Positions 1 to 56,637 of a stretch of 56,637 nucleotides of DNA are shown here, one piece after another. The notes under the pieces were generated by a model. It was not told the DNA's origin, did no database searches, and worked only from the letters and a program-made list of their open reading frames with translations. Numbering within the stretch: position 1 is the stretch's first letter; each line of letters begins with the position of its first letter. Source of the stretch: Methanobacteriota archaeon. GTDB taxonomy: Archaea > Halobacteriota > Methanosarcinia > Methanosarcinales > Methanosarcinaceae. The translations under genes and the position numbers were made by a program. The stretch is taken from contig JAENZL010000010.1 of the NCBI GenBank assembly GCA_016841265.1, positions 1 through 56,637 of the forward strand. The letters are read 5' to 3'.

Positions 1-23
1 AAGAGATATTGTGCTGAAAATAT

Positions 24-1868
24 TTAATTATTTGTTAACCTGCCGAAAGCAGGATTTACGTTCCCGTAAATGTCCACAGTATGCGTACCGATTGTGTAAC
101 CTGTTTCGGGTTCGAGCCCTGTGACGTTGAAATATTCGGAAGAGGTGTTGGTCTGGAAGATGCCGTTAAGGTAGATTTCGGTGTGGGAGAAGTTGGGGTC
201 GGGGGGGTTGGCCCAGGTGAAGTTGATCCAGGTTGAGCCAGAACTTGATTCAAGATTGCTAACCGTCATACTACCGATTATTATGGTTTGAATGGAATCG
301 GGTTCTCGTGTTTCATCAATTATCCCATCGCCATCCGTATCAATCATCATCTCATATTTTTGTGTTGTGAGAGTGATTGGGATAGTAGCAACGGTGTTTT
401 TAGTCAACGGCACGAATTCATAAACTACTTCAGTAGTTCCTGAACCGGATCTCTGTTTTATAGTGAAATTGAAGTGCTGCTCTTCTACAGAATTTAGCTC
501 ATTCTCTGAAAAATTTGCCCTGATTTCAAAAACATATTCTTCACCGGTATTGTAAAGCAAAATTGTTTCAGGAGCGCTATAATTAGTATTATCATATAAG
601 GTAACAGTGTAGCTACTGAAATAGAATGAATCCGGAATATTCCTGTCAATTTTTCCAGAGGAAGGACCCGTATGTCTGCCTTCCGAATCATAGGCGCTTA
701 AGTCCGCAGGACAATTTAAAGACCCGGAGATCATATCTGGTCTTTCAAGAGTTAGCTCTACTGGCTGTTGTATAAAGATATTCCCTTCTTTAAATTCTAT
801 TGTCCTGTAACCGGGTTCAAAATATTCACTGTGTTTGGCAAGGCTCTGGGTCTGTACAAACAAAGGGAATTCATTTAAAGGAAATTCGTTTAAAGGAAGT
901 TCATTTGCAAAAAAAGGCGTTCCTGCTGAATCAATAATATGGAACTCATGAGTATGGCCTGTGATTACAAGTTTCACATTGTAATCTTCACAATAATCTA
1001 TAAATTCCGCTCTATTAAATGCAATACAACCATCGTTCCCACCAGGCTCTGAGTGGGGAATTCCGGTCCCATCCGGGTTTTCATCATCGACTGAGGTGCA
1101 TCGAATTGCCGGATGATGCATGAAAATAATTTTAGGCTTATTTCTATCCAGTTCTTTTAAAGCATCAATTTGAGTATCATCGAGACCGAATGATTCAGGA
1201 GTTTCATCAAATAATGCCCCCCAGCTTAAATAATAAGCATCGTAATCGGATAATGAATCAAGACCTATAAACATATAGTCGCCGACTTCTATTGAATAAT
1301 CATTGAAGTCGTCGGAAAGATAATTTTTTCTTTCCGGCAGCAATGGTTCTATTCGTTCATTATACTCTTCAAGGTCATCAATTATACTTCCATTTGAATC
1401 AATAATAGCTTTGGTCCGGCGATCATGGTTTCCAGGTACACAGAGAACTCTTTCCTTACAATTATTTATTGAAAATATTCCATTCCAGAAATCATCAAAA
1501 TATTCCTCTTCATTATATTCAACCAGATCACCGGTCACAAGAATTAAGGAATGGGATGAATCTAATTGATTTGTGGCACGAATCGCCTCTGCAAAAAATT
1601 CTCTTTTTTCATCCGGAGTTTCTTCACCCGCAAATAACCTTTGAGGCATCCCCATGTGAATATCTGCGAAATGAATTACAGTAAAATCTTCAGAAGTAAC
1701 AGAATTACCTTTAGAAACAACAGAATTAGACACAAGAATGTTATTTCCATCAAACTCTCCTATATTTCCAACAAGTTCAGGATTGATTTCTTCTGCAGAA
1801 GTAACACTCATAAGGAACAAAAAGAAAATAACTGTCGTTAAGTAAACTCTTTTGTAATTAATGTTCAC
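24..1868 (-). CDS. Secreted calcineurin-like metallophosphoesterase with C-terminal Fn3-like domain
   Basis: 614 aa. Residues 1-25 look like a signal peptide (hydrophobic core about 8-22), so the protein is probably exported or anchored outside the cell. The metallophosphoesterase metal-binding blocks are all present in order: DIH at 69-71, GD at 113-114, GNHD at 146-149, HH at 251-252 and GHTH at 304-307. This predicts a dinuclear metal phosphatase or nucleotidase; the substrate cannot be told. The last ~90 residues (about 525-614) resemble a fibronectin type III module, as in surface proteins. The start is GTG with a strong SD (GGAGGT) six bases upstream. The next Met is inside the signal core. 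A small duplicated LNEFP motif lies near residues 325-345. It is a single gene, transcribed toward the window edge, and shows no operon partner. Confidence 0.85.
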   Translation of the reverse strand: MNINYKRVYLTTVIFFLFLMSVTSAEEINPELVGNIGEFDGNNILVSNSVVSKGNSVTSEDFTVIHFADIHMGMPQRLFAGEETPDEKREFFAEAIRATNQLDSSHSLILVTGDLVEYNEEEYFDDFWNGIFSINNCKERVLCVPGNHDRRTKAIIDSNGSIIDDLEEYNERIEPLLPERKNYLSDDFNDYSIEVGDYMFIGLDSLSDYDAYYLSWGALFDETPESFGLDDTQIDALKELDRNKPKIIFMHHPAIRCTSVDDENPDGTGIPHSEPGGNDGCIAFNRAEFIDYCEDYNVKLVITGHTHEFHIIDSAGTPFFANELPLNEFPLNEFPLFVQTQSLAKHSEYFEPGYRTIEFKEGNIFIQQPVELTLERPDMISGSLNCPADLSAYDSEGRHTGPSSGKIDRNIPDSFYFSSYTVTLYDNTNYSAPETILLYNTGEEYVFEIRANFSENELNSVEEQHFNFTIKQRSGSGTTEVVYEFVPLTKNTVATIPITLTTQKYEMMIDTDGDGIIDETREPDSIQTIIIGSMTVSNLESSSGSTWINFTWANPPDPNFSHTEIYLNGIFQTNTSSEYFNVTGLEPETGYTIGTHTVDIYGNVNPAFGRLTNN

Positions 1869-1948
1869 TTAAAAACCTCCAAAAATAATAAAATAATTTC
1901 TTAAACTAATTCTACTCAGCTTCCGTATTTTCAGGCACATCGGGCCTT

Positions 1949-2038
1949 CTAATGTGGAATAATGCGCTGAAATTCAAGCACGTTGTCATTTTGGCTGGAG
2001 TCAAAATCGACATCAATTGGAACTTTCGACTCTCCCAC
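1949..2038 (-). pseudogene. 29-codon coding-like scrap, possible C-terminus of a lost gene
   Basis: An open minus-strand stretch ends at TAG (1949-1951). It reads like the acidic end of a beta-rich extracellular domain, with VPIDVDFD followed by NVLEFQRIIPH. There is no SD and the only start-like codon is GTG at 2038, so it is more likely a leftover than a working gene. The family is not recognised. Confidence 0.25.
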
Positions 2039-2176
2039 ATTATAACAAATATACATAAATAATTTTTTAAAAAATCAGATGATTAATTAAAAAGAGTTAT
2101 AAAAACCAAATTATGTGCTACTATCCACCCTGGACAAACAGTCAGACAATTACTTCCAATAACATAAAAATTCCTT

Positions 2177-2272
2177 ATTGCCGGGGGTGCCTGCAAGTTC
2201 TTCATATTCCACTTCTACACAGATCGCTACAACAAATTTGGAATAGGCCTCACAGAAATATGTCCAAACCTC
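2177..2272 (-). pseudogene. Degenerate fpoO fragment
   Basis: This stretch aligns without gaps to the coding sequence of fpoO around 3673-3768; about 65 of 95 bases match by eye. The reading frame is kept: VWT, then EVEYEELAGTPG against FpoO EVEKEELAGTSG shifted by a residue or so of local change, covering FpoO residues about 31-63. The CEPC pair of FpoO is degraded to CEAY, so metal binding would be lost. The frame is open for about 40 codons but has no start or SD. It lies downstream of fpoO in the same orientation, with the DUF3800-like gene between them, as expected for a duplication that was later interrupted and decayed. Confidence 0.7.
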
Positions 2273-2338
2273 ACAACTTAAAGAAAGCTTAATAACTGCT
2301 CAATATATTGTAGGAAAGACAAACCAAAAAAATTAAAC

Positions 2339-3379
2339 TTGATAAGTGACGGAGGCAAATTTTCCACGTACTTAAACAGAAATATAGAACTTGAGATTTA
2401 TTCAGATGAAATTTTCAGTAGCTTGGACCCTTTTGACAATACAAAATGGATGTACCTAGGAGCTCTTTTTGTTCCTAAAGATTGCAAAGAGGATGTTTTG
2501 AAAAAATTGAAAGATCTTCGGTGCATAAAAAATCATCATTGGAATGACTCGGAATCATGCTGTCCTGATAGATGTAAGTTTCATGAAGGCAATAATACTG
2601 AGATTCATTTCAAAGAAATTCATCGATCAAGTGCCAGATACATGATAGCAAAAAATTGGATCAGTTTTGTCAACAGAGAAGCTTGTCAAAAGCATCAAAA
2701 AATGTTATACTTTAATATTCTGGGCATAAATCTTTCAAACATAGATTACAAGGAATTTGGTAGTGGTGGGAAGACGGAACTTAACATCTATAATCGATTT
2801 TATAGAACTGTTTTAATGAGCGGTTTAAACTATTTTTTCAAAGATTACTCCAATATTGTCGTGGATTCTATATTTCATGATAGAGGAAGTCAAGAATACC
2901 ATGAATTTTTCCCCTGGCACCCAATTCAAAAAACCGAATTCGCAATAGATAAGTTGAGCATAAACTGCAACGAAATAGAATTTATCGACTCAGACCATAG
3001 AGAAAGCAAATCAGATGAATCCCAATTTATTCAATTGATTGACTTGATTCTTGGAGCAACTTTTTCAACCATCCATAACTCGTCAAATAATTCAAGGAAA
3101 AAAGAAGTTTGTGAACTTTACAAACCAACTTTACGTAAAGTTTTGGATCGCAAAAAAAGTCCAAAAGGGCAGATGATTGGAAACTACTACAAAAGTAATT
3201 ACTATCGGACATACCAGATATCGTTTTTTCCAAAAAGTAAGATGACACCGGAGGAAGTTATTACTTACCTAGACCTTCACGGAAATGTTCAAACGAAAGA
3301 AAAGGTAAAAGTAGACAACTTCTATTATTCACGTTTGATTGGGGCCAAAAACCAACAAAAACTTGACAAATGGTTTTAA
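2339..3379 (+). CDS. DUF3800-like protein (putative RNase H-fold)
   Basis: 346 aa, AT-rich compared with the neighbouring fpo genes. The N-terminus has an acidic SDE followed by a hydrophobic YLGALFVP strand. Near residue 230 is QFIQLIDLILGA. This spacing of an early acidic pair and a late Q-L-x-D-L helix recalls DUF3800 proteins, which are predicted RNase H-fold enzymes often carried by mobile or defence-linked regions. The assignment is by pattern only. The start is TTG directly after an in-frame TAA, with no clear SD; the first ATG lies after the SDE motif, so a shorter start would remove it. It is convergent with fpoO and next to an fpoO remnant, which suggests an insertion. Confidence 0.55.
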   Translation: MISDGGKFSTYLNRNIELEIYSDEIFSSLDPFDNTKWMYLGALFVPKDCKEDVLKKLKDLRCIKNHHWNDSESCCPDRCKFHEGNNTEIHFKEIHRSSARYMIAKNWISFVNREACQKHQKMLYFNILGINLSNIDYKEFGSGGKTELNIYNRFYRTVLMSGLNYFFKDYSNIVVDSIFHDRGSQEYHEFFPWHPIQKTEFAIDKLSINCNEIEFIDSDHRESKSDESQFIQLIDLILGATFSTIHNSSNNSRKKEVCELYKPTLRKVLDRKKSPKGQMIGNYYKSNYYRTYQISFFPKSKMTPEEVITYLDLHGNVQTKEKVKVDNFYYSRLIGAKNQQKLDKWF

Positions 3380-3441
3380 GCAATTTGAGAGTTATGCAAA
3401 AAAGAAACCGGTGAAGGAGATAAAGAACTACCAGCACCCAC

Positions 3442-3466
3442 CAAAAAACAAAAAAAAAAAGAAAAA
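3442..3466 (-). terminator. Oligo-T terminator of the fpo operon
   Basis: Read on the minus strand, a run of about five T, one C, then eleven T and further T follows the fpoO stop by about 30 bases. Archaeal RNA polymerase stops at such T tracts, so this is the likely end of the fpo transcript. Confidence 0.6.
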
Positions 3467-3494
3467 GCCGCCATAACAGCAGCTTCAAATACAC

Positions 3495-3857
3495 TTAATG
3501 ATGCCCATGCCCGTGTTCCGCCTCTTCTCTTTTGAACTTGACGTAGCTTTCACCGGCTGCATCCAGGCACTTCTTGCAGAGCATGGCATTTTCAGTCATG
3601 ACACCTTTTGAGAAGTTGGGGATGTGCATCTCTACGGCGTAGAGGTCGGTTTTTGAGCCGCAGAGTTTGCATTTGCCGGAGGTGCCTGCAAGTTCTTCTT
3701 TTTCCACTTTTACGCGGGTTTTGTCGGCGGATTCTAGACAGGGCTCGCAGAGGCCTGTCCAGACTCCTTCGGGGTAGGCGAATTTGAGGAGGGGGCGGTA
3801 TACCCGCACCGGGATTACGGTGGGGATTCCGCGTCCGCATAGATCACAATCTGTCAT
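3495..3857 (-). CDS. fpoO: F420H2 dehydrogenase subunit FpoO
   Basis: 120 aa soluble protein, last gene of the fpo operon. Four CxxC pairs (C4/C7, C37/C40, C63/C66, C94/C97) give eight cysteines able to hold iron-sulfur or zinc. FpoO has no counterpart in bacterial complex I and is specific to the methanogen enzyme; its role is not settled. A tail rich in Glu and His (EEAEHGHGHH) ends the protein and may bind metal. The SD AGGAGG sits ahead of the ATG, 20 bases after fpoN. A degenerate copy of the central part lies at 2177-2272. Confidence 0.9.
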   Translation of the reverse strand: MTDCDLCGRGIPTVIPVRVYRPLLKFAYPEGVWTGLCEPCLESADKTRVKVEKEELAGTSGKCKLCGSKTDLYAVEMHIPNFSKGVMTENAMLCKKCLDAAGESYVKFKREEAEHGHGHH

Positions 3858-3877
3858 ATCTTTTCCTCCTTATTTCC

Positions 3878-5323
3878 TTAGACCAGTACACTTGCTGCTT
3901 CCATTGCCCACTGTACGAAGGGTTCGGGCCAGATTCCGATTACCAGTACGCCTGCCACTGCAAGCAGGAGGGCGAGGGCGTAGGGGAAGGGGGTTCCGAC
4001 TTTCTCGCCTTCGGGGGGCAGGAAGTACATGTACTTCACAAGCCGTGCGTAGTAGAACAGGGAAAGGGCACTGTTCAGGATCGCGATTACAGCCAGCCAG
4101 ATCATACCTGCCTGGATGGTCGAGGAGAAGAGCACGAACTTGGCCATGAAACCCGCGGTTGGCGGGATTCCTGCAAGGGCGAAGACGAAGACCATCATTG
4201 CAAAGGCAGCGATTGGCATTCTCGTCCCGAGGCCCTTGAAGTTGTCCAGGTGGTCGGGGACTTCCAGGTTGCCTCTCTTTTCGGAGGTCACCATCCAGAC
4301 CACGGCCCCTGCTGCTATGAATGCGCCTGCCTTCATGAAGGCGTGGGCAAGGGCGTAGAGGATACCGCCTGCAAGAGCCATTGGGGTCATGACCACAAAA
4401 GCCATTGCGATGTACCCGGCCTGGGCAAGGGAAGAGTAGGCGAGCATGCGCTTGACACTGGTCTGAGACACTGCGACCACGTTTCCGAAGGTCATGGTGA
4501 CGACCGCCAGGATGGTAAAGGCTAGCTGCCAGTCAGGCTGGAGGGCTGCCAGGGCTACGATAAAAACCCTGAAGGCTGCCACGAAGCCCATCTTCTTAGA
4601 CCCTGCCGCAAGGAGGGCGGACACAACCGAGGGGGAACCCTGGTAGGTGTCAGGAGCCCACATGTGGAAGGGGACAAGAGCCATCTTGAAGCCGAACCCT
4701 GCAATAAGCAGGACCACTGCCACAAGCCCGATGGGGTTGTCCACCAGAAGGCCGCTGTTTGCAGCGATCAGGGGGATGCTGGTCGTGCCGGTTGCCCCGT
4801 AGACGAAGGAAAGCCCGAAGAGCATCAGGGCAGCCGAGACCGAGCCGATCACGAAGTACTTCATGGCGGCTTCAAGGGACCTCGGGTTCTGCTTCTCATA
4901 ACCTGCAAGGGCGTAGGTAGCCAGGCTTGCAAGTTCGAAGGCGCAGAAGAGCACGATCAGGTCATTGGCTGAAGCCACGAACATCATGCCGAAGGTTGCA
5001 AAGAGCACCAGGGCATAGAATTCCTCAATGTGTTCGCTGTCCTCATTATACTTTATGGCAGCTACCGAGACCAGCAGGGCGACTACCAGGAAGACCAGCT
5101 TGAAGAACTGGGAAAGGGCGTCGATACTGACCGTTCCCGAGAACATCACCGCTTCGGTCCCGAAGCTTGCGACCGTAAGGCCGAGAGCAGCCAGGACCCC
5201 GAAGGTTGCCAGGTAGCCGAGCATGTTCTTTGCCTGGGGGGACATGAAAATCCCCGTAACCAGGACAAAGAGGCCGGTAACCGCGATTGCGATTTCAGGT
5301 GCAAGTAACATAAGGTCTACCAT
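3878..5323 (-). CDS. fpoN: F420H2 dehydrogenase membrane subunit FpoN (NuoN-like)
   Basis: 481 aa, hydrophobic throughout with about 14 membrane helices. It is one of three antiporter-like subunits (with FpoL and FpoM) that move ions across the membrane as electrons pass from F420H2 to methanophenazine. The family core is visible: FELASLATYALAGY with a membrane Glu, a helix with GFGFKMALVPFHMWAPD, and the KRMLAYSSLAQAGY segment. The start ATG follows SD GGGGGTG, three bases after the fpoM stop, which supports coupled translation. Length is normal for NuoN/FpoN. Confidence 0.95.
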   Translation of the reverse strand: MVDLMLLAPEIAIAVTGLFVLVTGIFMSPQAKNMLGYLATFGVLAALGLTVASFGTEAVMFSGTVSIDALSQFFKLVFLVVALLVSVAAIKYNEDSEHIEEFYALVLFATFGMMFVASANDLIVLFCAFELASLATYALAGYEKQNPRSLEAAMKYFVIGSVSAALMLFGLSFVYGATGTTSIPLIAANSGLLVDNPIGLVAVVLLIAGFGFKMALVPFHMWAPDTYQGSPSVVSALLAAGSKKMGFVAAFRVFIVALAALQPDWQLAFTILAVVTMTFGNVVAVSQTSVKRMLAYSSLAQAGYIAMAFVVMTPMALAGGILYALAHAFMKAGAFIAAGAVVWMVTSEKRGNLEVPDHLDNFKGLGTRMPIAAFAMMVFVFALAGIPPTAGFMAKFVLFSSTIQAGMIWLAVIAILNSALSLFYYARLVKYMYFLPPEGEKVGTPFPYALALLLAVAGVLVIGIWPEPFVQWAMEAASVLV

Positions 5324-5326
5324 TTT

Positions 5327-6814
5327 TCACACCCCCGCTCCAGCCGCCAGGCTGACTATTGCTTCCGAATTAGTAATCATCATATCAAGCACCGGGCTCG
5401 GGTTCAGGCCGAAGTAGAGCACCAGAAGGGCGATCACAGCCATGGAAAAGACCTGGAGGGAGTTGATGTCCTTCACGTCCCCGAGCTTCTCATTATACAC
5501 TCCGAACATTGCCCTCTGCATTGCCCAGAGGTGGTAGCCAGCGGTAATCACGATTGCCAGGAGAGCTATCACCACAAAGCCAGGCAGGTTTGCGAAAGTG
5601 AAGGTCAACACCAGGAACTCGGCAATGAAACCGGTCAGCCCGGGAAGGCCAAGCGAAGCCATGAAAGCAAGCATCATGATGACTGTCAACTTTGGCATCT
5701 TCTGGGCAAGCCCGCCAAGGTCGTTGATGATCCTCGTCCCTGCACTGCTGTGGATGGCGCCTGCCGACATAAACAGGATTGCCATAATCAGCCCGTGAGA
5801 GAACTGCTGGAACATTGCGCCTGAGACCGAAAGGGCAACCAGGCCCGCAGCACCGAGGGTCACGTACCCCATATGGCTCACACTGGAGTAGGCGATCATA
5901 CGCTTGAGGTCCTTTTGCCTGAGCGCCAGGAGAGCTCCGTAAAGGATACTGACTGACCCGAGCAAGCCCATCAGAACAATGAACAGGTCAGGACTGCCTG
6001 CGTTCGGGAGCATGGGAAGTATGATCCTGAAGAGCCCGTACCCTCCGATCTTGAGCAGGACAAAAAGCACGCTGCCTGCGGTGGGGGCTTCGGAATAGGC
6101 CTCCGGAAGCCAGGAGTGGAAGGGGAAGGACGGGATTTTTGCCAGGAACCCGAAGAGGAGCGCCAGGAAAATGGCGTCTTTCAGCATTCCGGACTCAAAG
6201 AACTGGTACTGGGAGATCAGTTCCCTGATGTCAAAGGTGGGCACCCCGGTCTGCTGCCAGGAGGCATAGAAGATCCCGAAGATCCCGAGAAGCATCACCA
6301 GGGAAGCAACATGCGTGTAAATGAAGAACTTGTAGGACGCATGAGCTCTCTTTTCTCCTCCCCAGATGTTCACCATGAAGAAGAGGGGGATCAGGGTGAG
6401 TTCCCAGAATATGTAGAACATGAAGAAGTCAAGGGATACGAAGACCCCTATAACTGCTGCCTGCATGGCAAGGATCAGCCCGTAGAACCTGTTAGGGGCT
6501 TCTCTGTCCTCGCTCCAGGAATAAACAACAAGCAGCGGGATTACTATCGCGTTCAGGAGGATCAGGGGCATGGAAATGCCGTCAATCCCCACGGTGTAAC
6601 TGATCCCGAGGGAAGGAATCCACTCCATCGACTCAAAGAACTGCATGGCAGCCGTGCTGCTGTCAAAGTTCATGTAGGCGTAGAGGGTGATTCCAAGCGT
6701 TACAAGCGAACCGAGCAGGCCCATGCCTGCAGCCTGTTCTTTCGTTTTTGTGAAAAAGGTCACTGCTGCAAAAATCAGCGGCACCAGAATCAGCAACGAT
6801 GCTACCGGCAGCAT
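5327..6814 (-). CDS. fpoM: F420H2 dehydrogenase membrane subunit FpoM (NuoM-like)
   Basis: 495 aa polytopic membrane protein of the NuoM/MrpD antiporter family. Typical elements are FWELTLIPLFFMVNIWGG (conserved membrane Glu), PSFPFHSWLPEAYSEAPT and LKRMIAYSSVSHMGY. It should form the second ion path in the membrane arm of Fpo. The start overlaps the fpoL stop by one base (TAATG) and has SD GGAGGTG five bases upstream, so translation is probably coupled to fpoL. Nothing unusual is seen. Confidence 0.95.
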   Translation of the reverse strand: MLPVASLLILVPLIFAAVTFFTKTKEQAAGMGLLGSLVTLGITLYAYMNFDSSTAAMQFFESMEWIPSLGISYTVGIDGISMPLILLNAIVIPLLVVYSWSEDREAPNRFYGLILAMQAAVIGVFVSLDFFMFYIFWELTLIPLFFMVNIWGGEKRAHASYKFFIYTHVASLVMLLGIFGIFYASWQQTGVPTFDIRELISQYQFFESGMLKDAIFLALLFGFLAKIPSFPFHSWLPEAYSEAPTAGSVLFVLLKIGGYGLFRIILPMLPNAGSPDLFIVLMGLLGSVSILYGALLALRQKDLKRMIAYSSVSHMGYVTLGAAGLVALSVSGAMFQQFSHGLIMAILFMSAGAIHSSAGTRIINDLGGLAQKMPKLTVIMMLAFMASLGLPGLTGFIAEFLVLTFTFANLPGFVVIALLAIVITAGYHLWAMQRAMFGVYNEKLGDVKDINSLQVFSMAVIALLVLYFGLNPSPVLDMMITNSEAIVSLAAGAGV

Positions 6815-8823
6815 TAGAGCACCTCCATTATCAACTTAACAAGTATTATCAACAGGCCCACACCCGCGATCACGACGCTTGCATAGGTCTGCACGACCCC
6901 TGTCTGCACCCGCCTGAGTGCGTCGGCTGCTGCGACCGTGACGATTCCGATTGCTTCCACAATGCTGTCAATAATCACGTCAACTACCTGTGTCAGGAAG
7001 GCAACAACGCCGTAGACCACCCCGATTGAGAAGAATTCGGTGAAGATCTCGTGCTGGTAGTAGCGCTTGTAGAGCAGCTTGTAGACCGGGTTCTTCATAG
7101 AAGCCACAGCTCCGAGATCCACTGCTTTGAGGTAGTAGAGCACAAAGGAAATCCCGAGGCCTGCAAGGGCAATAATTACCGGCAGCCAGAGGATAAGAAG
7201 AGGCTCGTGCCCTGCGGCATGGACAATTTCGTATTCTCCAAGCCCTGCAAGGCTTCCGATGTCCACATTTACAAAACTGTTTGTAAAGGTTTCCTCAAGG
7301 AACTCCATGAAACCGGTCCTGGTAAGCCCACCAAAGACAAGGGCAAAGACTGCCAGGATGCTGAGCGGAATGGTCATCGAGGACGGAGACTCGTGCCCGC
7401 CGTAGTTGCTCCTCGGTTTTCCTGCAAAGGTCATGAAGATCAGCCTGAAGATGTAGACTGCGGTAAGGAGCGCGGCCAAGATTGAGAAAATGTAAGGAAT
7501 CCAGTTGCCGTTGTGTTCTCCAAGCAGGTAAGCTGCCTCGATTATCGGGTCCTTGGAGAAGAAACCGCTTGTCCCGATAGAAGTCCCCGGAATCCCGAAG
7601 CCTGCAAGGGAAAGAGCTGCAGCGGTCATTGTAGCCGCGGTGATAGGCATGACTTTTGCAACGCCTCCGAGTTCTCTCATGTCGTGGGTGCCCACTGCGT
7701 GGATCACACTTCCGGCACAGAGGAAGAGAAGCGCCTTGAAGAATGCGTGGTTGATCAGGTGGAAGAGAGACACACCCACTGCTTCAAGCCCGATGGTTGC
7801 TCCCAGACCAAGACCGAGCATCATATACCCGAGCTGGCTGATGGTTGAAAAGGCAAGCACGCGCTTTAGGTCGTTCATTACAATGCCCATGGTGGCTGCA
7901 AAGAGAGCTGTAAAGCCTCCGAAGTAGGCAACTACCATCAAAGAGTCGGGAGCTGCAATGAACATCGGGAAGGTCCTTGCGACCAGGTAGACCCCCGCAG
8001 TAACCATTGTTGCTGCATGGATGAGGGCTGAAACGGTTGTCGGGCCTTCCATTGCATCAGGCAGCCACACATGGAGCGGGAACTGCCCGGATTTTCCTAC
8101 TGCGCCTCCGAAGAAGAGCAGAGTAATAATAGTAAGGTGGCTCACTTCAAAACCTAGGAAGTTTGCCTGCATAGCCGAGAGTTCAGGGATATAGCTGAAG
8201 ATCTCGTCAAAGCGGAGCAGGTATACGCCATCGGTGAACCCGCCTGCAAGCTTCATGAGGTCGGCGGTGAGCACGATAATTCCTGTAAGGAACATCACAT
8301 CTCCGATCCTGGTGGTCAGGAAAGCTTTCTTGGCTGCGGATGCTGCCGAGGGTTTTGCAAACCAGAACCCGATCAGGAGATAGGAACATAGCCCCACAAG
8401 TTCCCAGGAAACGAAAAGCTGCAGGATGTTGTCCGAGAGGACCAGGGACAGCATTGCCGCGGTGAAAAGGGCGGTTTCTGCAAAGTACCTGGGTTTTGCG
8501 GGGTCATGGGACATGTAGCCCACTGCATAGATATGGATCAGCAGGCTCACAAAGGAGACCATGCAGAGCATGACTGCAGCCAGGGGGTCAATTAATACTC
8601 CCAGGTTGAGCACTGCGAACCACGAAACGGACTGACTGACAACCTCTTCCGGGTTTGCCAGCAGGCCCAGGGTAATCATTAAAGAGATTACGAAGGAGGC
8701 GGCAATGGCTGCTATCGGAATGATTGCCCCTCCCGAGGGCAACTTCTTCCCGAAGAAGAAGGTGATTACAAACGCAAGTGCCGGAAGCACGGGGATCAAA
8801 AATGCAAGTTCTTCCAGTGCCAT
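6814..8823 (-). CDS. fpoL: F420H2 dehydrogenase membrane subunit FpoL (NuoL-like)
   Basis: 669 aa, the largest membrane subunit. The antiporter core has SWELVGLCSYLLIGFW, GQFPLHVWLPDAMEGPTTVSALIHA and LKRVLAFSTISQLGYM. A longer C-terminal part holds extra helices, matching the lateral helix extension of NuoL that runs along the membrane arm. The chosen start is ATG at 8823, with GGTGG five bases upstream; an in-frame GTG three codons earlier overlaps that SD. It lies two bases after fpoK. Role: proton translocation driven by F420H2:methanophenazine electron transfer. Confidence 0.94.
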   Translation of the reverse strand: MALEELAFLIPVLPALAFVITFFFGKKLPSGGAIIPIAAIAASFVISLMITLGLLANPEEVVSQSVSWFAVLNLGVLIDPLAAVMLCMVSFVSLLIHIYAVGYMSHDPAKPRYFAETALFTAAMLSLVLSDNILQLFVSWELVGLCSYLLIGFWFAKPSAASAAKKAFLTTRIGDVMFLTGIIVLTADLMKLAGGFTDGVYLLRFDEIFSYIPELSAMQANFLGFEVSHLTIITLLFFGGAVGKSGQFPLHVWLPDAMEGPTTVSALIHAATMVTAGVYLVARTFPMFIAAPDSLMVVAYFGGFTALFAATMGIVMNDLKRVLAFSTISQLGYMMLGLGLGATIGLEAVGVSLFHLINHAFFKALLFLCAGSVIHAVGTHDMRELGGVAKVMPITAATMTAAALSLAGFGIPGTSIGTSGFFSKDPIIEAAYLLGEHNGNWIPYIFSILAALLTAVYIFRLIFMTFAGKPRSNYGGHESPSSMTIPLSILAVFALVFGGLTRTGFMEFLEETFTNSFVNVDIGSLAGLGEYEIVHAAGHEPLLILWLPVIIALAGLGISFVLYYLKAVDLGAVASMKNPVYKLLYKRYYQHEIFTEFFSIGVVYGVVAFLTQVVDVIIDSIVEAIGIVTVAAADALRRVQTGVVQTYASVVIAGVGLLIILVKLIMEVL

Positions 8824-8825
8824 TT

Positions 8826-9128
8826 TTACCACCTCAGAAGGTTAAGTTCGTCAAGGTTGATCCTGTCATGCATCCTGTAGATTGCCATGAAGATCGCAAA
8901 CCCGATCGCTGCCTCGGCGGCTGCGAGAGCTATGGAGAACAGGGCAAAGACCTGTCCGTTCAGGGTATCCGTGTAACTTGAGAAAGCTACCAGGTTCAGG
9001 TTTGCGGAGTTGAGCATGAGTTCGATGCACATGATCAGCCTGATACCGCTTTTATGCGTCATTACGCCGTAGAGCCCGATGGAGAAAAGCAGGGCTGCAA
9101 GGCCGAGGTAAAAGTTTAAGGGAATCAT
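8826..9128 (-). CDS. fpoK: F420H2 dehydrogenase membrane subunit FpoK (NuoK-like)
   Basis: 100 aa with three membrane helices, normal for NuoK. The two conserved membrane glutamates are present: E36 in [17 protein letters not shown] and E72 in [12 protein letters not shown]. In complex I they are part of the proton path between the quinone site and the antiporter subunits. The ATG overlaps the fpoJ2 stop in an ATGA arrangement and has SD GAGGG upstream. Confidence 0.95.
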
Positions 9129-9376
9129 TTGCTGCCCTCTCCTTTTGCCATATAGATTGCCCCTATCAGGGAGGCTAACAGGACGATTGACATGATCTCA
9201 AAGGGAATTACATACTGGGTGAAGATCAGCATCCCCAGGCCTTCAACGTTACTCGGGTCAGCCGGGTTTTCAGGCAGTTCGGACACGGTGTTCCAGGAAG
9301 TCCCGAAAGTCCCCAGGACCACAACGGCCAGGAAGAGCAGGACCACTAAAAAGGCTGCAGGCCGGTTAATCTGCAT
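9125..9376 (-). CDS. fpoJ2: F420H2 dehydrogenase subunit FpoJ, C-terminal half
   Basis: 83 aa from ATG at 9376, with two membrane helices (about 8-27 and 54-75). In bacterial complex I, NuoJ is one protein of about five helices; here the family is split into two genes, this one giving the last two helices. The start MQINRP has SD GGAGGT at ideal spacing; a longer frame from 9418 would run deeper into fpoJ1 without a comparable SD. It overlaps the end of fpoJ1 by 11 bases and the start of fpoK by four, so all three are probably translated together. Confidence 0.88.
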
Positions 9377-9656
9377 TGGAACTACCTCCGAGTTCACGCT
9401 TGGTAAGCATAACGGCAAAGAGGATCAGCACCCCGATAGCTCCGATATAGACCAGCACCTGGACAACTCCGAGGAACTGGGCGTTCAAGAGGAGATAGAG
9501 CGCTGCCACACCGAACATGCACATGATAAGGGCAAGCCCGGCTCTCACAACATCCTTTGCGATAACCACAAAGATTGCGAAGAAGACCGTGATTACGGAA
9601 AAAAGCCCGAAGGCGGCCATTTCAACAAAGGCTCCGATCGTTTCAAGTCCGATCAT
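9366..9656 (-). CDS. fpoJ1: F420H2 dehydrogenase subunit FpoJ, N-terminal half
   Basis: 96 aa with three membrane helices. It matches the first half of NuoJ, including the QVLVYIGAIGVLILFAVML segment, the conserved helix that carries a pi-bulge in complex I. The last half of NuoJ is encoded by the next gene. ATG at 9656 has SD GGTGAT and overlaps the fpoI stop by four bases. Role: part of the proton pathway near the methanophenazine cavity. Confidence 0.92.
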   Translation of the reverse strand: MIGLETIGAFVEMAAFGLFSVITVFFAIFVVIAKDVVRAGLALIMCMFGVAALYLLLNAQFLGVVQVLVYIGAIGVLILFAVMLTKRELGGSSNAD

Positions 9657-10063
9657 CTCTCATCACCTTCCGCAATATCGACTTCCCTGGCAAGTTTGTC
9701 AGGGGTCATGAGCATGTCTTTGTGAGTCCACTTGACAACGCCCTTGCAATATTCTTTCCCGCTGGAAAGTGCACCTTTCGGGCACTGATCAATGCAAAGC
9801 CCACAGAAGAGGCAGTGACCAATATCAATTTCCGGGAACCAGCGCTGTTTTCCACTGCCCGGCGCAATAGGAGCTTTTACGATCCTTATTGCGTTGTTCG
9901 GACAGGTGTTGGCACAGATCCCACAGCCAATGCATTTGCTTTTATCGAGAATCTGGAGCCCCCTGAACCTGTCGGAGAGCGGGCTTTCCACTTCGGGGCA
10001 CAGCCTGGTTACGCGTTTCTTAGGGATGTTTTTAAGCGCATATTTGATATTTTTAAGAACCAT
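9653..10063 (-). CDS. fpoI: F420H2 dehydrogenase iron-sulfur subunit FpoI (NuoI-like)
   Basis: 136 aa from ATG at 10063. Two 4Fe-4S motifs are complete: CIGCGICANTCP and CLFCGLCIDQCP. They form the wire that carries electrons from FpoF toward the FpoB cluster. The frame is open for 15 further codons upstream inside fpoH, but MVLKN at 10063 starts four bases after the fpoH stop with a GGGAG-type SD, so the shorter form is preferred. The C-terminal part after the clusters is about 35 residues, as in NuoI. Confidence 0.92.
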   Translation of the reverse strand: MVLKNIKYALKNIPKKRVTRLCPEVESPLSDRFRGLQILDKSKCIGCGICANTCPNNAIRIVKAPIAPGSGKQRWFPEIDIGHCLFCGLCIDQCPKGALSSGKEYCKGVVKWTHKDMLMTPDKLAREVDIAEGDER

Positions 10064-10067
10064 GCTT

Positions 10068-11105
10068 TCACACTCCCAGATAGAGCCCAAGGCCCACTGC
10101 CCAAACAAGGTTCAGAAGGGATAAGGGCAGCAGTCTTTTCCAGCTCAGGTCTACCACCTGGTCGATCCTGTATCTCGGGACGGCCCACCTCAGCATGACA
10201 ATAGTACAGAGGACAAGGACGGTTTTAAGAAGCAGGAAACCTGTGGGGGCTATCAAGCCCAGCACCGCGTTGTTTGCAACAAAAGTCGGCACGTTCCAGC
10301 CACCAAGGAAAAGAAGCGCCACAAGGAAAGAGCCCAGGATCATGTGGATGTACTCGGCAAAGAACCCGAGCCCGAAACGCATTCCGCTGTATTCGGTAAT
10401 CCATCCTGCGACCAGTTCTTCTTCAGACTCGTTCTGGTCGAAAGGAAGCCTTCCCATATCAGCCATAAGGGCAATAAAGAAAACAACAAATCCGATCGGC
10501 TGCAGGAAAATGTTCCAGACAAGCCCCTGGCCCTGAGCGATTTCCACGATGTTCAGAGACCCGGTCATAACAGCAACACTGATAACCGTAATTCCGAGGG
10601 GGACTTCATACCCGACCATCCGGGCAAAGTTCCTGAAAGCCCCGAGCAGGGAATATTTGTTGTTCGAACCGTAGGACATCATGAAGATCCCGAAGATCGA
10701 AATAGAGGACATTGCCTCGATGTAAAGGATACTGATGTCCATTTCGGTGACTGCCAGTGGGTATTCTACGCCGCCTATGAAGACCGCTCCCACGGGGATT
10801 GCAACAAGCATCAGGAAAACCGAGCTCATCAGGAAAATAGGGGCATTGTCGAAGAGAAGGCGGTCAGCGTTCTTTGGCCTCAGGTCTTCTTTAGTAAAGA
10901 GCTTGATTGCGTCAGCCACAAGCTGCAGAAGCCCGAACTTGCCTACTCTCATAGGGCCGTACCTGAACTGGATGTCGGCTGAGAGTTTACGCTCAATCCA
11001 GACCGCACCCATTGCGCCCAGGAAAATGACACCAACAAGAGCAAGGCCCACAACCCCGCGGATCCAGGGAATAAAAGGCACTATTAATTCAGGAATTTCG
11101 ATCAT
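10068..11105 (-). CDS. fpoH: F420H2 dehydrogenase membrane subunit FpoH (NuoH-like)
   Basis: 345 aa with about eight membrane helices. NuoH joins the soluble arm to the membrane arm and builds most of the quinone channel; here it would guide methanophenazine. Typical family segments are AVWIERKLSADIQFRYGP, the loop with KLFTKEDLRP, and the acidic LPFDQNESEEELVAG loop. The preferred start is ATG at 11105 with GGTGA six bases upstream; GTG at 11114 overlaps the fpoD stop and is less likely. Confidence 0.94.
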   Translation of the reverse strand: MIEIPELIVPFIPWIRGVVGLALVGVIFLGAMGAVWIERKLSADIQFRYGPMRVGKFGLLQLVADAIKLFTKEDLRPKNADRLLFDNAPIFLMSSVFLMLVAIPVGAVFIGGVEYPLAVTEMDISILYIEAMSSISIFGIFMMSYGSNNKYSLLGAFRNFARMVGYEVPLGITVISVAVMTGSLNIVEIAQGQGLVWNIFLQPIGFVVFFIALMADMGRLPFDQNESEEELVAGWITEYSGMRFGLGFFAEYIHMILGSFLVALLFLGGWNVPTFVANNAVLGLIAPTGFLLLKTVLVLCTIVMLRWAVPRYRIDQVVDLSWKRLLPLSLLNLVWAVGLGLYLGV

Positions 11106-11110
11106 TAGAA

Positions 11111-12235
11111 TCACCTGTCCGCTTCACTGGTACATCCGTCCATGCTGCCTGAAATCGCTGCCACATCCGCAACCGTAGTGCCTATGATAAGCGGAGGCAG
11201 GGCCTGCAGAGTTGGGAAATAAGGTCCTCTTACCTTTACCCTGTGCGGCTTGTCCGAGCCGTCAGAGATCATGTACATCCCCATTTCTCCCCTGGGGTCT
11301 TCCACTCTGTGGAACACTTCTCCGGGGTCCACTCTCATAACAGGAGTCCTCCTGCCGTAGGGAGAGTTTACGGGGAAAATCGGGCCGTCAGGGATCCGGT
11401 CAAGGCACTGTTCGAGGATGTAGATGCTTTCCCGCATCTCGTTAAGCCTGACCCGCACCCTTGCAGCGCAGTCCCCTGCAGTCTCGGTGCAGACCTTGAA
11501 GTCCAGGTCCTTATAGACAAGGTAGGGCTCGTTCTTCCGGATATCGAAAGGAACACCCGTTGCCCGGAGTGCAGGCCCGGAAACGCCCAGGTTCTTTGCA
11601 ACATCTGCGGTCAGGATGCCCACACCCTCGGCACGTTCCCTGTAAATAGAGTCCGTCGCAAACATTTCCTCGTAATCGTCAATGACCTTTTTGAGGTTGT
11701 TCAGGACAGGAAGGGCTGTTTCCTTGAAGCCTTCGGGCAGGTCGTCGCGCACTCCTCCGAACTTAAGGTAGGTGTGGGTGACCCGGGCTCCGGTGACCAT
11801 GTCGATAAGGGTCAGGATATCTTCCCTTTCCTTAATCGTGTACATGAACATGGAAACAAAGCCGATGAATTCCCCGTACTCGCCCATGCCAAGCAGGTGG
11901 CTCTGCAGCCTGGAAAGTTCCTCTATAATGACCCTGATATACTGGGCCCTTTCGGGAACCTCGATTCCTGCAAGTTTTTCCACACAGCCTACAAAACATT
12001 CCTCGTTGGTCAGGGCTACCAGGTAGCAGATCCTGTCCACGATCGGGATTCCCTGGAGGTAGGTCTTGTTTTCCAGGATTTTTTCAATACCTTTGTGAAT
12101 GTAACCCAGTTCCACATCAGCACCCACCACGGTTTCTCCTTTCAGCCTCAGGTTCAGTCTGAAAGGTCCGGGCTGCATAGGATGCTGGGGGCCCAGGTGT
12201 ACGATCATCTCATTAGGTCCAACTATTTCTTCCAT
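11111..12235 (-). CDS. fpoD: F420H2 dehydrogenase subunit FpoD (NuoD-like)
   Basis: 374 aa, the 49-kDa-type subunit, which shapes the acceptor site near the last iron-sulfur cluster. It has no NiFe cysteine pairs, so it is not a hydrogenase. In quinone-using enzymes the N-terminal loop reads QHPxxHG, and the second His contacts the quinone head; here it reads QHPMQPG, with Pro at position 22. The conserved Tyr of the site appears kept (DRICYL). This fits a different acceptor, methanophenazine. SD GGGGTGA precedes the ATG; it starts 10 bases after fpoC. Confidence 0.95.
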   Translation of the reverse strand: MEEIVGPNEMIVHLGPQHPMQPGPFRLNLRLKGETVVGADVELGYIHKGIEKILENKTYLQGIPIVDRICYLVALTNEECFVGCVEKLAGIEVPERAQYIRVIIEELSRLQSHLLGMGEYGEFIGFVSMFMYTIKEREDILTLIDMVTGARVTHTYLKFGGVRDDLPEGFKETALPVLNNLKKVIDDYEEMFATDSIYRERAEGVGILTADVAKNLGVSGPALRATGVPFDIRKNEPYLVYKDLDFKVCTETAGDCAARVRVRLNEMRESIYILEQCLDRIPDGPIFPVNSPYGRRTPVMRVDPGEVFHRVEDPRGEMGMYMISDGSDKPHRVKVRGPYFPTLQALPPLIIGTTVADVAAISGSMDGCTSEADR

Positions 12236-12245
12236 TTTTCACCCC

Positions 12246-12722
12246 TCACACAAGGTTTCTGGCTGTCTTGTTCGGGAAACCCTCGTAGTCTTTCCTGAGA
12301 GGCCACTCGCCCAGCATCTCTTCAGGAAGCACCAGGGGCCTTAAGTCAGGGTGGTTTTTGAACATGAGCCCGTAGAGTTCGTAGGTTTCTCGCTCGTACC
12401 AGTTTGCGTTCCAGTAAACTGGTACGACTGACTCAATTTCCGGGGAATCCCGGGGAAGTTTTGCCTTCAGCATAAGGACAACGGGGTGCTCATATGAAGC
12501 AATGTGGTAGACAACTTCGATTTCCCCACGCTTCGGATAGTCAACTCCGCAGACACTGCAGAGGTGGTCAAACTGAAGGGAATCCTTAAGGTACTGGCAG
12601 GTTTCCTTTGCCTTTTCCGCAGCCACGTATGCCCTTACGCGAATTTCGGATTCGACCTCGGATTCGGAAATTGCCTCCGGAAATTCACTGGACAGTGATT
12701 CGATAATTGTTCTGGCATCCAT
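12246..12722 (-). CDS. fpoC: F420H2 dehydrogenase subunit FpoC (NuoC-like)
   Basis: 158 aa, 30-kDa-type subunit of the connecting module. It holds no cofactor but packs against FpoD and FpoB. The family signature WYERETYELYGLMF is followed by a PLVLPEEMLGEWPLRKDY segment, as in NuoC. It is separate from FpoD, whereas some bacteria fuse the two. SD GAGGG lies just ahead of the ATG. Spacing is 38 bases after fpoB. Confidence 0.94.
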   Translation of the reverse strand: MDARTIIESLSSEFPEAISESEVESEIRVRAYVAAEKAKETCQYLKDSLQFDHLCSVCGVDYPKRGEIEVVYHIASYEHPVVLMLKAKLPRDSPEIESVVPVYWNANWYERETYELYGLMFKNHPDLRPLVLPEEMLGEWPLRKDYEGFPNKTARNLV

Positions 12723-12760
12723 TATTTTCCCTCGAATAATTCAAAACCTTTAGAAAAACC

Positions 12761-13315
12761 TTAATATTCCGTTCCCAGGTCTTTCTTGGCTTTGATTTTT
12801 TCCTGGAGCTCCACGAATCCCTGGATCAGGGCTTCAGGCCGCGGAGGGCAGCCGGGAATAAACACATCAATGGGAAACATCTCATCGATGTTCTGTACCG
12901 TGCTGTAGGATTCGTAGAACGGGCCGCCGCTGATAGAGCAGTCCCCCATGCAGAGAACCCACTTTGGAGCCGGCATCTGTTCCCAGAGCCTCTTCAAAGC
13001 CGGCAGGTATTTCTTTGTCACGTAACCACTGATGATCATGACATCCGCATGCCTTGGAGAGTTCCTCGGAATGATCCCGAAGCGGTCCGTATCATAGTGG
13101 GCACAACCCGTAGCAATCATCTCCACCCCGCAACAGCCCATGGGCTGGGTCATGAACCAGAGCGAGTTTTTCCTTCCCCAGTTTATAACGTCCTGAGCTT
13201 TGGACTTCTTGAGGAAGTTGTGGATCGCACTGGTGGTGGTGGTGATCACCCCCGGGATTTCGTCATCCGGAGTGTTTTTTATATCACTCGTTTTTTTCGC
13301 CTTCACTTCACCCAT
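12761..13315 (-). CDS. fpoB: F420H2 dehydrogenase subunit FpoB (NuoB-like, N2-type cluster)
   Basis: 184 aa. It carries the last 4Fe-4S cluster before the acceptor. The four ligands of this unusual site are seen: adjacent cysteines C61 and C62 (GCCG), C126 (in CMGDC) and C156 (PGCPPRPE). The cluster passes electrons to methanophenazine at the FpoB/FpoD interface. The first ~25 residues are a Lys- and Thr-rich extension. The ATG has SD GGAGG eight bases upstream and overlaps the end of fpoA by 13 bases. Confidence 0.95.
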   Translation of the reverse strand: MGEVKAKKTSDIKNTPDDEIPGVITTTTSAIHNFLKKSKAQDVINWGRKNSLWFMTQPMGCCGVEMIATGCAHYDTDRFGIIPRNSPRHADVMIISGYVTKKYLPALKRLWEQMPAPKWVLCMGDCSISGGPFYESYSTVQNIDEMFPIDVFIPGCPPRPEALIQGFVELQEKIKAKKDLGTEY

Positions 13316-13677
13316 GTAAGGGCCTCCTTCTTCCAGAGATAGAGGTATCCGAAGAGCAGCACGAAGATAAAGACAAACATCTCGATTACTGCGACTGAAG
13401 TGATCCCGTGCCCTTTGTAGACCGTGGCCCAGGGATAGAGGAAAAGCACCTCAATATCAAAGAGAACAAAAGCAATCGCATAGAGGTAATACTCAACATT
13501 GAACTGGATCCTGGCAGTCCCTGTAGGGATGGAACCCGATTCGTATGTTGTGTATTTGTTTGCTGCCTTGCTCCTCGGACTCAGTTGCTTTACGATAAAC
13601 ATTGTCATGGGCGGCATAATCAGCCCCACGGCAAGGAATATTGCAACCGGTATGTAGCTATCGATTATTCCAGACAT
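13303..13677 (-). CDS. fpoA: F420H2 dehydrogenase membrane subunit FpoA (NuoA-like)
   Basis: 124 aa with three membrane helices; first gene of the operon. Typical NuoA features are YESG at 44-47 before the second helix and the FDIEVLFLYPWA stretch with membrane acidic residues, thought to take part in coupling at the acceptor cavity. The ATG has SD GGTGAT three bases upstream. Upstream lies about 1.27 kb without genes, so the operon promoter should be there. Confidence 0.95.
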   Translation of the reverse strand: MSGIIDSYIPVAIFLAVGLIMPPMTMFIVKQLSPRSKAANKYTTYESGSIPTGTARIQFNVEYYLYAIAFVLFDIEVLFLYPWATVYKGHGITSVAVIEMFVFIFVLLFGYLYLWKKEALTWVK

Positions 13678-14766
13678 TGTATCACCATTTTAAGTGCGGC
13701 AATCTGAAACTGCAGCATTTTATGACCTGGATTCTATAGGGTTTTCGACATCCCTGAGAAAAATCTGCATCTTCAGAAGAGGGGGTTTCCAGAACCCGAA
13801 TTCAACCAAATGCAGATCTCGTCACAGGGCCTATCATAATATACCTGTACTTCGGACCGGGGTTTTTGAAAAAACCTGACTCGGTACGAAACAGGCATCT
13901 GATTTTTGGGCTGTGAAAAGATATTTTTCAAAGCCCGACCATTTGAAATAAATTACCGAAAGTTAAGGAGAATACCTCATCCGGCAAAGTGGTCAAATTG
14001 TCATGAGATTATTATTATTAATAATTAAGATTCCAAATAACCACTATTTATTTCTGCAATGAATCAGGGGATATTTATAGGTATGTGCTAGATAATTAAT
14101 ATTATATAAATATTAAGTTTAATTATTTAAGAGACTGTCTGAAAAAATAATTTTTGCGGAAAATTGACATCGGTAAAGCAAGATCTTGCCCCCTAAATTA
14201 TATATACAGCATAAATATGATATTTACAAACAGATTTCACCCCACATTATCCAAATAAATTAGCCATTCAAACAAGATTTTTTAAAGAGACGATCGAGAA
14301 ATATATATAGTTAATAATTATTTTAGTGGGCATAAAACCCCCCAGATACCTTACAAATAATAATGACAAATCCAGACCCTGAAACATCCCGGAACCGAAA
14401 ATAATAAAGGATCTTCCATTTGTCATACTACCCCGCCACCCCTTGCAGGAAGGAAGAAGGATTTCACCAGCACTTCAACAAAGGGCTCAGCCCTGAGCCG
14501 CCTAAAGGCACAGCAGATATAATATAGGCAGCAAATCATAAGGCTTCAAACGAAACTCCTGCAAGAACCAAACAGGAGTACCTATAGTATATTATAAACA
14601 AATTGATATAAATAAATGATATATCATTAAGCGCATGAATATAGCAGATGGCAAGTTTTTCAAAGAACAGGTCAGCTTAACTATCCCCGGGCAATCCGGA
14701 CAAACGGACATTTAAAACGTGGTCAGAAACTTAAAATATGCCCCGCCCTTTAAGCCTCCTTCCGAG

Positions 14767-14876
14767 ATTCAAGCTTAATCCGGGTATTCAAACTTTTCCG
14801 GGATTCAAAACCTTCCCCGAAATTCAAGCTTAATCCGGGTATTCAAACATCTCCGGAATTCAAGTTTTATCCGAAC
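14767..14876. repeat. 55-bp direct tandem repeat, two copies
   Basis: Two imperfect copies of a 55-base unit, each starting ATTCAAGCTTAATCCGGG; their first 27 bases are identical. Each copy itself contains three ATTCAA steps. It lies upstream of the ferredoxin promoter. Confidence 0.8.
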
Positions 14877-14902
14877 GAAAAAGAGACCAAACGTCATACC
14901 AA

Positions 14903-14915
14903 TACTTTATAATAA
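14903..14915 (+). promoter_or_regulatory. TATA-like box for the ferredoxin/oxidoreductase pair
   Basis: ACTTTATAATAAC lies about 35-45 bases before the ferredoxin ATG. An SD (GGTGG, 14938-14942) seven bases before the ATG suggests a short leader of roughly 15-20 bases. Confidence 0.45.
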
Positions 14916-14949
14916 CTCCTTTCATGATAGGAAAGCTGGTGGAAATCGT

Positions 14950-15111
14950 ATGAAAATTAACGATAACTGTGTAGGGTGCGGACAATGCACATCCTTTTGC
15001 AGGCAGGGCGCAATAGTGGTCATGGGAAAAGCCCGGATCACCGACGCCTGTGTGGAATGCGAGATATGTGCCCCCTACTGCCCCGTAAAAGCCATAGAGG
15101 TGCCGATATGA
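14950..15111 (+). CDS. Small 2[4Fe-4S] ferredoxin
   Basis: 53 aa. Two cysteine sets (C7, C10, C13, C17 and C34, C37, C40, C44) give a bacterial-type dicluster ferredoxin with almost nothing else. The first set ends in CR rather than the usual CP, which may change its potential. The ATG has SD GGTGG at seven bases. The stop overlaps the start of the next gene (ATGA), so the flavoprotein downstream is translated together with it and is probably its electron partner. A second ferredoxin/flavoprotein pair with the same layout lies at 21323-22719. Confidence 0.88.
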   Translation: MKINDNCVGCGQCTSFCRQGAIVVMGKARITDACVECEICAPYCPVKAIEVPI

Positions 15112-16385
15112 GAGTAGTAGTCATCGGTGCCGGGCTGGGTGGGCTCCTGAGTGCCGCCAGGCTTTCAAAGGCAGGAAATTCCATTGAAGTCTTCGAACGC
15201 CTCCCGATTACAGGAGGCAGGTTCACTAATCTTGAGTACAGAGGCTTCCAGCTTTCCAGCGGAGCTTTCCACATGCTCCCCCACGGCCCGGGTGGCCCCC
15301 TTGCCAAACTTCTCAAAGAGATAGGAGCTGACGTCCGGATCGTGCGTTCCGAAAAGACTACGATCCGCATGCCTCTGGAGAAAGGGGATGCTGACTACAG
15401 GCAGGGGTTCAGGGATATTCCTTTCAACGAGTTCCAGAAACCGCTCTCCAACAGAGACCGCCTGAAAAGCGCTTATTTGATCGTCAGCACAAGAAAGTAC
15501 CCTCCCGAAGGGAGCACTCTTAAAGAATGGATAAGCTCCCAGGTCAAAGATGAATGGCTGGTGAAGCTTGCGGATTCCTTCTGCGGCTGGTCTCTGAGTA
15601 TGAGAAGCGATGAGGTTTCCGTGGAAGAAGTCTTCGAGATAATTGAAAACCTGTACCGCTTCGGGGGACCGGGCGTGCCCATGGGCGGCTGCAAAGGTAT
15701 AACCGGCGCTCTTGAAAAGGTGATCACGGCAAATGGCGGGACAATCCGCACGAAAACCGAAGTCTCGAAAATCCTGGTGGAAAACGGAAAAGCGGCAGGA
15801 GTTGTGGTGGACGGCACGGAACATAAAGCCGACCTTGTAATAAGCAACATCGGCCATGCCGCAACGGCCGGGCTCTGCAGTGAAATCCTCTCCAAAGAAA
15901 AACATGCAGAATATTTCAGGGCCCTTGAAGCCCTGCAGCCCTCAGCCGGCATAAAAATCTGCCTTTCCGCAGAAGAACCCCTGATAGGGCATTCCGGAGT
16001 GCTGCTGACCCCTTATGCAAGGCGCATAAACGGGATCAATGAGGTCACCCAGGTGGACCCGTCCCTGGCACCTCCCGGGAAACACCTGACCATGTCCCAC
16101 CAGCATGTAGCTCCGGAAAATATAGGGAAACTGGAGGAAGAAATCGAAATGGGCCTCCAGGACTTAAAAGAGATCTTTCCGGGCAAAAAATACGAAGTCC
16201 TGCTCATCCAGTCCTATCATGATTCCTGGCCCGTAAACAGGGCGTCCTCGGGAACTGATCCCGGCAACAATACCCCAATCCCGGACCTCTACGTCGTAGG
16301 AGACGGAGCAAAAGGAGAAGGAGGAATCGAAGTAGAGGGAATAGCCCTCGGAGTTGCCAGGACCATGGAGAAAATTCTTGGTTGA
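15108..16385 (+). CDS. FAD-dependent oxidoreductase, CrtI/phytoene desaturase-like
   Basis: 425 aa. The N-terminus begins with a dinucleotide fold, GAGLGGLLSAARLSKAG, followed by FERLPITGGRF as in CrtI and related isoprenoid oxidoreductases. The C-terminal FAD segment YVVGDGAKGEGGIEVEGIA is also typical. Members desaturate, saturate or isomerise isoprenoid chains; the substrate here is unknown. Start ATG at 15108 overlaps the ferredoxin stop. A frame extending upstream to 14976 is out of frame with the ferredoxin and has no SD. The coupled ferredoxin suggests it works as a reductase. A link to methanophenazine or lipid side chains is inference. Confidence 0.8.
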   Translation: MRVVVIGAGLGGLLSAARLSKAGNSIEVFERLPITGGRFTNLEYRGFQLSSGAFHMLPHGPGGPLAKLLKEIGADVRIVRSEKTTIRMPLEKGDADYRQGFRDIPFNEFQKPLSNRDRLKSAYLIVSTRKYPPEGSTLKEWISSQVKDEWLVKLADSFCGWSLSMRSDEVSVEEVFEIIENLYRFGGPGVPMGGCKGITGALEKVITANGGTIRTKTEVSKILVENGKAAGVVVDGTEHKADLVISNIGHAATAGLCSEILSKEKHAEYFRALEALQPSAGIKICLSAEEPLIGHSGVLLTPYARRINGINEVTQVDPSLAPPGKHLTMSHQHVAPENIGKLEEEIEMGLQDLKEIFPGKKYEVLLIQSYHDSWPVNRASSGTDPGNNTPIPDLYVVGDGAKGEGGIEVEGIALGVARTMEKILG

Positions 16386-16462
16386 GTCCCATCCTTAAAA
16401 ATTCCACATTTAATAATCAACATAAGAAAACCTCGGACCCGAAAATCCCGGGGTATAATGGT

Positions 16463-16528
16463 AAATCAAGAATAAATCAAGAATAAATCAAGAATAAATC
16501 AAGAATAAATCAAGAATAAATCAAGAAT
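16463..16528. repeat. 11-bp tandem repeat, six copies, in the cofG leader
   Basis: Six perfect copies of AAATCAAGAAT end 26 bases before the proposed ATT start of cofG. The unit has no strong self-pairing. The last copy runs into an in-frame TAG that limits cofG extension upstream. Confidence 0.9.
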
Positions 16529-16554
16529 AGACCCTAGCTGGCAGGTGTTTTACC

Positions 16555-17577
16555 ATTCAACAGGAAAAAACCCCTTTCGTAACTTATTCAAAAAACGTAT
16601 TCATCCCCCTAACCAACGTCTGCAGGAACCACTGCGCTTACTGCGGGTTCAGGCGCGAACCCGGACATCCCGAAGCCAGGCTCATGAAACCTGAAGAGGT
16701 AATCCCCATCCTTGAAAACGGGGTAAAGGCAGGGTGTACGGAAGCTCTTTTCACCTTTGGGGAATATGCCGAAGAACTGCCCGAATACCGTGAATGGCTC
16801 GAAGCCCTGGGGTATTCTTCTACCCTGGACTACCTCATCCGGCTCTCCGAAATCGCTATTGAAATCGGAATCCTGCCTCACACGAATGCAGGAGTCATGA
16901 CCCGCTCGGAACTCGAAGCCTTAAAACCCCTGAACGCCAGTATGGGGCTAATGCTCGAGACCACCGCGGTCCTGGAAGCTCACCGGGACTGCCCTGGCAA
17001 GGATCCGGAGAGGAGAATAGAAACAATTCGGGAAGCCGGAAAGCTCCGTATCCCCTATACCACCGGTTTGCTTGTGGGAATAGGCGAAAGCCGAAAAGAC
17101 AGGATAGAATCCCTGGAGACAATTGCAGCCCTGCACAGGAAGTACGGGCACATCCAGGAAGTTATCATCCAGAACTTTGCCCCAAAACCCGGGACCCCCA
17201 TGGAGAAGCATCCCGAGCCGACGGCAGAAGAGATGATGGACACCGTAACCCTTGCCAGGCAGCTTTTGCCCGCAGACGTTGCCGTGCAGGTGGCCCCAAA
17301 CCTTATCGACCCGAAAGTTCTTATCGCAAAAGGAGTTTCGGACCTGGGAGGAATTTCCCCGCTTACCATTGACTGGATCAACCCGGAAGCCGAATGGCCG
17401 GACGTTAGAGACCTGCAGGCAAAACTCAGGGATATACCCCTCAGAGAACGTCTGCCAATCTACCCGCAGTACGTCAGTAAAGGCTGGTACTCGCCCGGGA
17501 TAAGCGGACTGATTGAACGGCTTTCCGACAGGGAAGGTTACAGGAAAACCCCCGAAAACGGGTATCCCGAGGAATAA
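16555..17577 (+). CDS. cofG: FO synthase subunit CofG (radical SAM), apparent ATT start
   Basis: 340 aa. CofG and CofH together make 7,8-didemethyl-8-hydroxy-5-deazariboflavin, the chromophore of F420. The radical-SAM cysteines are CRNHCAYC (C23, C27, C30), preceded by the conserved FVTYSKNVFIPLTN. This part must be translated, yet between the in-frame TAG at 16528 and the cysteines there is no ATG, GTG or TTG; the first in-frame ATG (16684) lies after them. ATT at 16555 has SD AGGTG seven bases upstream and is the best start. A GTG at 16545 is in another frame. cofH follows after three bases. Confidence 0.85.
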   Translation: MQQEKTPFVTYSKNVFIPLTNVCRNHCAYCGFRREPGHPEARLMKPEEVIPILENGVKAGCTEALFTFGEYAEELPEYREWLEALGYSSTLDYLIRLSEIAIEIGILPHTNAGVMTRSELEALKPLNASMGLMLETTAVLEAHRDCPGKDPERRIETIREAGKLRIPYTTGLLVGIGESRKDRIESLETIAALHRKYGHIQEVIIQNFAPKPGTPMEKHPEPTAEEMMDTVTLARQLLPADVAVQVAPNLIDPKVLIAKGVSDLGGISPLTIDWINPEAEWPDVRDLQAKLRDIPLRERLPIYPQYVSKGWYSPGISGLIERLSDREGYRKTPENGYPEE

Positions 17578-17580
17578 AAA

Positions 17581-18711
17581 ATGGACAGCAGAATATCAGA
17601 CGACCTCATCGAACGTGCATATAAGGGAAAGAACACAAAAGAAGACGCCCTCAGGCTCCTGCAGGCCCCACCTTTCGAAATGTTCAGGTTTGCGGATGAG
17701 CTCCGCGCCCTTGCCGTTGGAGACGAGGTCACATATGTTGTGAACAGGAACATCAATTTTACCAGCCGCTGCGTTGGGACCTGCGGGTTCTGCGCATTCA
17801 GGGACAATAAGGGCTACATCCTGAGCCTTGAAGAAATCCTTGCAAGGGTAAGAGAAGCAGCCAGTGAAAAAGCCACTGAAGTCTGCATCCAGGGAGGGCT
17901 TTTGCCTGACGTTGGCCTGGACTTCTACCAGGATATTGTAGAATCCATAAAAGCCGAATTCCCGGAGATGCACGTCCATGCCTTTTCCCCCATGGAAATC
18001 TACCACGCCGCCCACATCAGCGGAATCCCGGTAAAAGAAGCCCTTTCCAGGCTCAAGAAAAGCGGGCTTGACACTATGCCCGGGACAGCTGCCGAAATCC
18101 TATCCGACCGCGTCAGGGAGATCATCTGCCCCTCGAAACTTAAGACGGGGGAATGGATTGATGTTGTCAGGCAGGCTCATGCCACCGGAATTCCTACAAC
18201 CGCAACCATGATGTACGGGCACGTTGAAACCCCGGAAGAGAGGATCGAGCACATCCTAACGATCCGGGAAATCCAGAGGGAAACCGGCGGCATTACCGAA
18301 TTCGTGCCCCTGCCGTTCATGCCCTACAACAATCCGATAGGGGAAAAAATGATCAGCGAAGGCAGGTACGCAACCCCCGGGACGGAAGACCTGAAAATTT
18401 ACGCAATCTCCAGAGTTCTTCTCCATACCCATGTCGAGAACATCCAGACAAGCTGGGTGAAACTCGGGAAAAAACTTGCCCAGTTTGCCCTCCACTGCGG
18501 AGCCAACGACCTGGGCGGCACCCTGATGGAAGAGAGCATTTCAAAGTCAGCAGGGGCGAATAACGGAGAACTCATTTCGGCTGAAGAACTGGAATGGATG
18601 ATCCATGGGGCCGGCAGGGTCCCTAAAGAGAGAAATACCCTTTACAGGGGAGTGAATAAGCTGGCAGCTTCCAATCGCAAAAAAACGGTCGGATACGGAG
18701 CACTCCAGTGA
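17581..18711 (+). CDS. cofH1: FO synthase subunit CofH, first copy (radical SAM)
   Basis: 376 aa. Tyrosine-using half of FO synthesis, acting with CofG. The radical-SAM motif is CVGTCGFC (C64, C68, C71). The typical SPMEIYHAA, GTAAEILSDRVR and MMYGHVET segments follow. SD GAGG lies ahead of the ATG, and the gene begins three bases after cofG. A second copy of the same gene follows after 73 bases. Confidence 0.95.
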   Translation: MDSRISDDLIERAYKGKNTKEDALRLLQAPPFEMFRFADELRALAVGDEVTYVVNRNINFTSRCVGTCGFCAFRDNKGYILSLEEILARVREAASEKATEVCIQGGLLPDVGLDFYQDIVESIKAEFPEMHVHAFSPMEIYHAAHISGIPVKEALSRLKKSGLDTMPGTAAEILSDRVREIICPSKLKTGEWIDVVRQAHATGIPTTATMMYGHVETPEERIEHILTIREIQRETGGITEFVPLPFMPYNNPIGEKMISEGRYATPGTEDLKIYAISRVLLHTHVENIQTSWVKLGKKLAQFALHCGANDLGGTLMEESISKSAGANNGELISAEELEWMIHGAGRVPKERNTLYRGVNKLAASNRKKTVGYGALQ

Positions 18712-18784
18712 AACCGGGAAAAGGAAAGAAACCCGGGCCTACAGGAAAAAACATATTGACAAAACACGGACAGGAATGATCGGG

Positions 18785-19936
18785 ATGGACAGTAAAAAAC
18801 CGACAATCCCCGAAGACGTCATTGAAAGGGCGTACCGGGGAAAATGTACAAAAGAAGACGCTTTTACCCTGCTTGAGGGAAATCCTTTCGAGCTTTTCAC
18901 GCTTGCCGATGAACTGCGCGCCCTTGCCGTGGGCGACGTGGTCACCTATGTATCAAACAGGAACATCTACATTACAAACAAATGCATAGGAACCTGTGGG
19001 TTTTGCGCTTACAGGACCGGGGACGGGTACATCCTGAGCGTCGAGGAAATACTGGAAAAGGTTGCATGGGCCGAAAGAGCAGGAGCCGTGGAAGTCTGCG
19101 TGCAGGGAGGGTATACCCCGGAAGCGGACATGGAGTTCTATCTAGAGATCATAGAGTCCATAAAAACCGAGTTTCCTGAGATGTGCATCCATGCCCTGTC
19201 CCCGATGGAAGTGAACTATGCGGCAGGGATTTCCGGCATGTCCGTGGAAGAAGCCCTTCACAAACTGAAAAAGAGTGGGCTTGACTCCCTGACCGGCACC
19301 TCGGCCGAAATCCTTTCCGACAGGGTCCGGAAAATCATCTGTCCGAGCAAGATCAGCACCCAGCAGTGGATAGACACCATAACTGCGGCCCACAAAATTG
19401 GGATTTCCACCAACGCAACTATCATGTACGGGCATGTTGAAACCCTGGAAGAGCGCCTTGACCACGTTTTTACAATCAGGGAGATCCAGCAGGAAACAGG
19501 CGGCTTTACCGAACTTATCCCTATGTCCTTTTTGCCTTACAATAACCGGGTCGGAGAAAAAATGCTGGCATCCGGGAAGTTCTCCAGCACCGGACTTGAA
19601 GACCTGCAGCTCCTGGCTATTTCCAGGGTTATCCTGCACACCCATGTCAACAACATCCAGGCGACCTGGGTAAAACTGGGGAAAAAACTGGCTCATGTAG
19701 CCCTCCAGTGCGGGGCCAATGACCTGGGCGGAACCCTTATGGAAGACCAGATCTCCACAGCCTCCGGAGGCAGCCACGGGGAATACATATCGCCTGAAGA
19801 GTTTGAGTGGATGATAAAAGGCGCAGGAAGAATCCCGATGCAGCGTGACACCCTGTACAGGCCGATCGAACCCCGTCCGGGCAGCCAGGAAACAGTCCCT
19901 AGCTGCAAGAGAGCAGGAATAGGCAGCCAGGAATAA
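18785..19936 (+). CDS. cofH2: FO synthase subunit CofH, second copy (radical SAM)
   Basis: 383 aa, clearly paralogous to the gene before it along its whole length. The radical-SAM motif is CIGTCGFC (C67, C71, C74) and the same later segments are kept, so it looks functional. The start MDSKKP at 18785 matches the start of cofH1; MIGMDS three codons earlier is possible because AGGA is close to it. The C-terminal tail (after TLYRP) is longer and different from that of cofH1. Two CofH copies are known in Methanosarcina; why both are kept is not clear. Confidence 0.93.
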   Translation: MDSKKPTIPEDVIERAYRGKCTKEDAFTLLEGNPFELFTLADELRALAVGDVVTYVSNRNIYITNKCIGTCGFCAYRTGDGYILSVEEILEKVAWAERAGAVEVCVQGGYTPEADMEFYLEIIESIKTEFPEMCIHALSPMEVNYAAGISGMSVEEALHKLKKSGLDSLTGTSAEILSDRVRKIICPSKISTQQWIDTITAAHKIGISTNATIMYGHVETLEERLDHVFTIREIQQETGGFTELIPMSFLPYNNRVGEKMLASGKFSSTGLEDLQLLAISRVILHTHVNNIQATWVKLGKKLAHVALQCGANDLGGTLMEDQISTASGGSHGEYISPEEFEWMIKGAGRIPMQRDTLYRPIEPRPGSQETVPSCKRAGIGSQE

Positions 19937-20001
19937 GAAAGCCAAAGAAACCAGGTAAAAATTCCCGGCACCACAAAAACGAAAAAGTAGCAGGAGTGAA
20001 G

Positions 20002-20628
20002 ATGAGAGCCGTAATTCCTTATAAGAAAACCGGTGCAAAATCTCGATTGTCCCCTGTCCTCAGCCTGAAGGAAAGGGAAGAGTTTGTCGGAATCATGCTG
20101 AACCAGGTCATAGCCTCCCTCGAAGAAGCCGGGATAGAAAAAATCGATATTCTCAGCACTTCGAGCTACGGGCTTGAGGGTATGGAAAAAGCCAGAGTGC
20201 TTATTGATGAAAATGGCCTGAATAAAGCCCTCAACCACTATCTGGAACAGGCAGGAGAACCGGTTCTGGTCGCAATGGCAGACCTTCCCCTGCTATCCCC
20301 AAAGCATATAAAAGAAATAATCTCCACCGAAAAGGATGTCTGCATCGTCCCCGGGAAGGGAGGAGGAACAAATACCCTCTTTATCAGGAACCCCTCCCGC
20401 TACCAGGTTAAATACTACGGCTCAAGTTTCCTGGCCCACTGTTCAATAGCTACCGAAGCCTGCCAGAGCATGGAAATTTACGACTCCTTTCTCGCAGGCA
20501 CGGATATAGATGAACCGGAAGACCTGGTAGAACTGCTCATCCATGGAAAAGGAGCCTCAAAAGCCTACATAGACGGCAAGTTCAGGCTTGAAGTCAGCAA
20601 GGGAAGGGTCAAGCTTATTCCGCTTTGA
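20002..20628 (+). CDS. cofC: 2-phospho-L-lactate guanylyltransferase CofC
   Basis: 208 aa. It activates 2-phospho-L-lactate (or a close relative) with GTP, giving the donor that CofD joins to FO in F420 synthesis. The nucleotidyltransferase start RAVIPYKKTGAKSRLSPVLS and the ADLPLLSP metal-site segment are present. ATG at 20002 has AGGAG five bases upstream; GTG at 19996 overlaps the SD and is rejected. It lies 65 bases after cofH2. cofD and cofE are not in the window. Confidence 0.95.
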   Translation: MRAVIPYKKTGAKSRLSPVLSLKEREEFVGIMLNQVIASLEEAGIEKIDILSTSSYGLEGMEKARVLIDENGLNKALNHYLEQAGEPVLVAMADLPLLSPKHIKEIISTEKDVCIVPGKGGGTNTLFIRNPSRYQVKYYGSSFLAHCSIATEACQSMEIYDSFLAGTDIDEPEDLVELLIHGKGASKAYIDGKFRLEVSKGRVKLIPL

Positions 20629-21322
20629 ACGCGGAGAAAAGGCCTGCAGACCTTTAAGACCTGAAAGGCTAAGCCGGAAAGGTATCTTTTAGAGAAAACT
20701 CCGGAAGCATCGTAATGGTCAAATAATTTTAAAGTAAAAGGTATGTGGGGTATGAGAGAGAATCGGGCAGTCAGGAAAAACAGGACAGTCCCAAAAGCAG
20801 TTCACCGGGCAGGACAGATGAGAATTAGTTCCTAAGACCGGGTAGAAAAAATATCCCCGGGTGGGGGAGAAAACTGAAAAAACAGGAAGAAAGTCCGGCA
20901 CAGTAAATAGCTGAAGCAAAAAATAGGACTTCAAGCCGGGATTATCTTAAGTAACAAAAACTATATGTTAGAGAATTATTATTATCTGCTTTAAACTGCT
21001 TATTTCCACAGCTAACTTAGGACTCGTCACAAAATAATCTCTGTGGATCTCCGACTGGATCTTTTGATTTTCACGATCAAGGTCGCCAATCAAAGTTACA
21101 ATGAATAATAAGTTGCATAGGTTATTTCGTTGCGGGCACTTAGTATATAAGTTAACATATTCAATAAGTTAATACGTTCCGAGTTGATACGTTCAATAAG
21201 GTGACATCATCTATAATTTGACGTTATCTATAATTTGACGTTATCTATAATTTGACATATTCATAAGCTGCCATTTACCAATTAATTACCTTAGTTTGCC
21301 GTCAAATATAACAGGTGAGTTA
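20629..21322. other. Intergenic region upstream of the ferredoxin/GGR pair
   Basis: 694 bases with no convincing ORF. The first part (to about 20935) is purine-rich. AT-rich promoter-like sequence occurs around 20940-21000 and 21130-21290. A 17-bp tandem repeat lies at 21209-21257, and a looser TTCAATAAG motif recurs at about 21150-21200. No known RNA is recognised. Confidence 0.5.
21209..21257. repeat. 17-bp tandem repeat upstream of ferredoxin/GGR
   Basis: Two full copies and one partial copy of ATCTATAATTTGACGTT. Each contains a TATAAT-like step. It lies about 70-110 bases before the ferredoxin start, where it could affect the promoter. Confidence 0.85.
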
Positions 21323-21499
21323 GTGAGCATAAAAGTAAACAGATACAAATGCGGATATTGTGGTACCTGTGTGGGAGTCTGCCCCAGAGGGGCACTCGAA
21401 CTTGTAGAAACCTGGTTGGAAGTAGATGAAAGTATGTGCATTTCATGCGGGACGTGTGACCGTATTTGCCCGGTGGGAGCAATTGAGGTTATGAAATGA
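21323..21499 (+). CDS. 2[4Fe-4S] ferredoxin paired with geranylgeranyl reductase
   Basis: 58 aa from GTG at 21323, with SD AGGTGA four bases upstream. Two cysteine sets (C10, C13, C16, C20 and C39, C42, C45, C49) hold two 4Fe-4S clusters. The stop overlaps the start of the reductase gene (ATGA). In Methanosarcina acetivorans a ferredoxin beside geranylgeranyl reductase is known to support full saturation of archaeal lipids, and this pair matches that arrangement. The frame could begin at 21296, but that start has no SD. Confidence 0.92.
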
Positions 21500-22719
21500 A
21501 AGACCGGTACGATGTCATAGTGGTCGGAGCTGGCCCTGCGGGCTCCATTGCCGCGAAAACTGCGGCAGAAAAGGGACTTGACGTACTTTTGATTGAAAAG
21601 CGCCAGGAAATCGGGGACCCTGTACGCTGCGCCGAGGGTGCGAGCAAGATATACCTCAAAAATCACGTGGAAATTGACAAAAAGTGGATCTGTGCCGACC
21701 TGAAAGGCTCCAGAATTTACGCGCCGGACGGTACATTGATAGAAATGGCAGAAGAAATCTCCGGCGGGGAAGTCGGCTATGTCCTCGAAAGGAAGATTTT
21801 TGACAGGGCCCTTGCGGAAAAGGCGGCAGAAGCGGGGGCAGAGGTAAGAGTCAAGACAAGAGCCACGGACCTTATCATTGAAGACGGCTTTGTGAAAGGG
21901 GCCAGGCTCATGCACCTCGGGGAAAAGTATGAGGTAAGGGCGGACATCGTCATCGGGGCCGACGGGGTTGAGTCCAAGGTAGGAAGGTGGGCCGGGATCG
22001 ACACCTCCCTGAAACCCGCTGACATTGAAACCTGCGCCCAGTACCTTATGGCGGGGCTGGACATTGACCAGGAATATTGTGAGTTTTATATAGGGGGAGA
22101 ACTTGCCCCCGGGGGCTATGTCTGGATCTTCCCAAAGGGAAAAGGAAAAGCCAACGTAGGGATCGGCCTTCTCGGTAGTAAGACAGGAAAGTTCAAGCCA
22201 AGACCCATCGATTATCTCAATGAATTTGTGGAGAAACGCTTCCCCGAAGGCAGGATTATCGAAATGGTTTTAGGAGGGGTCCCGGTCTCAGGAAGCATTG
22301 AAAAAACCTCAACTAACGGACTCATACTTGTAGGAGATGCTGCCCGCCAGTCCGACCCTATCACAGGCGGCGGGATCATTAACGCCATGGACGCCGGAAA
22401 AATCGCAGGAGAGGCAGCTTACGAAGCCATCTTCGCAGGAGACGTCTCAGAGGAAATGCTTGAAGAAGCCTATGAAAAGCGCTGGAGAGCTATCGTAGGC
22501 CACGAGATCGACATGAGCCTCGTCGTCAAGAACTGCTTCATCAACCTGGACGACGAAGCCCTGAACTCCCTTGCCCACTCCCTCAAGGACGTGAAGTTCG
22601 AGAGAATGCTCCTTCTGGACCTCCTCTACGCCCTCTTCAAAGCCAACAAGAAACTGCTCTGGGACCTCAGGGTACTTTTCAAGGATGCGGCAAAAGAAGT
22701 AGCTAAAAATAAACTCTGA
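21496..22719 (+). CDS. Geranylgeranyl reductase (archaeal lipid saturation)
   Basis: 407 aa FAD enzyme that reduces the double bonds of geranylgeranyl chains in archaeal ether lipids. The N-terminal fold [19 protein letters not shown] is followed by [14 protein letters not shown], which contains the family cysteine, and [17 protein letters not shown] binds FAD. Translation is coupled to the ferredoxin, its likely electron donor. Length is normal. A T-rich region directly after the stop is the likely terminator. Confidence 0.95.
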
Positions 22720-22732
22720 TTCCCGGAAACAG

Positions 22733-22835
22733 GGTTTTTTCCTTTTTTACTATTTTTCGGCATTTTTTCCTTTTGTACAATTTATCCCGTTTTTTTGTAC
22801 AATTTATCCCGTTTCTTTTTGTACAATTTTTCGCT
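22733..22835 (+). terminator. T-rich terminator region with a 22-bp repeat
   Basis: After the reductase stop come at least seven runs of five to seven T on the plus strand. From about 22769 to 22830 they are carried by two full copies and one partial copy of a 21-23 bp unit containing TTTTGTACAATTTATCCCG. Multiple T tracts suit archaeal termination. The trkH gene converges from the other side. Confidence 0.6.
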
Positions 22836-22966
22836 TAACCACTTTTTTCGCGATTAAAAAAGGGATTTTAGGAAGATTCACCAGTTCCAGGTTAACCGGT
22901 TCCTGGACTCTGGTGTAAAGCCAGGTATTTTTTGGGAAAACAGCTGGGGACTGACCCCTGCTTCAC

Positions 22967-24397
22967 TTACTTGTTCCAGAACTCCGGCGTAAAGAGCAGG
23001 ATGACGGTATAAACTTCAAGCCTTCCGATCCACATATTTGCGATAAGGACCAGCTTTCCGACAGCAGGAATCGAGTCAAAGGTGCCCATGGGCCCTACCA
23101 AATTCAGGCCGGGACCGATGTTCCCCAGGGTTGCGATAGAGGCTGTGATTGAAGTTATGATGTCCATGCCGAGTACAGAAAGGATGAGGGCTCCCGAAAA
23201 GAAGACAAGGAGATAGATCACGACAAACGAGACAATGGAGTTTACAACTTCTTCAGGCACGGTTTTGTTGTTAAACTTGATGCCCCGGACAGCCCGAGGG
23301 TGCATTGTCTTGAAGAGTTCCGCACGCCCGTGCCTGAGGAGCATGAGGATGCGCACGACCTTGATGCCTCCTCCCGTAGAACCTGCACAACCGCCTACGA
23401 ACATGACCATAAGGAGGATCATTTTCCCGGACTCGGGCCAGAGGTTGAAGTCCGTTGTGGCAAATCCTGTAGTGGTCATGATGGATACCACCTGGAAGAT
23501 GGCAAACCTGAAGGAATCAAAAAGGCCTGTCCCGAGGTCCCGCCAGAGCAGGAGGGTCAAAAGCCCGGTTGCCGCAAGGGTCAGAGCAGTATAAAATCGG
23601 AACTCGTCATCCTTGAAAAGGAAGTTTTTGTCCACGTAAATAGCCCGGTAGTGGAGGGCAAAGTTGGCTCCTGCTACGAACATGAAAAAGGTGATTATGA
23701 ACTCTATGAGGGGGCTGTTAAAAGCCTCGATACTTGCCCCGTAGGGGGAAAAGCCTCCGCAGGCCATGGTGGTGAAAGTATGGGTTATAGAGTCATAGAG
23801 GGACATTCCTGCCAGGAGGAGGGCCACGACCTCCAGGACCGAAATTACCAGATAAACCATCCAGAGGATCTTTGCTGTTTCCCGAATCCTGGGCTTGAGC
23901 TTATCCTCAGTGGGACCCGGAGCCTCGGCACGGAAAAGCTGCCTTCCGGCAACCCCGAGTTTGGGCAGGATAGCAATGAACAAAACGATGATGCCCATGC
24001 CGCCAAGCCACTGCATCATGGACCTCCAGAAAAGGATGCTCCTGGAATGACTTTCGATATCCACCAGGACGGTAGAACCTGTGGTCGTAAACGCCGACAT
24101 GGACTCAAAAAGGGCGTTTAAGGGAGAAATCCCATCCAGAACGAAGGGGATCGCCCCGAAGATAGCAGCTGCAAGCCAGCCCAGGCCAACGATCGCAAAG
24201 CCTTCCTTGCGCATCCATTCCCCCTCGGTTTTATAAGTAAGCAGGAAGAGACCGGTAACAGCCGTTATCAGAATTGCAATCAGGAAAGGAGCCAGAGATT
24301 CATGATAATAATATGCCACAGCCAGCGGGATGATCATAAGCATCCCCAGGAGCCGGAGCAAACCGCCAAGAACATAAAAAACAATTTTAAAATTCAT
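22967..24397 (-). CDS. trkH: Potassium uptake membrane subunit TrkH
   Basis: 476 aa, channel-like subunit of a Trk/Ktr potassium system. Four repeated pore loops carry the filter glycines: AFTTTGST, TMACGGFSPYG, STTGFATTDFN and ATLGNIGPGLN. About ten membrane helices are seen. ATG at 24397 (MNFKIVF) is preferred since GGGGA lies upstream; a longer frame to 24421 has no SD. It is 74 bases after trkA, so the two are probably cotranscribed. Confidence 0.93.
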   Translation of the reverse strand: MNFKIVFYVLGGLLRLLGMLMIIPLAVAYYYHESLAPFLIAILITAVTGLFLLTYKTEGEWMRKEGFAIVGLGWLAAAIFGAIPFVLDGISPLNALFESMSAFTTTGSTVLVDIESHSRSILFWRSMMQWLGGMGIIVLFIAILPKLGVAGRQLFRAEAPGPTEDKLKPRIRETAKILWMVYLVISVLEVVALLLAGMSLYDSITHTFTTMACGGFSPYGASIEAFNSPLIEFIITFFMFVAGANFALHYRAIYVDKNFLFKDDEFRFYTALTLAATGLLTLLLWRDLGTGLFDSFRFAIFQVVSIMTTTGFATTDFNLWPESGKMILLMVMFVGGCAGSTGGGIKVVRILMLLRHGRAELFKTMHPRAVRGIKFNNKTVPEEVVNSIVSFVVIYLLVFFSGALILSVLGMDIITSITASIATLGNIGPGLNLVGPMGTFDSIPAVGKLVLIANMWIGRLEVYTVILLFTPEFWNK

Positions 24398-24471
24398 GCG
24401 GGTCCCCTGTTTTTGCAGCATCCCGGGTTTTTATAACTACGCATATCCATCCCTTTCCTGAAAAATTTTTC

Positions 24472-25818
24472 TTACCTGAAAAATTTCTCCACAAGCTGAA
24501 CTGTGGAAGATAAAGCAAAAATAATCACCCTATCTCCTTCCCGGATCACAAAATCCCCTCTTGGGATAATGACATCATCATTACGGACCACCATGGTGAT
24601 GATCGCGCCCTTGGGGAACTTAACCTTGCTGAGGGCTTTTCCTACAATCTTTGAGTCCCTTGAAGTGGTATACTCAATAATTTCCGCCTTTTCCCCTTCA
24701 AGGGTGGCAAGGGTCTCGATACCCCTACCCATAGTAAGTTTCAGAACTTCATTTACGGTTGCCTCTCTGGGACTCACCGCCATGTCGATGCCCACCATCT
24801 CGAAAAGGGGCACATAGTCCGAGCGGTCAGACCGGGCAATCACTTTCTTCGCCCCTAGCTGCTTTGCAAGAAGGGAGCAAAGAAGGTTTTTCTCATCGCT
24901 ATCCGTAACCGCAACAACAACGTCCATGTCCTCGATATTTTCTTCCCTGAGGAGACCGACATCCGTACCGTCCCCATTCAGGACCAGGGCTTTATCCAGC
25001 ATCTCCGCGACTTCGATGCAGCGGCTTTTTCGGTTCTCGATGATCTTGAGGTCAGAATTCTCATCCCGGTCAAGTATTTTACATAGATAAAAACCAACAA
25101 TCCCACAGCCAATAACAAGAATTCTATTCCTGTGAGTGACCTCACCTCCAAAAACATTACTGAGGGTTTCCATGGCCTGTGGCTTGCCTATGATCACCAT
25201 GTGGTCGTTTGCCTTGATGATATCGTTTCCGTGAGGGATAATAATCTCATTGTCCCGGAAGACTGCGCTAACGATGCAGCAGTCTGCAAGCTTGAGATCC
25301 TGCATCTGCTTGCCAACAAACCTGTTTTCAGGTCTGATGGCGAACTCCATCATCTGGACCTTTCCCTCCGCGAACATTTCAGCATCAATAGCTGAAGGAC
25401 TTGCCAGTACCTCTGCAACCTCGGATGCAAGAGCAAGTTCGGGACAGATCATAAGGTCAACCCCGACCTGGGCCCTGGAGGTCACTGGCATATCAATGTA
25501 ATCGGGGTTACTGACCCTTGCGATGGTCTTTGATTCCTTCCATCCGGGTCTGGCCCTGATAATCAGTTTGGCTGTCATGCAGGCTACGATGTTTACTTCA
25601 TCGACCCCCGTAACAGCAACCAGAATGTCTGCGTCAGGAAGCACGTTAGCAAGAACGTCGGCATTAGCCCCGTTTCCTTCCACAACTTGCACGTCAAGCC
25701 CGTCCGCCCTTTTCAGAGCTTCTTCGTCTTTTTCGATTACGATTACATCGTTTGTGAGGGAAAGAGCCTTTGCAATATGATAACCAACTTCACCTGCGCC
25801 GATTATTACCGCTTTCAT
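24472..25818 (-). CDS. trkA: Potassium uptake regulatory subunit TrkA
   Basis: 448 aa cytosolic protein that gates TrkH. It has two tandem RCK units, each with an NAD-type fold (GAGEVG at 7-12 and GCGIVG near 236) followed by a TrkA-C ligand domain. The NAD folds end in acidic residues (VIEKDEEA and KIIENRK), as expected for NAD(H) binding. A minus-strand TATA-like stretch near 25962-25978 is the likely promoter. Confidence 0.94.
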   Translation of the reverse strand: MKAVIIGAGEVGYHIAKALSLTNDVIVIEKDEEALKRADGLDVQVVEGNGANADVLANVLPDADILVAVTGVDEVNIVACMTAKLIIRARPGWKESKTIARVSNPDYIDMPVTSRAQVGVDLMICPELALASEVAEVLASPSAIDAEMFAEGKVQMMEFAIRPENRFVGKQMQDLKLADCCIVSAVFRDNEIIIPHGNDIIKANDHMVIIGKPQAMETLSNVFGGEVTHRNRILVIGCGIVGFYLCKILDRDENSDLKIIENRKSRCIEVAEMLDKALVLNGDGTDVGLLREENIEDMDVVVAVTDSDEKNLLCSLLAKQLGAKKVIARSDRSDYVPLFEMVGIDMAVSPREATVNEVLKLTMGRGIETLATLEGEKAEIIEYTTSRDSKIVGKALSKVKFPKGAIITMVVRNDDVIIPRGDFVIREGDRVIIFALSSTVQLVEKFFR

Positions 25819-26346
25819 ACAATTTTCCTTCGAAAAAAGGACTGTTTTCTGATAGATAAATTTACTTATTTAAGTAACCTTTGGAAACTCGGGGAAAATG
25901 ACCCGGAATTCCACATAAATTACTTCCACGTCGCCTTTTTGTAAGCCACATATACTAGAAAATATATAAATATATATAAAGATTTTTAAAAATATCTTAT
26001 TAAAAAAATTAAATGAGGACGATAGGGGGGAAAGTGTGCGGGGAGACAAAAAAATGAGTAAGTAAATAAAATGAAAAAAGCGTTTGAAGAGTTGAGGTGA
26101 TCAAAAAATCCGGAAAAATTCAGGGGAAAAAGAAAGTTAAGGAAAAAAGAAAGTTAAGGGAAAAAGAAAGTTAAGGAAAAAAGAAAGTTAAGGGAAAAAG
26201 AAAGTTAAGGAAAAAAGGAAGCTAAGGAAAAAAGGAAGCTAAGGAAAAAAGGAAGCTAAGGGAAAAAGAAAGTTAAGGAAAAAAGAAAGTTAAGGGAAAA
26301 AGGAAGTTAAGGAAAAAAGGAAGCTAAGGAAAATAAATCCCGGCTT
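25819..26346. other. Intergenic region between dnaJ and trkA
   Basis: 528 bases. The part near trkA (25940-26000) is AT-rich with ATATATAAATATATATAAA, a likely trkA promoter on the minus strand. From 26125 to 26328 lies a 12-copy 17-bp tandem array ending 18 bases before the dnaJ stop. No ORF is supported. Confidence 0.7.
26125..26328. repeat. 17-bp tandem repeat, 12 copies, directly downstream of dnaJ
   Basis: Twelve units of exactly 17 bases with no spacers. Two main forms occur, GGAAAAAGAAAGTTAAG and GAAAAAAGAAAGTTAAG, plus variants with GGAAGCTAAG. In copies 1-5 and 9-10 the first two forms alternate. Read on the dnaJ coding strand each unit supplies a run of five or six T, so a dnaJ transcript meets T tracts every 17 bases. 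It is not a CRISPR: units are short and there are no spacers. Confidence 0.95.
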
Positions 26347-27510
26347 TCAGCCTTCAAGGACATCCTTTACTTTCTCAAAAATACCTTTGCTCTTCTTTTC
26401 CTTTCCGGTCTCGCCCTTTTCGCTTTTACTCCTGGCATCTGCTGGTTTCTTTCCCTTCCCAAGGTTTTCAAACTGCTCGAGCAGCTCTTTTTGATCTTTG
26501 CTCAGCTTTGTAGGGGTCTTGATAACAACCCTGACAAGCTGGTCTCCTTTCCCATGCCCGTGCAGGTGCTGGATGCCCTTACCCTTGAGCCGGAAAACAG
26601 AGTGGGTCTGAGTCCCCGTAGGGATGTTCATCTTTACCTTTCCGTGCAGGGTTTCAACCATTACATCAGCCCCCAGGGCAGCCTGAGGGAAAGAAATGGA
26701 AAGTTCGGATATGACATCGTAATCCACCCGCTTGAAGTACCTGTGCTCCATCACATGAATGACAACATAGAGGTCTCCCGGAGGTGCTCCCGGCTCTCCT
26801 GCTTCCCCTTCTCCGCTAAGGCGAAGGCCAAGACCCGAGTCAGCCCCTGCAGGAACATTTACGGTAAGCTTTCTGCGTTTCCGAACCCTTCCGGAGCCGC
26901 CGCACTCGGGGCAGGGAAACTCAATGATCTGGCCCCTACCGTGGCAGGTGCTGCAGGCCGTGGTGCTTACGAACTGCATACCGAAAGTCGAGTGGGTGGT
27001 GCGTACCTGCCCGGTGCCCCCACAGGTGGGACAGCGTTTAGGACTTGTACCTTGCTTGGCTCCGGTCCCGGAACAGGAGGAACAGTTTTCAGTCCGGGGG
27101 ATATCGATATCTTTCCGGACCCCGAAAGCGGCCTCCTCAAAAGTTACGTAGAGGTCATACTGGAGGTCCGTCCCTCTCCTGGGACCCCTGGGGCCCCGCC
27201 TGCCTCCGCCAAAGAACATCTCGAAAATATCCCCGAAGCCTCCGAAGTCAGCGCCCCGGAAGATATCCTCTGCCGAGTACTGCCCATCAATTCCGGCATG
27301 CCCGAAGCGGTCGTACTGAGAACGTTTTTCAGAGTCAGAAAGAACAGCATACGCTTCGGAGATTTCCTTGAATTTTTCCTCAGCCCCGGCGTCCTTGTTC
27401 CTGTCAGGGTGATACTGGAGGGCAAGCTTCCGATAGATTTTCTTAATTTCATCCGCTGAGGCGTCTTTCGATACTCCGAGAATTTCGTAATAATCACGTT
27501 TGGTGGCCAT
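26347..27510 (-). CDS. dnaJ: Chaperone DnaJ (Hsp40)
   Basis: 387 aa, full-length type I DnaJ that delivers clients to DnaK and stimulates its ATPase. The J domain has HPD at 34-36, followed by a Gly/Phe-rich linker. The zinc domain has all four repeats: [24 protein letters not shown] and CPECGGSG. The tail is Lys-rich. ATG at 27510 follows AGGGA; one codon of extra frame upstream is ignored. It follows dnaK by about 120 bases. Archaeal DnaK sets are of bacterial descent. Confidence 0.95.
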
Positions 27511-27631
27511 CAAGAATCCCTGTTATGTTAAAAAAGATAAAGAATGCCGGAACCGGGGACTGCAGCTTACCGGTCCGGGCAGATACTATCAAAGTTAGTT
27601 TCAATCACTGCAATTCGTTTTTATTTACCCT

Positions 27632-29485
27632 TTACGCTTTCTTCTCGTCGTCGACAACTTCGTAGTCAGCGTCAACAACCGTGTCCTCCGGACCTTTTGC
27701 GTCTGCAGAACCTGCTTCCTGCTGCTGGGCTGCTGCTGCTTCCTGGGCCTTCTGGTAGAGCAGTGCGGAGACCTCATAAACAGCTTCCTGGAGGGCCTCG
27801 GTCTTCGCCTTGACCTCTTCAATGTCCTCACCTTCAAGGGCTTTCTTCAGGTCCTCGATGGCGGCATTGACTTTTGTCTTCTGGTCTTCCGTAGCCAGTT
27901 CTTCAGCTTCCTTAAGGGTCTTTTCCGAAGCGTTGATCAGGCTTTCGGCGTTGTTCCGGGTTTCGACGTCTTCTTTTCGCTTCTTATCCTCTTCGGCATG
28001 CAGTTCTGCATCCCTGATCATGCGGTCGATCTCGTCATCGGAGAGTCCGCCCGGTTTCTTGATAGAGATAGACTGTTCTTTTCCGGTCCCCAGGTCCTTT
28101 GCATTCACATGCAAAATCCCGTTTGCATCAATGTCAAAGGTAACTTCGATCTGGGGCATACCTCTAGGAGCAGGGGGTATACCGTCCAGGATGAAACGGC
28201 CAAGAGTCTTATTTTCAGCAGCGATCCCGCGTTCTCCCTGCAGGACGTGGATTTCTACAGAGGGCTGGCTGTCAGCAGCAGTTGAGAAGATCTGACTCTT
28301 CTTTGTCGGGATGGTGGTGTTTCTCCCGATCAACGGCGTGGAAATGCCCCCAAGGGTCTCGATACCGAGGGTAAGAGGACTTACATCGAGCAGGAGGACA
28401 TCCTTGACCTCTCCACCAAGCACTCCTGCCTGAATGGCTGCTCCGACGGCAACGGCTTCGTCAGGGTTGATGTTCTTGTAAGGCTTCATTCCGGTGAAGT
28501 TTTCGACAAGTTCAACGACCGCAGGCATTCTGGTTGCCCCGCCGATGAGGATTACCTTGTCAAGGTCGCTGGGAGTAAGTTTGGAATCACTGAGAGCCTG
28601 GCGCATGGATACGAGAGTCTTTTCCAGGAGGTCTTCAGTCATCTTCTGGAACTGCGCCCTTGTCAGGTCAACGTCCAGGTGCTTGGGGTCGCCGTCCGGA
28701 CCTACGGTCAGGAAGGGAAGATTTACGTTGGTGCTGGCGACCCCGGAGAGTTCGATCTTGGCCTTCTCTGCGGCGTCCTTTAAGCGCTGGAGCACTGCCT
28801 TGTCCTTGAAGAGGTCAATTCCTTCGGTCTTCTTGAACTCTGTGAGCAGGTAATTAATGATCCTCTGGTCAAAGTCGTCTCCACCAAGGTGGGTGTCTCC
28901 ACTGGTGGACTTGACTTCGAAGACCCCGCCGCCGAGTTCGAGGACGGAAACATCAAAAGTTCCGCCACCCAGGTCGTAGACAAGGATTTTCTGGTCAACA
29001 TCCCCCTTGTCAAGCCCGTAGGCGAGAGAAGCTGCCGTTGGCTCGTTGATGATCCTTAAGACTTCGAGACCCGCAATCTGCCCTGCGTCCTTTGTGGCCT
29101 GCCTCTGGGAATCGTTAAAATAAGCTGGAACGGTAATTACAGCCTGGTTGATATCTTCCCCGAGGTAAGCTTCGGCATCGCTCCTGAGCTTCTGGAGAAT
29201 CATTGCGGAAATTTCCTGCGGAGAGTATTCCTTTCCATGAAGGGACACCATGTAGTTTGCATCCCCCATGTGCCTTTTGATGGAACTGACCGTGTTGTCG
29301 GGATTTGAAACAGCCTGCCTTTTTGCAACCTGGCCTACAAGCTTTTCCCCTTTCTTAGAAAAACCGACTACCGAAGGAGTGGTCCTGCCGCCTTCTGCAT
29401 TGGGAATTACAACAGCTTCTCCGCCTTCCATCACAGCCATACAGGAGTTGGTTGTACCAAGATCTATGCCCAGTATTTTCGCCAT
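27632..29485 (-). CDS. dnaK: Chaperone DnaK (Hsp70)
   Basis: 617 aa. The nucleotide-binding domain starts with GIDLGTTNS (6-14) and has [13 protein letters not shown] and the [16 protein letters not shown] segment; the substrate domain follows, with a lid and an Ala/Gln-rich acidic tail. It refolds proteins using ATP with DnaJ and GrpE. The ATG has SD GTGAGGAT upstream. A minus-strand TATATA at about 29605-29610 suggests its own promoter in addition to any read-through from grpE. Confidence 0.97.
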
Positions 29486-29847
29486 ATTATATCCTCACCA
29501 TAAATTAGCTAACTTAAAGATGTCTTTAATGTGTATTTGTTTTAATCTGAATTTGTAAAATTGAACTGTAAATCTCAGCTTTTTATGCTTCGTAGTATGC
29601 TTTGTATATATGTGAAGCCCAGCTTAGGGGAATAAAGAGTCCGATTCAGCTTTTTGATCCATTAAGCTTTTTGACCAGGAATTAGACAAAACCCGGACAA
29701 TAGGCTTTTTAACTTGTCCCAGGGAGCTTTATAATACCTCATGAAGAGGCTTATTGACCTGGAGAGATTTATTGACCCACTAAGGATATTGTTAACCAGG
29801 GAAGGCAATTATTCACCCATGAAGGTAATAATGACTCGTAAAAGTGA
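29486..29847. other. Intergenic region between grpE and dnaK
   Basis: 362 bases, unusually long inside a grpE-dnaK unit. A TATA-like element for dnaK lies near 29605 on the minus strand. The grpE-proximal part (about 29745-29850) shows a loose period of about 20 bases in which ATTATTGACC-like and AAGG-like steps recur, possibly degenerate direct repeats. No ORF is supported. Confidence 0.5.
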
Positions 29848-30489
29848 TTATTCGTCTTCCTGCCCTTCATCGCCAGGGTTCCGGGCCACGGAGACCATGG
29901 CAGGCCTGATAACCTTTGAGTCCAGAGCATACCCGGACTTGTAGACCTGGAAGACCGTGTTGTCGGGAATTTCTGAGGTTTCCACATGCTGCACGGCTTC
30001 GTGCTTGTAAGGGTCAAATTCGACAGCCTTTTCACACTCGATTTTTTCAAGCCCGTGTTTTTCCAGGACCGAGTCAAACTGCCTGGAAAGCTGTTCAAGC
30101 CCGTTTATAACCGAAGCCATATCCTCCGTGGATCTGGCGGACTTCAGGGCTCGTTCGAAGTTATCAGAAACCTCGAGGAAGTCAAGCAAAACTTTCTCAA
30201 GCACAGTTTTCCGGAATTCTTCCATCTGACGGGCGCTCCGCTTCCTGAAATTATCAAAGTCGGCTGCAAGGCGGGAAAGCTGATCCTTGAGCACATAATT
30301 TTCTTCCTTGCAGGCGGCATCAGCACTAATTTCAGCCCCGGAGACTTCAGGTCCATCTCCTGGACTTTGCCCTGTTGCCCCGGAACTTCCTTCCGACGGG
30401 CCCGAGCTTTCAGCCCCGGAACTCTCAGAATCCAGCCGGGATTCATCCTTTCCGGAGCCCTTATTTTCTTTTTTACCGGGTTTCTTCAT
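29848..30489 (-). CDS. grpE: Nucleotide exchange factor GrpE
   Basis: 213 aa. It releases ADP from DnaK. The first ~75 residues are a low-complexity Ser/Gly/Pro/Glu-rich segment, longer than in many GrpE proteins; a long coiled coil (about 80-130) and the beta domain follow, with the late GYALDSKVIRPAMVSVA signature. ATG at 30489 has GGGGA eight bases upstream; ATG at 30504 has no SD. It is the first gene of the Hsp70 set. Confidence 0.93.
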   Translation of the reverse strand: MKKPGKKENKGSGKDESRLDSESSGAESSGPSEGSSGATGQSPGDGPEVSGAEISADAACKEENYVLKDQLSRLAADFDNFRKRSARQMEEFRKTVLEKVLLDFLEVSDNFERALKSARSTEDMASVINGLEQLSRQFDSVLEKHGLEKIECEKAVEFDPYKHEAVQHVETSEIPDNTVFQVYKSGYALDSKVIRPAMVSVARNPGDEGQEDE

Positions 30490-30554
30490 TTGCAGTATCC
30501 CCATTAAAAAATGTTAACGGTTTCGCTCGTCATGATCTGTGATTGTTTGTAATT

Positions 30555-30564
30555 CTATAAATAG
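30555..30564 (-). promoter_or_regulatory. TATA-like box upstream of grpE
   Basis: On the minus strand CTATTTATAG lies about 65-75 bases before the grpE start. It is the best TATA-like element in the 112 bases upstream of grpE. Confidence 0.4.
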
Positions 30565-30616
30565 TTTACGTATGAAAAAAAGCATTTTATCAGGAAAAAA
30601 AAAGGAAAAAGAAAAA

Positions 30617-31060
30617 TCAGTAAAAGTGGTCCTCAAGTTTGTAAGAGAGTATTTTAAGCATTACCACACTTGCGACCATTGAAGCGGCAACTGCTGAAGT
30701 TACCTGTTCCCATCCCAGGGACGAAATTCCCCCTCCAAGGGCAAACTGTACGCCCCCGACAAGAGATACGAGCACAAAAGAAAGCCCGAAACCCGCAATT
30801 CCACCCCCTACCAGGGATCCTATGGGATCCATCCCGTGCCGTTCATAAAAGACCATACCGGCAATAAACATTATCGCAAATATTAGAAGTACGAGTGCGG
30901 GAGGCAGGGGACTTGCCTTAGTTAAAAAAATTTCAAAAAGCCCGAGCCCCATGTCAACCAGAAAGATCCCCATAAGGACCGAAACCGAGAGGGTCTTGAC
31001 AAAAGGGTTCTCGAATACCGAGGGAGAATCAGAATTTTTGCTACTTATATTACCAGGCAC
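30617..31060 (-). CDS. Small integral membrane protein of unknown function
   Basis: 147 aa. After a polar N-terminus of about 20 residues there are four membrane helices (roughly 22-44, 52-72, 82-106 and 113-137), several Gly-rich (SLVGGGIAGFGLSF). No catalytic motif is recognised and I know no family for it. It lies just upstream of grpE on the same strand, 112 bases away, but grpE seems to have its own promoter, so a role in stress response is only a possibility. Confidence 0.7.
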   Translation of the reverse strand: MPGNISSKNSDSPSVFENPFVKTLSVSVLMGIFLVDMGLGLFEIFLTKASPLPPALVLLIFAIMFIAGMVFYERHGMDPIGSLVGGGIAGFGLSFVLVSLVGGVQFALGGGISSLGWEQVTSAVAASMVASVVMLKILSYKLEDHFY

Positions 31061-31378
31061 CCTTTGAAGTTTTATAAAGTATAGCTCCCTGAATATAAAC
31101 TATATAAATTATATAAAGGTTTACTTACGGCTCAACATTTTTTACTCACGGACAGCCAATTAAGAGCTCACTTTTCCTTCTTAGCTTGTCTCCTTATTAT
31201 ATCTTCGGAAACTACCCGGCAACCCAAAATATTACAAAAGTTACTGGCAACCCGGGTCTTCTTACATTCCCGATAACCCTGATTTTCTCACATTTCCGGT
31301 AGTTCGGTCCCGGGGCAGGGAGGCAAGCAATGGGGCAGGACAAACAGTAATATAAAATGACCGGGTTTTTCCTTTCCG
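31061..31378. other. Divergent intergenic region upstream of mfnD
   Basis: 318 bases between divergent genes. AT-rich sequence at 31090-31130 (ATATAAATTATATAAAGG) may serve the membrane protein gene on the minus strand. The TATA of mfnD is at 31351-31356. No ORF or RNA is seen. Confidence 0.5.
31351..31356 (+). promoter_or_regulatory. TATA box of mfnD, predicting a leaderless mRNA
   Basis: TATAAA starts 28 bases before the mfnD ATG, the normal distance from TATA to transcription start in archaea, and no SD precedes the ATG. Transcription therefore probably begins at or next to the start codon. Confidence 0.5.
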
Positions 31379-32347
31379 ATGAAAATCCTGATTGCAGAAT
31401 TTGCCGTCGGTACGGACGTCGAGAAGTCCCTTATCCCGGAGGGGGCAGCAATGCTCAAAACCCTTTCGGAAAGTTTCGCCCGCCTGGGACACGAAGTGTA
31501 CTACCCGACTGCCAGCACCAGGATCTGCACGGGCACAGCTCTCAAGTCCACGGCTGAGAACTTCCGTCAGGTTATTGAAAAAAAGGCAGGAGAGTGCGAT
31601 GCCGGGCTGTTGATCGCCCCGGACGAGATGCTCCCGGAACTGAACAGGCTCCTTGAAGAAAACACTACAAACCTGGGCTGTTCCCCGGAATCCGCAGCAT
31701 GCTGCGCGGACAAACTCCGGTGCACGGAAGTCCTGCTGAATGCCGGGATAGGAGCCCCGGGGCTTGCGGCAGAGCCGGAGGAAGGCAGACAGTACGTAAC
31801 AAAACCCAGGTTCGGCTGTGCAGCCGAAGAGACTTACCTCGTCCGGGAATTCGAGCCTGTCGAGGAGGTCATTGCAAGCGAGTACATCGAAGGCATGCAC
31901 CTGAGCGTCAGCCTTATCGCGGGAGAAAAACCGCTTCCCCTTACGGTAAACCGGCAGTTCATCGAATTCGGGACTGAAAAATGCGTAGCCGGGAAAACCG
32001 AAAACGAAAACGAAAAAACCGGGTCCGGCATAAAATACAACGGCAGCCTTACCCCCTACGAGACCCCGAGAAAAAACGAACTGGTCGAAACCGCGGTTTC
32101 CGCGGCAAGCTGCCTGAACTGTTCGGGGTATGTGGGAGTGGATATCGTGCTTGCGGACCGCCCTTACGTTGTAGATGTAAACCCGAGGCCTACTGCCTCG
32201 CTCTTCGGGATCAGCCAGGTCATGAAAGAGGAAATCGGAGACCTGCTCCTGAGGAACAAATTCGGGGGACTTCCCGATTCGATACATATCGAGGGAGAAT
32301 ACCGCTTTTCAAAAGACATGCTCGGAGAAATCTTCGGACAAAATTAA
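31379..32347 (+). CDS. mfnD: Tyramine--L-glutamate ligase MfnD (ATP-grasp)
   Basis: 322 aa. It joins glutamate to tyramine with ATP, an early step of methanofuran synthesis. The ATP-grasp region spans about 100-290; the metal-binding end is seen as VGVDIVLADRPYVVDVNPRP. The first ~95 residues form the pre-ATP-grasp domain. A short charged ENENEKTGSG insert lies near residue 210. No SD is present; the TATA placement suggests a leaderless mRNA. mfnF follows after 14 bases and mfnE after that, so three methanofuran genes are together. Confidence 0.9.
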   Translation: MKILIAEFAVGTDVEKSLIPEGAAMLKTLSESFARLGHEVYYPTASTRICTGTALKSTAENFRQVIEKKAGECDAGLLIAPDEMLPELNRLLEENTTNLGCSPESAACCADKLRCTEVLLNAGIGAPGLAAEPEEGRQYVTKPRFGCAAEETYLVREFEPVEEVIASEYIEGMHLSVSLIAGEKPLPLTVNRQFIEFGTEKCVAGKTENENEKTGSGIKYNGSLTPYETPRKNELVETAVSAASCLNCSGYVGVDIVLADRPYVVDVNPRPTASLFGISQVMKEEIGDLLLRNKFGGLPDSIHIEGEYRFSKDMLGEIFGQN

Positions 32348-32361
32348 AAAAAGGGATCAAG

Positions 32362-33345
32362 ATGAAATCAAAGGTTATCGGGCTTGATATCGGAGGAGCA
32401 AATACCAAACTTGCTTCCTCGGATGGGACAGTTGTGGAACTGCACTACCTGCCCCTCTGGAAAAATACGCAACTTCCCGGGGTTTTAAAGGAGATTGCAG
32501 AGCGGCTCCGGCCCGAAAAAGTTGCCGTGGTAATGACAGGGGAGCTGGCTGACTGTTTCGAAGACAAAGAACAGGGCATCCGCTTCATAATGGAAGCCGT
32601 AGACGCCGCATTCGGGCCAGGAAAATGCTCTTATGTCAACAGCAAAGGGAGGTTCCGGCAGGAAAGCGACGGGCTCAGGGAACTTGCAGCGGCAAACTGG
32701 GCGGCTTCAGCCCGGTTGATTGGGAAGGAACTGGGAGACTGCATTTTCGTGGACGTGGGAAGCACCACCAGCGACATCATCCCCATAATTGCAGGAGAAC
32801 ACAGGGCAGGGCACACGGACTTTTCAAGGCTACTCCGGAGCGAGCTCGTATACGCGGGCACCCTCAGGACAAACCTTGCAGCTCTCCTGGAGAAAGTAAA
32901 ACTTGAAGAAGGTTGCTGCCGGACCTCCTCAGAACTCTTCGCAAGCACTGCAGACGCATACCTCCTGCTTGGGAAAATCAGGGAAGACCAGTTCACCTGT
33001 GAAACCGCGGACGGGGCAGGCAGGAGCAGGACCGACACAATGCGGAGACTCGCCAGAGTGATCTGTGCGGACCTTTCCGAAATAAGGGAAGAGGACATCT
33101 TCGAGATAGCCAGGCAGGTAAAAGAAAAACAAGTCTCGCTCCTGGCAGAAGCTATTTTTGAAGTCGCGGAAAAGAACGGGCTCCGGAAGATTGCAGCCGC
33201 AGGGCTCGGAGAATTCCTGATAAAGGAAGCAGCAGAAAAGCTCGGCTTCGAATACGTCTCTGTTGCAGGGCACTGGGGCGAGGAAATTTCAAGAGTATTT
33301 CCGGCTTACGCAGCCGCTCGTCTGCTTGATGCCGAGAAGGCATAA
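32362..33345 (+). CDS. mfnF: Methanofuran biosynthesis protein MfnF (kinase-like fold)
   Basis: 327 aa. MfnF couples the furan phosphate unit to gamma-glutamyltyramine. The actin/Hsp70/sugar-kinase fold shows as GLDIGGANTKLA (7-18) and VDVGSTTSDIIPI near residue 130. ATG at 32362 has SD AGGGATC. A longer frame upstream overlaps mfnD and is an artefact. Its stop TAA is the only in-frame stop before mfnE, 138 bases on. Confidence 0.88.
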   Translation: MKSKVIGLDIGGANTKLASSDGTVVELHYLPLWKNTQLPGVLKEIAERLRPEKVAVVMTGELADCFEDKEQGIRFIMEAVDAAFGPGKCSYVNSKGRFRQESDGLRELAAANWAASARLIGKELGDCIFVDVGSTTSDIIPIIAGEHRAGHTDFSRLLRSELVYAGTLRTNLAALLEKVKLEEGCCRTSSELFASTADAYLLLGKIREDQFTCETADGAGRSRTDTMRRLARVICADLSEIREEDIFEIARQVKEKQVSLLAEAIFEVAEKNGLRKIAAAGLGEFLIKEAAEKLGFEYVSVAGHWGEEISRVFPAYAAARLLDAEKA

Positions 33346-33360
33346 CTAGAAGATACGTAT

Positions 33361-33456
33361 ATAATAGCCATAATAATAGCCATAATAATAGCCATAATAA
33401 TAGCCATAATAATAGCCATAATAATAGCCATAATAAAAGCCATAACAAAAACCATA
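33361..33456. repeat. 12-bp tandem repeat, eight copies, between mfnF and mfnE
   Basis: Six perfect copies of ATAATAGCCATA followed by two degenerate ones. The unit is a multiple of three and has no stop in the frame of mfnF and mfnE, so the spacer reads through openly apart from the mfnF stop. Confidence 0.95.
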
Positions 33457-33483
33457 TACAATGCAGCCAGAAGGCGGGTAAAT

Positions 33484-34221
33484 ATGAGAGTGGTCGTCAA
33501 ACTGGGTGGAAGCCTGATCAGAGAAGCCCCCGGAATAATTGACAGGCTCGTTGAAGAGTTTGCTCCTGGAGAGTCTTCTCAGGAAAAGGTAGCCTCTGAA
33601 AAGGTAGCCTCCGGAAAGGAAGCTTCCGTGAGAGGCAGATCCGGAGAAGATAGTTCCGAGACATGCCCTGAGTGCATACTTATCGTGCCGGGAGGCGGAA
33701 TCTTTGCGGAGGCGGTAAGGGAGGCAGACAGGACGTTCGAGCTCGGGGCAGATGCTTCCCACTGGATGGCGGTGCTCGGGATGGAGCAGTACGCCTGCTG
33801 CCTTCTAGACAAAAGCAGAGCTGCGGCCACATACTCAATAAAGAACCCGGACCCGGGGGTTTCCATCCTCTTTCCCTACGGATTCCTGAAAGCCGAAGAC
33901 CCTCTGCCCCATTCCTGGGACGTGACTTCGGACACAATTGCGGCATGGATCGCGCAACAAACGGGTGCCCGCTTCGTAAAGATCACGGACGTGGACGGAG
34001 TGTTCCTGAAAGGGAAGCTTGTAAGAGAAATTTCTGCCCCTGAACTGGCAGCAGTCGGGACAAGCTGTACCGGAACAAGCTGTACCGACGGGGCACTTCC
34101 GGAATTCCTCCTGAAAAACAGAATGGACTGCGTGATTGTAAACGGGAAATACCCGGAAAGGGTGCTTCTGGCGGTGCACGGGAGACCTGTGCTGGGAACG
34201 GGGGTAAAGGGGAATATTTAA
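33484..34221 (+). CDS. mfnE: MfnE, (aminomethyl)furanmethyl phosphate kinase (amino acid kinase family)
   Basis: 245 aa. It phosphorylates the aminomethylfuran precursor of methanofuran. The amino acid kinase pattern is clear: VVKLGGSLI (4-12), ILIVPGGGIFAEAVREAD (from 65), and the KITDVDGVFLKGKLV segment. Between residues 28 and 64 lies a Ser/Glu/Lys-rich stretch with a duplicated EKVAS unit, which looks like an insertion into a surface loop. A second small duplication, GTSC twice, lies near residue 197. The SD is weak. It is the third methanofuran gene in a row. Confidence 0.85.
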   Translation: MRVVVKLGGSLIREAPGIIDRLVEEFAPGESSQEKVASEKVASGKEASVRGRSGEDSSETCPECILIVPGGGIFAEAVREADRTFELGADASHWMAVLGMEQYACCLLDKSRAAATYSIKNPDPGVSILFPYGFLKAEDPLPHSWDVTSDTIAAWIAQQTGARFVKITDVDGVFLKGKLVREISAPELAAVGTSCTGTSCTDGALPEFLLKNRMDCVIVNGKYPERVLLAVHGRPVLGTGVKGNI

Positions 34222-34412
34222 ATCGGATATTGTATATGAGTAGTGGAAAAGAAGCAAGCCGTATCCAGAAAGCATTGTTTCTGTTCAACTCACGGGATGC
34301 ACAGGCCTATCACAGGTGCCGGAAAAGCAGGACATGGTGCATGAGGCTGGTGCTCTTTCACTGGGAATTCGTTACAAGCTCACTATATTAATAAATCGAT
34401 ATGGAGAATAAA

Positions 34413-34583
34413 ATGTCACCAAACAAAGTTGAATACTGTACCTCATGTGGTATCCGCCTGGAAGAAAAAGGCAACGTAAAGTTCCCCTGCCCCAAGTGCG
34501 GAGCCGAAGTCGGAAGATGTGTCAGCTGCAGGCAGCAGGGCAACGTTTACACCTGTCCGAAATGCGGATTCCAGGGACCCTGA
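34413..34583 (+). CDS. Small double zinc-ribbon protein
   Basis: 56 aa. Four CxxC pairs (CTSC, CPKC, CVSC, CPKC) are spaced as two zinc ribbons. Such small archaeal zinc-finger proteins are often found next to the elongation factor 1-beta gene, as here, 118 bases upstream of it. The start ATG at 34413 has GGAG six bases upstream; four extra codons back to 34401 would overlap the SD. Its molecular role is not established; a link to translation is inferred from the neighbour. Confidence 0.85.
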
Positions 34584-34701
34584 TTCGAGGAAAAAGCCTG
34601 AGAAGGCAAAAACCTCGGATACCCCATGAAAATGGAAAAAGCAAATATACACACAATAAACAGATCAATAGGATCAGATTAATATAATTGAGAGGAATCA
34701 T

Positions 34702-34971
34702 ATGGGCGAAGTAGCAGCAAAAATGAAGGTCATGCCGGAAACCATTGAAACCGACCTTAACGAGCTGAAAGAGAAGCTCAGAGCCGCAGTTCCGGAAGGC
34801 GTCGAAGTGTACGGGGAAATAATAGAGGAACCCGTTGCCTTCGGATTAAAGGCCCTGATCATCACCATAATTGTCGGAGACCAGGAAGGCGGGACCGAAG
34901 CCATAGAAGAAGCTTTCGCAAATGTCCCCGGCGCAGAGAACGTCCAGATCCTGGAACTCGGCCGTCTCTAA
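34702..34971 (+). CDS. ef1b: Elongation factor 1-beta (aEF1B)
   Basis: 89 aa, the usual archaeal length. It exchanges GDP for GTP on elongation factor 1-alpha. The family signatures GEVAAKMKVMPE, PVAFGLKALIITIIV and the late ENVQILELGRL are intact. A purine-rich GAGAGGAA lies upstream of the ATG. A tRNA gene follows 87 bases later on the same strand. Confidence 0.96.
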   Translation: MGEVAAKMKVMPETIETDLNELKEKLRAAVPEGVEVYGEIIEEPVAFGLKALIITIIVGDQEGGTEAIEEAFANVPGAENVQILELGRL

Positions 34972-35058
34972 AGGTGCGGAAAAACCGGATATTCTCCGGG
35001 AAAACCGTCCTTTACATATTTAATTTTTCAGTTCCCATTTCACATTATTTCCGGAAAA

Positions 35059-35130
35059 GGGCTCGTAGATCAGGGGAAGATCGTTACGTTCGCAACGTAA
35101 AGGCCGCGGGTTCAAATCCCGCCGAGTCCA
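35059..35130 (+). tRNA. tRNA-Ala (anticodon CGC)
   Basis: A full cloverleaf folds by hand: acceptor GGGCTCG with CGAGTCC, D stem GATC/GATC, anticodon stem TTACG/CGTAA with loop TTCGCAA (anticodon CGC), and T arm GCGGG-TTCAAAT-CCCGC. The third acceptor pair is G-U, the identity mark of tRNA-Ala, which agrees with the anticodon. There is no intron. The CCA end is not encoded beyond the gene; the discriminator is A. Confidence 0.96.
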
Positions 35131-35495
35131 TAATCAACTCTTATTTTTCCCAAAGAATACCGATTTGCATTAAGTACCGGTTTTTACAATTTATACAATT
35201 TTTTAGCTTGTACTCCGGCAGATATGCAGGATATTTTGAGTGAAGAGATATTATATAATCCGTTGCCCTGTACATCAGAGGGGACACATTAAACATAAAG
35301 TTACAAACTCAAAGCACAAAATTAAAATGCTTTAATTCAAATGAACATTAAAAAGTGGAAATAAATCGAATTTTTGTTCATAATTGATTCTACCTTGAAC
35401 CCAAATAAAAACGAAGGAATCAAAACAAATCCCGGGACGTGTCCAGCATAAAAAACGCTGAAAAGACGAAAGAGAACGGCGGTGAAGGAAAGTGG
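35131..35495. other. Intergenic region upstream of the first PAS kinase
   Basis: 365 bases. A T run after the tRNA (35143-35150) may end its transcript. TTATATAATC at 35251-35260 is a likely TATA box, giving the kinase a leader of about 200 bases. A perfect 7-bp inverted repeat AATTAAA-ATGC-TTTAATT lies at 35320-35337. Confidence 0.5.
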
Positions 35496-37700
35496 ATGGA
35501 ACAATTTCCCGCAAAAAACCCGAACCCTGTAATCAGGGTGAAAACTGACGGGACAATCCTCTACGCAAATAGAGCAGCTGATCCCCTGATGAAAAGCTGG
35601 GATGTGGAAGTGGGAGAAAAACTCCCGGAAATCCCAAAAAGTCTCGTGAGAAAGGTAAGCGGCCGGGAAAGAGCAGAAGAACTTGAGCTGAAAGTTGGGG
35701 GAAGGGTATACCTGCTGACCTTCTATTATGATCCTGAAGAGAAAGCTGCAAACATCTACGGTTTTGACATCAGTTCCCGGGTGCAAAGAGAAGAAGAAAC
35801 TAAAAAACAGCATATTCGGCTGGAAAAAGCCCTCTGGAACAACCTCCGGATTATGGAAACCATGGTGGACACGATTCCTGCGCCCGTATATTACAAAAAC
35901 AAGGAAGGGAAATACCTGGGCTGCAACAGGCTCTTTGCAGACAAGATAATCGGGCTTCCGGAAGAAAAGGTCATAGGCTTCAAACTGACTGAACTGAAAA
36001 CAAAAATACCTCCTGCTACTGCCAGGGAGTACCAGCAACTGGATATGGAACTCCTGAGGGAAGGAGGCAAACACGTTTACGAAACAATAATCACCGATCT
36101 GGATGGGGAAACAAGAAATTTCCAAATCAGCAGAGCCGTTTACAGGGATGAAACGGAAGACTTTGCCATTCTGGTAGGGGTACTGCTGGATATAAGCGAA
36201 CTCAAAATGATTGAAAAAGCCCTCCGGGATAACCTGCAGTTCCAGGAAACCCTCCTTGACGCAATTCCTACTCCCGTATTTTACAAGGACATGGAAGGGA
36301 ATTACCTCGGCTGCAACGAGCTCTTTGCAAGAAGGATCCTTGCCATTCCAAAAGAGAGCATTGTGGGCCACTCCATGCGCTACTTTGAGGACAAAGTGCC
36401 CGGAGAATTTGCCGATGTATATGAAAAATACGACCACAAACTGCTCAGAGAAAGCGAAAGCCAGCACTACGAAGCAAAAGTAAGGTGCCCTAAAAATGGT
36501 GAAATTCGGGACTTCCTCATCACAAAAGCCCTCTACTTCGATACTGCAGGCAAGAGAGCCGGGATCGTCGGCATAATGCAGGACATCACCGAGCGCAAAA
36601 AAAGCGAAGAGATTTTGCAAAAAAGCGAAGAAAGGTACCTCCTGGCCGCTGAACAGACAGGGCAGCTAATATACGACTACGACATTGAGGCGGACAGGAA
36701 CGACTGGGCAGGGGCTATTGAGAAACTTACGGGATACAGCGTCGAAGAATTCCAGAAATTCAATATGGACGGTTGGGCCGGGCACATCCACCCGGAAGAC
36801 CGGGAAAGGGCGGTACAGGCGCATTATGACAGCTTCAAAACCGACACTCAATACAATGAAGAATACCGCTTCATGAGGAAAGACGGGAGCTATTTTTACG
36901 CCGAAGACAGAGGAATTACCCTGAAGGATAGAAGCGGCCGCATCTACAGAATACTGGGCGTAATCAAAGACATCACGGAGAGAAAAGCCGCAGAAGAAGC
37001 CCTTGAAAAAACCGGAAAAATCAGGAAGAGAGAAATCCACCACCGTATAAAGAACAACCTCCAGGTAATTTCCAGCCTTCTTGAACTTCAAGCAGAGAAA
37101 TTTGATGACGAAGAAGTCCTTGAAGCTTTCAGAGAAAGTCAGAACCGTGTTGCATCAATGGCTATTATTCACGAGGAACTCTACGGAAGCAAAGACAAGG
37201 ACATGTTGACCCTTGACTTTTCAGCATACCTCCGGAAACTGACCGCAGACCTCCTGAACTCCTACGCCCTGAAAAGCGACAATGTCAGGCTTGAACTTGA
37301 CGTAGAGGAAATATTCATCGGAATGGACACCGCCATTCCCCTGGGCACCATCATCAACGAACTGGTCTCAAACTCCCTGAAACATGCCTTTACCCCGGAA
37401 AAGTCGGGAGAAATCCGGATAAGCTTCCTGAGAACCGAAAACTATGAAAATGGCCGGAAGAACTCGAAAAACAGCGACAATGAAAACGGAGACAACGCTG
37501 AAAGTGAAGGGCAGTCCGGGTTCGTCCTGATAGTTTCGGATAGCGGGGAAGGATTCCCAGAAGAAATTGATTTCAGAAACACCGATTCACTCGGCCTCCA
37601 GCTTGTGAACACCCTTGTAAACCAGATAGGAGGTACGATCACGCTTAAAAAAGGAAGAGGCACGGAATTTTCGATCAGGTTCAGGGAACCTGAAAAGTGA
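35496..37700 (+). CDS. PAS-repeat sensor histidine kinase (HisKA_2 type)
   Basis: 734 aa, no membrane helix, so cytosolic. Order: N-terminal PAS (1-110), two PAS with the IPxPVxYK start (about 118 and 247), one PAS of the AAEQTGQL type (about 383), HisKA_2 with REIHHRIKNNLQ (about 512) carrying the phosphorylated His, and HATPase_c (about 608-734) with NELVSNSLKHAF, SDSGEGFP and SLGLQLV. The start ATG at 35496 (MEQF) has AAGGA six bases upstream and matches the start of the next kinase; a GTG at 35439 is less likely. It has the same plan as the next gene, but with one rather than ten of the last PAS type. The signal is unknown. Confidence 0.9.
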   Translation: MEQFPAKNPNPVIRVKTDGTILYANRAADPLMKSWDVEVGEKLPEIPKSLVRKVSGRERAEELELKVGGRVYLLTFYYDPEEKAANIYGFDISSRVQREEETKKQHIRLEKALWNNLRIMETMVDTIPAPVYYKNKEGKYLGCNRLFADKIIGLPEEKVIGFKLTELKTKIPPATAREYQQLDMELLREGGKHVYETIITDLDGETRNFQISRAVYRDETEDFAILVGVLLDISELKMIEKALRDNLQFQETLLDAIPTPVFYKDMEGNYLGCNELFARRILAIPKESIVGHSMRYFEDKVPGEFADVYEKYDHKLLRESESQHYEAKVRCPKNGEIRDFLITKALYFDTAGKRAGIVGIMQDITERKKSEEILQKSEERYLLAAEQTGQLIYDYDIEADRNDWAGAIEKLTGYSVEEFQKFNMDGWAGHIHPEDRERAVQAHYDSFKTDTQYNEEYRFMRKDGSYFYAEDRGITLKDRSGRIYRILGVIKDITERKAAEEALEKTGKIRKREIHHRIKNNLQVISSLLELQAEKFDDEEVLEAFRESQNRVASMAIIHEELYGSKDKDMLTLDFSAYLRKLTADLLNSYALKSDNVRLELDVEEIFIGMDTAIPLGTIINELVSNSLKHAFTPEKSGEIRISFLRTENYENGRKNSKNSDNENGDNAESEGQSGFVLIVSDSGEGFPEEIDFRNTDSLGLQLVNTLVNQIGGTITLKKGRGTEFSIRFREPEK

Positions 37701-38205
37701 AGAGGAAAAAATTCCGGAACAACAGCCTCCGGAGTCAGGAAACCGAACCTGGTATAAGGAAACTGAGTCCAGCAACTCTATTTTGAATAAGAGAAGAAAG
37801 AGACGGTAAAAAGAAAGAAGCGGTTTTGAAGAGAATAAAAAAGTTTTGAAGAGATGAAAGAAACTTTCTAAAAACCGAGAACATATCACAGACTTTTTAA
37901 ATGATGGAAACGTATCGGGCAAGCGGGTAAATGGCCGGATTTAAATAATTTTAAATGATGCATCAGGGAACAATTGTAAATTATTTCATATTGCCCATTC
38001 CTTAAAAGGGCAGTCGACATCCTAACTGACATTTTGAATCGACGTTTTAAATAGCAAAACTTAAGAAGCTCAAAACTTAAGAGGCTTCATAAACACTCAT
38101 TTTCGAAAACACAAAGAGACAAACGCCGAGAAGTGAGAGAAAATGGGGGATTCCAGAAACTTCGAAGCCGGCAACTGGCATTGAGAAAAGAAGAGGGGTA
38201 AAAGA
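37701..38205. other. Intergenic region between the two PAS kinases
   Basis: 505 bases without a supported ORF. The first 170 bases are purine-rich. AT-rich promoter-like sequence lies around 37935-37995. A 16-bp direct repeat CAAAACTTAAGAAGCT is found twice at 38055-38086 with one change. The SD of the giant kinase (GAGGGG) ends the region. Confidence 0.5.
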
Positions 38206-41200
38206 ATGCTGGACCAGTTTCTTTCAAATAACCCGAATCCTGTTCTTAAGGTAGATGAAGAGGGGACAATCCTCTACTCGAACAAAGCTGCAAGTCCTCT
38301 GGTAGAATACTGGGGTGCCGGAGAAGGAGAAAAGCTTCCTCAACCGATGGTTAATACGATGAAGGGAATACTTTCTCAAAAAAATCACGAACAACTTGAG
38401 ATTAATACGGAGAAAAAAACGTATTCCTTCACACTCTGCCCCCTGCCGGAGGAAAACTGCGTATATATCCAGGGCTTTGACATAAGTCCTTTCAGGCAGG
38501 CTGAAGAAGAACTGAAAAAAAAGTATGAGGAGCTTGAGGCAAGGGCGGGGAAAAGGAATCTCGAACCCTCAGGGGCAAAAGCAGAGCTTTACGGGAAAAT
38601 TTCCGGGAAAAAACAGACTGATCAGGCCCCACAGGACTGCCCTTATTTTATTGAAAACCTGATAAATACCATTCCCAACCCCGTTTTCTACAAAGACCGG
38701 AACGGCGCATACATAGGCTGCAACGAGGTCTTTGCAAGCAAGATTCTCGGACTTCCCAGAGAAAAAATCATAGGAAAAACCCTTCCAGCCCTTCAAGTAC
38801 CCATCACGGAAGAGCTCAAGGAATACTGCCATAAAGTGGCTCTCGAACTGGCCAGGACCGGGAAAAAACAGGAGCAGGACCTCAAATTTGTCTGTGCAGA
38901 CGGAAAAACAAGAGACTTCATAGTCAACCGGGCTGCATTCAGGGATGAGAAAGGGGAAACTGCCGGGATAGTAGGGGTGATGCAGGACATAACCCAGCGC
39001 AAGAGCGCGGAAGAAGCTCTCAGGAACACCGTGAGTTTTCTGGGAACCCTGCTTGACGACATTCCAAGCCCTGTTTTCCAGAGAGACAAAAAAGGGATTT
39101 ACCTGAACTGTAACGAGAAATTTGCCAACCAGATAATGGGGCTCCCGAAGAAAAAAGTCATAGGAGGATCTTTTGCCGAGTTTCGGAAAAGGTTCCCTAA
39201 AGAACTTGTGGAAATCTACCAGCTGCATGACCAGGAGCTTCTCAGGCAGAGAGGGAACCAATATTACGAGACAAGGGTGGTCTGTGCAGATGGCGTAAAA
39301 AGAGACTTCCTTTTACACAAAGCCGCATACAAAGACAGTTCCGGAAACGTTAACGGAATTGTTGGTGTTATGCTGGACATAACCCAGCGCAAGGAAGCGG
39401 AAGAAATATTCCGGAAAAGTGAGGAAAGGTACCGCATAGCTGCAGAGCAAGCAGGGCAGCTAGTATATGATTACGACATTGTAACAGGGAAAATTGACTG
39501 GGCGGGAGCGATCCCTCAAATAACCGGACACACAGTTGAGGAAATACAGAAAGTGGACCTGGAAGGGTGGATAGACCATATTCATCCCGAAGACCGGGAA
39601 AGGGCCTGGAAAGCCCATGAAGAATGCATGAGTATGGGGGGCAAATTCCTTGAAGAGTACAGGTTCAGGAGGAAAGACGGAAGCTATTTCCATGCGGAAG
39701 ACAACGGAGTCTACCTCAGGGACGAAAGCGGCCAAATGTCCAGGACCATCGGGGTAATAAAAGACATAAGCGAAAGGAAAATAGCCCGGGAAATACTGGA
39801 AAAAAGCGAGGAAAGATTCCGGGCAGTTGCAGAAAGGACCGGGCAACTTGTTTATGATTATGATGTGAGGACAAACCAGAGTTCCTGGGAAGGGGCCATT
39901 GAAGAACTGACGGGATACAGTTATGAGGAGTTCCAGAAATTCATCCCGGAGGTCTGGGCTGAACACCTCCATCCAGAAGACCGCGAAAGGGCTGTTGATG
40001 CCCATAAAAAATGCCTGGAGACAGGGGAAAACTTCCATGAAGAATACAGGCTCAGGAGAAAAGACGGGAGCTACTTCTACGCAGAGGACAACGGCTTTTA
40101 CATAAAAGGCGAAGATGGTAAGGTCTCCAGGGCTCCAGGGGTAATAAAAGACATAAGCGAAAGAAAACTCGCCCAGGAAAAAATAGAAGAAAGTGAAAAA
40201 CGCTTCCGCCTCATTGCCGAGCAGACCGGACAGGGAGTCTATAACTATGATGTTGAGAGTGAACGGTTTTCCTGGGAGGGGGCTATAGAAGAGATAAGCG
40301 GATACCGTGCCGAAGACCCCTGCATTTCTTCCAGGAACCTCTGGGAATCCCATATCCACCCTGAAGATAGTAAGCAAGCAGCGGGGTACTACGAACAGGC
40401 CTTAAAAGAGGGGAAAGAATACCACCAGGAATACAGGATACGCAGAAAGGACGGAAGCTATGCTTGTGTGGAAAACAACGGGATTTTCCTGAAGGATGAG
40501 AAAGGCCGGGTATACCGGATGCTCGGCGCAATAAAAGATATAACGGAAAGAAGACTTGCCAGGGAAGAACTTGAGAAAAGTGAAGAAAGGTACAGGCTGG
40601 CAGCTGAACAGACAGGGCAAATCGTATTTGAGCATGACCTTAAAAATGAAGTTATCGACTGGGTGGGAGCTATCCAGGAACTTACAGGCTATTCTGCGGA
40701 AGAATTCCGGAAATTCGACACTGAAAAATGGGAAGAACACGTTCACCCCGAGGACAGGAAACGGGCCGTCGAAAGGATCACGGAAGCCCTCGAGAAGGGG
40801 GAAAGGTTCGTTGAGGAGTACAGGTTCAGGAGAAAAGACGGGGACTATTTCTACGTGGAGTCCTGTGGGGTAGGGATGCTCGATGAGGAGGGAAAACCCT
40901 TCAGGGCACTCGGGGTGATGAAAGACATTACTGGAGGAAGGCTTGCCAGGGAAGAACTTGAGAAAAGTGAAGAAAGGTATAGGCTGGCAGCTGAACAGAC
41001 AGGGCAGCTTGTGTTCGATTACAATATCGGCACGGGGGAAAGCGACTGGGCAGGAGCTATTGAAAAACTTACAGGATACAGCGTGGAAGAATTCCAGAAA
41101 ATCGGAAAAGACGAATGGATTTCACACGTACATCCCGAAGAGAGAATGCGGGTGGTCGAAAGCATAAAAAAGGCCCTGAAGACCGGAGATCAGATTCAGG

Positions 41201-44200
41201 AAGAATTCAGGTTCAGAAGAAAAGACGGCAGCTATTTCTACGTGGAAGACAGCGGAACGGTTCTGAAAGACAAAAAAGGACTCCCTTACAGGGTCATTGG
41301 AGTGAAAAAAGATATCACTGAAAGGAAACTTGCCCGGGAAAAGCTTGAGAAAAGCGAAGAAAAGTATCGCATCGCAGCTGAACAGACAGGGCAAATTGTA
41401 TGCGACCTTGACATGGAAACCGGAAACATTGAATGGGCAGGAGCCATTAAGGAGCTTACAGGCTATGGTTTTGAGGAATTTCAGAAATTCACCCCCGAAG
41501 TCTGGGTAGAACACATCCATCCCGAAGAACGCGAGTCCGTGCTCAAAAACGTAGAGGGCTATTTAAAGAAAGGGGGAAGGTTCAAACAGGAATTCAGGTT
41601 CAGAAGGAAAGACGGAAGCTATTTTTACGTAGAAAACCGCGGGGTCGTTCTTGAGAATGAAAGAGGACAGATGTATAGAATCCTCGGGTTAACGAAAGAT
41701 ATCACGAAACAGAAACTTGCCAGGGAAGAGCTGGAACAAAGTGAAGAGCGGTACCGGCTTATTTCGGAGAGAACAGGGCTGCTCCTCTATCACGATAGCT
41801 ACGTGGAAGGTTCGATTAACTGGTCGGGTGCTATCACGAAACTTACCGGATACAGCATGGAAGAATTCCAGAAACTTACCGAAGAAAGGTGGCTGGAGCT
41901 AATCCATCCTGAAGACCTCGAAAAGGTAAAGGCGTCCCATAAGAAATCCCAGGAGATAGGGGGAGAGTTCCATGAAGAGTACAGGTTCAGAAGGAAAGAC
42001 GGGAGCTATTTCTTCGCGGAAGATGAGGGTGTCTACTTAACAGATGAAAAAGGATGCATCTGCAAAGCTGTCGGGGTAATAAAGGACATCACGGAAAAGA
42101 AGCTTGCCCAGAAGAAACTGGAGGAAAGCGAGGAACGCTTCAGGGTCGCTGCCGAGCAGACAGGCCAGATTGTCTTTGAACACGACCACATAAATGATAT
42201 ACTTTCCTGGGCAGGCGCTATCACCGAAATTACCGGGTACGGCATCGAGGAATTCCAGAAACTCGAGGGGAAGACGTGGGCTGAGCATATCCACCCCGAA
42301 GACAGGGAAAGGGTCCTTGCAGAACTCAGGAAATTCAAGGAAAAAGACAGCCACTTCCGTGTTGAATACAGATTTAGAAGAAAGGACGGGAGCTATTTCC
42401 AGGTGGAAGACAGCGGGGTCTACCTGAGGAACGAAGAGGGGCAGATCCGCAAGGCTGTAGGAGTTATAAAGGACATCAGCCCGATAAAACTTGCCGCGGA
42501 AAAACTTCAGGAAAGCGAAGAAAGGTTCCGCATAGCGGCAGAAAAGACTGGCCAGCTTGTATACGATTTAAACATCGATTCGGACAATGTGAAATGGGCA
42601 GGAGCAATTGAGGACATTAGCGGTTACACCCATGAGGAAATCCATAAGCTGACGTCCATGAAGCTCTGGAAAAAGCACATTCACCCTGATGACTATAAAA
42701 AAGCAGTCACACATTTTGGAAATGCCCTTAAGAACGGGAGGAGTTTCTGCCAGGAATACAGGTTCAAAAGAAAGTCAGGGGACTATATTTATGTGGAAGA
42801 CTGCGGGACTTATTTGAGAGACAAAGAGGGCAGAGTATACCGGATGATCGGGGTGATAAAAGACATCACGGAGAGAAAGCGAGGAACGGAAAAATTGCGG
42901 AAAAGCGAAGAAAAGTTCCGCCTCGTTGCCGAGCAGACCGGGCAGATGGTATACGATTATGACATTCCGGGGGATAAAATTGGCTGGTCGGGAGCTATCA
43001 AAGAGCTTACGGATTACGAAGAAGAAGACTTTAAAAAGTTAGAAAGTTTGAGGGAATTAAAATGGCTCATACATCCCGATGACCGTAAAAGAGCAGTCGA
43101 TTCATATAAAAAATGCCTGGAGACAGGAGAAAGGTACTGTGAGGAATACAGGCTCAAAAAGAAGGATGGGAGCTGTATTTATGTGGAAAACCGGGGAGTA
43201 TTCCTGAAGGATGAAAATGGACGCATATACAGGATGCTCGGGACAAATAAAGACATTACACAGCTCAAGCAATCCCTTGAAAAAGTACGGGAAAGTGAAG
43301 ATAAGTACCGTTCATTTATGCGAAACTTTAAGGGGATTGCTTTCCAGGGCGATATACACTTCAGTCCGGTTTTCATGCACGGGGCTCTGGAAGAAATCAC
43401 CGGGTACACGGAAGAAGAACTTCTTTCCGGAGCTATCCCCTGGCCCCGGTTAACAGTTCCCGAAGATCGTCACCTGATCTACGAAGATGCAGCGAAACTG
43501 AGAACTATTCCGAATACCCTCATCGAACGAGAATACAGGATAAGGCACAAGAATGGAAAATTACACTGGATCTGTGAACTCATCCAGAATATTTCCGATT
43601 CTTCCGGAAAACCCTGCTTCGTGCAGGGCTCAATCTATGACATCACTGAAAGAAGGGTAGCAGAAGAAACCCTGGCAAGGACGGAGGAGATCCGCAAGAA
43701 GGAGATTCACCACCGGATCAAGAACAACCTCCAGGTAATATCCAGCCTCCTTGAACTGCAGGCCGACCAGTTCAGCGAGGAAAAAGTGGTAGAAGCATTC
43801 AGGGAAAGCCAGAACCGCGTGGCTTCCATGGCCATTATCCACGAGGAACTGTACAGGGCAGGAGATACCGAAACCCTTGATTTTGCAGCATATTTACGGA
43901 AACTGACTTCAGACCTTCTCCGCTCATATACGATCAGGAAAGAGGACGTAAAGCTGAAGCTGGAGGTAGAGGAGATATTCCTGGGAATGGACGCGGCAAT
44001 CCCATTAGGGATCATTGTTAACGAACTTGTATCCAATGCCCTGAAACATGCTTTCCCTGCCGGAAAGAAAGGAGAAATCCACGTCAAACTTTTCCGAAAA
44101 GAAAGTTCAGGAAATAAAAGTATAAGTAACATCACAAATAATAACGATATAAGGAGTAGTAACGAATATAATCAGTTCACATTGATTGTTTCGGATAACG

Positions 44201-44355
44201 GGTTGGGTTTTCCGGAAAGCATTGACTTCACAAATACCGATTCTTTAGGTTTGCAGCTTGTAAATACCCTTGTAGAACAGCTGGAGGGTACGATCGAACT
44301 TGAAAGGAACGGAACAACGGTTTTCAGGATTAAGTTTCTGGAAAGTGGACAATGA
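38206..44355 (+). CDS. Giant multi-PAS sensor histidine kinase (14 PAS domains)
   Basis: 2049 aa, cytosolic. Three divergent PAS domains (about 1-100, 150 and 280) are followed by ten tandem PAS units of the same type, starting at residues 412, 541, 670, 799, 928, 1057, 1186, 1315, 1444 and 1574. The steps are exactly 129 residues (387 bases) eight times and 130 once. Units share AEQTGQ, a W-x-GAI step, HPEDRERA, YRFRRKDGSYF and GVIKDITERK. A different PAS (FMRNFKGIAFQ, about 1704) precedes HisKA_2 (EIHHRIKNN, about 1833) and HATPase_c (about 1925-2049; NELVSNALKHAF, SDNGLGFP). Clear SD GAGGGG. A receiver gene follows 34 bases later and is its likely partner. Confidence 0.92.
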   Translation: MLDQFLSNNPNPVLKVDEEGTILYSNKAASPLVEYWGAGEGEKLPQPMVNTMKGILSQKNHEQLEINTEKKTYSFTLCPLPEENCVYIQGFDISPFRQAEEELKKKYEELEARAGKRNLEPSGAKAELYGKISGKKQTDQAPQDCPYFIENLINTIPNPVFYKDRNGAYIGCNEVFASKILGLPREKIIGKTLPALQVPITEELKEYCHKVALELARTGKKQEQDLKFVCADGKTRDFIVNRAAFRDEKGETAGIVGVMQDITQRKSAEEALRNTVSFLGTLLDDIPSPVFQRDKKGIYLNCNEKFANQIMGLPKKKVIGGSFAEFRKRFPKELVEIYQLHDQELLRQRGNQYYETRVVCADGVKRDFLLHKAAYKDSSGNVNGIVGVMLDITQRKEAEEIFRKSEERYRIAAEQAGQLVYDYDIVTGKIDWAGAIPQITGHTVEEIQKVDLEGWIDHIHPEDRERAWKAHEECMSMGGKFLEEYRFRRKDGSYFHAEDNGVYLRDESGQMSRTIGVIKDISERKIAREILEKSEERFRAVAERTGQLVYDYDVRTNQSSWEGAIEELTGYSYEEFQKFIPEVWAEHLHPEDRERAVDAHKKCLETGENFHEEYRLRRKDGSYFYAEDNGFYIKGEDGKVSRAPGVIKDISERKLAQEKIEESEKRFRLIAEQTGQGVYNYDVESERFSWEGAIEEISGYRAEDPCISSRNLWESHIHPEDSKQAAGYYEQALKEGKEYHQEYRIRRKDGSYACVENNGIFLKDEKGRVYRMLGAIKDITERRLAREELEKSEERYRLAAEQTGQIVFEHDLKNEVIDWVGAIQELTGYSAEEFRKFDTEKWEEHVHPEDRKRAVERITEALEKGERFVEEYRFRRKDGDYFYVESCGVGMLDEEGKPFRALGVMKDITGGRLAREELEKSEERYRLAAEQTGQLVFDYNIGTGESDWAGAIEKLTGYSVEEFQKIGKDEWISHVHPEERMRVVESIKKALKTGDQIQEEFRFRRKDGSYFYVEDSGTVLKDKKGLPYRVIGVKKDITERKLAREKLEKSEEKYRIAAEQTGQIVCDLDMETGNIEWAGAIKELTGYGFEEFQKFTPEVWVEHIHPEERESVLKNVEGYLKKGGRFKQEFRFRRKDGSYFYVENRGVVLENERGQMYRILGLTKDITKQKLAREELEQSEERYRLISERTGLLLYHDSYVEGSINWSGAITKLTGYSMEEFQKLTEERWLELIHPEDLEKVKASHKKSQEIGGEFHEEYRFRRKDGSYFFAEDEGVYLTDEKGCICKAVGVIKDITEKKLAQKKLEESEERFRVAAEQTGQIVFEHDHINDILSWAGAITEITGYGIEEFQKLEGKTWAEHIHPEDRERVLAELRKFKEKDSHFRVEYRFRRKDGSYFQVEDSGVYLRNEEGQIRKAVGVIKDISPIKLAAEKLQESEERFRIAAEKTGQLVYDLNIDSDNVKWAGAIEDISGYTHEEIHKLTSMKLWKKHIHPDDYKKAVTHFGNALKNGRSFCQEYRFKRKSGDYIYVEDCGTYLRDKEGRVYRMIGVIKDITERKRGTEKLRKSEEKFRLVAEQTGQMVYDYDIPGDKIGWSGAIKELTDYEEEDFKKLESLRELKWLIHPDDRKRAVDSYKKCLETGERYCEEYRLKKKDGSCIYVENRGVFLKDENGRIYRMLGTNKDITQLKQSLEKVRESEDKYRSFMRNFKGIAFQGDIHFSPVFMHGALEEITGYTEEELLSGAIPWPRLTVPEDRHLIYEDAAKLRTIPNTLIEREYRIRHKNGKLHWICELIQNISDSSGKPCFVQGSIYDITERRVAEETLARTEEIRKKEIHHRIKNNLQVISSLLELQADQFSEEKVVEAFRESQNRVASMAIIHEELYRAGDTETLDFAAYLRKLTSDLLRSYTIRKEDVKLKLEVEEIFLGMDAAIPLGIIVNELVSNALKHAFPAGKKGEIHVKLFRKESSGNKSISNITNNNDIRSSNEYNQFTLIVSDNGLGFPESIDFTNTDSLGLQLVNTLVEQLEGTIELERNGTTVFRIKFLESGQ
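39439..43314 (+). repeat. Ten in-register PAS-encoding units
   Basis: Units begin at 39439, 39826, 40213, 40600, 40987, 41374, 41761, 42148, 42535 and 42925; all are 387 bases except the last two, at 390. The junction sequences before 40600 and 40987 are almost identical over about 60 bases, showing recent duplication or exchange between units. Elsewhere the copies have diverged. Confidence 0.9.
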
Positions 44356-44389
44356 CCCGGAAACATAGTATGAATAAAGGGGAAATAAG

Positions 44390-44791
44390 ATGAAAAAGGC
44401 AAAAATTCTGGTTGTCGAAGACCAGAACATCGTGGCTCTGAATATCAGAAACAAGCTTAAGAATTTAGGCTATACGGTTCCGGCTACCGCGGCAACCGGA
44501 GAAGAAGCCATAAGGAAAGCTGAACTGACGAATGCTGATCTTGTTTTGATGGACATCATGCTAAAAGGGGATATGGACGGGATTTCAGCGGCTCAGGAGA
44601 TCAAGTCCCATCTGGGGATTCCGATCCTGTACCTGACTGCTTACACGGACGAAGAAACCCTTAGCAGGGCAAAAATGACCGAACCCGAAGGGTATATCTC
44701 GAAGCCCTTTAAAGAAGAAGACCTGCACAGCAACATTGAAATGGCGTTGCACAAACACAAGCTGGAAAGGGTAGAAAAAGAGGCGGAATAA
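44390..44791 (+). CDS. Single-domain response regulator (receiver only)
   Basis: 133 aa CheY-like receiver with no output domain. Acidic pocket E10-D11, phosphorylated Asp D55 in LVLMDIML, T83 and K105 (SKPF) are all present, so it should accept phosphate. A short charged tail follows the domain. SD GGGGA precedes the ATG. It lies directly after the giant kinase. The receiver at 47793 is nearly the same protein. Confidence 0.93.
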   Translation: MKKAKILVVEDQNIVALNIRNKLKNLGYTVPATAATGEEAIRKAELTNADLVLMDIMLKGDMDGISAAQEIKSHLGIPILYLTAYTDEETLSRAKMTEPEGYISKPFKEEDLHSNIEMALHKHKLERVEKEAE

Positions 44792-44830
44792 AATTCCCTG
44801 CACTACTTTTCTAAGTTGATTTGAATTTGA

Positions 44831-45151
44831 CCAAAAGGGAAGATTCACATAAACCTCTGCGGAACGGAAAATATTACCGCGAACCCGGAGGATTGCGGGA
44901 CAGGTTCCGAATGCAGGAAAGAGCAGGGCTCGCAGGCGAAAAAGGATTTGCCGTTAGAAAAGGGTTTACAGTTTACACTAATTGTGGCCGATGACGGGCC
45001 GGGCATCCCGGAAGAAATCGATTTTAGAAATACTAGTTCCCTGGGGCTCCAGCTAGTAAATATCCTTGTTGAACAGATAGATGCCTCCATCGAGCTTAGA
45101 AGAGATGAAGGGACGGGTTTCTCGATCAGGTTCACGGACAAGGGGACGTGA
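44831..45151 (+). pseudogene. Decayed C-terminus of a HisKA_2 kinase (HATPase fragment 1)
   Basis: Open frame of about 106 codons reading PKGKIHINL, a Cys- and Gly-rich linker, then the ATPase G-boxes VADDGPGIPEEIDFRN and SLGLQLVNILVEQ. It matches the last third of the HATPase domain of the neighbouring kinases, but the His box and N box are missing and there is no credible start, so it cannot be an active kinase. A TTG at 44948 could start 67 residues. It lies between the first receiver gene and the third kinase. Confidence 0.75.
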
Positions 45152-45233
45152 AAAATGAAGGTGAAAACCCCTTATTGGATAAATCCCTGTGCTATTTGCT
45201 TGTAAGGCTAATCTGACCACATAAAGAGGACGT

Positions 45234-47249
45234 ATGAATATACTGGAAGCAGGAAGAAAAAAATTAGGGGTAGAGCACTCCCAGCTGATATTCTGGATAG
45301 CCGTTATGGGACTGCTTTACATAATCAGCCTGGAAAACTACCTCCTCTTCCACAGCCTTGTAGAATTGTTCAGCATCCTGGTAGCATACGTGATTTTCCT
45401 GATAATATGGAAATCGAGAGCTCTGCTGGAAAACCGCTACCTTCTGCTTATAGGCATAGCTTACTTGTTCGTCGGAAGCTTTGACCTCCTGCATACCCTC
45501 GCATACAAAGGTATGGGAGTCTTCCCCGAATATGGCTCAAACCTTCCCACCCAGCTCTGGATAGCCGCCAGGTTCCTTGAAAGCGCATCTCTCCTTGCAG
45601 CTCCGCTGCTTTTCAGCCGCATTTCGAGAGACGGGGAAAAGGAGGCAAAATTCCGGGAAAACGGCCTGTTCGCCAGGAAAATTTTCCATATATATACCGG
45701 AATTGCTGTTCTTTTCCTCGTCGCGATTTTCTATTGCAAAAATTTCCCGGAATGCTATATTGAAGGTTCGGGACTTACTCATTTCAAAGTATCAAGCGAA
45801 TACATCATCTCTGTTATACTATTTTGCTCACTGATCCTCTTGCGTACAAAAAAGAACATGTTCGAGCCACACATTTTCAGGATGCTTTCAGCATCCATAA
45901 TCCTTACGATCTTCGGGGAACTGGCTTTCACTTTCTACATTGACGTGTACGGATTTTCCAACCTTATAGGCCACTATTTCAAACTGCTCTCTTTCTACCT
46001 AATCTACAAAGCAATTGTGGAAACAGGATTCGAAAACCCTCACAGCATCCTTTTCAGGGAGCTGAAGCTTAGCGAAGAATCATTAAAAGAGCAGGCAATT
46101 GCCCTCCGTGACGACCAGGGCCTCATTTACAGTATGCTCGGGGTAAAGAGAGATATGCCGGAGCAAGAAACTGCAGTTGGAAACCTGCAAAAAGGAGAGG
46201 AACACTACCTGTCATTCATGCAAAACTTCCAGGGGATCGGGTTCCAGCTTGACAGGAACCTGAAATCGATATTCCTGCATGGGGCTGTAGAGGAAATCAC
46301 TGGTTACACTAAGGAGGATTTCCTTTCCAGGGAAATGGAATGGATCGAAATCATCCTTCCCGAATACCACCCTTTGTTTCTTGAAAAATTGGAAAATGTC
46401 AGTTCCAACCCGGATAGCTCCACCGAACTGGAATACCGGATCAGGAGAAAAGAAGGAGAAATAAGGTGGATCAGGGAAATTATCCGGAAGCTCCCCGGAA
46501 ATCCCGGGAACCAGGGGCAGTACCAGGGTTCGGTTTATGACATCACGGAACGTAAAATGGCTGAAGAAGCCCTGGAAAAAATAGATAAAATCCGCACGAA
46601 AGAAATCCATCACCGGATCAAGAACAACCTGCAGGTGATCTCATCTCTCCTGAGCCTCCAGGCGGAAAAATTCGGAGACGAGGAAGTGCTTGAAGCCTTC
46701 CGGGAAAGCCAGAACCGCGTCATATCTATGGCCCTAATTCATGAGGAACTTTATAAAGGGGACAAAGTAGATACTCTTGATTTTGCAGCCTATTTCCGGA
46801 AACTGACCGCAGATCTTCTCAGTTCATACAGGGTCGGAAAAGATGACATCAGCCTGGAGCTTGACCTTGAGAAAATTTACCTGGGGATGGACACGGCAAT
46901 CCCCCTCGGAATCATTGTCAATGAACTGGTTTCCAACGCCCTGAAACACGCGTTCCCTTCCGGAAAGAAGGGGGAAATCCGCATAAAACTCAGGAGAACG
47001 GAAAATTGTGGAAGATCAGCTGCATTTATAGGGCCTTGTGATGAAAGCGAAGGCTGCAGGAAGAATAAAAATACGTTTACACTTATGATTTCGGACAACG
47101 GGAGGGGAATTCCGGAAGAGCTCGACTTCAGGTGCGCCGATTCTCTGGGGCTCCAGCTAGTAAATATCCTTGTGGAGCAGATCGAGGGCAATATAGAACT
47201 TAATAACAGCACCGGGACGGAGTTCAGGATCGATATAAAGGATAACTAA
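45234..47249 (+). CDS. Membrane sensor histidine kinase (MASE3-like, PAS, HisKA_2)
   Basis: 671 aa. The first ~270 residues hold about seven or eight membrane helices and resemble the MASE3 sensor (FDLLHTLAYKGMGVFP, QLWIAARFLES). Around residue 291 is a short piece, RDDQGLIYSMLGVKRDMPEQE, that matches only the end of a PAS unit of the giant kinase. A full PAS (SFMQNFQGIGFQL, about 324), HisKA_2 (EIHHRIKNN, about 456) and HATPase_c (NELVSNALKHAF, SDNGRGIP) follow. The PAS and catalytic half closely resemble the end of the giant kinase. SD GAGG precedes the ATG. Confidence 0.9.
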   Translation: MNILEAGRKKLGVEHSQLIFWIAVMGLLYIISLENYLLFHSLVELFSILVAYVIFLIIWKSRALLENRYLLLIGIAYLFVGSFDLLHTLAYKGMGVFPEYGSNLPTQLWIAARFLESASLLAAPLLFSRISRDGEKEAKFRENGLFARKIFHIYTGIAVLFLVAIFYCKNFPECYIEGSGLTHFKVSSEYIISVILFCSLILLRTKKNMFEPHIFRMLSASIILTIFGELAFTFYIDVYGFSNLIGHYFKLLSFYLIYKAIVETGFENPHSILFRELKLSEESLKEQAIALRDDQGLIYSMLGVKRDMPEQETAVGNLQKGEEHYLSFMQNFQGIGFQLDRNLKSIFLHGAVEEITGYTKEDFLSREMEWIEIILPEYHPLFLEKLENVSSNPDSSTELEYRIRRKEGEIRWIREIIRKLPGNPGNQGQYQGSVYDITERKMAEEALEKIDKIRTKEIHHRIKNNLQVISSLLSLQAEKFGDEEVLEAFRESQNRVISMALIHEELYKGDKVDTLDFAAYFRKLTADLLSSYRVGKDDISLELDLEKIYLGMDTAIPLGIIVNELVSNALKHAFPSGKKGEIRIKLRRTENCGRSAAFIGPCDESEGCRKNKNTFTLMISDNGRGIPEELDFRCADSLGLQLVNILVEQIEGNIELNNSTGTEFRIDIKDN

Positions 47250-47404
47250 CTTAGTGACTTACTGGTTTATTGATGCGGGGTAAGAACCAGTCTCTATGCT
47301 CAGAAGCAACTTATTTTTAAATCTTCCTGAAAATGGTTATATATTTTTGGGAAACATTGATGAAGAAGTGTAAATTTGTGATAATGGGATGTGGAAAGCA
47401 TAAA

Positions 47405-47749
47405 GCTTATTTCCAACTCCCCGATAAATGCTTTTAAGGGAGGAAAAGGAGGAAAAAATCCTTATCAAATTTTTCCAAACAACCCACAATAAAAATAAAG
47501 TTATAAGTAGAAACAGAAAAATTAATAAAAATGGTAATAGTAAGTACAGTACTCAGTTCTCATTGATCGTTTCGGATGACGGGTCGGAATTTCCGGAAAA
47601 TATTGATTTCAGGGATACAACCTCCAGGGTTACAACTCGTAAACTCCCTGGTGGAACAGCTCGAAGGAAACATCGAACTTGAAAGAAACAAAGGCACTAA
47701 ATTCATTATCCGATTCGGAGGAACTGGGGGACCGAAAAATGGCAGTTAA
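47405..47749 (+). pseudogene. Frameshifted C-terminus of a HisKA_2 kinase (HATPase fragment 2)
   Basis: From about 47405 the DNA follows the end of the giant kinase gene (the SNALKHAF region onward), including its Asn-rich linker and FSLIVSDDGSEFPENIDFRDT. Around 47617 the frame breaks: SLGLQLVN becomes, in another frame, [20 protein letters not shown], which runs to TAA at 47747-47749. The key ATPase Gly in DNGxGFP is also lost (DDGSEFP). It is clearly broken. It lies directly before the second receiver gene. Confidence 0.8.
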
Positions 47750-47792
47750 CTATTCAAAAATAACAGCAATAGAAGAAAACGGGGGTAACAAA

Positions 47793-48215
47793 ATGGGAAA
47801 AGCAAAGATTCTGGTTGTCGAAGACCAGAATATCGTAGCCCTGAATATCAGAAACAAGTTGAAGAACCTGGGATATACCGTACCAAGCACCGCAGCTTCA
47901 GGGGAGGAAGCAATCAGGAAAGCAGAGCTGACGGGTGCTGATCTGGTTTTGATGGATATCATGTTAAAAGGAGAAATGGACGGAATCGAAGCAGCAGGGG
48001 AGATCAAAGCCCGCTTCGGGATACCCGTAATTTACCTTACTGCCTACACGGACAGCGAAACCCTGGAAAGAGCCAAAATGACCGAACCTGCAGGCTATAT
48101 CTCAAAGCCTTTCAAAGAAGAAGACCTGCACAGTAATATAGAGATGGCCCTCCATAAACACAGTGCGGAAAAGGGAGAGGAAGGGCAAGAAGAAGAAGAA
48201 AAAGAAAGTGTTTAA
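47793..48215 (+). CDS. Single-domain response regulator, near copy of the first
   Basis: 140 aa receiver, nearly identical to the one at 44390 through the domain, with the same pocket, phosphorylated Asp (LVLMDIML) and SKPF Lys. The tail is longer and very acidic ([12 protein letters not shown]). The start MGKAKILV at 47793 has GGGGGT upstream; a longer frame from 47679 overlaps the broken kinase and is rejected. Its own upstream kinase is the broken fragment, so it must be fed by another kinase, perhaps the MASE3 one. Confidence 0.9.
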
Positions 48216-48989
48216 GGAAAAAAGTTGAAGACAAAGAGTTTAAGAGGATAAGCAGGGATTAAGTGAAAAATTAATGCGGCAGGAAAATCAAAGTTGCTCT
48301 GGCACGCCCCGCTGCGAACAACGAGTTATGTTAGCAGTGGTTTTTTTCTTGCCACAGCTTCAAATTCCTTAAAGAAGGCAACCTCCCTGGGATTATGCCA
48401 AAAAATAATGCCGCATAAATAGATCACAATCATTCATAATCGTTCAATGCCGGGCTATTGACGCAACACCAGGATAAGGTCTACTTTTTTAGAGCAAAGC
48501 ATATCCGGAGAGGGTATCGGCTGTCTTCATCTCCAACCTTAGAACCTGAATGTCCACTGAAAAATTAGTGCAAAATTTGAATAACCGGGCTGCTTATGGG
48601 AAGATTTCTGACCTGTAAGCTCAGTGATAGAAGACAGCCTCAAATTGGCGAAAGAAACATACTCTGTGGAGAATTTACACAGGTAGTCCAGGGTATTTCT
48701 GGAGTTAACTACGAGGTTTAGTTGTCAGGGTAGTTATTGAAGGCGTAGCAAGGGCCTGCTTTTCCTCAAAGCCTTCAACCTTAGAGGCCTGTAAATCCTG
48801 GTTTCAGAATTCACATTTATGAAATCTGTTTTTAATCCCAAATCCGGGTATTGGACATTTTAAGTGCGGGAATTTAATTTATTCTGCTTCCAGAATTTCT
48901 GAAATACTGTACAAGTTCATAAAAAATTTAAAATAATAACAAATATGTTTACTCTCAAAAATACTTCCTAAATACATAAAAAAATTTAA
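48216..48989. other. Long intergenic region after the signalling island
   Basis: About 770 bases with no supported gene, ahead of the conserved leader of the first surface protein. A T-rich run after GTTAGCAGTGG (about 48341-48350) may end transcription of the receiver. An 8-bp inverted repeat, TTGAAGGC (48737-48744) and GCCTTCAA (48771-48778), with further pairing inside its loop, could form a stable RNA hairpin. No known RNA family is recognised. Confidence 0.45.
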
Positions 48990-49434
48990 AATAATACCAG
49001 AAATATTTTATAATAGGATAACATAAACGATCCAAGTCAACTCAGGAAATTTAACAAAAGGATTAATAAAAATTTATTCAATGAGTTGACATGGCTTAAG
49101 GCCTGAATTCGTCGAAAAGGAGGTTTTAAACTAAAAGTGAATATAATTTTCATTTAATTCATAACAGATTCTAATTACAAAAAACAGAAGCTTCAGCTTC
49201 GTTTCCGAACTTTCTGCTTGATTCACATTTTTGAGAAGTGGATGTACTAAGAGCGAATGCCCTCTAAAAATGCTGTTCCCCGCATAATAAAGGACAGAGA
49301 AAGAGTCGGAAAAATATTACAATCAATTCATAGGGAATTTTCAGAACTCATGGGAATATTATGGAAAACACTCCCTGAGGATCAGAATACTCTAGATTAA
49401 AAAATCCCTAGATAGTCCAACCCAAGGTGATAAA
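48990..49434 (+). promoter_or_regulatory. Conserved long leader of the first surface-protein gene
   Basis: A TATA-like ATTTTATAATAG (49005-49016) stands about 420 bases before the ATG. The sequence between is shared with the leader of the second surface gene: CTCAGGAAATTTAAC, a purine box AGGAGG (49118-49123) followed by TTAAACTAAAA, a small hairpin GAAGCTTCAGCTTCG, and TCCCTAGATAGTCCAACCC just before the SD AGGTGAT. Spacing is also kept. This suggests a regulated 5' UTR. Confidence 0.65.
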
Positions 49435-52400
49435 ATGTTAAAACTGAAGCTAGGAACCCGAAAGCTGATTTCAATTTCAATTTGCTTTTTAATGCTGCTT
49501 GCTACAAGCTCAGCAGCATTAGCAGCATCAGGTGATTTAGCAAATGTTCAAGTATCAAAAGTTAGTGGAACTGTCACGGTAACAAACGAATATGGTACTG
49601 TTGTTTATAAAGGTTCAGACGATACAGATGCTATTGAAGCAGCTATAAAGGCAATCGATAGCGGCGTAATCCTCTTCCAAAAAGGCGAATATAATATCGA
49701 CCGTACACTTCGTTTAAAATCCGATATAACCTTCATTGGAGAAGAAGGAGTAGTATTTGACTGCTTTAAAGGTGTAGCGTTCAGTACCGGAACAGGCGCA
49801 TATTCTTCGTCAACAATATCACTATCAAATGACGTCTCCAAAGGTGATACACAAATTCAGTTGTCGAGTGTTACCGGGTTAAACGTCGGAGATCACGTAA
49901 AAATTTCAGATGATCTCAGTTTCCGCAATCGCAACAAGGAAACTGATTACAAAAACGGAGAGATAGCACAAATAGTTTCTATCAGCGGCAATTCGATTAC
50001 AGTTGATCGTTCTTTGTACGATGATTATACTGTAGCTAGAAACGCCAAAGTAAGAAAAATGGTGATGTTAGAGAATATCACATTTGAAAATATTAATTTC
50101 GTAGGTTCTGGAATCGAGACGAGTTCCACTGCACTCAGTTTCTACGCCACGAAAAATATTACCATCAAAAATTGTGAGTTTTCAGACTTTGGTGTCCGTG
50201 CTACATTTTTCTTAGATTGTTTGGACGTCACAATAGATTCTAACACCTTCAGGCATATTTTCTACACTGGCCTGGGGTATTCGATTCAAATTGTCAATGC
50301 ATGTGACAATTTCATAATAACAAATAACTCCTTCCTGGAATTAGGAAGGCACTATATTGCTGTTGGCGCTAACACAGGGGGCAATTACGAAGACGGACTT
50401 GCCAGACGTTTAACCATATCCGATAACGTCTTTGAAGATTGTGCCGACGAAGCCATAAACACACACTACCCCAATAGGTGTGTGACGACCATTACAGGGA
50501 ATGATATCTACAACTGCAGAAAAGGTATTGAACTAAGCAACGGCGATAGTGTTATAAAAAACAATAATATCGTTGGAAGCTATGTAACTGCAATCGAAAC
50601 ATACGGATCAGGCAGTCATCTTGTAGAAGGAAATTACTTTAACGAAAATTATAGGTCTTTCAGGTGTGAAGCCACAACCGAAATAAGAGGTAATTTATTT
50701 GACAACGGCGGGTATATCTTACCGACAATCAATACCATAATTGAGAATAATACATTCAAGAATTATTCAGGATATATCATCTACGCTGTCGGCTCAAGCA
50801 GTTCATACCTGCAAAACATTGAAATCTCCAATAACATATGTGAAGATTCCCTGACAATGGCAATGAAATTAAACTATGCCAAGAATGTTAACGTAAATAA
50901 CAATAACTTTAGAGGGTATCTTGAATTTGGAAGCTGCGATAATGTAGAAGTCGACGGCAACAGAATAAACTCTCCTGCCTCTTCGGGAGTCAGAGTTATT
51001 GATGCGAAGGGTCCCTACACGATAACAGATAATGAGCTTAAAGCTGATAGTGTAGGAATTTCCCTTGAAAACACCGGAACGTCTTCTATCGGAGAGATAA
51101 TTCAAATCGCACGCAACGCCATTGATGCTCCTAAAGCATATTCTAATGATGACTATTCGAATGTCATCGTAAAAGAAGGAACTCCTGAAATTGGAGACCC
51201 TGCGACAGGAGCACCTGATGTCGAAGACCCTACGACAGAAGATCCTGATGTCCCGACGACTCTTACTGGAATGCAAGATTCCCGCCTCCGTGAAGGTTCC
51301 CCTGACACGGTCTTCAATGACGTTCGTTACATCGACCTTGGAGGTAGAGATGGAATCGGCGCGTACAGAGACCTTGTCATTTTCGACTTAAGTGAATACG
51401 AAGATACCGAACTGATCGAAAATGCGACCCTTTCCCTCTTCTGGTACTACCCTGAAGGAACGGAAAGACCCGAGGACACAGTTGTCGAAATTTACAGGCC
51501 GGAAGCCTGGAACCCCAACTACGTCACCTGGAACAGCAGGGACCTTAATACCCCGTGGACCAATTCCGGAGGAGACTGGTATGACCGGAATAATGCCTCC
51601 CAGGGAAGCACACCCTATGCAACGATTACCATCAAAGGCAGTGACGTTCCTGATAGCAGCTACCATGAACTTGACGTAACCGAACTTGTTAAAGAGTACG
51701 TGAGCGGCGAGTACGAGAATACGGGATTCCTGATCAAAGCCCACACGGAAAGCGGAAACTACATCGCTTTCTACAGCAGTGACTGCGGAATAACGGAATC
51801 TACCCCGAAACTCGATGTGGAACTGAAACCCGAGTCTGAAGATATACCTGAGACTGGAGATACACCTGATGAAACTCTCGTCCTGAGCAACCTTCAGGAT
51901 TCCCGCCTCCGTGAAGGTTCTCCCGACAAGGTATACAATGACGTTCGTTATCTCGACCTTGGTGGCAGAGACGGAGTAGGCGCGTACAGAGACCTTGTCA
52001 TGTTCGACTTAAGCGAATTGGACAATGCCAAACTGATCGGAAATGCGACCCTTTCCCTCTTCTGGTACTACCCTGAAGACACAGAAAGGCCCGAGGACAC
52101 AATTATCGAAATTTACAGGCCTGAAGCCTGGAACCCCAACTATGTCACCTGGAACAGCAGGGACCTTAACACTCCCTGGGTAAACGCCGGTGGAGACTGG
52201 TTTGACCTGAATAATGCCCCCCAGGGCAGCACACCCTACGCAACGATCACCATCAAAGGCAGTGACGTCCCTGACGACAGCTACCATGAAATTGACGTAA
52301 CCGAACTTGTGAAAGAGTACGTGAACGGTGAGTACGAGAATACGGGATTCCTGATCAAAGCCCGCAAGGAAAGCGGAAATTACATGGCTTTCTACAGCAG

Positions 52401-53043
52401 TGATTGCGGAATAACGGAATCAACCCCGAAACTCGATGTAACACTGAAACCCGAACCTGTAGTTCACGTCCTTAATAACCCCCAGGACAGCCGCCTTCGG
52501 GAAGGCTCTCCTGACAAGGTATACAATGACGTCCGTTATCTTGACCTTGGAGGCAGAGACGGGGTAGGCGCGTACAGAGACCTTGTCCTGTTCGACTTAA
52601 GCGAATTAGACGATGCTGAAAGTATCGAAAGTGCGGCTATCTCCCTCTTCTGGTACTACCCGGCCGGAATAGAAAGACCCGAGGACACAATTGTCGAAAT
52701 CTACAGGCCTGAAGCCTGGAACCCCAGCTATGTTACCTGGAACAGCGGGGACCTTAACACCCCCTGGGTGAACGCCGGAGGAGACTGGTATGACCGGAAT
52801 GATGTCTCTCAGGGAAGCACCCCGTACGCAACAATAACCATTAAGGGAAGTGACTTCCCTGACAACGGCTACCATGAGTTTGATGTAACCGAACTTGTGA
52901 AAACGTACGTGAGCGGCGAATACGAGAATACGGGATTCCTGGTCAAAGCCCGCACGGAAAGCGGAAACTACGTCGCCTTCTGCAGCAACGACTATGAAGA
53001 CGAAAATCAGAGACCTGTGATGACTGTATCGGAAAATGTGTAA
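49435..53043 (+). CDS. Secreted beta-helix protein with three disaggregatase-type repeats
   Basis: 1202 aa. Signal peptide 1-31 (ends SSAALAA). Residues about 60-590 form a right-handed parallel beta-helix with many short N-x-F/I repeats, a fold common in polysaccharide-degrading or -binding proteins. Three repeats starting DSRLREGSPD follow at about 609, 815 and 1010, each about 195-205 residues, ending GFLIKARxESGNYxAF; they resemble the repeats of Methanosarcina disaggregatase, which loosens the polysaccharide matrix of cell packets. The helix part is AT-rich, while the repeats are GC-rich. An 805-bp stretch (49949-50753) is identical in the next gene. SD AGGTGAT. The enzyme activity is not proven. 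Confidence 0.85.
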   Translation: MLKLKLGTRKLISISICFLMLLATSSAALAASGDLANVQVSKVSGTVTVTNEYGTVVYKGSDDTDAIEAAIKAIDSGVILFQKGEYNIDRTLRLKSDITFIGEEGVVFDCFKGVAFSTGTGAYSSSTISLSNDVSKGDTQIQLSSVTGLNVGDHVKISDDLSFRNRNKETDYKNGEIAQIVSISGNSITVDRSLYDDYTVARNAKVRKMVMLENITFENINFVGSGIETSSTALSFYATKNITIKNCEFSDFGVRATFFLDCLDVTIDSNTFRHIFYTGLGYSIQIVNACDNFIITNNSFLELGRHYIAVGANTGGNYEDGLARRLTISDNVFEDCADEAINTHYPNRCVTTITGNDIYNCRKGIELSNGDSVIKNNNIVGSYVTAIETYGSGSHLVEGNYFNENYRSFRCEATTEIRGNLFDNGGYILPTINTIIENNTFKNYSGYIIYAVGSSSSYLQNIEISNNICEDSLTMAMKLNYAKNVNVNNNNFRGYLEFGSCDNVEVDGNRINSPASSGVRVIDAKGPYTITDNELKADSVGISLENTGTSSIGEIIQIARNAIDAPKAYSNDDYSNVIVKEGTPEIGDPATGAPDVEDPTTEDPDVPTTLTGMQDSRLREGSPDTVFNDVRYIDLGGRDGIGAYRDLVIFDLSEYEDTELIENATLSLFWYYPEGTERPEDTVVEIYRPEAWNPNYVTWNSRDLNTPWTNSGGDWYDRNNASQGSTPYATITIKGSDVPDSSYHELDVTELVKEYVSGEYENTGFLIKAHTESGNYIAFYSSDCGITESTPKLDVELKPESEDIPETGDTPDETLVLSNLQDSRLREGSPDKVYNDVRYLDLGGRDGVGAYRDLVMFDLSELDNAKLIGNATLSLFWYYPEDTERPEDTIIEIYRPEAWNPNYVTWNSRDLNTPWVNAGGDWFDLNNAPQGSTPYATITIKGSDVPDDSYHEIDVTELVKEYVNGEYENTGFLIKARKESGNYMAFYSSDCGITESTPKLDVTLKPEPVVHVLNNPQDSRLREGSPDKVYNDVRYLDLGGRDGVGAYRDLVLFDLSELDDAESIESAAISLFWYYPAGIERPEDTIVEIYRPEAWNPSYVTWNSGDLNTPWVNAGGDWYDRNDVSQGSTPYATITIKGSDFPDNGYHEFDVTELVKTYVSGEYENTGFLVKARTESGNYVAFCSNDYEDENQRPVMTVSENV
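49949..50753 (+). repeat. 805-bp identical tract, copy 1
   Basis: Compared by eye, this segment has the same bases as 54685-55489 with no difference seen and the same length, while sequence on both sides differs at many positions. It lies inside the beta-helix coding part. Confidence 0.9.
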
Positions 53044-53724
53044 GTTTTCCTTAGTATCGGATTCGTAAAAAAGTTTAAAATACCCGCGCAGAAGGAAAAA
53101 TCCTTTCTGCGCAGGAAATTTATTTGTTTTAATTGTTCCCAACCGGATTTATCAGGACGGGAACATTTTTCCGAACACCCGGACTAAGATATACCCGGAA
53201 AAAAGCTGTTCTGCATTTGATGTTTTTAATTCCTTTACTTAGCTGAAATTACTGTATACTTTCATTTATTTGGGCCTGCTATTCAACAAATATCAGGTAC
53301 TTTTTTTTCATGGTTTTGATCTCTCACTATCCGTGTTTAGTGTTTTTACGGTCCCAATTATATGGAAGGGATTCCTTTGAGCCTTTTCCAAAAATTGGTT
53401 CAATATAAGTATCGGGGCTAGAATTGCAGTTCAACATATCTCCTTCATTTGGGCCATACTCCGGATTTTACGACTTGAGATTTCTTTGAAATAAGACCAA
53501 GAAAAGAAACCTTAAAAAGACCTAATTCAACTAAAAAATCATTTTATACCTTTATTTTCAGGTTATCCGAATCTACTTTTATCGAGCTTACTCTCCTCTA
53601 TTTTTATGGTTCTTTATGTCTATTGCCATTATGGATTTCAGTCCTCCTCTTCTTTATTTCCCGGATATCAGAAGGGACATCTCTTTGGAATATATTTGAT
53701 AACTATAAAAGAAATTAACATAAT
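53044..53724. other. Intergenic region between the two surface-protein genes
   Basis: About 680 bases before the conserved leader of the second gene. It begins with a strong hairpin (53086-53112). The rest is T-rich in parts, with no supported ORF and no RNA recognised. The leader of the second gene follows. Confidence 0.5.
53086..53112 (+). terminator. Hairpin at the 3' end of the first surface gene
   Basis: GCGCAGAAGGA, a short A loop, then TCCTTTCTGCGC pair with one bulged base; TTTATTTG follows. A related hairpin follows the second gene, so it is kept. It may stop transcription or protect the mRNA end. Confidence 0.65.
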
Positions 53725-54167
53725 ACCAAAAATATTTTATAATAGGGTCGCATAAATGCCCAGAGTTCACTCAGGAAATTTAACTAAATAATAAATAGAA
53801 TCTTGTTTGGTGAGTTGCCAAGGCTGAACACCTATACTCATTCGAACAGGAGGAATTAAACTAAAAAAGAAACCATGAATATCCTATAATTTATGACAAA
53901 TTTTCATTACAAAAAAACAGAAGCATCGACTTCGTTCCCACCCATTCCGTACGACTGATATTTTCCTGGACTGAAAATATTCAGAGCGGAAGCTCTCTGC
54001 AAATGCTATTCCCAACAAAAAAGAAGTGGAGAGAGGGGAGGAAAAAATCTTAAATGCAGTTTATATTAAATTTTGAAAATTTATGTAAACTTGCAAAATA
54101 ACCCCAAAAAATTCAATCTACCTTATACCCAAAATTCCCTAGATTGTCCAACCCCAAAGGTGATACA
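53725..54167 (+). promoter_or_regulatory. Conserved long leader of the second surface-protein gene
   Basis: Counterpart of 48990-49434. A TATA-like ATTTTATAATAG (about 53734-53745) lies about 430 bases before the ATG. Shared blocks are CTCAGGAAATTTAAC, AGGAGG (53848-53853) with TTAAACTAAAA, ACAGAAGC followed by CTTCGTT, and TCCCTAGATTGTCCAACCCC before SD AGGTGAT. The AGGAGG box is too far from any start codon to act as a normal SD. Confidence 0.65.
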
Positions 54168-56504
54168 ATGTTAAGAAGGATTCTAGGAACCCGAAAATTA
54201 ATTTCTTACTCAATAATTTGTTCCCTCATGCTGGTTGCGATCAGCTCAGCAGCAGTAGCTGCACCAGATGATTTAGCAGATATTCAAATCTCTAAAGAGA
54301 ATGGAATTGCCACGGTAACTAATGAAAATGGCACTGTGATTTATGAAGGTGCCGATGATGTAGCTGCAATTGAAGCAGCTCTGAACGAGCTCGATAGTGG
54401 CGTCATACTCTTCCAGAATGGGAAATATTCCATAGACCGTACAATTAGTTTAAAATCCGACATCTCCTTTGTTGGAAATGAAGGAGTGGTATTTGATTGC
54501 TTTAAAGGTGTGGCGTTTAGTACCGGAACAGGCTCATATTCTTCGTCAACAATATTACTATCAGATGACGTCTCCACAGGTGATACACAAATTCAGTTGT
54601 CGAGTGTTACCGGATTAAACGTTGGAGATCACGTAAAAATTTCAGATGATTTCAGTATTCGCAATCGCAATAAAACTACTGATAACAAAAACGGAGAGAT
54701 AGCACAAATAGTTTCTATCAGCGGCAATTCGATTACAGTTGATCGTTCTTTGTACGATGATTATACTGTAGCTAGAAACGCCAAAGTAAGAAAAATGGTG
54801 ATGTTAGAGAATATCACATTTGAAAATATTAATTTCGTAGGTTCTGGAATCGAGACGAGTTCCACTGCACTCAGTTTCTACGCCACGAAAAATATTACCA
54901 TCAAAAATTGTGAGTTTTCAGACTTTGGTGTCCGTGCTACATTTTTCTTAGATTGTTTGGACGTCACAATAGATTCTAACACCTTCAGGCATATTTTCTA
55001 CACTGGCCTGGGGTATTCGATTCAAATTGTCAATGCATGTGACAATTTCATAATAACAAATAACTCCTTCCTGGAATTAGGAAGGCACTATATTGCTGTT
55101 GGCGCTAACACAGGGGGCAATTACGAAGACGGACTTGCCAGACGTTTAACCATATCCGATAACGTCTTTGAAGATTGTGCCGACGAAGCCATAAACACAC
55201 ACTACCCCAATAGGTGTGTGACGACCATTACAGGGAATGATATCTACAACTGCAGAAAAGGTATTGAACTAAGCAACGGCGATAGTGTTATAAAAAACAA
55301 TAATATCGTTGGAAGCTATGTAACTGCAATCGAAACATACGGATCAGGCAGTCATCTTGTAGAAGGAAATTACTTTAACGAAAATTATAGGTCTTTCAGG
55401 TGTGAAGCCACAACCGAAATAAGAGGTAATTTATTTGACAACGGCGGGTATATCTTACCGACAATCAATACCATAATTGAGAATAATACCTTCGAAAACT
55501 ACACAGGCTATATCGTATCCTCAGTAGGTTCAAGCAGTTCTTACATGAAAAACATTGAAATCTCCAACAATACCTGCGAAGACCCACTGACGATGGCAAT
55601 GGAATTTGGCTATGCTAAAAATGTTAGGTTAAATAATAACAACCTGAACGGAGATCTCGAATTTAGCGGATGCGATGATGTTGAAATCGAAGGCAACAGG
55701 ATAAACTCTCCTTCCTCTTCAGGGGTAAGAGTTATTGATGCAACTGGCCCGCACTCTATAAGTATTAATGAGATCAAGGCTAGCAGTGTAGGAATTTCCC
55801 TTGAAAATTCCAGGACAACTCCAATTAAAGAAGAAATTATTATTGAAAGCAATGTCATTGATGCCCCTTCAACAATCTCTAATGATGATTATTCGAATGT
55901 CATCATGGATGAAGAAGGGACCCCGGGAACTCTCAGAGTAGTGGATGATTCCCGCCTTCGTGAAGGATCTCCTGACACCGTCTTCAAGAACGAACCCTAT
56001 ATCGACCTTGGAGGCAGAGATGATGTTGGAGGTTACAGGGATCTTGTACTGTTCGACCTGAGCGACTACGAAGATGCTGAACTGATCGAGAATGCGACCC
56101 TTTCCCTCTTCTGGTACTACCCTGAAGGAATGGAAAGGCCTGCGGACACAGTTGTCGAAATCTACAGGCCTGAAGCCTGGAACCCCGATGACGTTACCTG
56201 GAACAGCAGTGACCTTGACACCCCGTGGGTAAATCCCGGAGGTGACTGGTACGACCTGAATAACGTCTCCCAGGGCAGCACCCCCTACGCAACAATAACG
56301 CTCAATGGAAGCGACGTCCCTGACAACAGCTACCATGAACTTGACGTAAGCGGCCTCGTGAAAGAGTACGTAAGCGGCGAGTACGAGAATACGGGATTCC
56401 TGATCAAAGCCCGCACGGAAAGTGGAAACTACATCGCTTTCTGCAGCAGCGACTATGAAAACGGAAACCAGAGGCCCGTGCTGACAATCTCGGAAAAAGA
56501 GTGA
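54168..56504 (+). CDS. Secreted beta-helix protein with one disaggregatase-type repeat
   Basis: 778 aa, paralogue of the previous gene. Signal peptide 1-31 (ends SSAAVAA), beta-helix about 60-570, then a single DSRLREGSPD repeat from about residue 588 to the end. The outer parts differ clearly from the first copy, but 54685-55489 is identical to it. ATG at 54168 has SD AGGTGAT three bases upstream, as in the first gene; a frame reaching back to 54144 includes the SD and is rejected. It probably acts at the cell surface on matrix polysaccharide, by family likeness only. Confidence 0.85.
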   Translation: MLRRILGTRKLISYSIICSLMLVAISSAAVAAPDDLADIQISKENGIATVTNENGTVIYEGADDVAAIEAALNELDSGVILFQNGKYSIDRTISLKSDISFVGNEGVVFDCFKGVAFSTGTGSYSSSTILLSDDVSTGDTQIQLSSVTGLNVGDHVKISDDFSIRNRNKTTDNKNGEIAQIVSISGNSITVDRSLYDDYTVARNAKVRKMVMLENITFENINFVGSGIETSSTALSFYATKNITIKNCEFSDFGVRATFFLDCLDVTIDSNTFRHIFYTGLGYSIQIVNACDNFIITNNSFLELGRHYIAVGANTGGNYEDGLARRLTISDNVFEDCADEAINTHYPNRCVTTITGNDIYNCRKGIELSNGDSVIKNNNIVGSYVTAIETYGSGSHLVEGNYFNENYRSFRCEATTEIRGNLFDNGGYILPTINTIIENNTFENYTGYIVSSVGSSSSYMKNIEISNNTCEDPLTMAMEFGYAKNVRLNNNNLNGDLEFSGCDDVEIEGNRINSPSSSGVRVIDATGPHSISINEIKASSVGISLENSRTTPIKEEIIIESNVIDAPSTISNDDYSNVIMDEEGTPGTLRVVDDSRLREGSPDTVFKNEPYIDLGGRDDVGGYRDLVLFDLSDYEDAELIENATLSLFWYYPEGMERPADTVVEIYRPEAWNPDDVTWNSSDLDTPWVNPGGDWYDLNNVSQGSTPYATITLNGSDVPDNSYHELDVSGLVKEYVSGEYENTGFLIKARTESGNYIAFCSSDYENGNQRPVLTISEKE
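54685..55489 (+). repeat. 805-bp identical tract, copy 2
   Basis: Identical to 49949-50753 as far as can be read by eye. The borders are sharp: bases differ directly before and after, at GATTAC versus GATAAC and at TACATTC versus TACCTTC. Confidence 0.9.
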
Positions 56505-56545
56505 GCTTACCTCAGCATCAGGTCGGTAGAATTACCGAAAATACC

Positions 56546-56572
56546 CGCGCAGAAGGAAGAATCCTTTCTGCA
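56546..56572 (+). terminator. Hairpin at the 3' end of the second surface gene
   Basis: CAGAAGGA and TCCTTTCTG pair around AGAA. It is the partner of 53086-53112, with the outer GCG/CGC pairs partly lost. A T run follows. Confidence 0.6.
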
Positions 56573-56586
56573 CCGGAAATTTTTTT

Positions 56587-56637
56587 AATTTCAACTGTTT
56601 TTAATTTCAACTGTTTTTAATTTCAACTGTTTTTAAT
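56587..56637. repeat. 16-bp tandem repeat at the window edge
   Basis: Three perfect copies of AATTTCAACTGTTTTT, running into the end of the window, so the true copy number is unknown. Confidence 0.85.

What the first reader, a model, noticed from the sequence alone, without database searches (positions are those of the whole stretch)
39439..43314. Ten PAS domains amplified in exact 387-base register inside one kinase
Unit starts were located base by base: eight successive steps are exactly 387 and the last is 390, so indels have almost been excluded while the sequence diverged. The kinase just upstream has the same plan with only one such unit, pointing to in-gene amplification. The near-identical junctions before 40600 and 40987 show the process is recent or continuing. 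Whether ten PAS units act as a long spacer, a multi-ligand sensor or a cooperative array is open. A 2049-residue soluble kinase is extreme.
Basis: seen in the sequence. Interest (0 to 1): 0.78.

Follow-up and report, generated by a model that had tools for sequence, protein, structure and literature searches.

The report
Mosaic ten-PAS array in methanogen kinase
A 2049-residue sensor kinase of a Methanosarcina-type archaeon carries ten evenly spaced PAS sensing domains; the ten are old and distinct, not freshly copied, and relatives carry 6 to 10 of them in the same order with single units apparently added, lost or swapped between species.

Summary
ORF 38206-44355 holds ten PAS_3-type units at 39418-43293, spaced 387 bases eight times and then 390. 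The 66-base junctions before units 4 and 5 are 64/66 identical, more than protein constraint explains (0 of 300 synonymous shuffles).

The reading "recent or continuing in-gene amplification" is not supported. The units are only 42-60% alike with near-saturated silent sites, and the upstream kinase's single unit is as close to them as they are to each other. In seven orthologous genes the units match by position: orthologous units are 62-94% identical, in the order 1 to 10 with members missing. M. acetivorans C2A has 1-2-7-8-9-10. The 129-residue step occurs in 93 of 103 adjacent pairs from 31 proteins, so it is a family property tied to a fixed-length helical linker, not a mark of youth.

What is active is unit gain, loss and probable exchange between lineages. 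Kinase-module, unit-6 and unit-7 trees conflict (AU p = 1e-3, 2e-4, 6e-40), with a sharp switch in the unit 7/8 linker (~42097).

Most likely function: a cytoplasmic HisKA_2 kinase integrating several inputs along one helical PAS stack and signalling to the adjacent REC-only protein. Ligands are unknown.

The parts
38206..44355 (+). multi-PAS histidine kinase gene, 2049 aa, no predicted membrane span
   Evidence: 13 PAS S-box stretches; highest 19-residue hydropathy 1.75
38647..39003 (+). N-terminal PAS (aa 148-266), outside the unit subfamily
39043..39390 (+). second PAS (about aa 280-395), outside the unit subfamily
39418..39804 (+). PAS unit 1 (387 nt)
39805..40191 (+). PAS unit 2 (387 nt)
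40192..40578 (+). PAS unit 3 (387 nt)
40579..40965 (+). PAS unit 4 (387 nt); found only here, in G001 and in BL5
40966..41352 (+). PAS unit 5 (387 nt)
41353..41739 (+). PAS unit 6 (387 nt); tree rejects own+UBA9310
41740..42126 (+). PAS unit 7 (387 nt); divergent version shared only with G001
42127..42513 (+). PAS unit 8 (387 nt)
42514..42903 (+). PAS unit 9 (390 nt; one extra residue inside the PAS core)
42904..43293 (+). PAS unit 10 (390 nt; one extra residue inside the PAS core)
40555..40620 (+). 66-base junction before unit 4, 64/66 identical to 40942-41007
40942..41007 (+). 66-base junction before unit 5, partner of 40555-40620
42096..42098 (+). sharp switch of ancestry in the unit 7/unit 8 linker
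43294..43671 (+). terminal PAS next to the kinase (47 bits to the unit HMM, against 191-205 for the units)
43702..43929 (+). HisKA_2 domain with HHRIKNNL motif
43999..44337 (+). HATPase_c domain
44390..44791 (+). REC-only response regulator 34 bases downstream; 94-97% identical next to the array kinase in UBA9310, G001 and BL5
36624..37010 (+). single unit of the same subfamily in the upstream kinase (35439-37700)

Best explanation
A cytoplasmic HisKA_2-family sensor kinase whose sensory part is a stack of ten old, individually maintained PAS_3 units. Shown: each unit is a PAS core plus a helical linker; the DIT-to-next-TG distance is 25 residues in every pair measured; units are conserved by position across species under purifying selection; copy number differs between species by whole units; some units or blocks in one gene have a different history from their neighbours and from the kinase module. 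Inferred: because all linkers have the same length and are similar in DNA sequence, a unit can be inserted, deleted or exchanged by homologous recombination without changing reading frame or helical phase. In the dimer, ligand or redox-driven changes in individual units would twist or shift the shared helical axis, their effects would add along the stack, and the terminal PAS would pass the sum to the DHp/CA kinase, which phosphorylates the neighbouring REC-only protein. Which ligands the units bind is unknown.
For: Positional orthology: tree of 109 units and best-hit table. Own 1-10; G001 2-3-4-6-7-8-9-10; BL5 1-2-4-4'-7-8-9-10; G083 and STD2_179 1-2-3-5-6-7-8-9-10; KYL-1 1-2-3-5-6-K-7-8-9-10; M. 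acetivorans C2A 1-2-7-8-9-10; four-unit paralogues 1-2-7-8. Purifying selection: dN/dS mostly 0.11-0.3 in orthologous units with dS above 0.2. Old duplication: silent sites saturated or nearly so within the array. Fixed linker: 25 residues in 78/78 measured pairs while the core varies. AF2 model of units 4-6: mean pLDDT 90.8, PAS domains joined by continuous helices of 23-24 residues; best two-domain PDB match is the FixL PAS tandem, 8js5. Mosaicism: dS own-UBA9310 is 0.05-0.16 in neighbouring genes and the kinase module but 0.33, 0.42 and 1.61 in units 5-7; dS own-G001 is 0.18-0.31 in neighbours but 0.08-0.11 in units 6-7 and 0.50-0.72 in units 2, 3, 8, 9, 10. Kinase tree rejects own+G001 (p 0.001); unit 7 rejects own+UBA9310 (p 6e-40); unit 6 rejects it (p 2e-4).
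Against: No ligand was identified and no cavity could be measured, so signal integration is inference. Specificity-type columns (conserved within a position, different between positions) are few (4) and lie mostly in variable helices or loops, which does not separate sensing from neutral drift. Array length varies between orthologues (6-10), so no fixed set of inputs is required. The pTM of the three-unit model is only 0.55 and it is a monomer, so relative domain placement and dimer form are not established. The linker claim is weak as a constraint test: few independent indel events exist, so finding none in about a fifth of the unit is not significant.
Confidence: 0.6

Rival explanations
1. 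Recent or ongoing in-gene amplification by unequal crossing over or slippage.
For: Near-identical 66-base junctions flank unit 4; copy number differs between orthologues; BL5 carries two unit-4-like copies, 83% identical DNA, dS 0.57.
Against: Units are 42-60% identical with near-saturated silent sites; they group by position across species; no two whole units in this gene exceed 68% DNA identity.
Confidence: 0.07
2. The array is a passive spacer or mechanical rod that positions the kinase, with the PAS fold reused as a structural brick and no ligands.
For: Unit number varies from 6 to 10 in orthologues; linker length is fixed; a mechanical role in signal transmission is described for the PAS domain of BvgS (PMC3726324, title and abstract only).
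Against: Interchangeable bricks would be free to homogenise, yet each position keeps its identity across species (62-94% against 42-60%) and is under purifying selection.
Confidence: 0.27
3. The conflicting unit histories come from hidden paralogy: an ancestor had more units and lineages kept different ones, with no exchange between lineages.
For: Unit presence and absence in the zone 3-6 looks like differential loss from a longer array; the divergent unit 7 could be an ancient paralogue.
Against: Paralogue sorting leaves silent divergence at or above the species background, but own-G001 dS in units 6 and 7 (0.11, 0.08) is below neighbouring genes (0.18-0.31), and units 8-10 of own are closer to KYL-1 (0.31-0.41) than the kinase module is (0.59). 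The below-background values rest on about 100 silent sites per unit.
Confidence: 0.2
4. Some of the mosaic pattern is a metagenome assembly chimera in UBA9310.
For: The UBA9310 gene is split over two contigs inside the array and has a premature TAG.
Against: The G001 pattern alone (single-contig 4.2 Mb genome) shows units 6-7 at dS 0.08-0.11 and units 2, 3, 8-10 at 0.50-0.72 against a background of 0.18-0.31.
Confidence: 0.1

Closest known systems
Cytoplasmic multi-PAS histidine kinases of archaea, especially methanogens (Galperin et al. 2018, PMC5847659; M. acetivorans kinases, PMC11784639)
   Same: Soluble, many PAS domains, HisKA/HATPase output, REC-only partner; tandem duplication of kinase genes is described for archaea.
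   Different: Ten units of one subfamily in one run with a constant 129/130-residue step. I did not find this gene family or its positional orthology described in the papers searched.
Histidine kinases with extreme PAS numbers (up to 19 in cyanobacteria such as Aulosira tenue; Xing et al. 2023, PMC10468136)
   Same: Long PAS runs in one kinase.
   Different: This one has 13 PAS S-box matches, so it is not the record; those proteins' unit histories were not examined here.
Regularly spaced tandem PAS receptors and the engineered LOV-heme-PAS kinase YHF (reviewed in PMC6798134)
   Same: Constant helical linkers between consecutive PAS modules; YHF shows that two stacked PAS sensors can act cooperatively on one kinase.
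   Different: YHF has two engineered inputs; here there are ten natural units with unknown ligands.
FixL PAS tandem (PDB 8js5) as fold
   Same: Two consecutive PAS domains joined by a helix superpose on the model (target TM 0.72-0.74).
   Different: 19% identity. By the alignment, unit 5 has Val where FixL has the haem-ligand His (ligand identity from general knowledge); read by eye, the other units have Ala or Val there.

Membership tests
HisKA_2 histidine kinase | HisKA_2 domain with phospho-acceptor His motif | tested here: met
   PF07568 107.8 bits, cut-off 22.3; HHRIKNNL at aa 1835
HisKA_2 histidine kinase | ATP-binding CA domain with N and G boxes | tested here: met
   PF02518 38.4 bits, cut-off 26.4; NELVSNALKH, DNGLGF and GLQLV present
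HisKA_2 histidine kinase | autophosphorylation and phosphotransfer to a regulator | not testable with these tools
   needs protein; a REC-only gene lies 34 bases downstream and stays next to the kinase in UBA9310, G001 and BL5
PAS_3 (PF08447) domain array | each unit matches the PAS_3 fold | tested here: met
   858.6 bits, 11 stretches; PAS secondary structure in the model of units 4-6 at pLDDT 90.8
Recently amplified tandem repeat | copies within one gene more alike than orthologous copies between species | tested here: not met
   42-60% within the array, 62-94% between species at the same position
FixL-type haem PAS | haem-ligand His in the F-helix | tested here: not met
   the HMMER alignment puts Val of unit 5 at that position; read by eye, the other units have Ala or Val
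LOV (FMN) PAS | NCRFLQ-type photoactive Cys | tested here: not met
   no Cys in unit 5 at the aligned DCRFLQ site of 7r5n; no NCR motif in any unit
Multi-input PAS signal integrator | different units bind different ligands and act on one kinase | not testable with these tools
   needs binding and kinase assays

The most novel reading that the evidence does not exclude
The array works as a natural cassette locus: PAS units are exchanged singly or in blocks between species and genera by homologous recombination, with the conserved linker serving both as the DNA homology for crossover and as the phase-neutral protein joint, so that lineages reassemble their sensory input set while the kinase output stays fixed.
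Probability: 0.35. Interest if true: 0.68.

Novelty: new member of a known kind. Interest (0 to 1): 0.42.

Why it matters
Orthologues in culturable Methanosarcina differ by whole units (M. acetivorans C2A has 1-2-7-8-9-10; others add 3-6). That gives a natural deletion and insertion series for asking whether a long PAS run integrates inputs or only transmits force. It also suggests that a sensor kinase's input side can be rearranged between lineages without disturbing its output, a natural counterpart to engineered PAS fusions.

Tried and rejected
Recent amplification: rejected on silent-site saturation and positional orthology. The 387-base register as evidence of youth: rejected, since it is shared by 93 of 103 pairs across 31 proteins. 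A G001-like donor of units 4-7 as the simple story: dropped as the only reading after flanking genes showed own-G001 background dS is 0.18-0.31, so units 6-7 are slightly below background and units 2, 3, 8-10 are well above it; direction of transfer is left open. Two of the three segmentation breakpoints, at 39810 and 40180, were set aside because G001 lacks unit 1 and UBA9310 has a different unit at position 3. Absence of linker indels as proof of helical phase constraint: too few independent events. Specificity-determining columns as a test of ligand diversity: inconclusive. FixL-type haem and LOV motifs: not present by alignment. Plasmid search: no match.
Full report
WHAT IS THERE. The ORF at 38206-44355 encodes 2049 residues. 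Pfam and NCBIfam give PAS domains, HisKA_2 and HATPase_c, with 13 PAS S-box stretches. Two PAS domains (about aa 148-395) precede the run, one (aa 1697-1822) follows it, and no stretch is hydrophobic enough for a clear membrane span (highest 19-residue mean 1.75). The run of ten starts at 39418 and ends at 43293, with steps of 387 eight times and then 390; unit 10 is also 390. All ten score 191-205 bits against a unit HMM while the terminal PAS scores 47, so they are one subfamily, but the subfamily is not confined to this gene: other kinases of this genome hold units of 139-208 bits.

HOW OLD ARE THE UNITS. Within the gene the units are 42-60% identical in protein and 54-68% in DNA, and third-position identity is 36-55%. 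Among units 1-8, silent-site difference is 0.64-0.91 and too saturated to correct in 16 of 28 pairs. The upstream kinase's single unit is 50-64% identical to the ten, so it cannot be separated from them by distance. In a tree of 109 units from Methanosarcinaceae, units group by position and not by genome. Best hits give the same map: own 1 to 10; G001 2-3-4-6-7-8-9-10; BL5_bin.6 1-2-4-4'-7-8-9-10; G083 and STD2_179 1-2-3-5-6-7-8-9-10; KYL-1 1-2-3-5-6-K-7-8-9-10, where K resembles the upstream kinase's unit; M. acetivorans C2A (recognised by its 5,751,492-base chromosome; the name rests on my own knowledge of that length) 1-2-7-8-9-10. UBA9310, the nearest species, is split over two contigs and reads 1-2 | 2b-X-5-6-7-8-9-10. 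A second set of kinases, one of them in the same STD2_179 genome, has only 1-2-7-8, so those four unit types predate that gene duplication. The array therefore grew stepwise and long ago: mainly in the zone between 2 and 7, and after 8.

WHY THE EXACT REGISTER. Over 103 adjacent unit pairs from 31 proteins the step is 129 residues in 93 and 130 in 8. The linker from DIT to the next TG motif is 25 residues in all 78 pairs where both motifs could be found; the variation lies in the PAS core. The constant step is thus a property of the family. It fits a helical linker whose phase matters: the AF2 model of units 4-6 (58-row alignment, mean pLDDT 90.8, pTM 0.55) shows continuous helices of 23-24 residues joining the domains, and the closest solved two-domain arrangement is the FixL tandem. 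Heptad dependence of linker length and regularly spaced PAS runs are known from other receptors (PMC6798134). The data here are too few to prove phase constraint, because there are only a handful of independent length changes.

THE NEAR-IDENTICAL JUNCTIONS. 40555-40620 and 40942-41007 match at 64 of 66 bases, beyond 300 synonymous shuffles, while units 4 and 5 as wholes are only 68% identical in DNA. The sequence is of the unit-5-start type: the junctions before unit 5 in UBA9310 (61/66) and STD2_179 (60/66) resemble it more than the junction before unit 4 in G001 does (54/66). So the start of unit 4 here seems to have been overwritten by, or joined through, a unit-5-type start. That is the kind of scar expected where a unit was inserted or replaced by recombination in the linker; gene conversion of the patch is an equally good reading.

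MOSAIC HISTORY. Neighbouring genes and the kinase module give a consistent background: own-UBA9310 dS 0.05-0.16 and own-G001 0.18-0.31. Array units do not follow it. Own-UBA9310 is 0.07 in unit 1 and 0.08-0.16 in units 8-10 but 0.27, 0.33, 0.42 and 1.61 in units 2, 5, 6 and 7. Own-G001 is 0.08-0.11 in units 6-7 but 0.50-0.72 in units 2, 3, 8, 9, 10. Informative sites switch sharply at 42096-42098, in the linker between units 7 and 8; units 4-7 against unit 8 to the gene end differ with Fisher p about 1e-85 (sites are linked, so this is descriptive). Trees conflict: the kinase module rejects own+G001 (p 0.001) and groups own+UBA9310; unit 7 rejects own+UBA9310 (p 6e-40), as does unit 6 (p 2e-4); for units 8-10 a clade of own, UBA9310 and G001 is rejected (p 0.009). 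These groups were partly chosen after seeing the distances, so the less extreme p values should be read with care. Hidden paralogy can explain missing units, but not silent divergence below background. Direction and donors are not resolved.

HOW IT MOST LIKELY WORKS. Shown: intact kinase motifs, ten PAS units under purifying selection, a fixed linker, and an adjacent REC-only gene that stays beside the array kinase in UBA9310, G001 and BL5. Inferred: the protein is a parallel dimer whose PAS units share a helical axis; input to any unit biases the axis; the terminal PAS and DHp read the sum; phosphate goes to the REC-only protein. I give multi-input integration about 0.6 and a mainly mechanical rod about 0.27. 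Against the rod: each position keeps its own identity across species. Against integration: no ligand is known and array length is not conserved. The search of variable columns did not decide it.

COMPARISON WITH THE KNOWN. Archaeal kinases are often cytoplasmic with multiple PAS domains, and tandem kinase duplications are described (PMC5847659). M. acetivorans has 53 kinases, most of them soluble, and mostly REC-only regulators (PMC11784639). Kinases with up to 19 PAS domains are known (PMC10468136), so ten or thirteen is large but not exceptional, and orthologous ORFs of 2090 and 2095 codons exist. I found no paper in the held library describing exchange of single PAS units between species in a sensor kinase; most subscription journals are not covered.

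VERDICT. The object is a new member of a known kind, with an unusual, testable evolutionary pattern of unit gain, loss and probable exchange.

Noticed in passing
window 44966-45145: Remnant of a histidine-kinase CA domain (60 residues, 62% identical to the array kinase's C-terminus) between the REC gene and the next kinase: a truncated gene scrap.
   Followed up: partly
window 47446-47722: Second set of kinase C-terminal fragments (43-64% identical) just before the second REC gene, another decayed kinase.
   Followed up: no
window 45234-47249 compared with L094 and L121: The kinase slot beside the second REC gene holds a MASE3 membrane kinase here, but a 1081- to 1110-codon multi-PAS kinase lies beside the matching REC gene in UBA9310 and KYL-1, as if the sensor gene had been replaced.
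   Followed up: partly
L093:11750-11752: In UBA9310 the array gene has one in-frame TAG in unit 1 where the window's gene has a Gln codon; in a pyrrolysine-using lineage this could be read through, or be an assembly error or a broken gene.
   Followed up: partly
window 26127-26333, 33361-33456, 16462-16529: Short tandem arrays (17 bases x 12, 12 bases x 8, 11 bases x 6), the second just upstream of an MfnE-like gene (33484-34221).
   Followed up: no
window 49435-53043 and 54144-56504: Two large ORFs with DNRLRE domains (three matched stretches and one) downstream of the kinase cluster.
   Followed up: no

Follow-up and report, generated by a model that had tools for sequence, protein, structure and literature searches.

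Recent gene conversion and probable exchange of the beta-helix core in a tandem array of putative polysaccharide depolymerases of a Methanosarcinaceae archaeon

Two neighbouring genes, A and B, in a draft genome of the Methanosarcinaceae (G000; 3.65 Mb, 67 contigs) differ clearly at both ends and share a long stretch without a single difference between them. How such a pattern arises, and what it says about the function of the encoded proteins, is the question raised by this locus. A sequence-only reading of the window, that is, the whole stretch of 56,637 nucleotides that was analysed, had attributed the identical stretch to recent gene conversion between two paralogues. The tandem array is in fact larger: a third gene, C (G000:C1 57133-58923), which lies just past the end of the window, carries the same type of core. 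Records related to G000 are Methanosarcinaceae archaeon UBA9310 and the metagenome-assembled genome BL5_bin.6.

For comparison, we used three genomes of the same genus, namely G001 (closed, a single contig of 4.2 Mb), G002 and G003, and one genome of another genus (G018). The DNA identity of G000 to the sister genomes is about 93%. The array of G001 consists of four consecutive genes (a, b, c and d); the flanks of A are orthologous to gene a of G001 and those of B to gene c. In G002, four genes are spread over two contigs, while b and d alone of the array genes were found in G003. G018 has two array-type genes with a core of a third type. The features of the locus are listed in Table 1.

Table 1. 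Features of the array and its surroundings (positions in the window)
Feature	Position	Strand	Remarks
Multi-PAS histidine kinases and response regulators beside the array	38206..48215	+	
Upstream leader of A, part common with B	48976..49104	+	77% identical to 53705-53833; 92-98% between species
Gene A	49435..53043	+	1202 aa; signal peptide, N-terminal cap, beta-helix with insertion (Rider-like) domain, three Disaggr_repeat (DNRLRE) domains
Type II core block in A	49765..50739	+	Left border exact, right border near 50737-50740
Leading part of the type II block	49765..49948	+	A and B both type II, 16/184 bases differ (8.7%); older layer
Tract in A identical to B	49949..50753	+	Residues about 172-440; recent conversion tract
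Disaggr_repeat domains of A	51277..53028	+	Three: 51277-51819, 51898-52440, 52486-53028
Upstream leader of B	53705..53833	+	Counterpart of 48976..49104
Gene B	54168..56504	+	778 aa; layout as A but one Disaggr_repeat
Type II core block in B	54501..55475	+	Same borders; coordinates of A + 4736
Tract in B identical to A	54685..55489	+	
Disaggr_repeat domain of B	55947..56489	+	

An array of putative secreted depolymerases

The proteins encoded by A and B look like secreted polysaccharide depolymerases of the disaggregatase and tailspike kind. Their repeats match the Disaggr_repeat profile (PF06848) with 808 and 275 bits (cut-off 33.9), the Pfam Beta_helix match is above the cut-off and tailspike PHROGs are also matched. 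Gene C has an N-terminal extension and is devoid of Disaggr_repeat modules. Among proteins of solved structure, the sequence of the core is nearest to the tailspike lyase gp49 of LKA1 and to a phage particle-associated lyase. The structure model is confident over about residues 330-580 and poor over residues 111-212 (pLDDT under 50); a fold comparison over 212-580 places it nearest to phage tailspikes, the alginate lyase/epimerase group and RbmB (Z scores of 35 for the Pam1 tailspike, 29 for Sf6 and 27 for RbmB). The insertion domain is indicated by a K1-lyase_Rider match just below the cut-off together with the alignment to gp49, in a part where the structure model is of low confidence. Fold likeness does not by itself establish the reaction. 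These results agree with the matrix-remodelling function that had been suggested for the pair, and give no support to the antigen-like family suggested alongside it.

The putative active site of gp49 is made up of an insertion domain and a groove lined by arginines, and Arg459 is named among the residues lining this groove (PMC5701251). The corresponding R305 of A aligns with Arg459, the remaining catalytic residues falling at the edge of the alignment, and the motif GRHYIA around R305 is invariant in 15 of the 15 copies. As in gp49 (4ru4; PMC5701251) and the Klebsiella K1 capsule lyase (7w1c), a beta-helix carries a predicted insertion domain ahead of the putative active-site rungs; unlike these phage and capsule enzymes, A and B are archaeal, cellular and equipped with DNRLRE repeats, with a low sequence identity and a putative reaction. 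The core is predicted to comprise both this domain and the active-site rungs of a polysaccharide lyase or hydrolase of the tailspike kind.

The array is flanked on one side by the sensor kinases and response regulators (Table 1), and similar kinases adjoin it in G001 and G003. A polysaccharide locus on the opposite strand lies on the other side, with genes for a UDP-sugar dehydrogenase, a DUF354 protein, a DegT aminotransferase, a FemAB-like protein and a polysaccharide deacetylase. Polysaccharide genes stand next to the array in G000, G001 and G018, the last having the same kinds of genes. The conserved leader upstream of A and B gave no Rfam match to an RNA element. Taken with the disaggregatase repeats and the biology of Methanosarcina aggregates (PMC12369344), these neighbour genes suggest that the enzymes may cut the cell's own matrix.

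An identical tract within a larger replaced block

The longest exact match between A and B is 805 bases, confirmed with its exact coordinates. In a codon alignment the two genes have no difference within this tract, silent sites included (dS 0), against 93/513 upstream (dS 0.46) and 121/453 downstream (dS 1.10). Third positions are identical over 270 consecutive codons, a run that was reached in none of 2000 shuffles, and the chance of finding no difference in 805 bases is ∼10^-32 even at the low divergence seen in the 184 bases next to the tract (16/184). All copies agree in many core residues, as functional constraint on the protein would predict. However, purifying selection leaves the identity of the silent positions unaccounted for, and between species no part of the genes diverges more than this core; constraint in place of conversion is ruled out by the silent sites, and we regard it as practically excluded.

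Phylogenetic tests gave a concordant result. Trees built for the core and for the flank on either side are in strong conflict, and a single tree is rejected both ways: by AU test, a grouping of A with B is rejected in the left flank (p 1e-48) and in the right one (p 9e-36), and orthology is rejected in the core (delta lnL 563, p 1.5e-7). Given sharp borders at which silent divergence falls to zero, and conflicting phylogenies of tract and flanks, the recent gene conversion proposed in the sequence-only reading is well supported. A direction from B to A had been suggested by a c-like codon at 50746, the sole diagnostic codon at the right border; it was dropped when the same codon was found in the b copy of G003. 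Gene C is 75% identical to the 805-base tract, and no significant conversion run was found in the cores of A versus C, or of a versus d.

The borders of the tract are sharp in silent divergence, but the left one does not mark the beginning of the likeness between A and B. To the left of 49765, A resembles a and B resembles c, and from this position onward A and B resemble each other. The identity of A to a and of B to c (G000 versus G001) is 94-100% on the left of the core and 94-98% in the 200-base windows next to it, B being 98% identical to c up to the core border. On the right it is 90-94% for B and c, and mostly 80-96% for A and a. Within the core, the identity of A and B to the copies of the sister genomes is about 63% (59-71% in 200-base windows versus G001), with dS values of 1.8-2.4 compared with 0.07-0.19 in the left flank. 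All copies seen in the sister genomes (G001, G002 and G003) have a core that we call type I, and the block of A and B was designated type II. Orthologous flanks combined with a drop of identity inside shared borders indicate that A and B are the orthologues of a and c with a replaced core. Between A and B, a divergence of 8.7% over the first 184 bases of the block gives way to none in the 805 that follow, which implies that both genes were of type II before, or apart from, the homogenising event. The part of A that matches gp49 (about residues 127-313, R305 included) lies entirely within the swapped block, so that the swap alters the predicted recognition and catalytic part and keeps the conserved motif. 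The export signal and the putative carbohydrate-binding ends appear to stay in place.

Homogenisation is also seen in the sister genomes. Between a and b the core differs by 2.2% and the right flank by 17.6% in G001, and by 6.1% and 19.2% in G002; between a and c, the core is 11-12% different in the sisters and both flanks 23-27%. The left flank of this first pair, a and b, is homogenised as well in G001 and G002, indicating that conversion is not limited to the core. The idea that the core is homogenised while the ends diversify thus stands within a genome, where the cores are kept alike, and fails across species, where the core differs and the ends are orthologous.

An assembler that merged similar copies into one consensus could also produce identical tracts. 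G000 is a draft in 67 contigs, the tract exceeds usual read pairs and the array of the draft G002 is broken precisely between a and b, its most similar pair. A few SNPs may be masked by such a collapse; the rise at the borders in identity to the orthologues, from about 63% to 94-100%, cannot be explained in this way. Moreover, the same pattern in the single-contig genome of G001 argues against draft assembly as its source, and we reason that the assembled path is the only one through the repeat that uses every flank. Assembly collapse therefore seems very unlikely to us.

Origin and polarity of the type II core

The core of C is also of type II, 75% identical to those of A and B and 61-66% to all others. 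With a difference of 25%, it was not recently derived from the cores of A or B, and its origin calls for either several imports or a spread at an earlier time. As B matches c at 98% in its left flank as far as the border, the donor would have had nearly the same flank combined with a different core. No such donor of the type II core was found in 185 genomes of the order, and neither a leftover type I copy nor a silent type II cassette was found in the G000 genome. A viral origin was considered and set aside, the viral contigs scanned containing no relative of the type II core.

To place the switch, we considered the relationships of the genomes at other loci. There, G000 is nearest to G003 (95-97%) and G001 (92-97%), and G002 is more distant (91-93%); a small species tree has moderate support (79 at its best node). 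Since the two nearest genomes and the more distant G002 are all of type I, the change from type I to type II likely took place on the G000 lineage. Conversely, type II could be ancestral in the array, G001, G002 and G003 having been converted to type I, each or jointly. The core tree is rooted by G018 alone, which has the third core type, so that the core itself does not give the polarity. However, with G000 nearer to G003 and G001 than to G002, this scenario requires more changes, and we consider it improbable.

The divergence between G000 and G001 runs unbroken from the core of C across the rest of the gene and the sugar genes after it, as far as about 61.7 kb; beyond this point the identity leaps to 94-98% and stays high across four more genes. 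In the divergent stretch after C, G000 has a dehydrogenase and a DUF354 protein. At the same place G001 has a DUF354 protein only 59% identical, a flippase and a WecB-like epimerase, the latter two named from a reading of the sequence and without a profile match. The depolymerase core and variable polysaccharide genes are thus physically linked by the divergent stretch. A strict link between core type and sugar genes was not supported among the four genomes, as G002 combines type I cores with a UDP-sugar dehydrogenase 91% identical to that of G000. The flippase of the G001 type is found in G002 at 90% identity on another contig, and in G003 only a 73% paralogue was found. An apparent in-frame stop in a flippase of a second locus proved to be the normal end of the gene.

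This island at C, extending into the adjoining sugar genes, looks like the import of a block, and it bears on whether the tracts of A and B were already identical in the donor and came with the donor array, without any conversion in the G000 lineage. That both genes are of type II across the same block is also compatible with such a double import. Against it, A and B retain their own orthologous flanks to the same codon, and the step from 8.7% over the leading 184 bases to zero in the next 805 places a border inside the type II block, so that a later homogenising event is required, in the G000 lineage or in the donor. We regard double import as unlikely.

A modular history and its possible meaning for matrix dispersal

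Altogether, we consider it likely that the locus is an array of self-matrix depolymerases in which the catalytic core has been swapped between alternative types and homogenised by conversion, the ends being inherited by orthology. The ends would descend in the ordinary way and the beta-helix core would evolve as a separate part; its alternative types are deeply diverged, and in G000 it has been replaced in all paralogues. The type II core may have come from a close relative whose flanks were nearly identical, entering by homologous recombination. Gene conversion between paralogues would then have homogenised it, the 805-base tract presumably being the latest event. Less certainly, selection might keep the cores of one cell alike because the enzymes would have to cut its own matrix polysaccharide, the probable biosynthesis genes of which adjoin the array and differ between species. 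Whether conversion switches all paralogues jointly, as in an archaeal self-matrix type system comparable to capsule serotypes, is a tentative extension to which we give less than even credence.

In bacterial capsule loci, deeply diverged central alleles lie between conserved flanks, and recombination in the flanks switches the type. The array shares with them the alternative central alleles and conserved flanks, but in the array each of several depolymerase paralogues contains the exchanged piece within the gene, and all of them have switched type. A survey of concerted evolution in prokaryotes has been published (PMC6053082), and long-lasting conversion restricted to one domain is described for mtrA-1 and mtrA-2 of Methanococcales and Methanomicrobiales (PMC4632066). 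Both cases concern tandem paralogues of methanogens that are homogenised in one domain and not in the remainder; in mtrA the homogenised region is described as a shared MtrA domain, whereas here it has been switched to another type in all paralogues, with orthologous ends.

Regarding function, the disaggregatase of Methanosarcina mazei is described as cleaving methanochondroitin (Xun 1990, Osumi 2008, as cited in PMC12369344). Like A and B, it is a secreted protein of the Methanosarcinaceae with Disaggr_repeat (DNRLRE) modules and a likely depolymerase of the own matrix; for A and B the activity is putative, and their core matches tailspike-type beta-helices. In Vibrio cholerae, the beta-helix polysaccharide lyase RbmB disrupts the biofilm matrix of its producer (PMC11637428); it shares the fold of our model and acts on a different polysaccharide. 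In the open-licence papers searched, we found no report of core exchange in a disaggregatase, nor of a depolymerase array whose paralogues had all changed their core type in a coordinated way. Domain-limited conversion is already known, and the coordinated switch of core type looks new.

Two evolutionary histories can be separated within single genes, and all array members of G000 differ in catalytic-core type from those of the sister genomes, at a DNA identity of about 93% elsewhere. The genes for methanochondroitin biosynthesis are not known (PMC12369344). If the cores are indeed matched to the matrix, the array would offer a handle on how methanogens living in aggregates tune their dispersal enzymes to their own polysaccharide, and its neighbour genes would be candidates for the synthesis of this genetically uncharacterised matrix polysaccharide.

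Gene number in the array and the fate of gene b

The tandem array of putative depolymerase genes comprises three genes in the present genome (G000) against four in the sister genomes G001 and G002 (window 48215-56637 and beyond, compared with G001), and gene b is gone from the G000 array by loss or fusion. In the sister genome G003, gene b carries an in-frame stop, past which the remaining frame stays open; the TGA means either that this copy is broken or that the base calls are wrong.

Features in and around the depolymerase array
Feature	Location	Description
Gene b, G003	L026 (record DUKH01000193)	TGA in frame within beta-helix part
Gene C, G000	L004 9134-10924	N-terminal extension of about 180 residues
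Long leaders 5' of A and B	window 48900-49434 and 53700-54167	
Very long multi-PAS histidine kinases	window 38206-47249	adjoin array
Sugar genes adjoining array	G000:C1 59371-61790	directly past window; compared with G001 and G002
Second polysaccharide locus	G000:C29 about 18000-26000; G001:C1 about 917000-926000; G003:C81	

Leaders and gene C

The leaders of A and B are conserved between species at 92-98%, on par with the coding ends, and neither matched any Rfam family. The extension of gene C likely includes membrane helices and the gene lacks carbohydrate-binding repeats; its product is possibly a membrane-anchored version of the array protein.

Genes flanking the array

The adjoining polysaccharide genes form a patchwork between the sister species: the DUF354 proteins share 48-68% identity across them, and four genes next to the patchwork show 94-96% identity between G000 and G001. 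Flippase and DUF354 paralogues are also carried by the second polysaccharide locus, found in sister genomes too. Among the kinases, certain PAS stretches are unusually divergent from G001 (69-73%), which suggests recombination between their PAS repeats.
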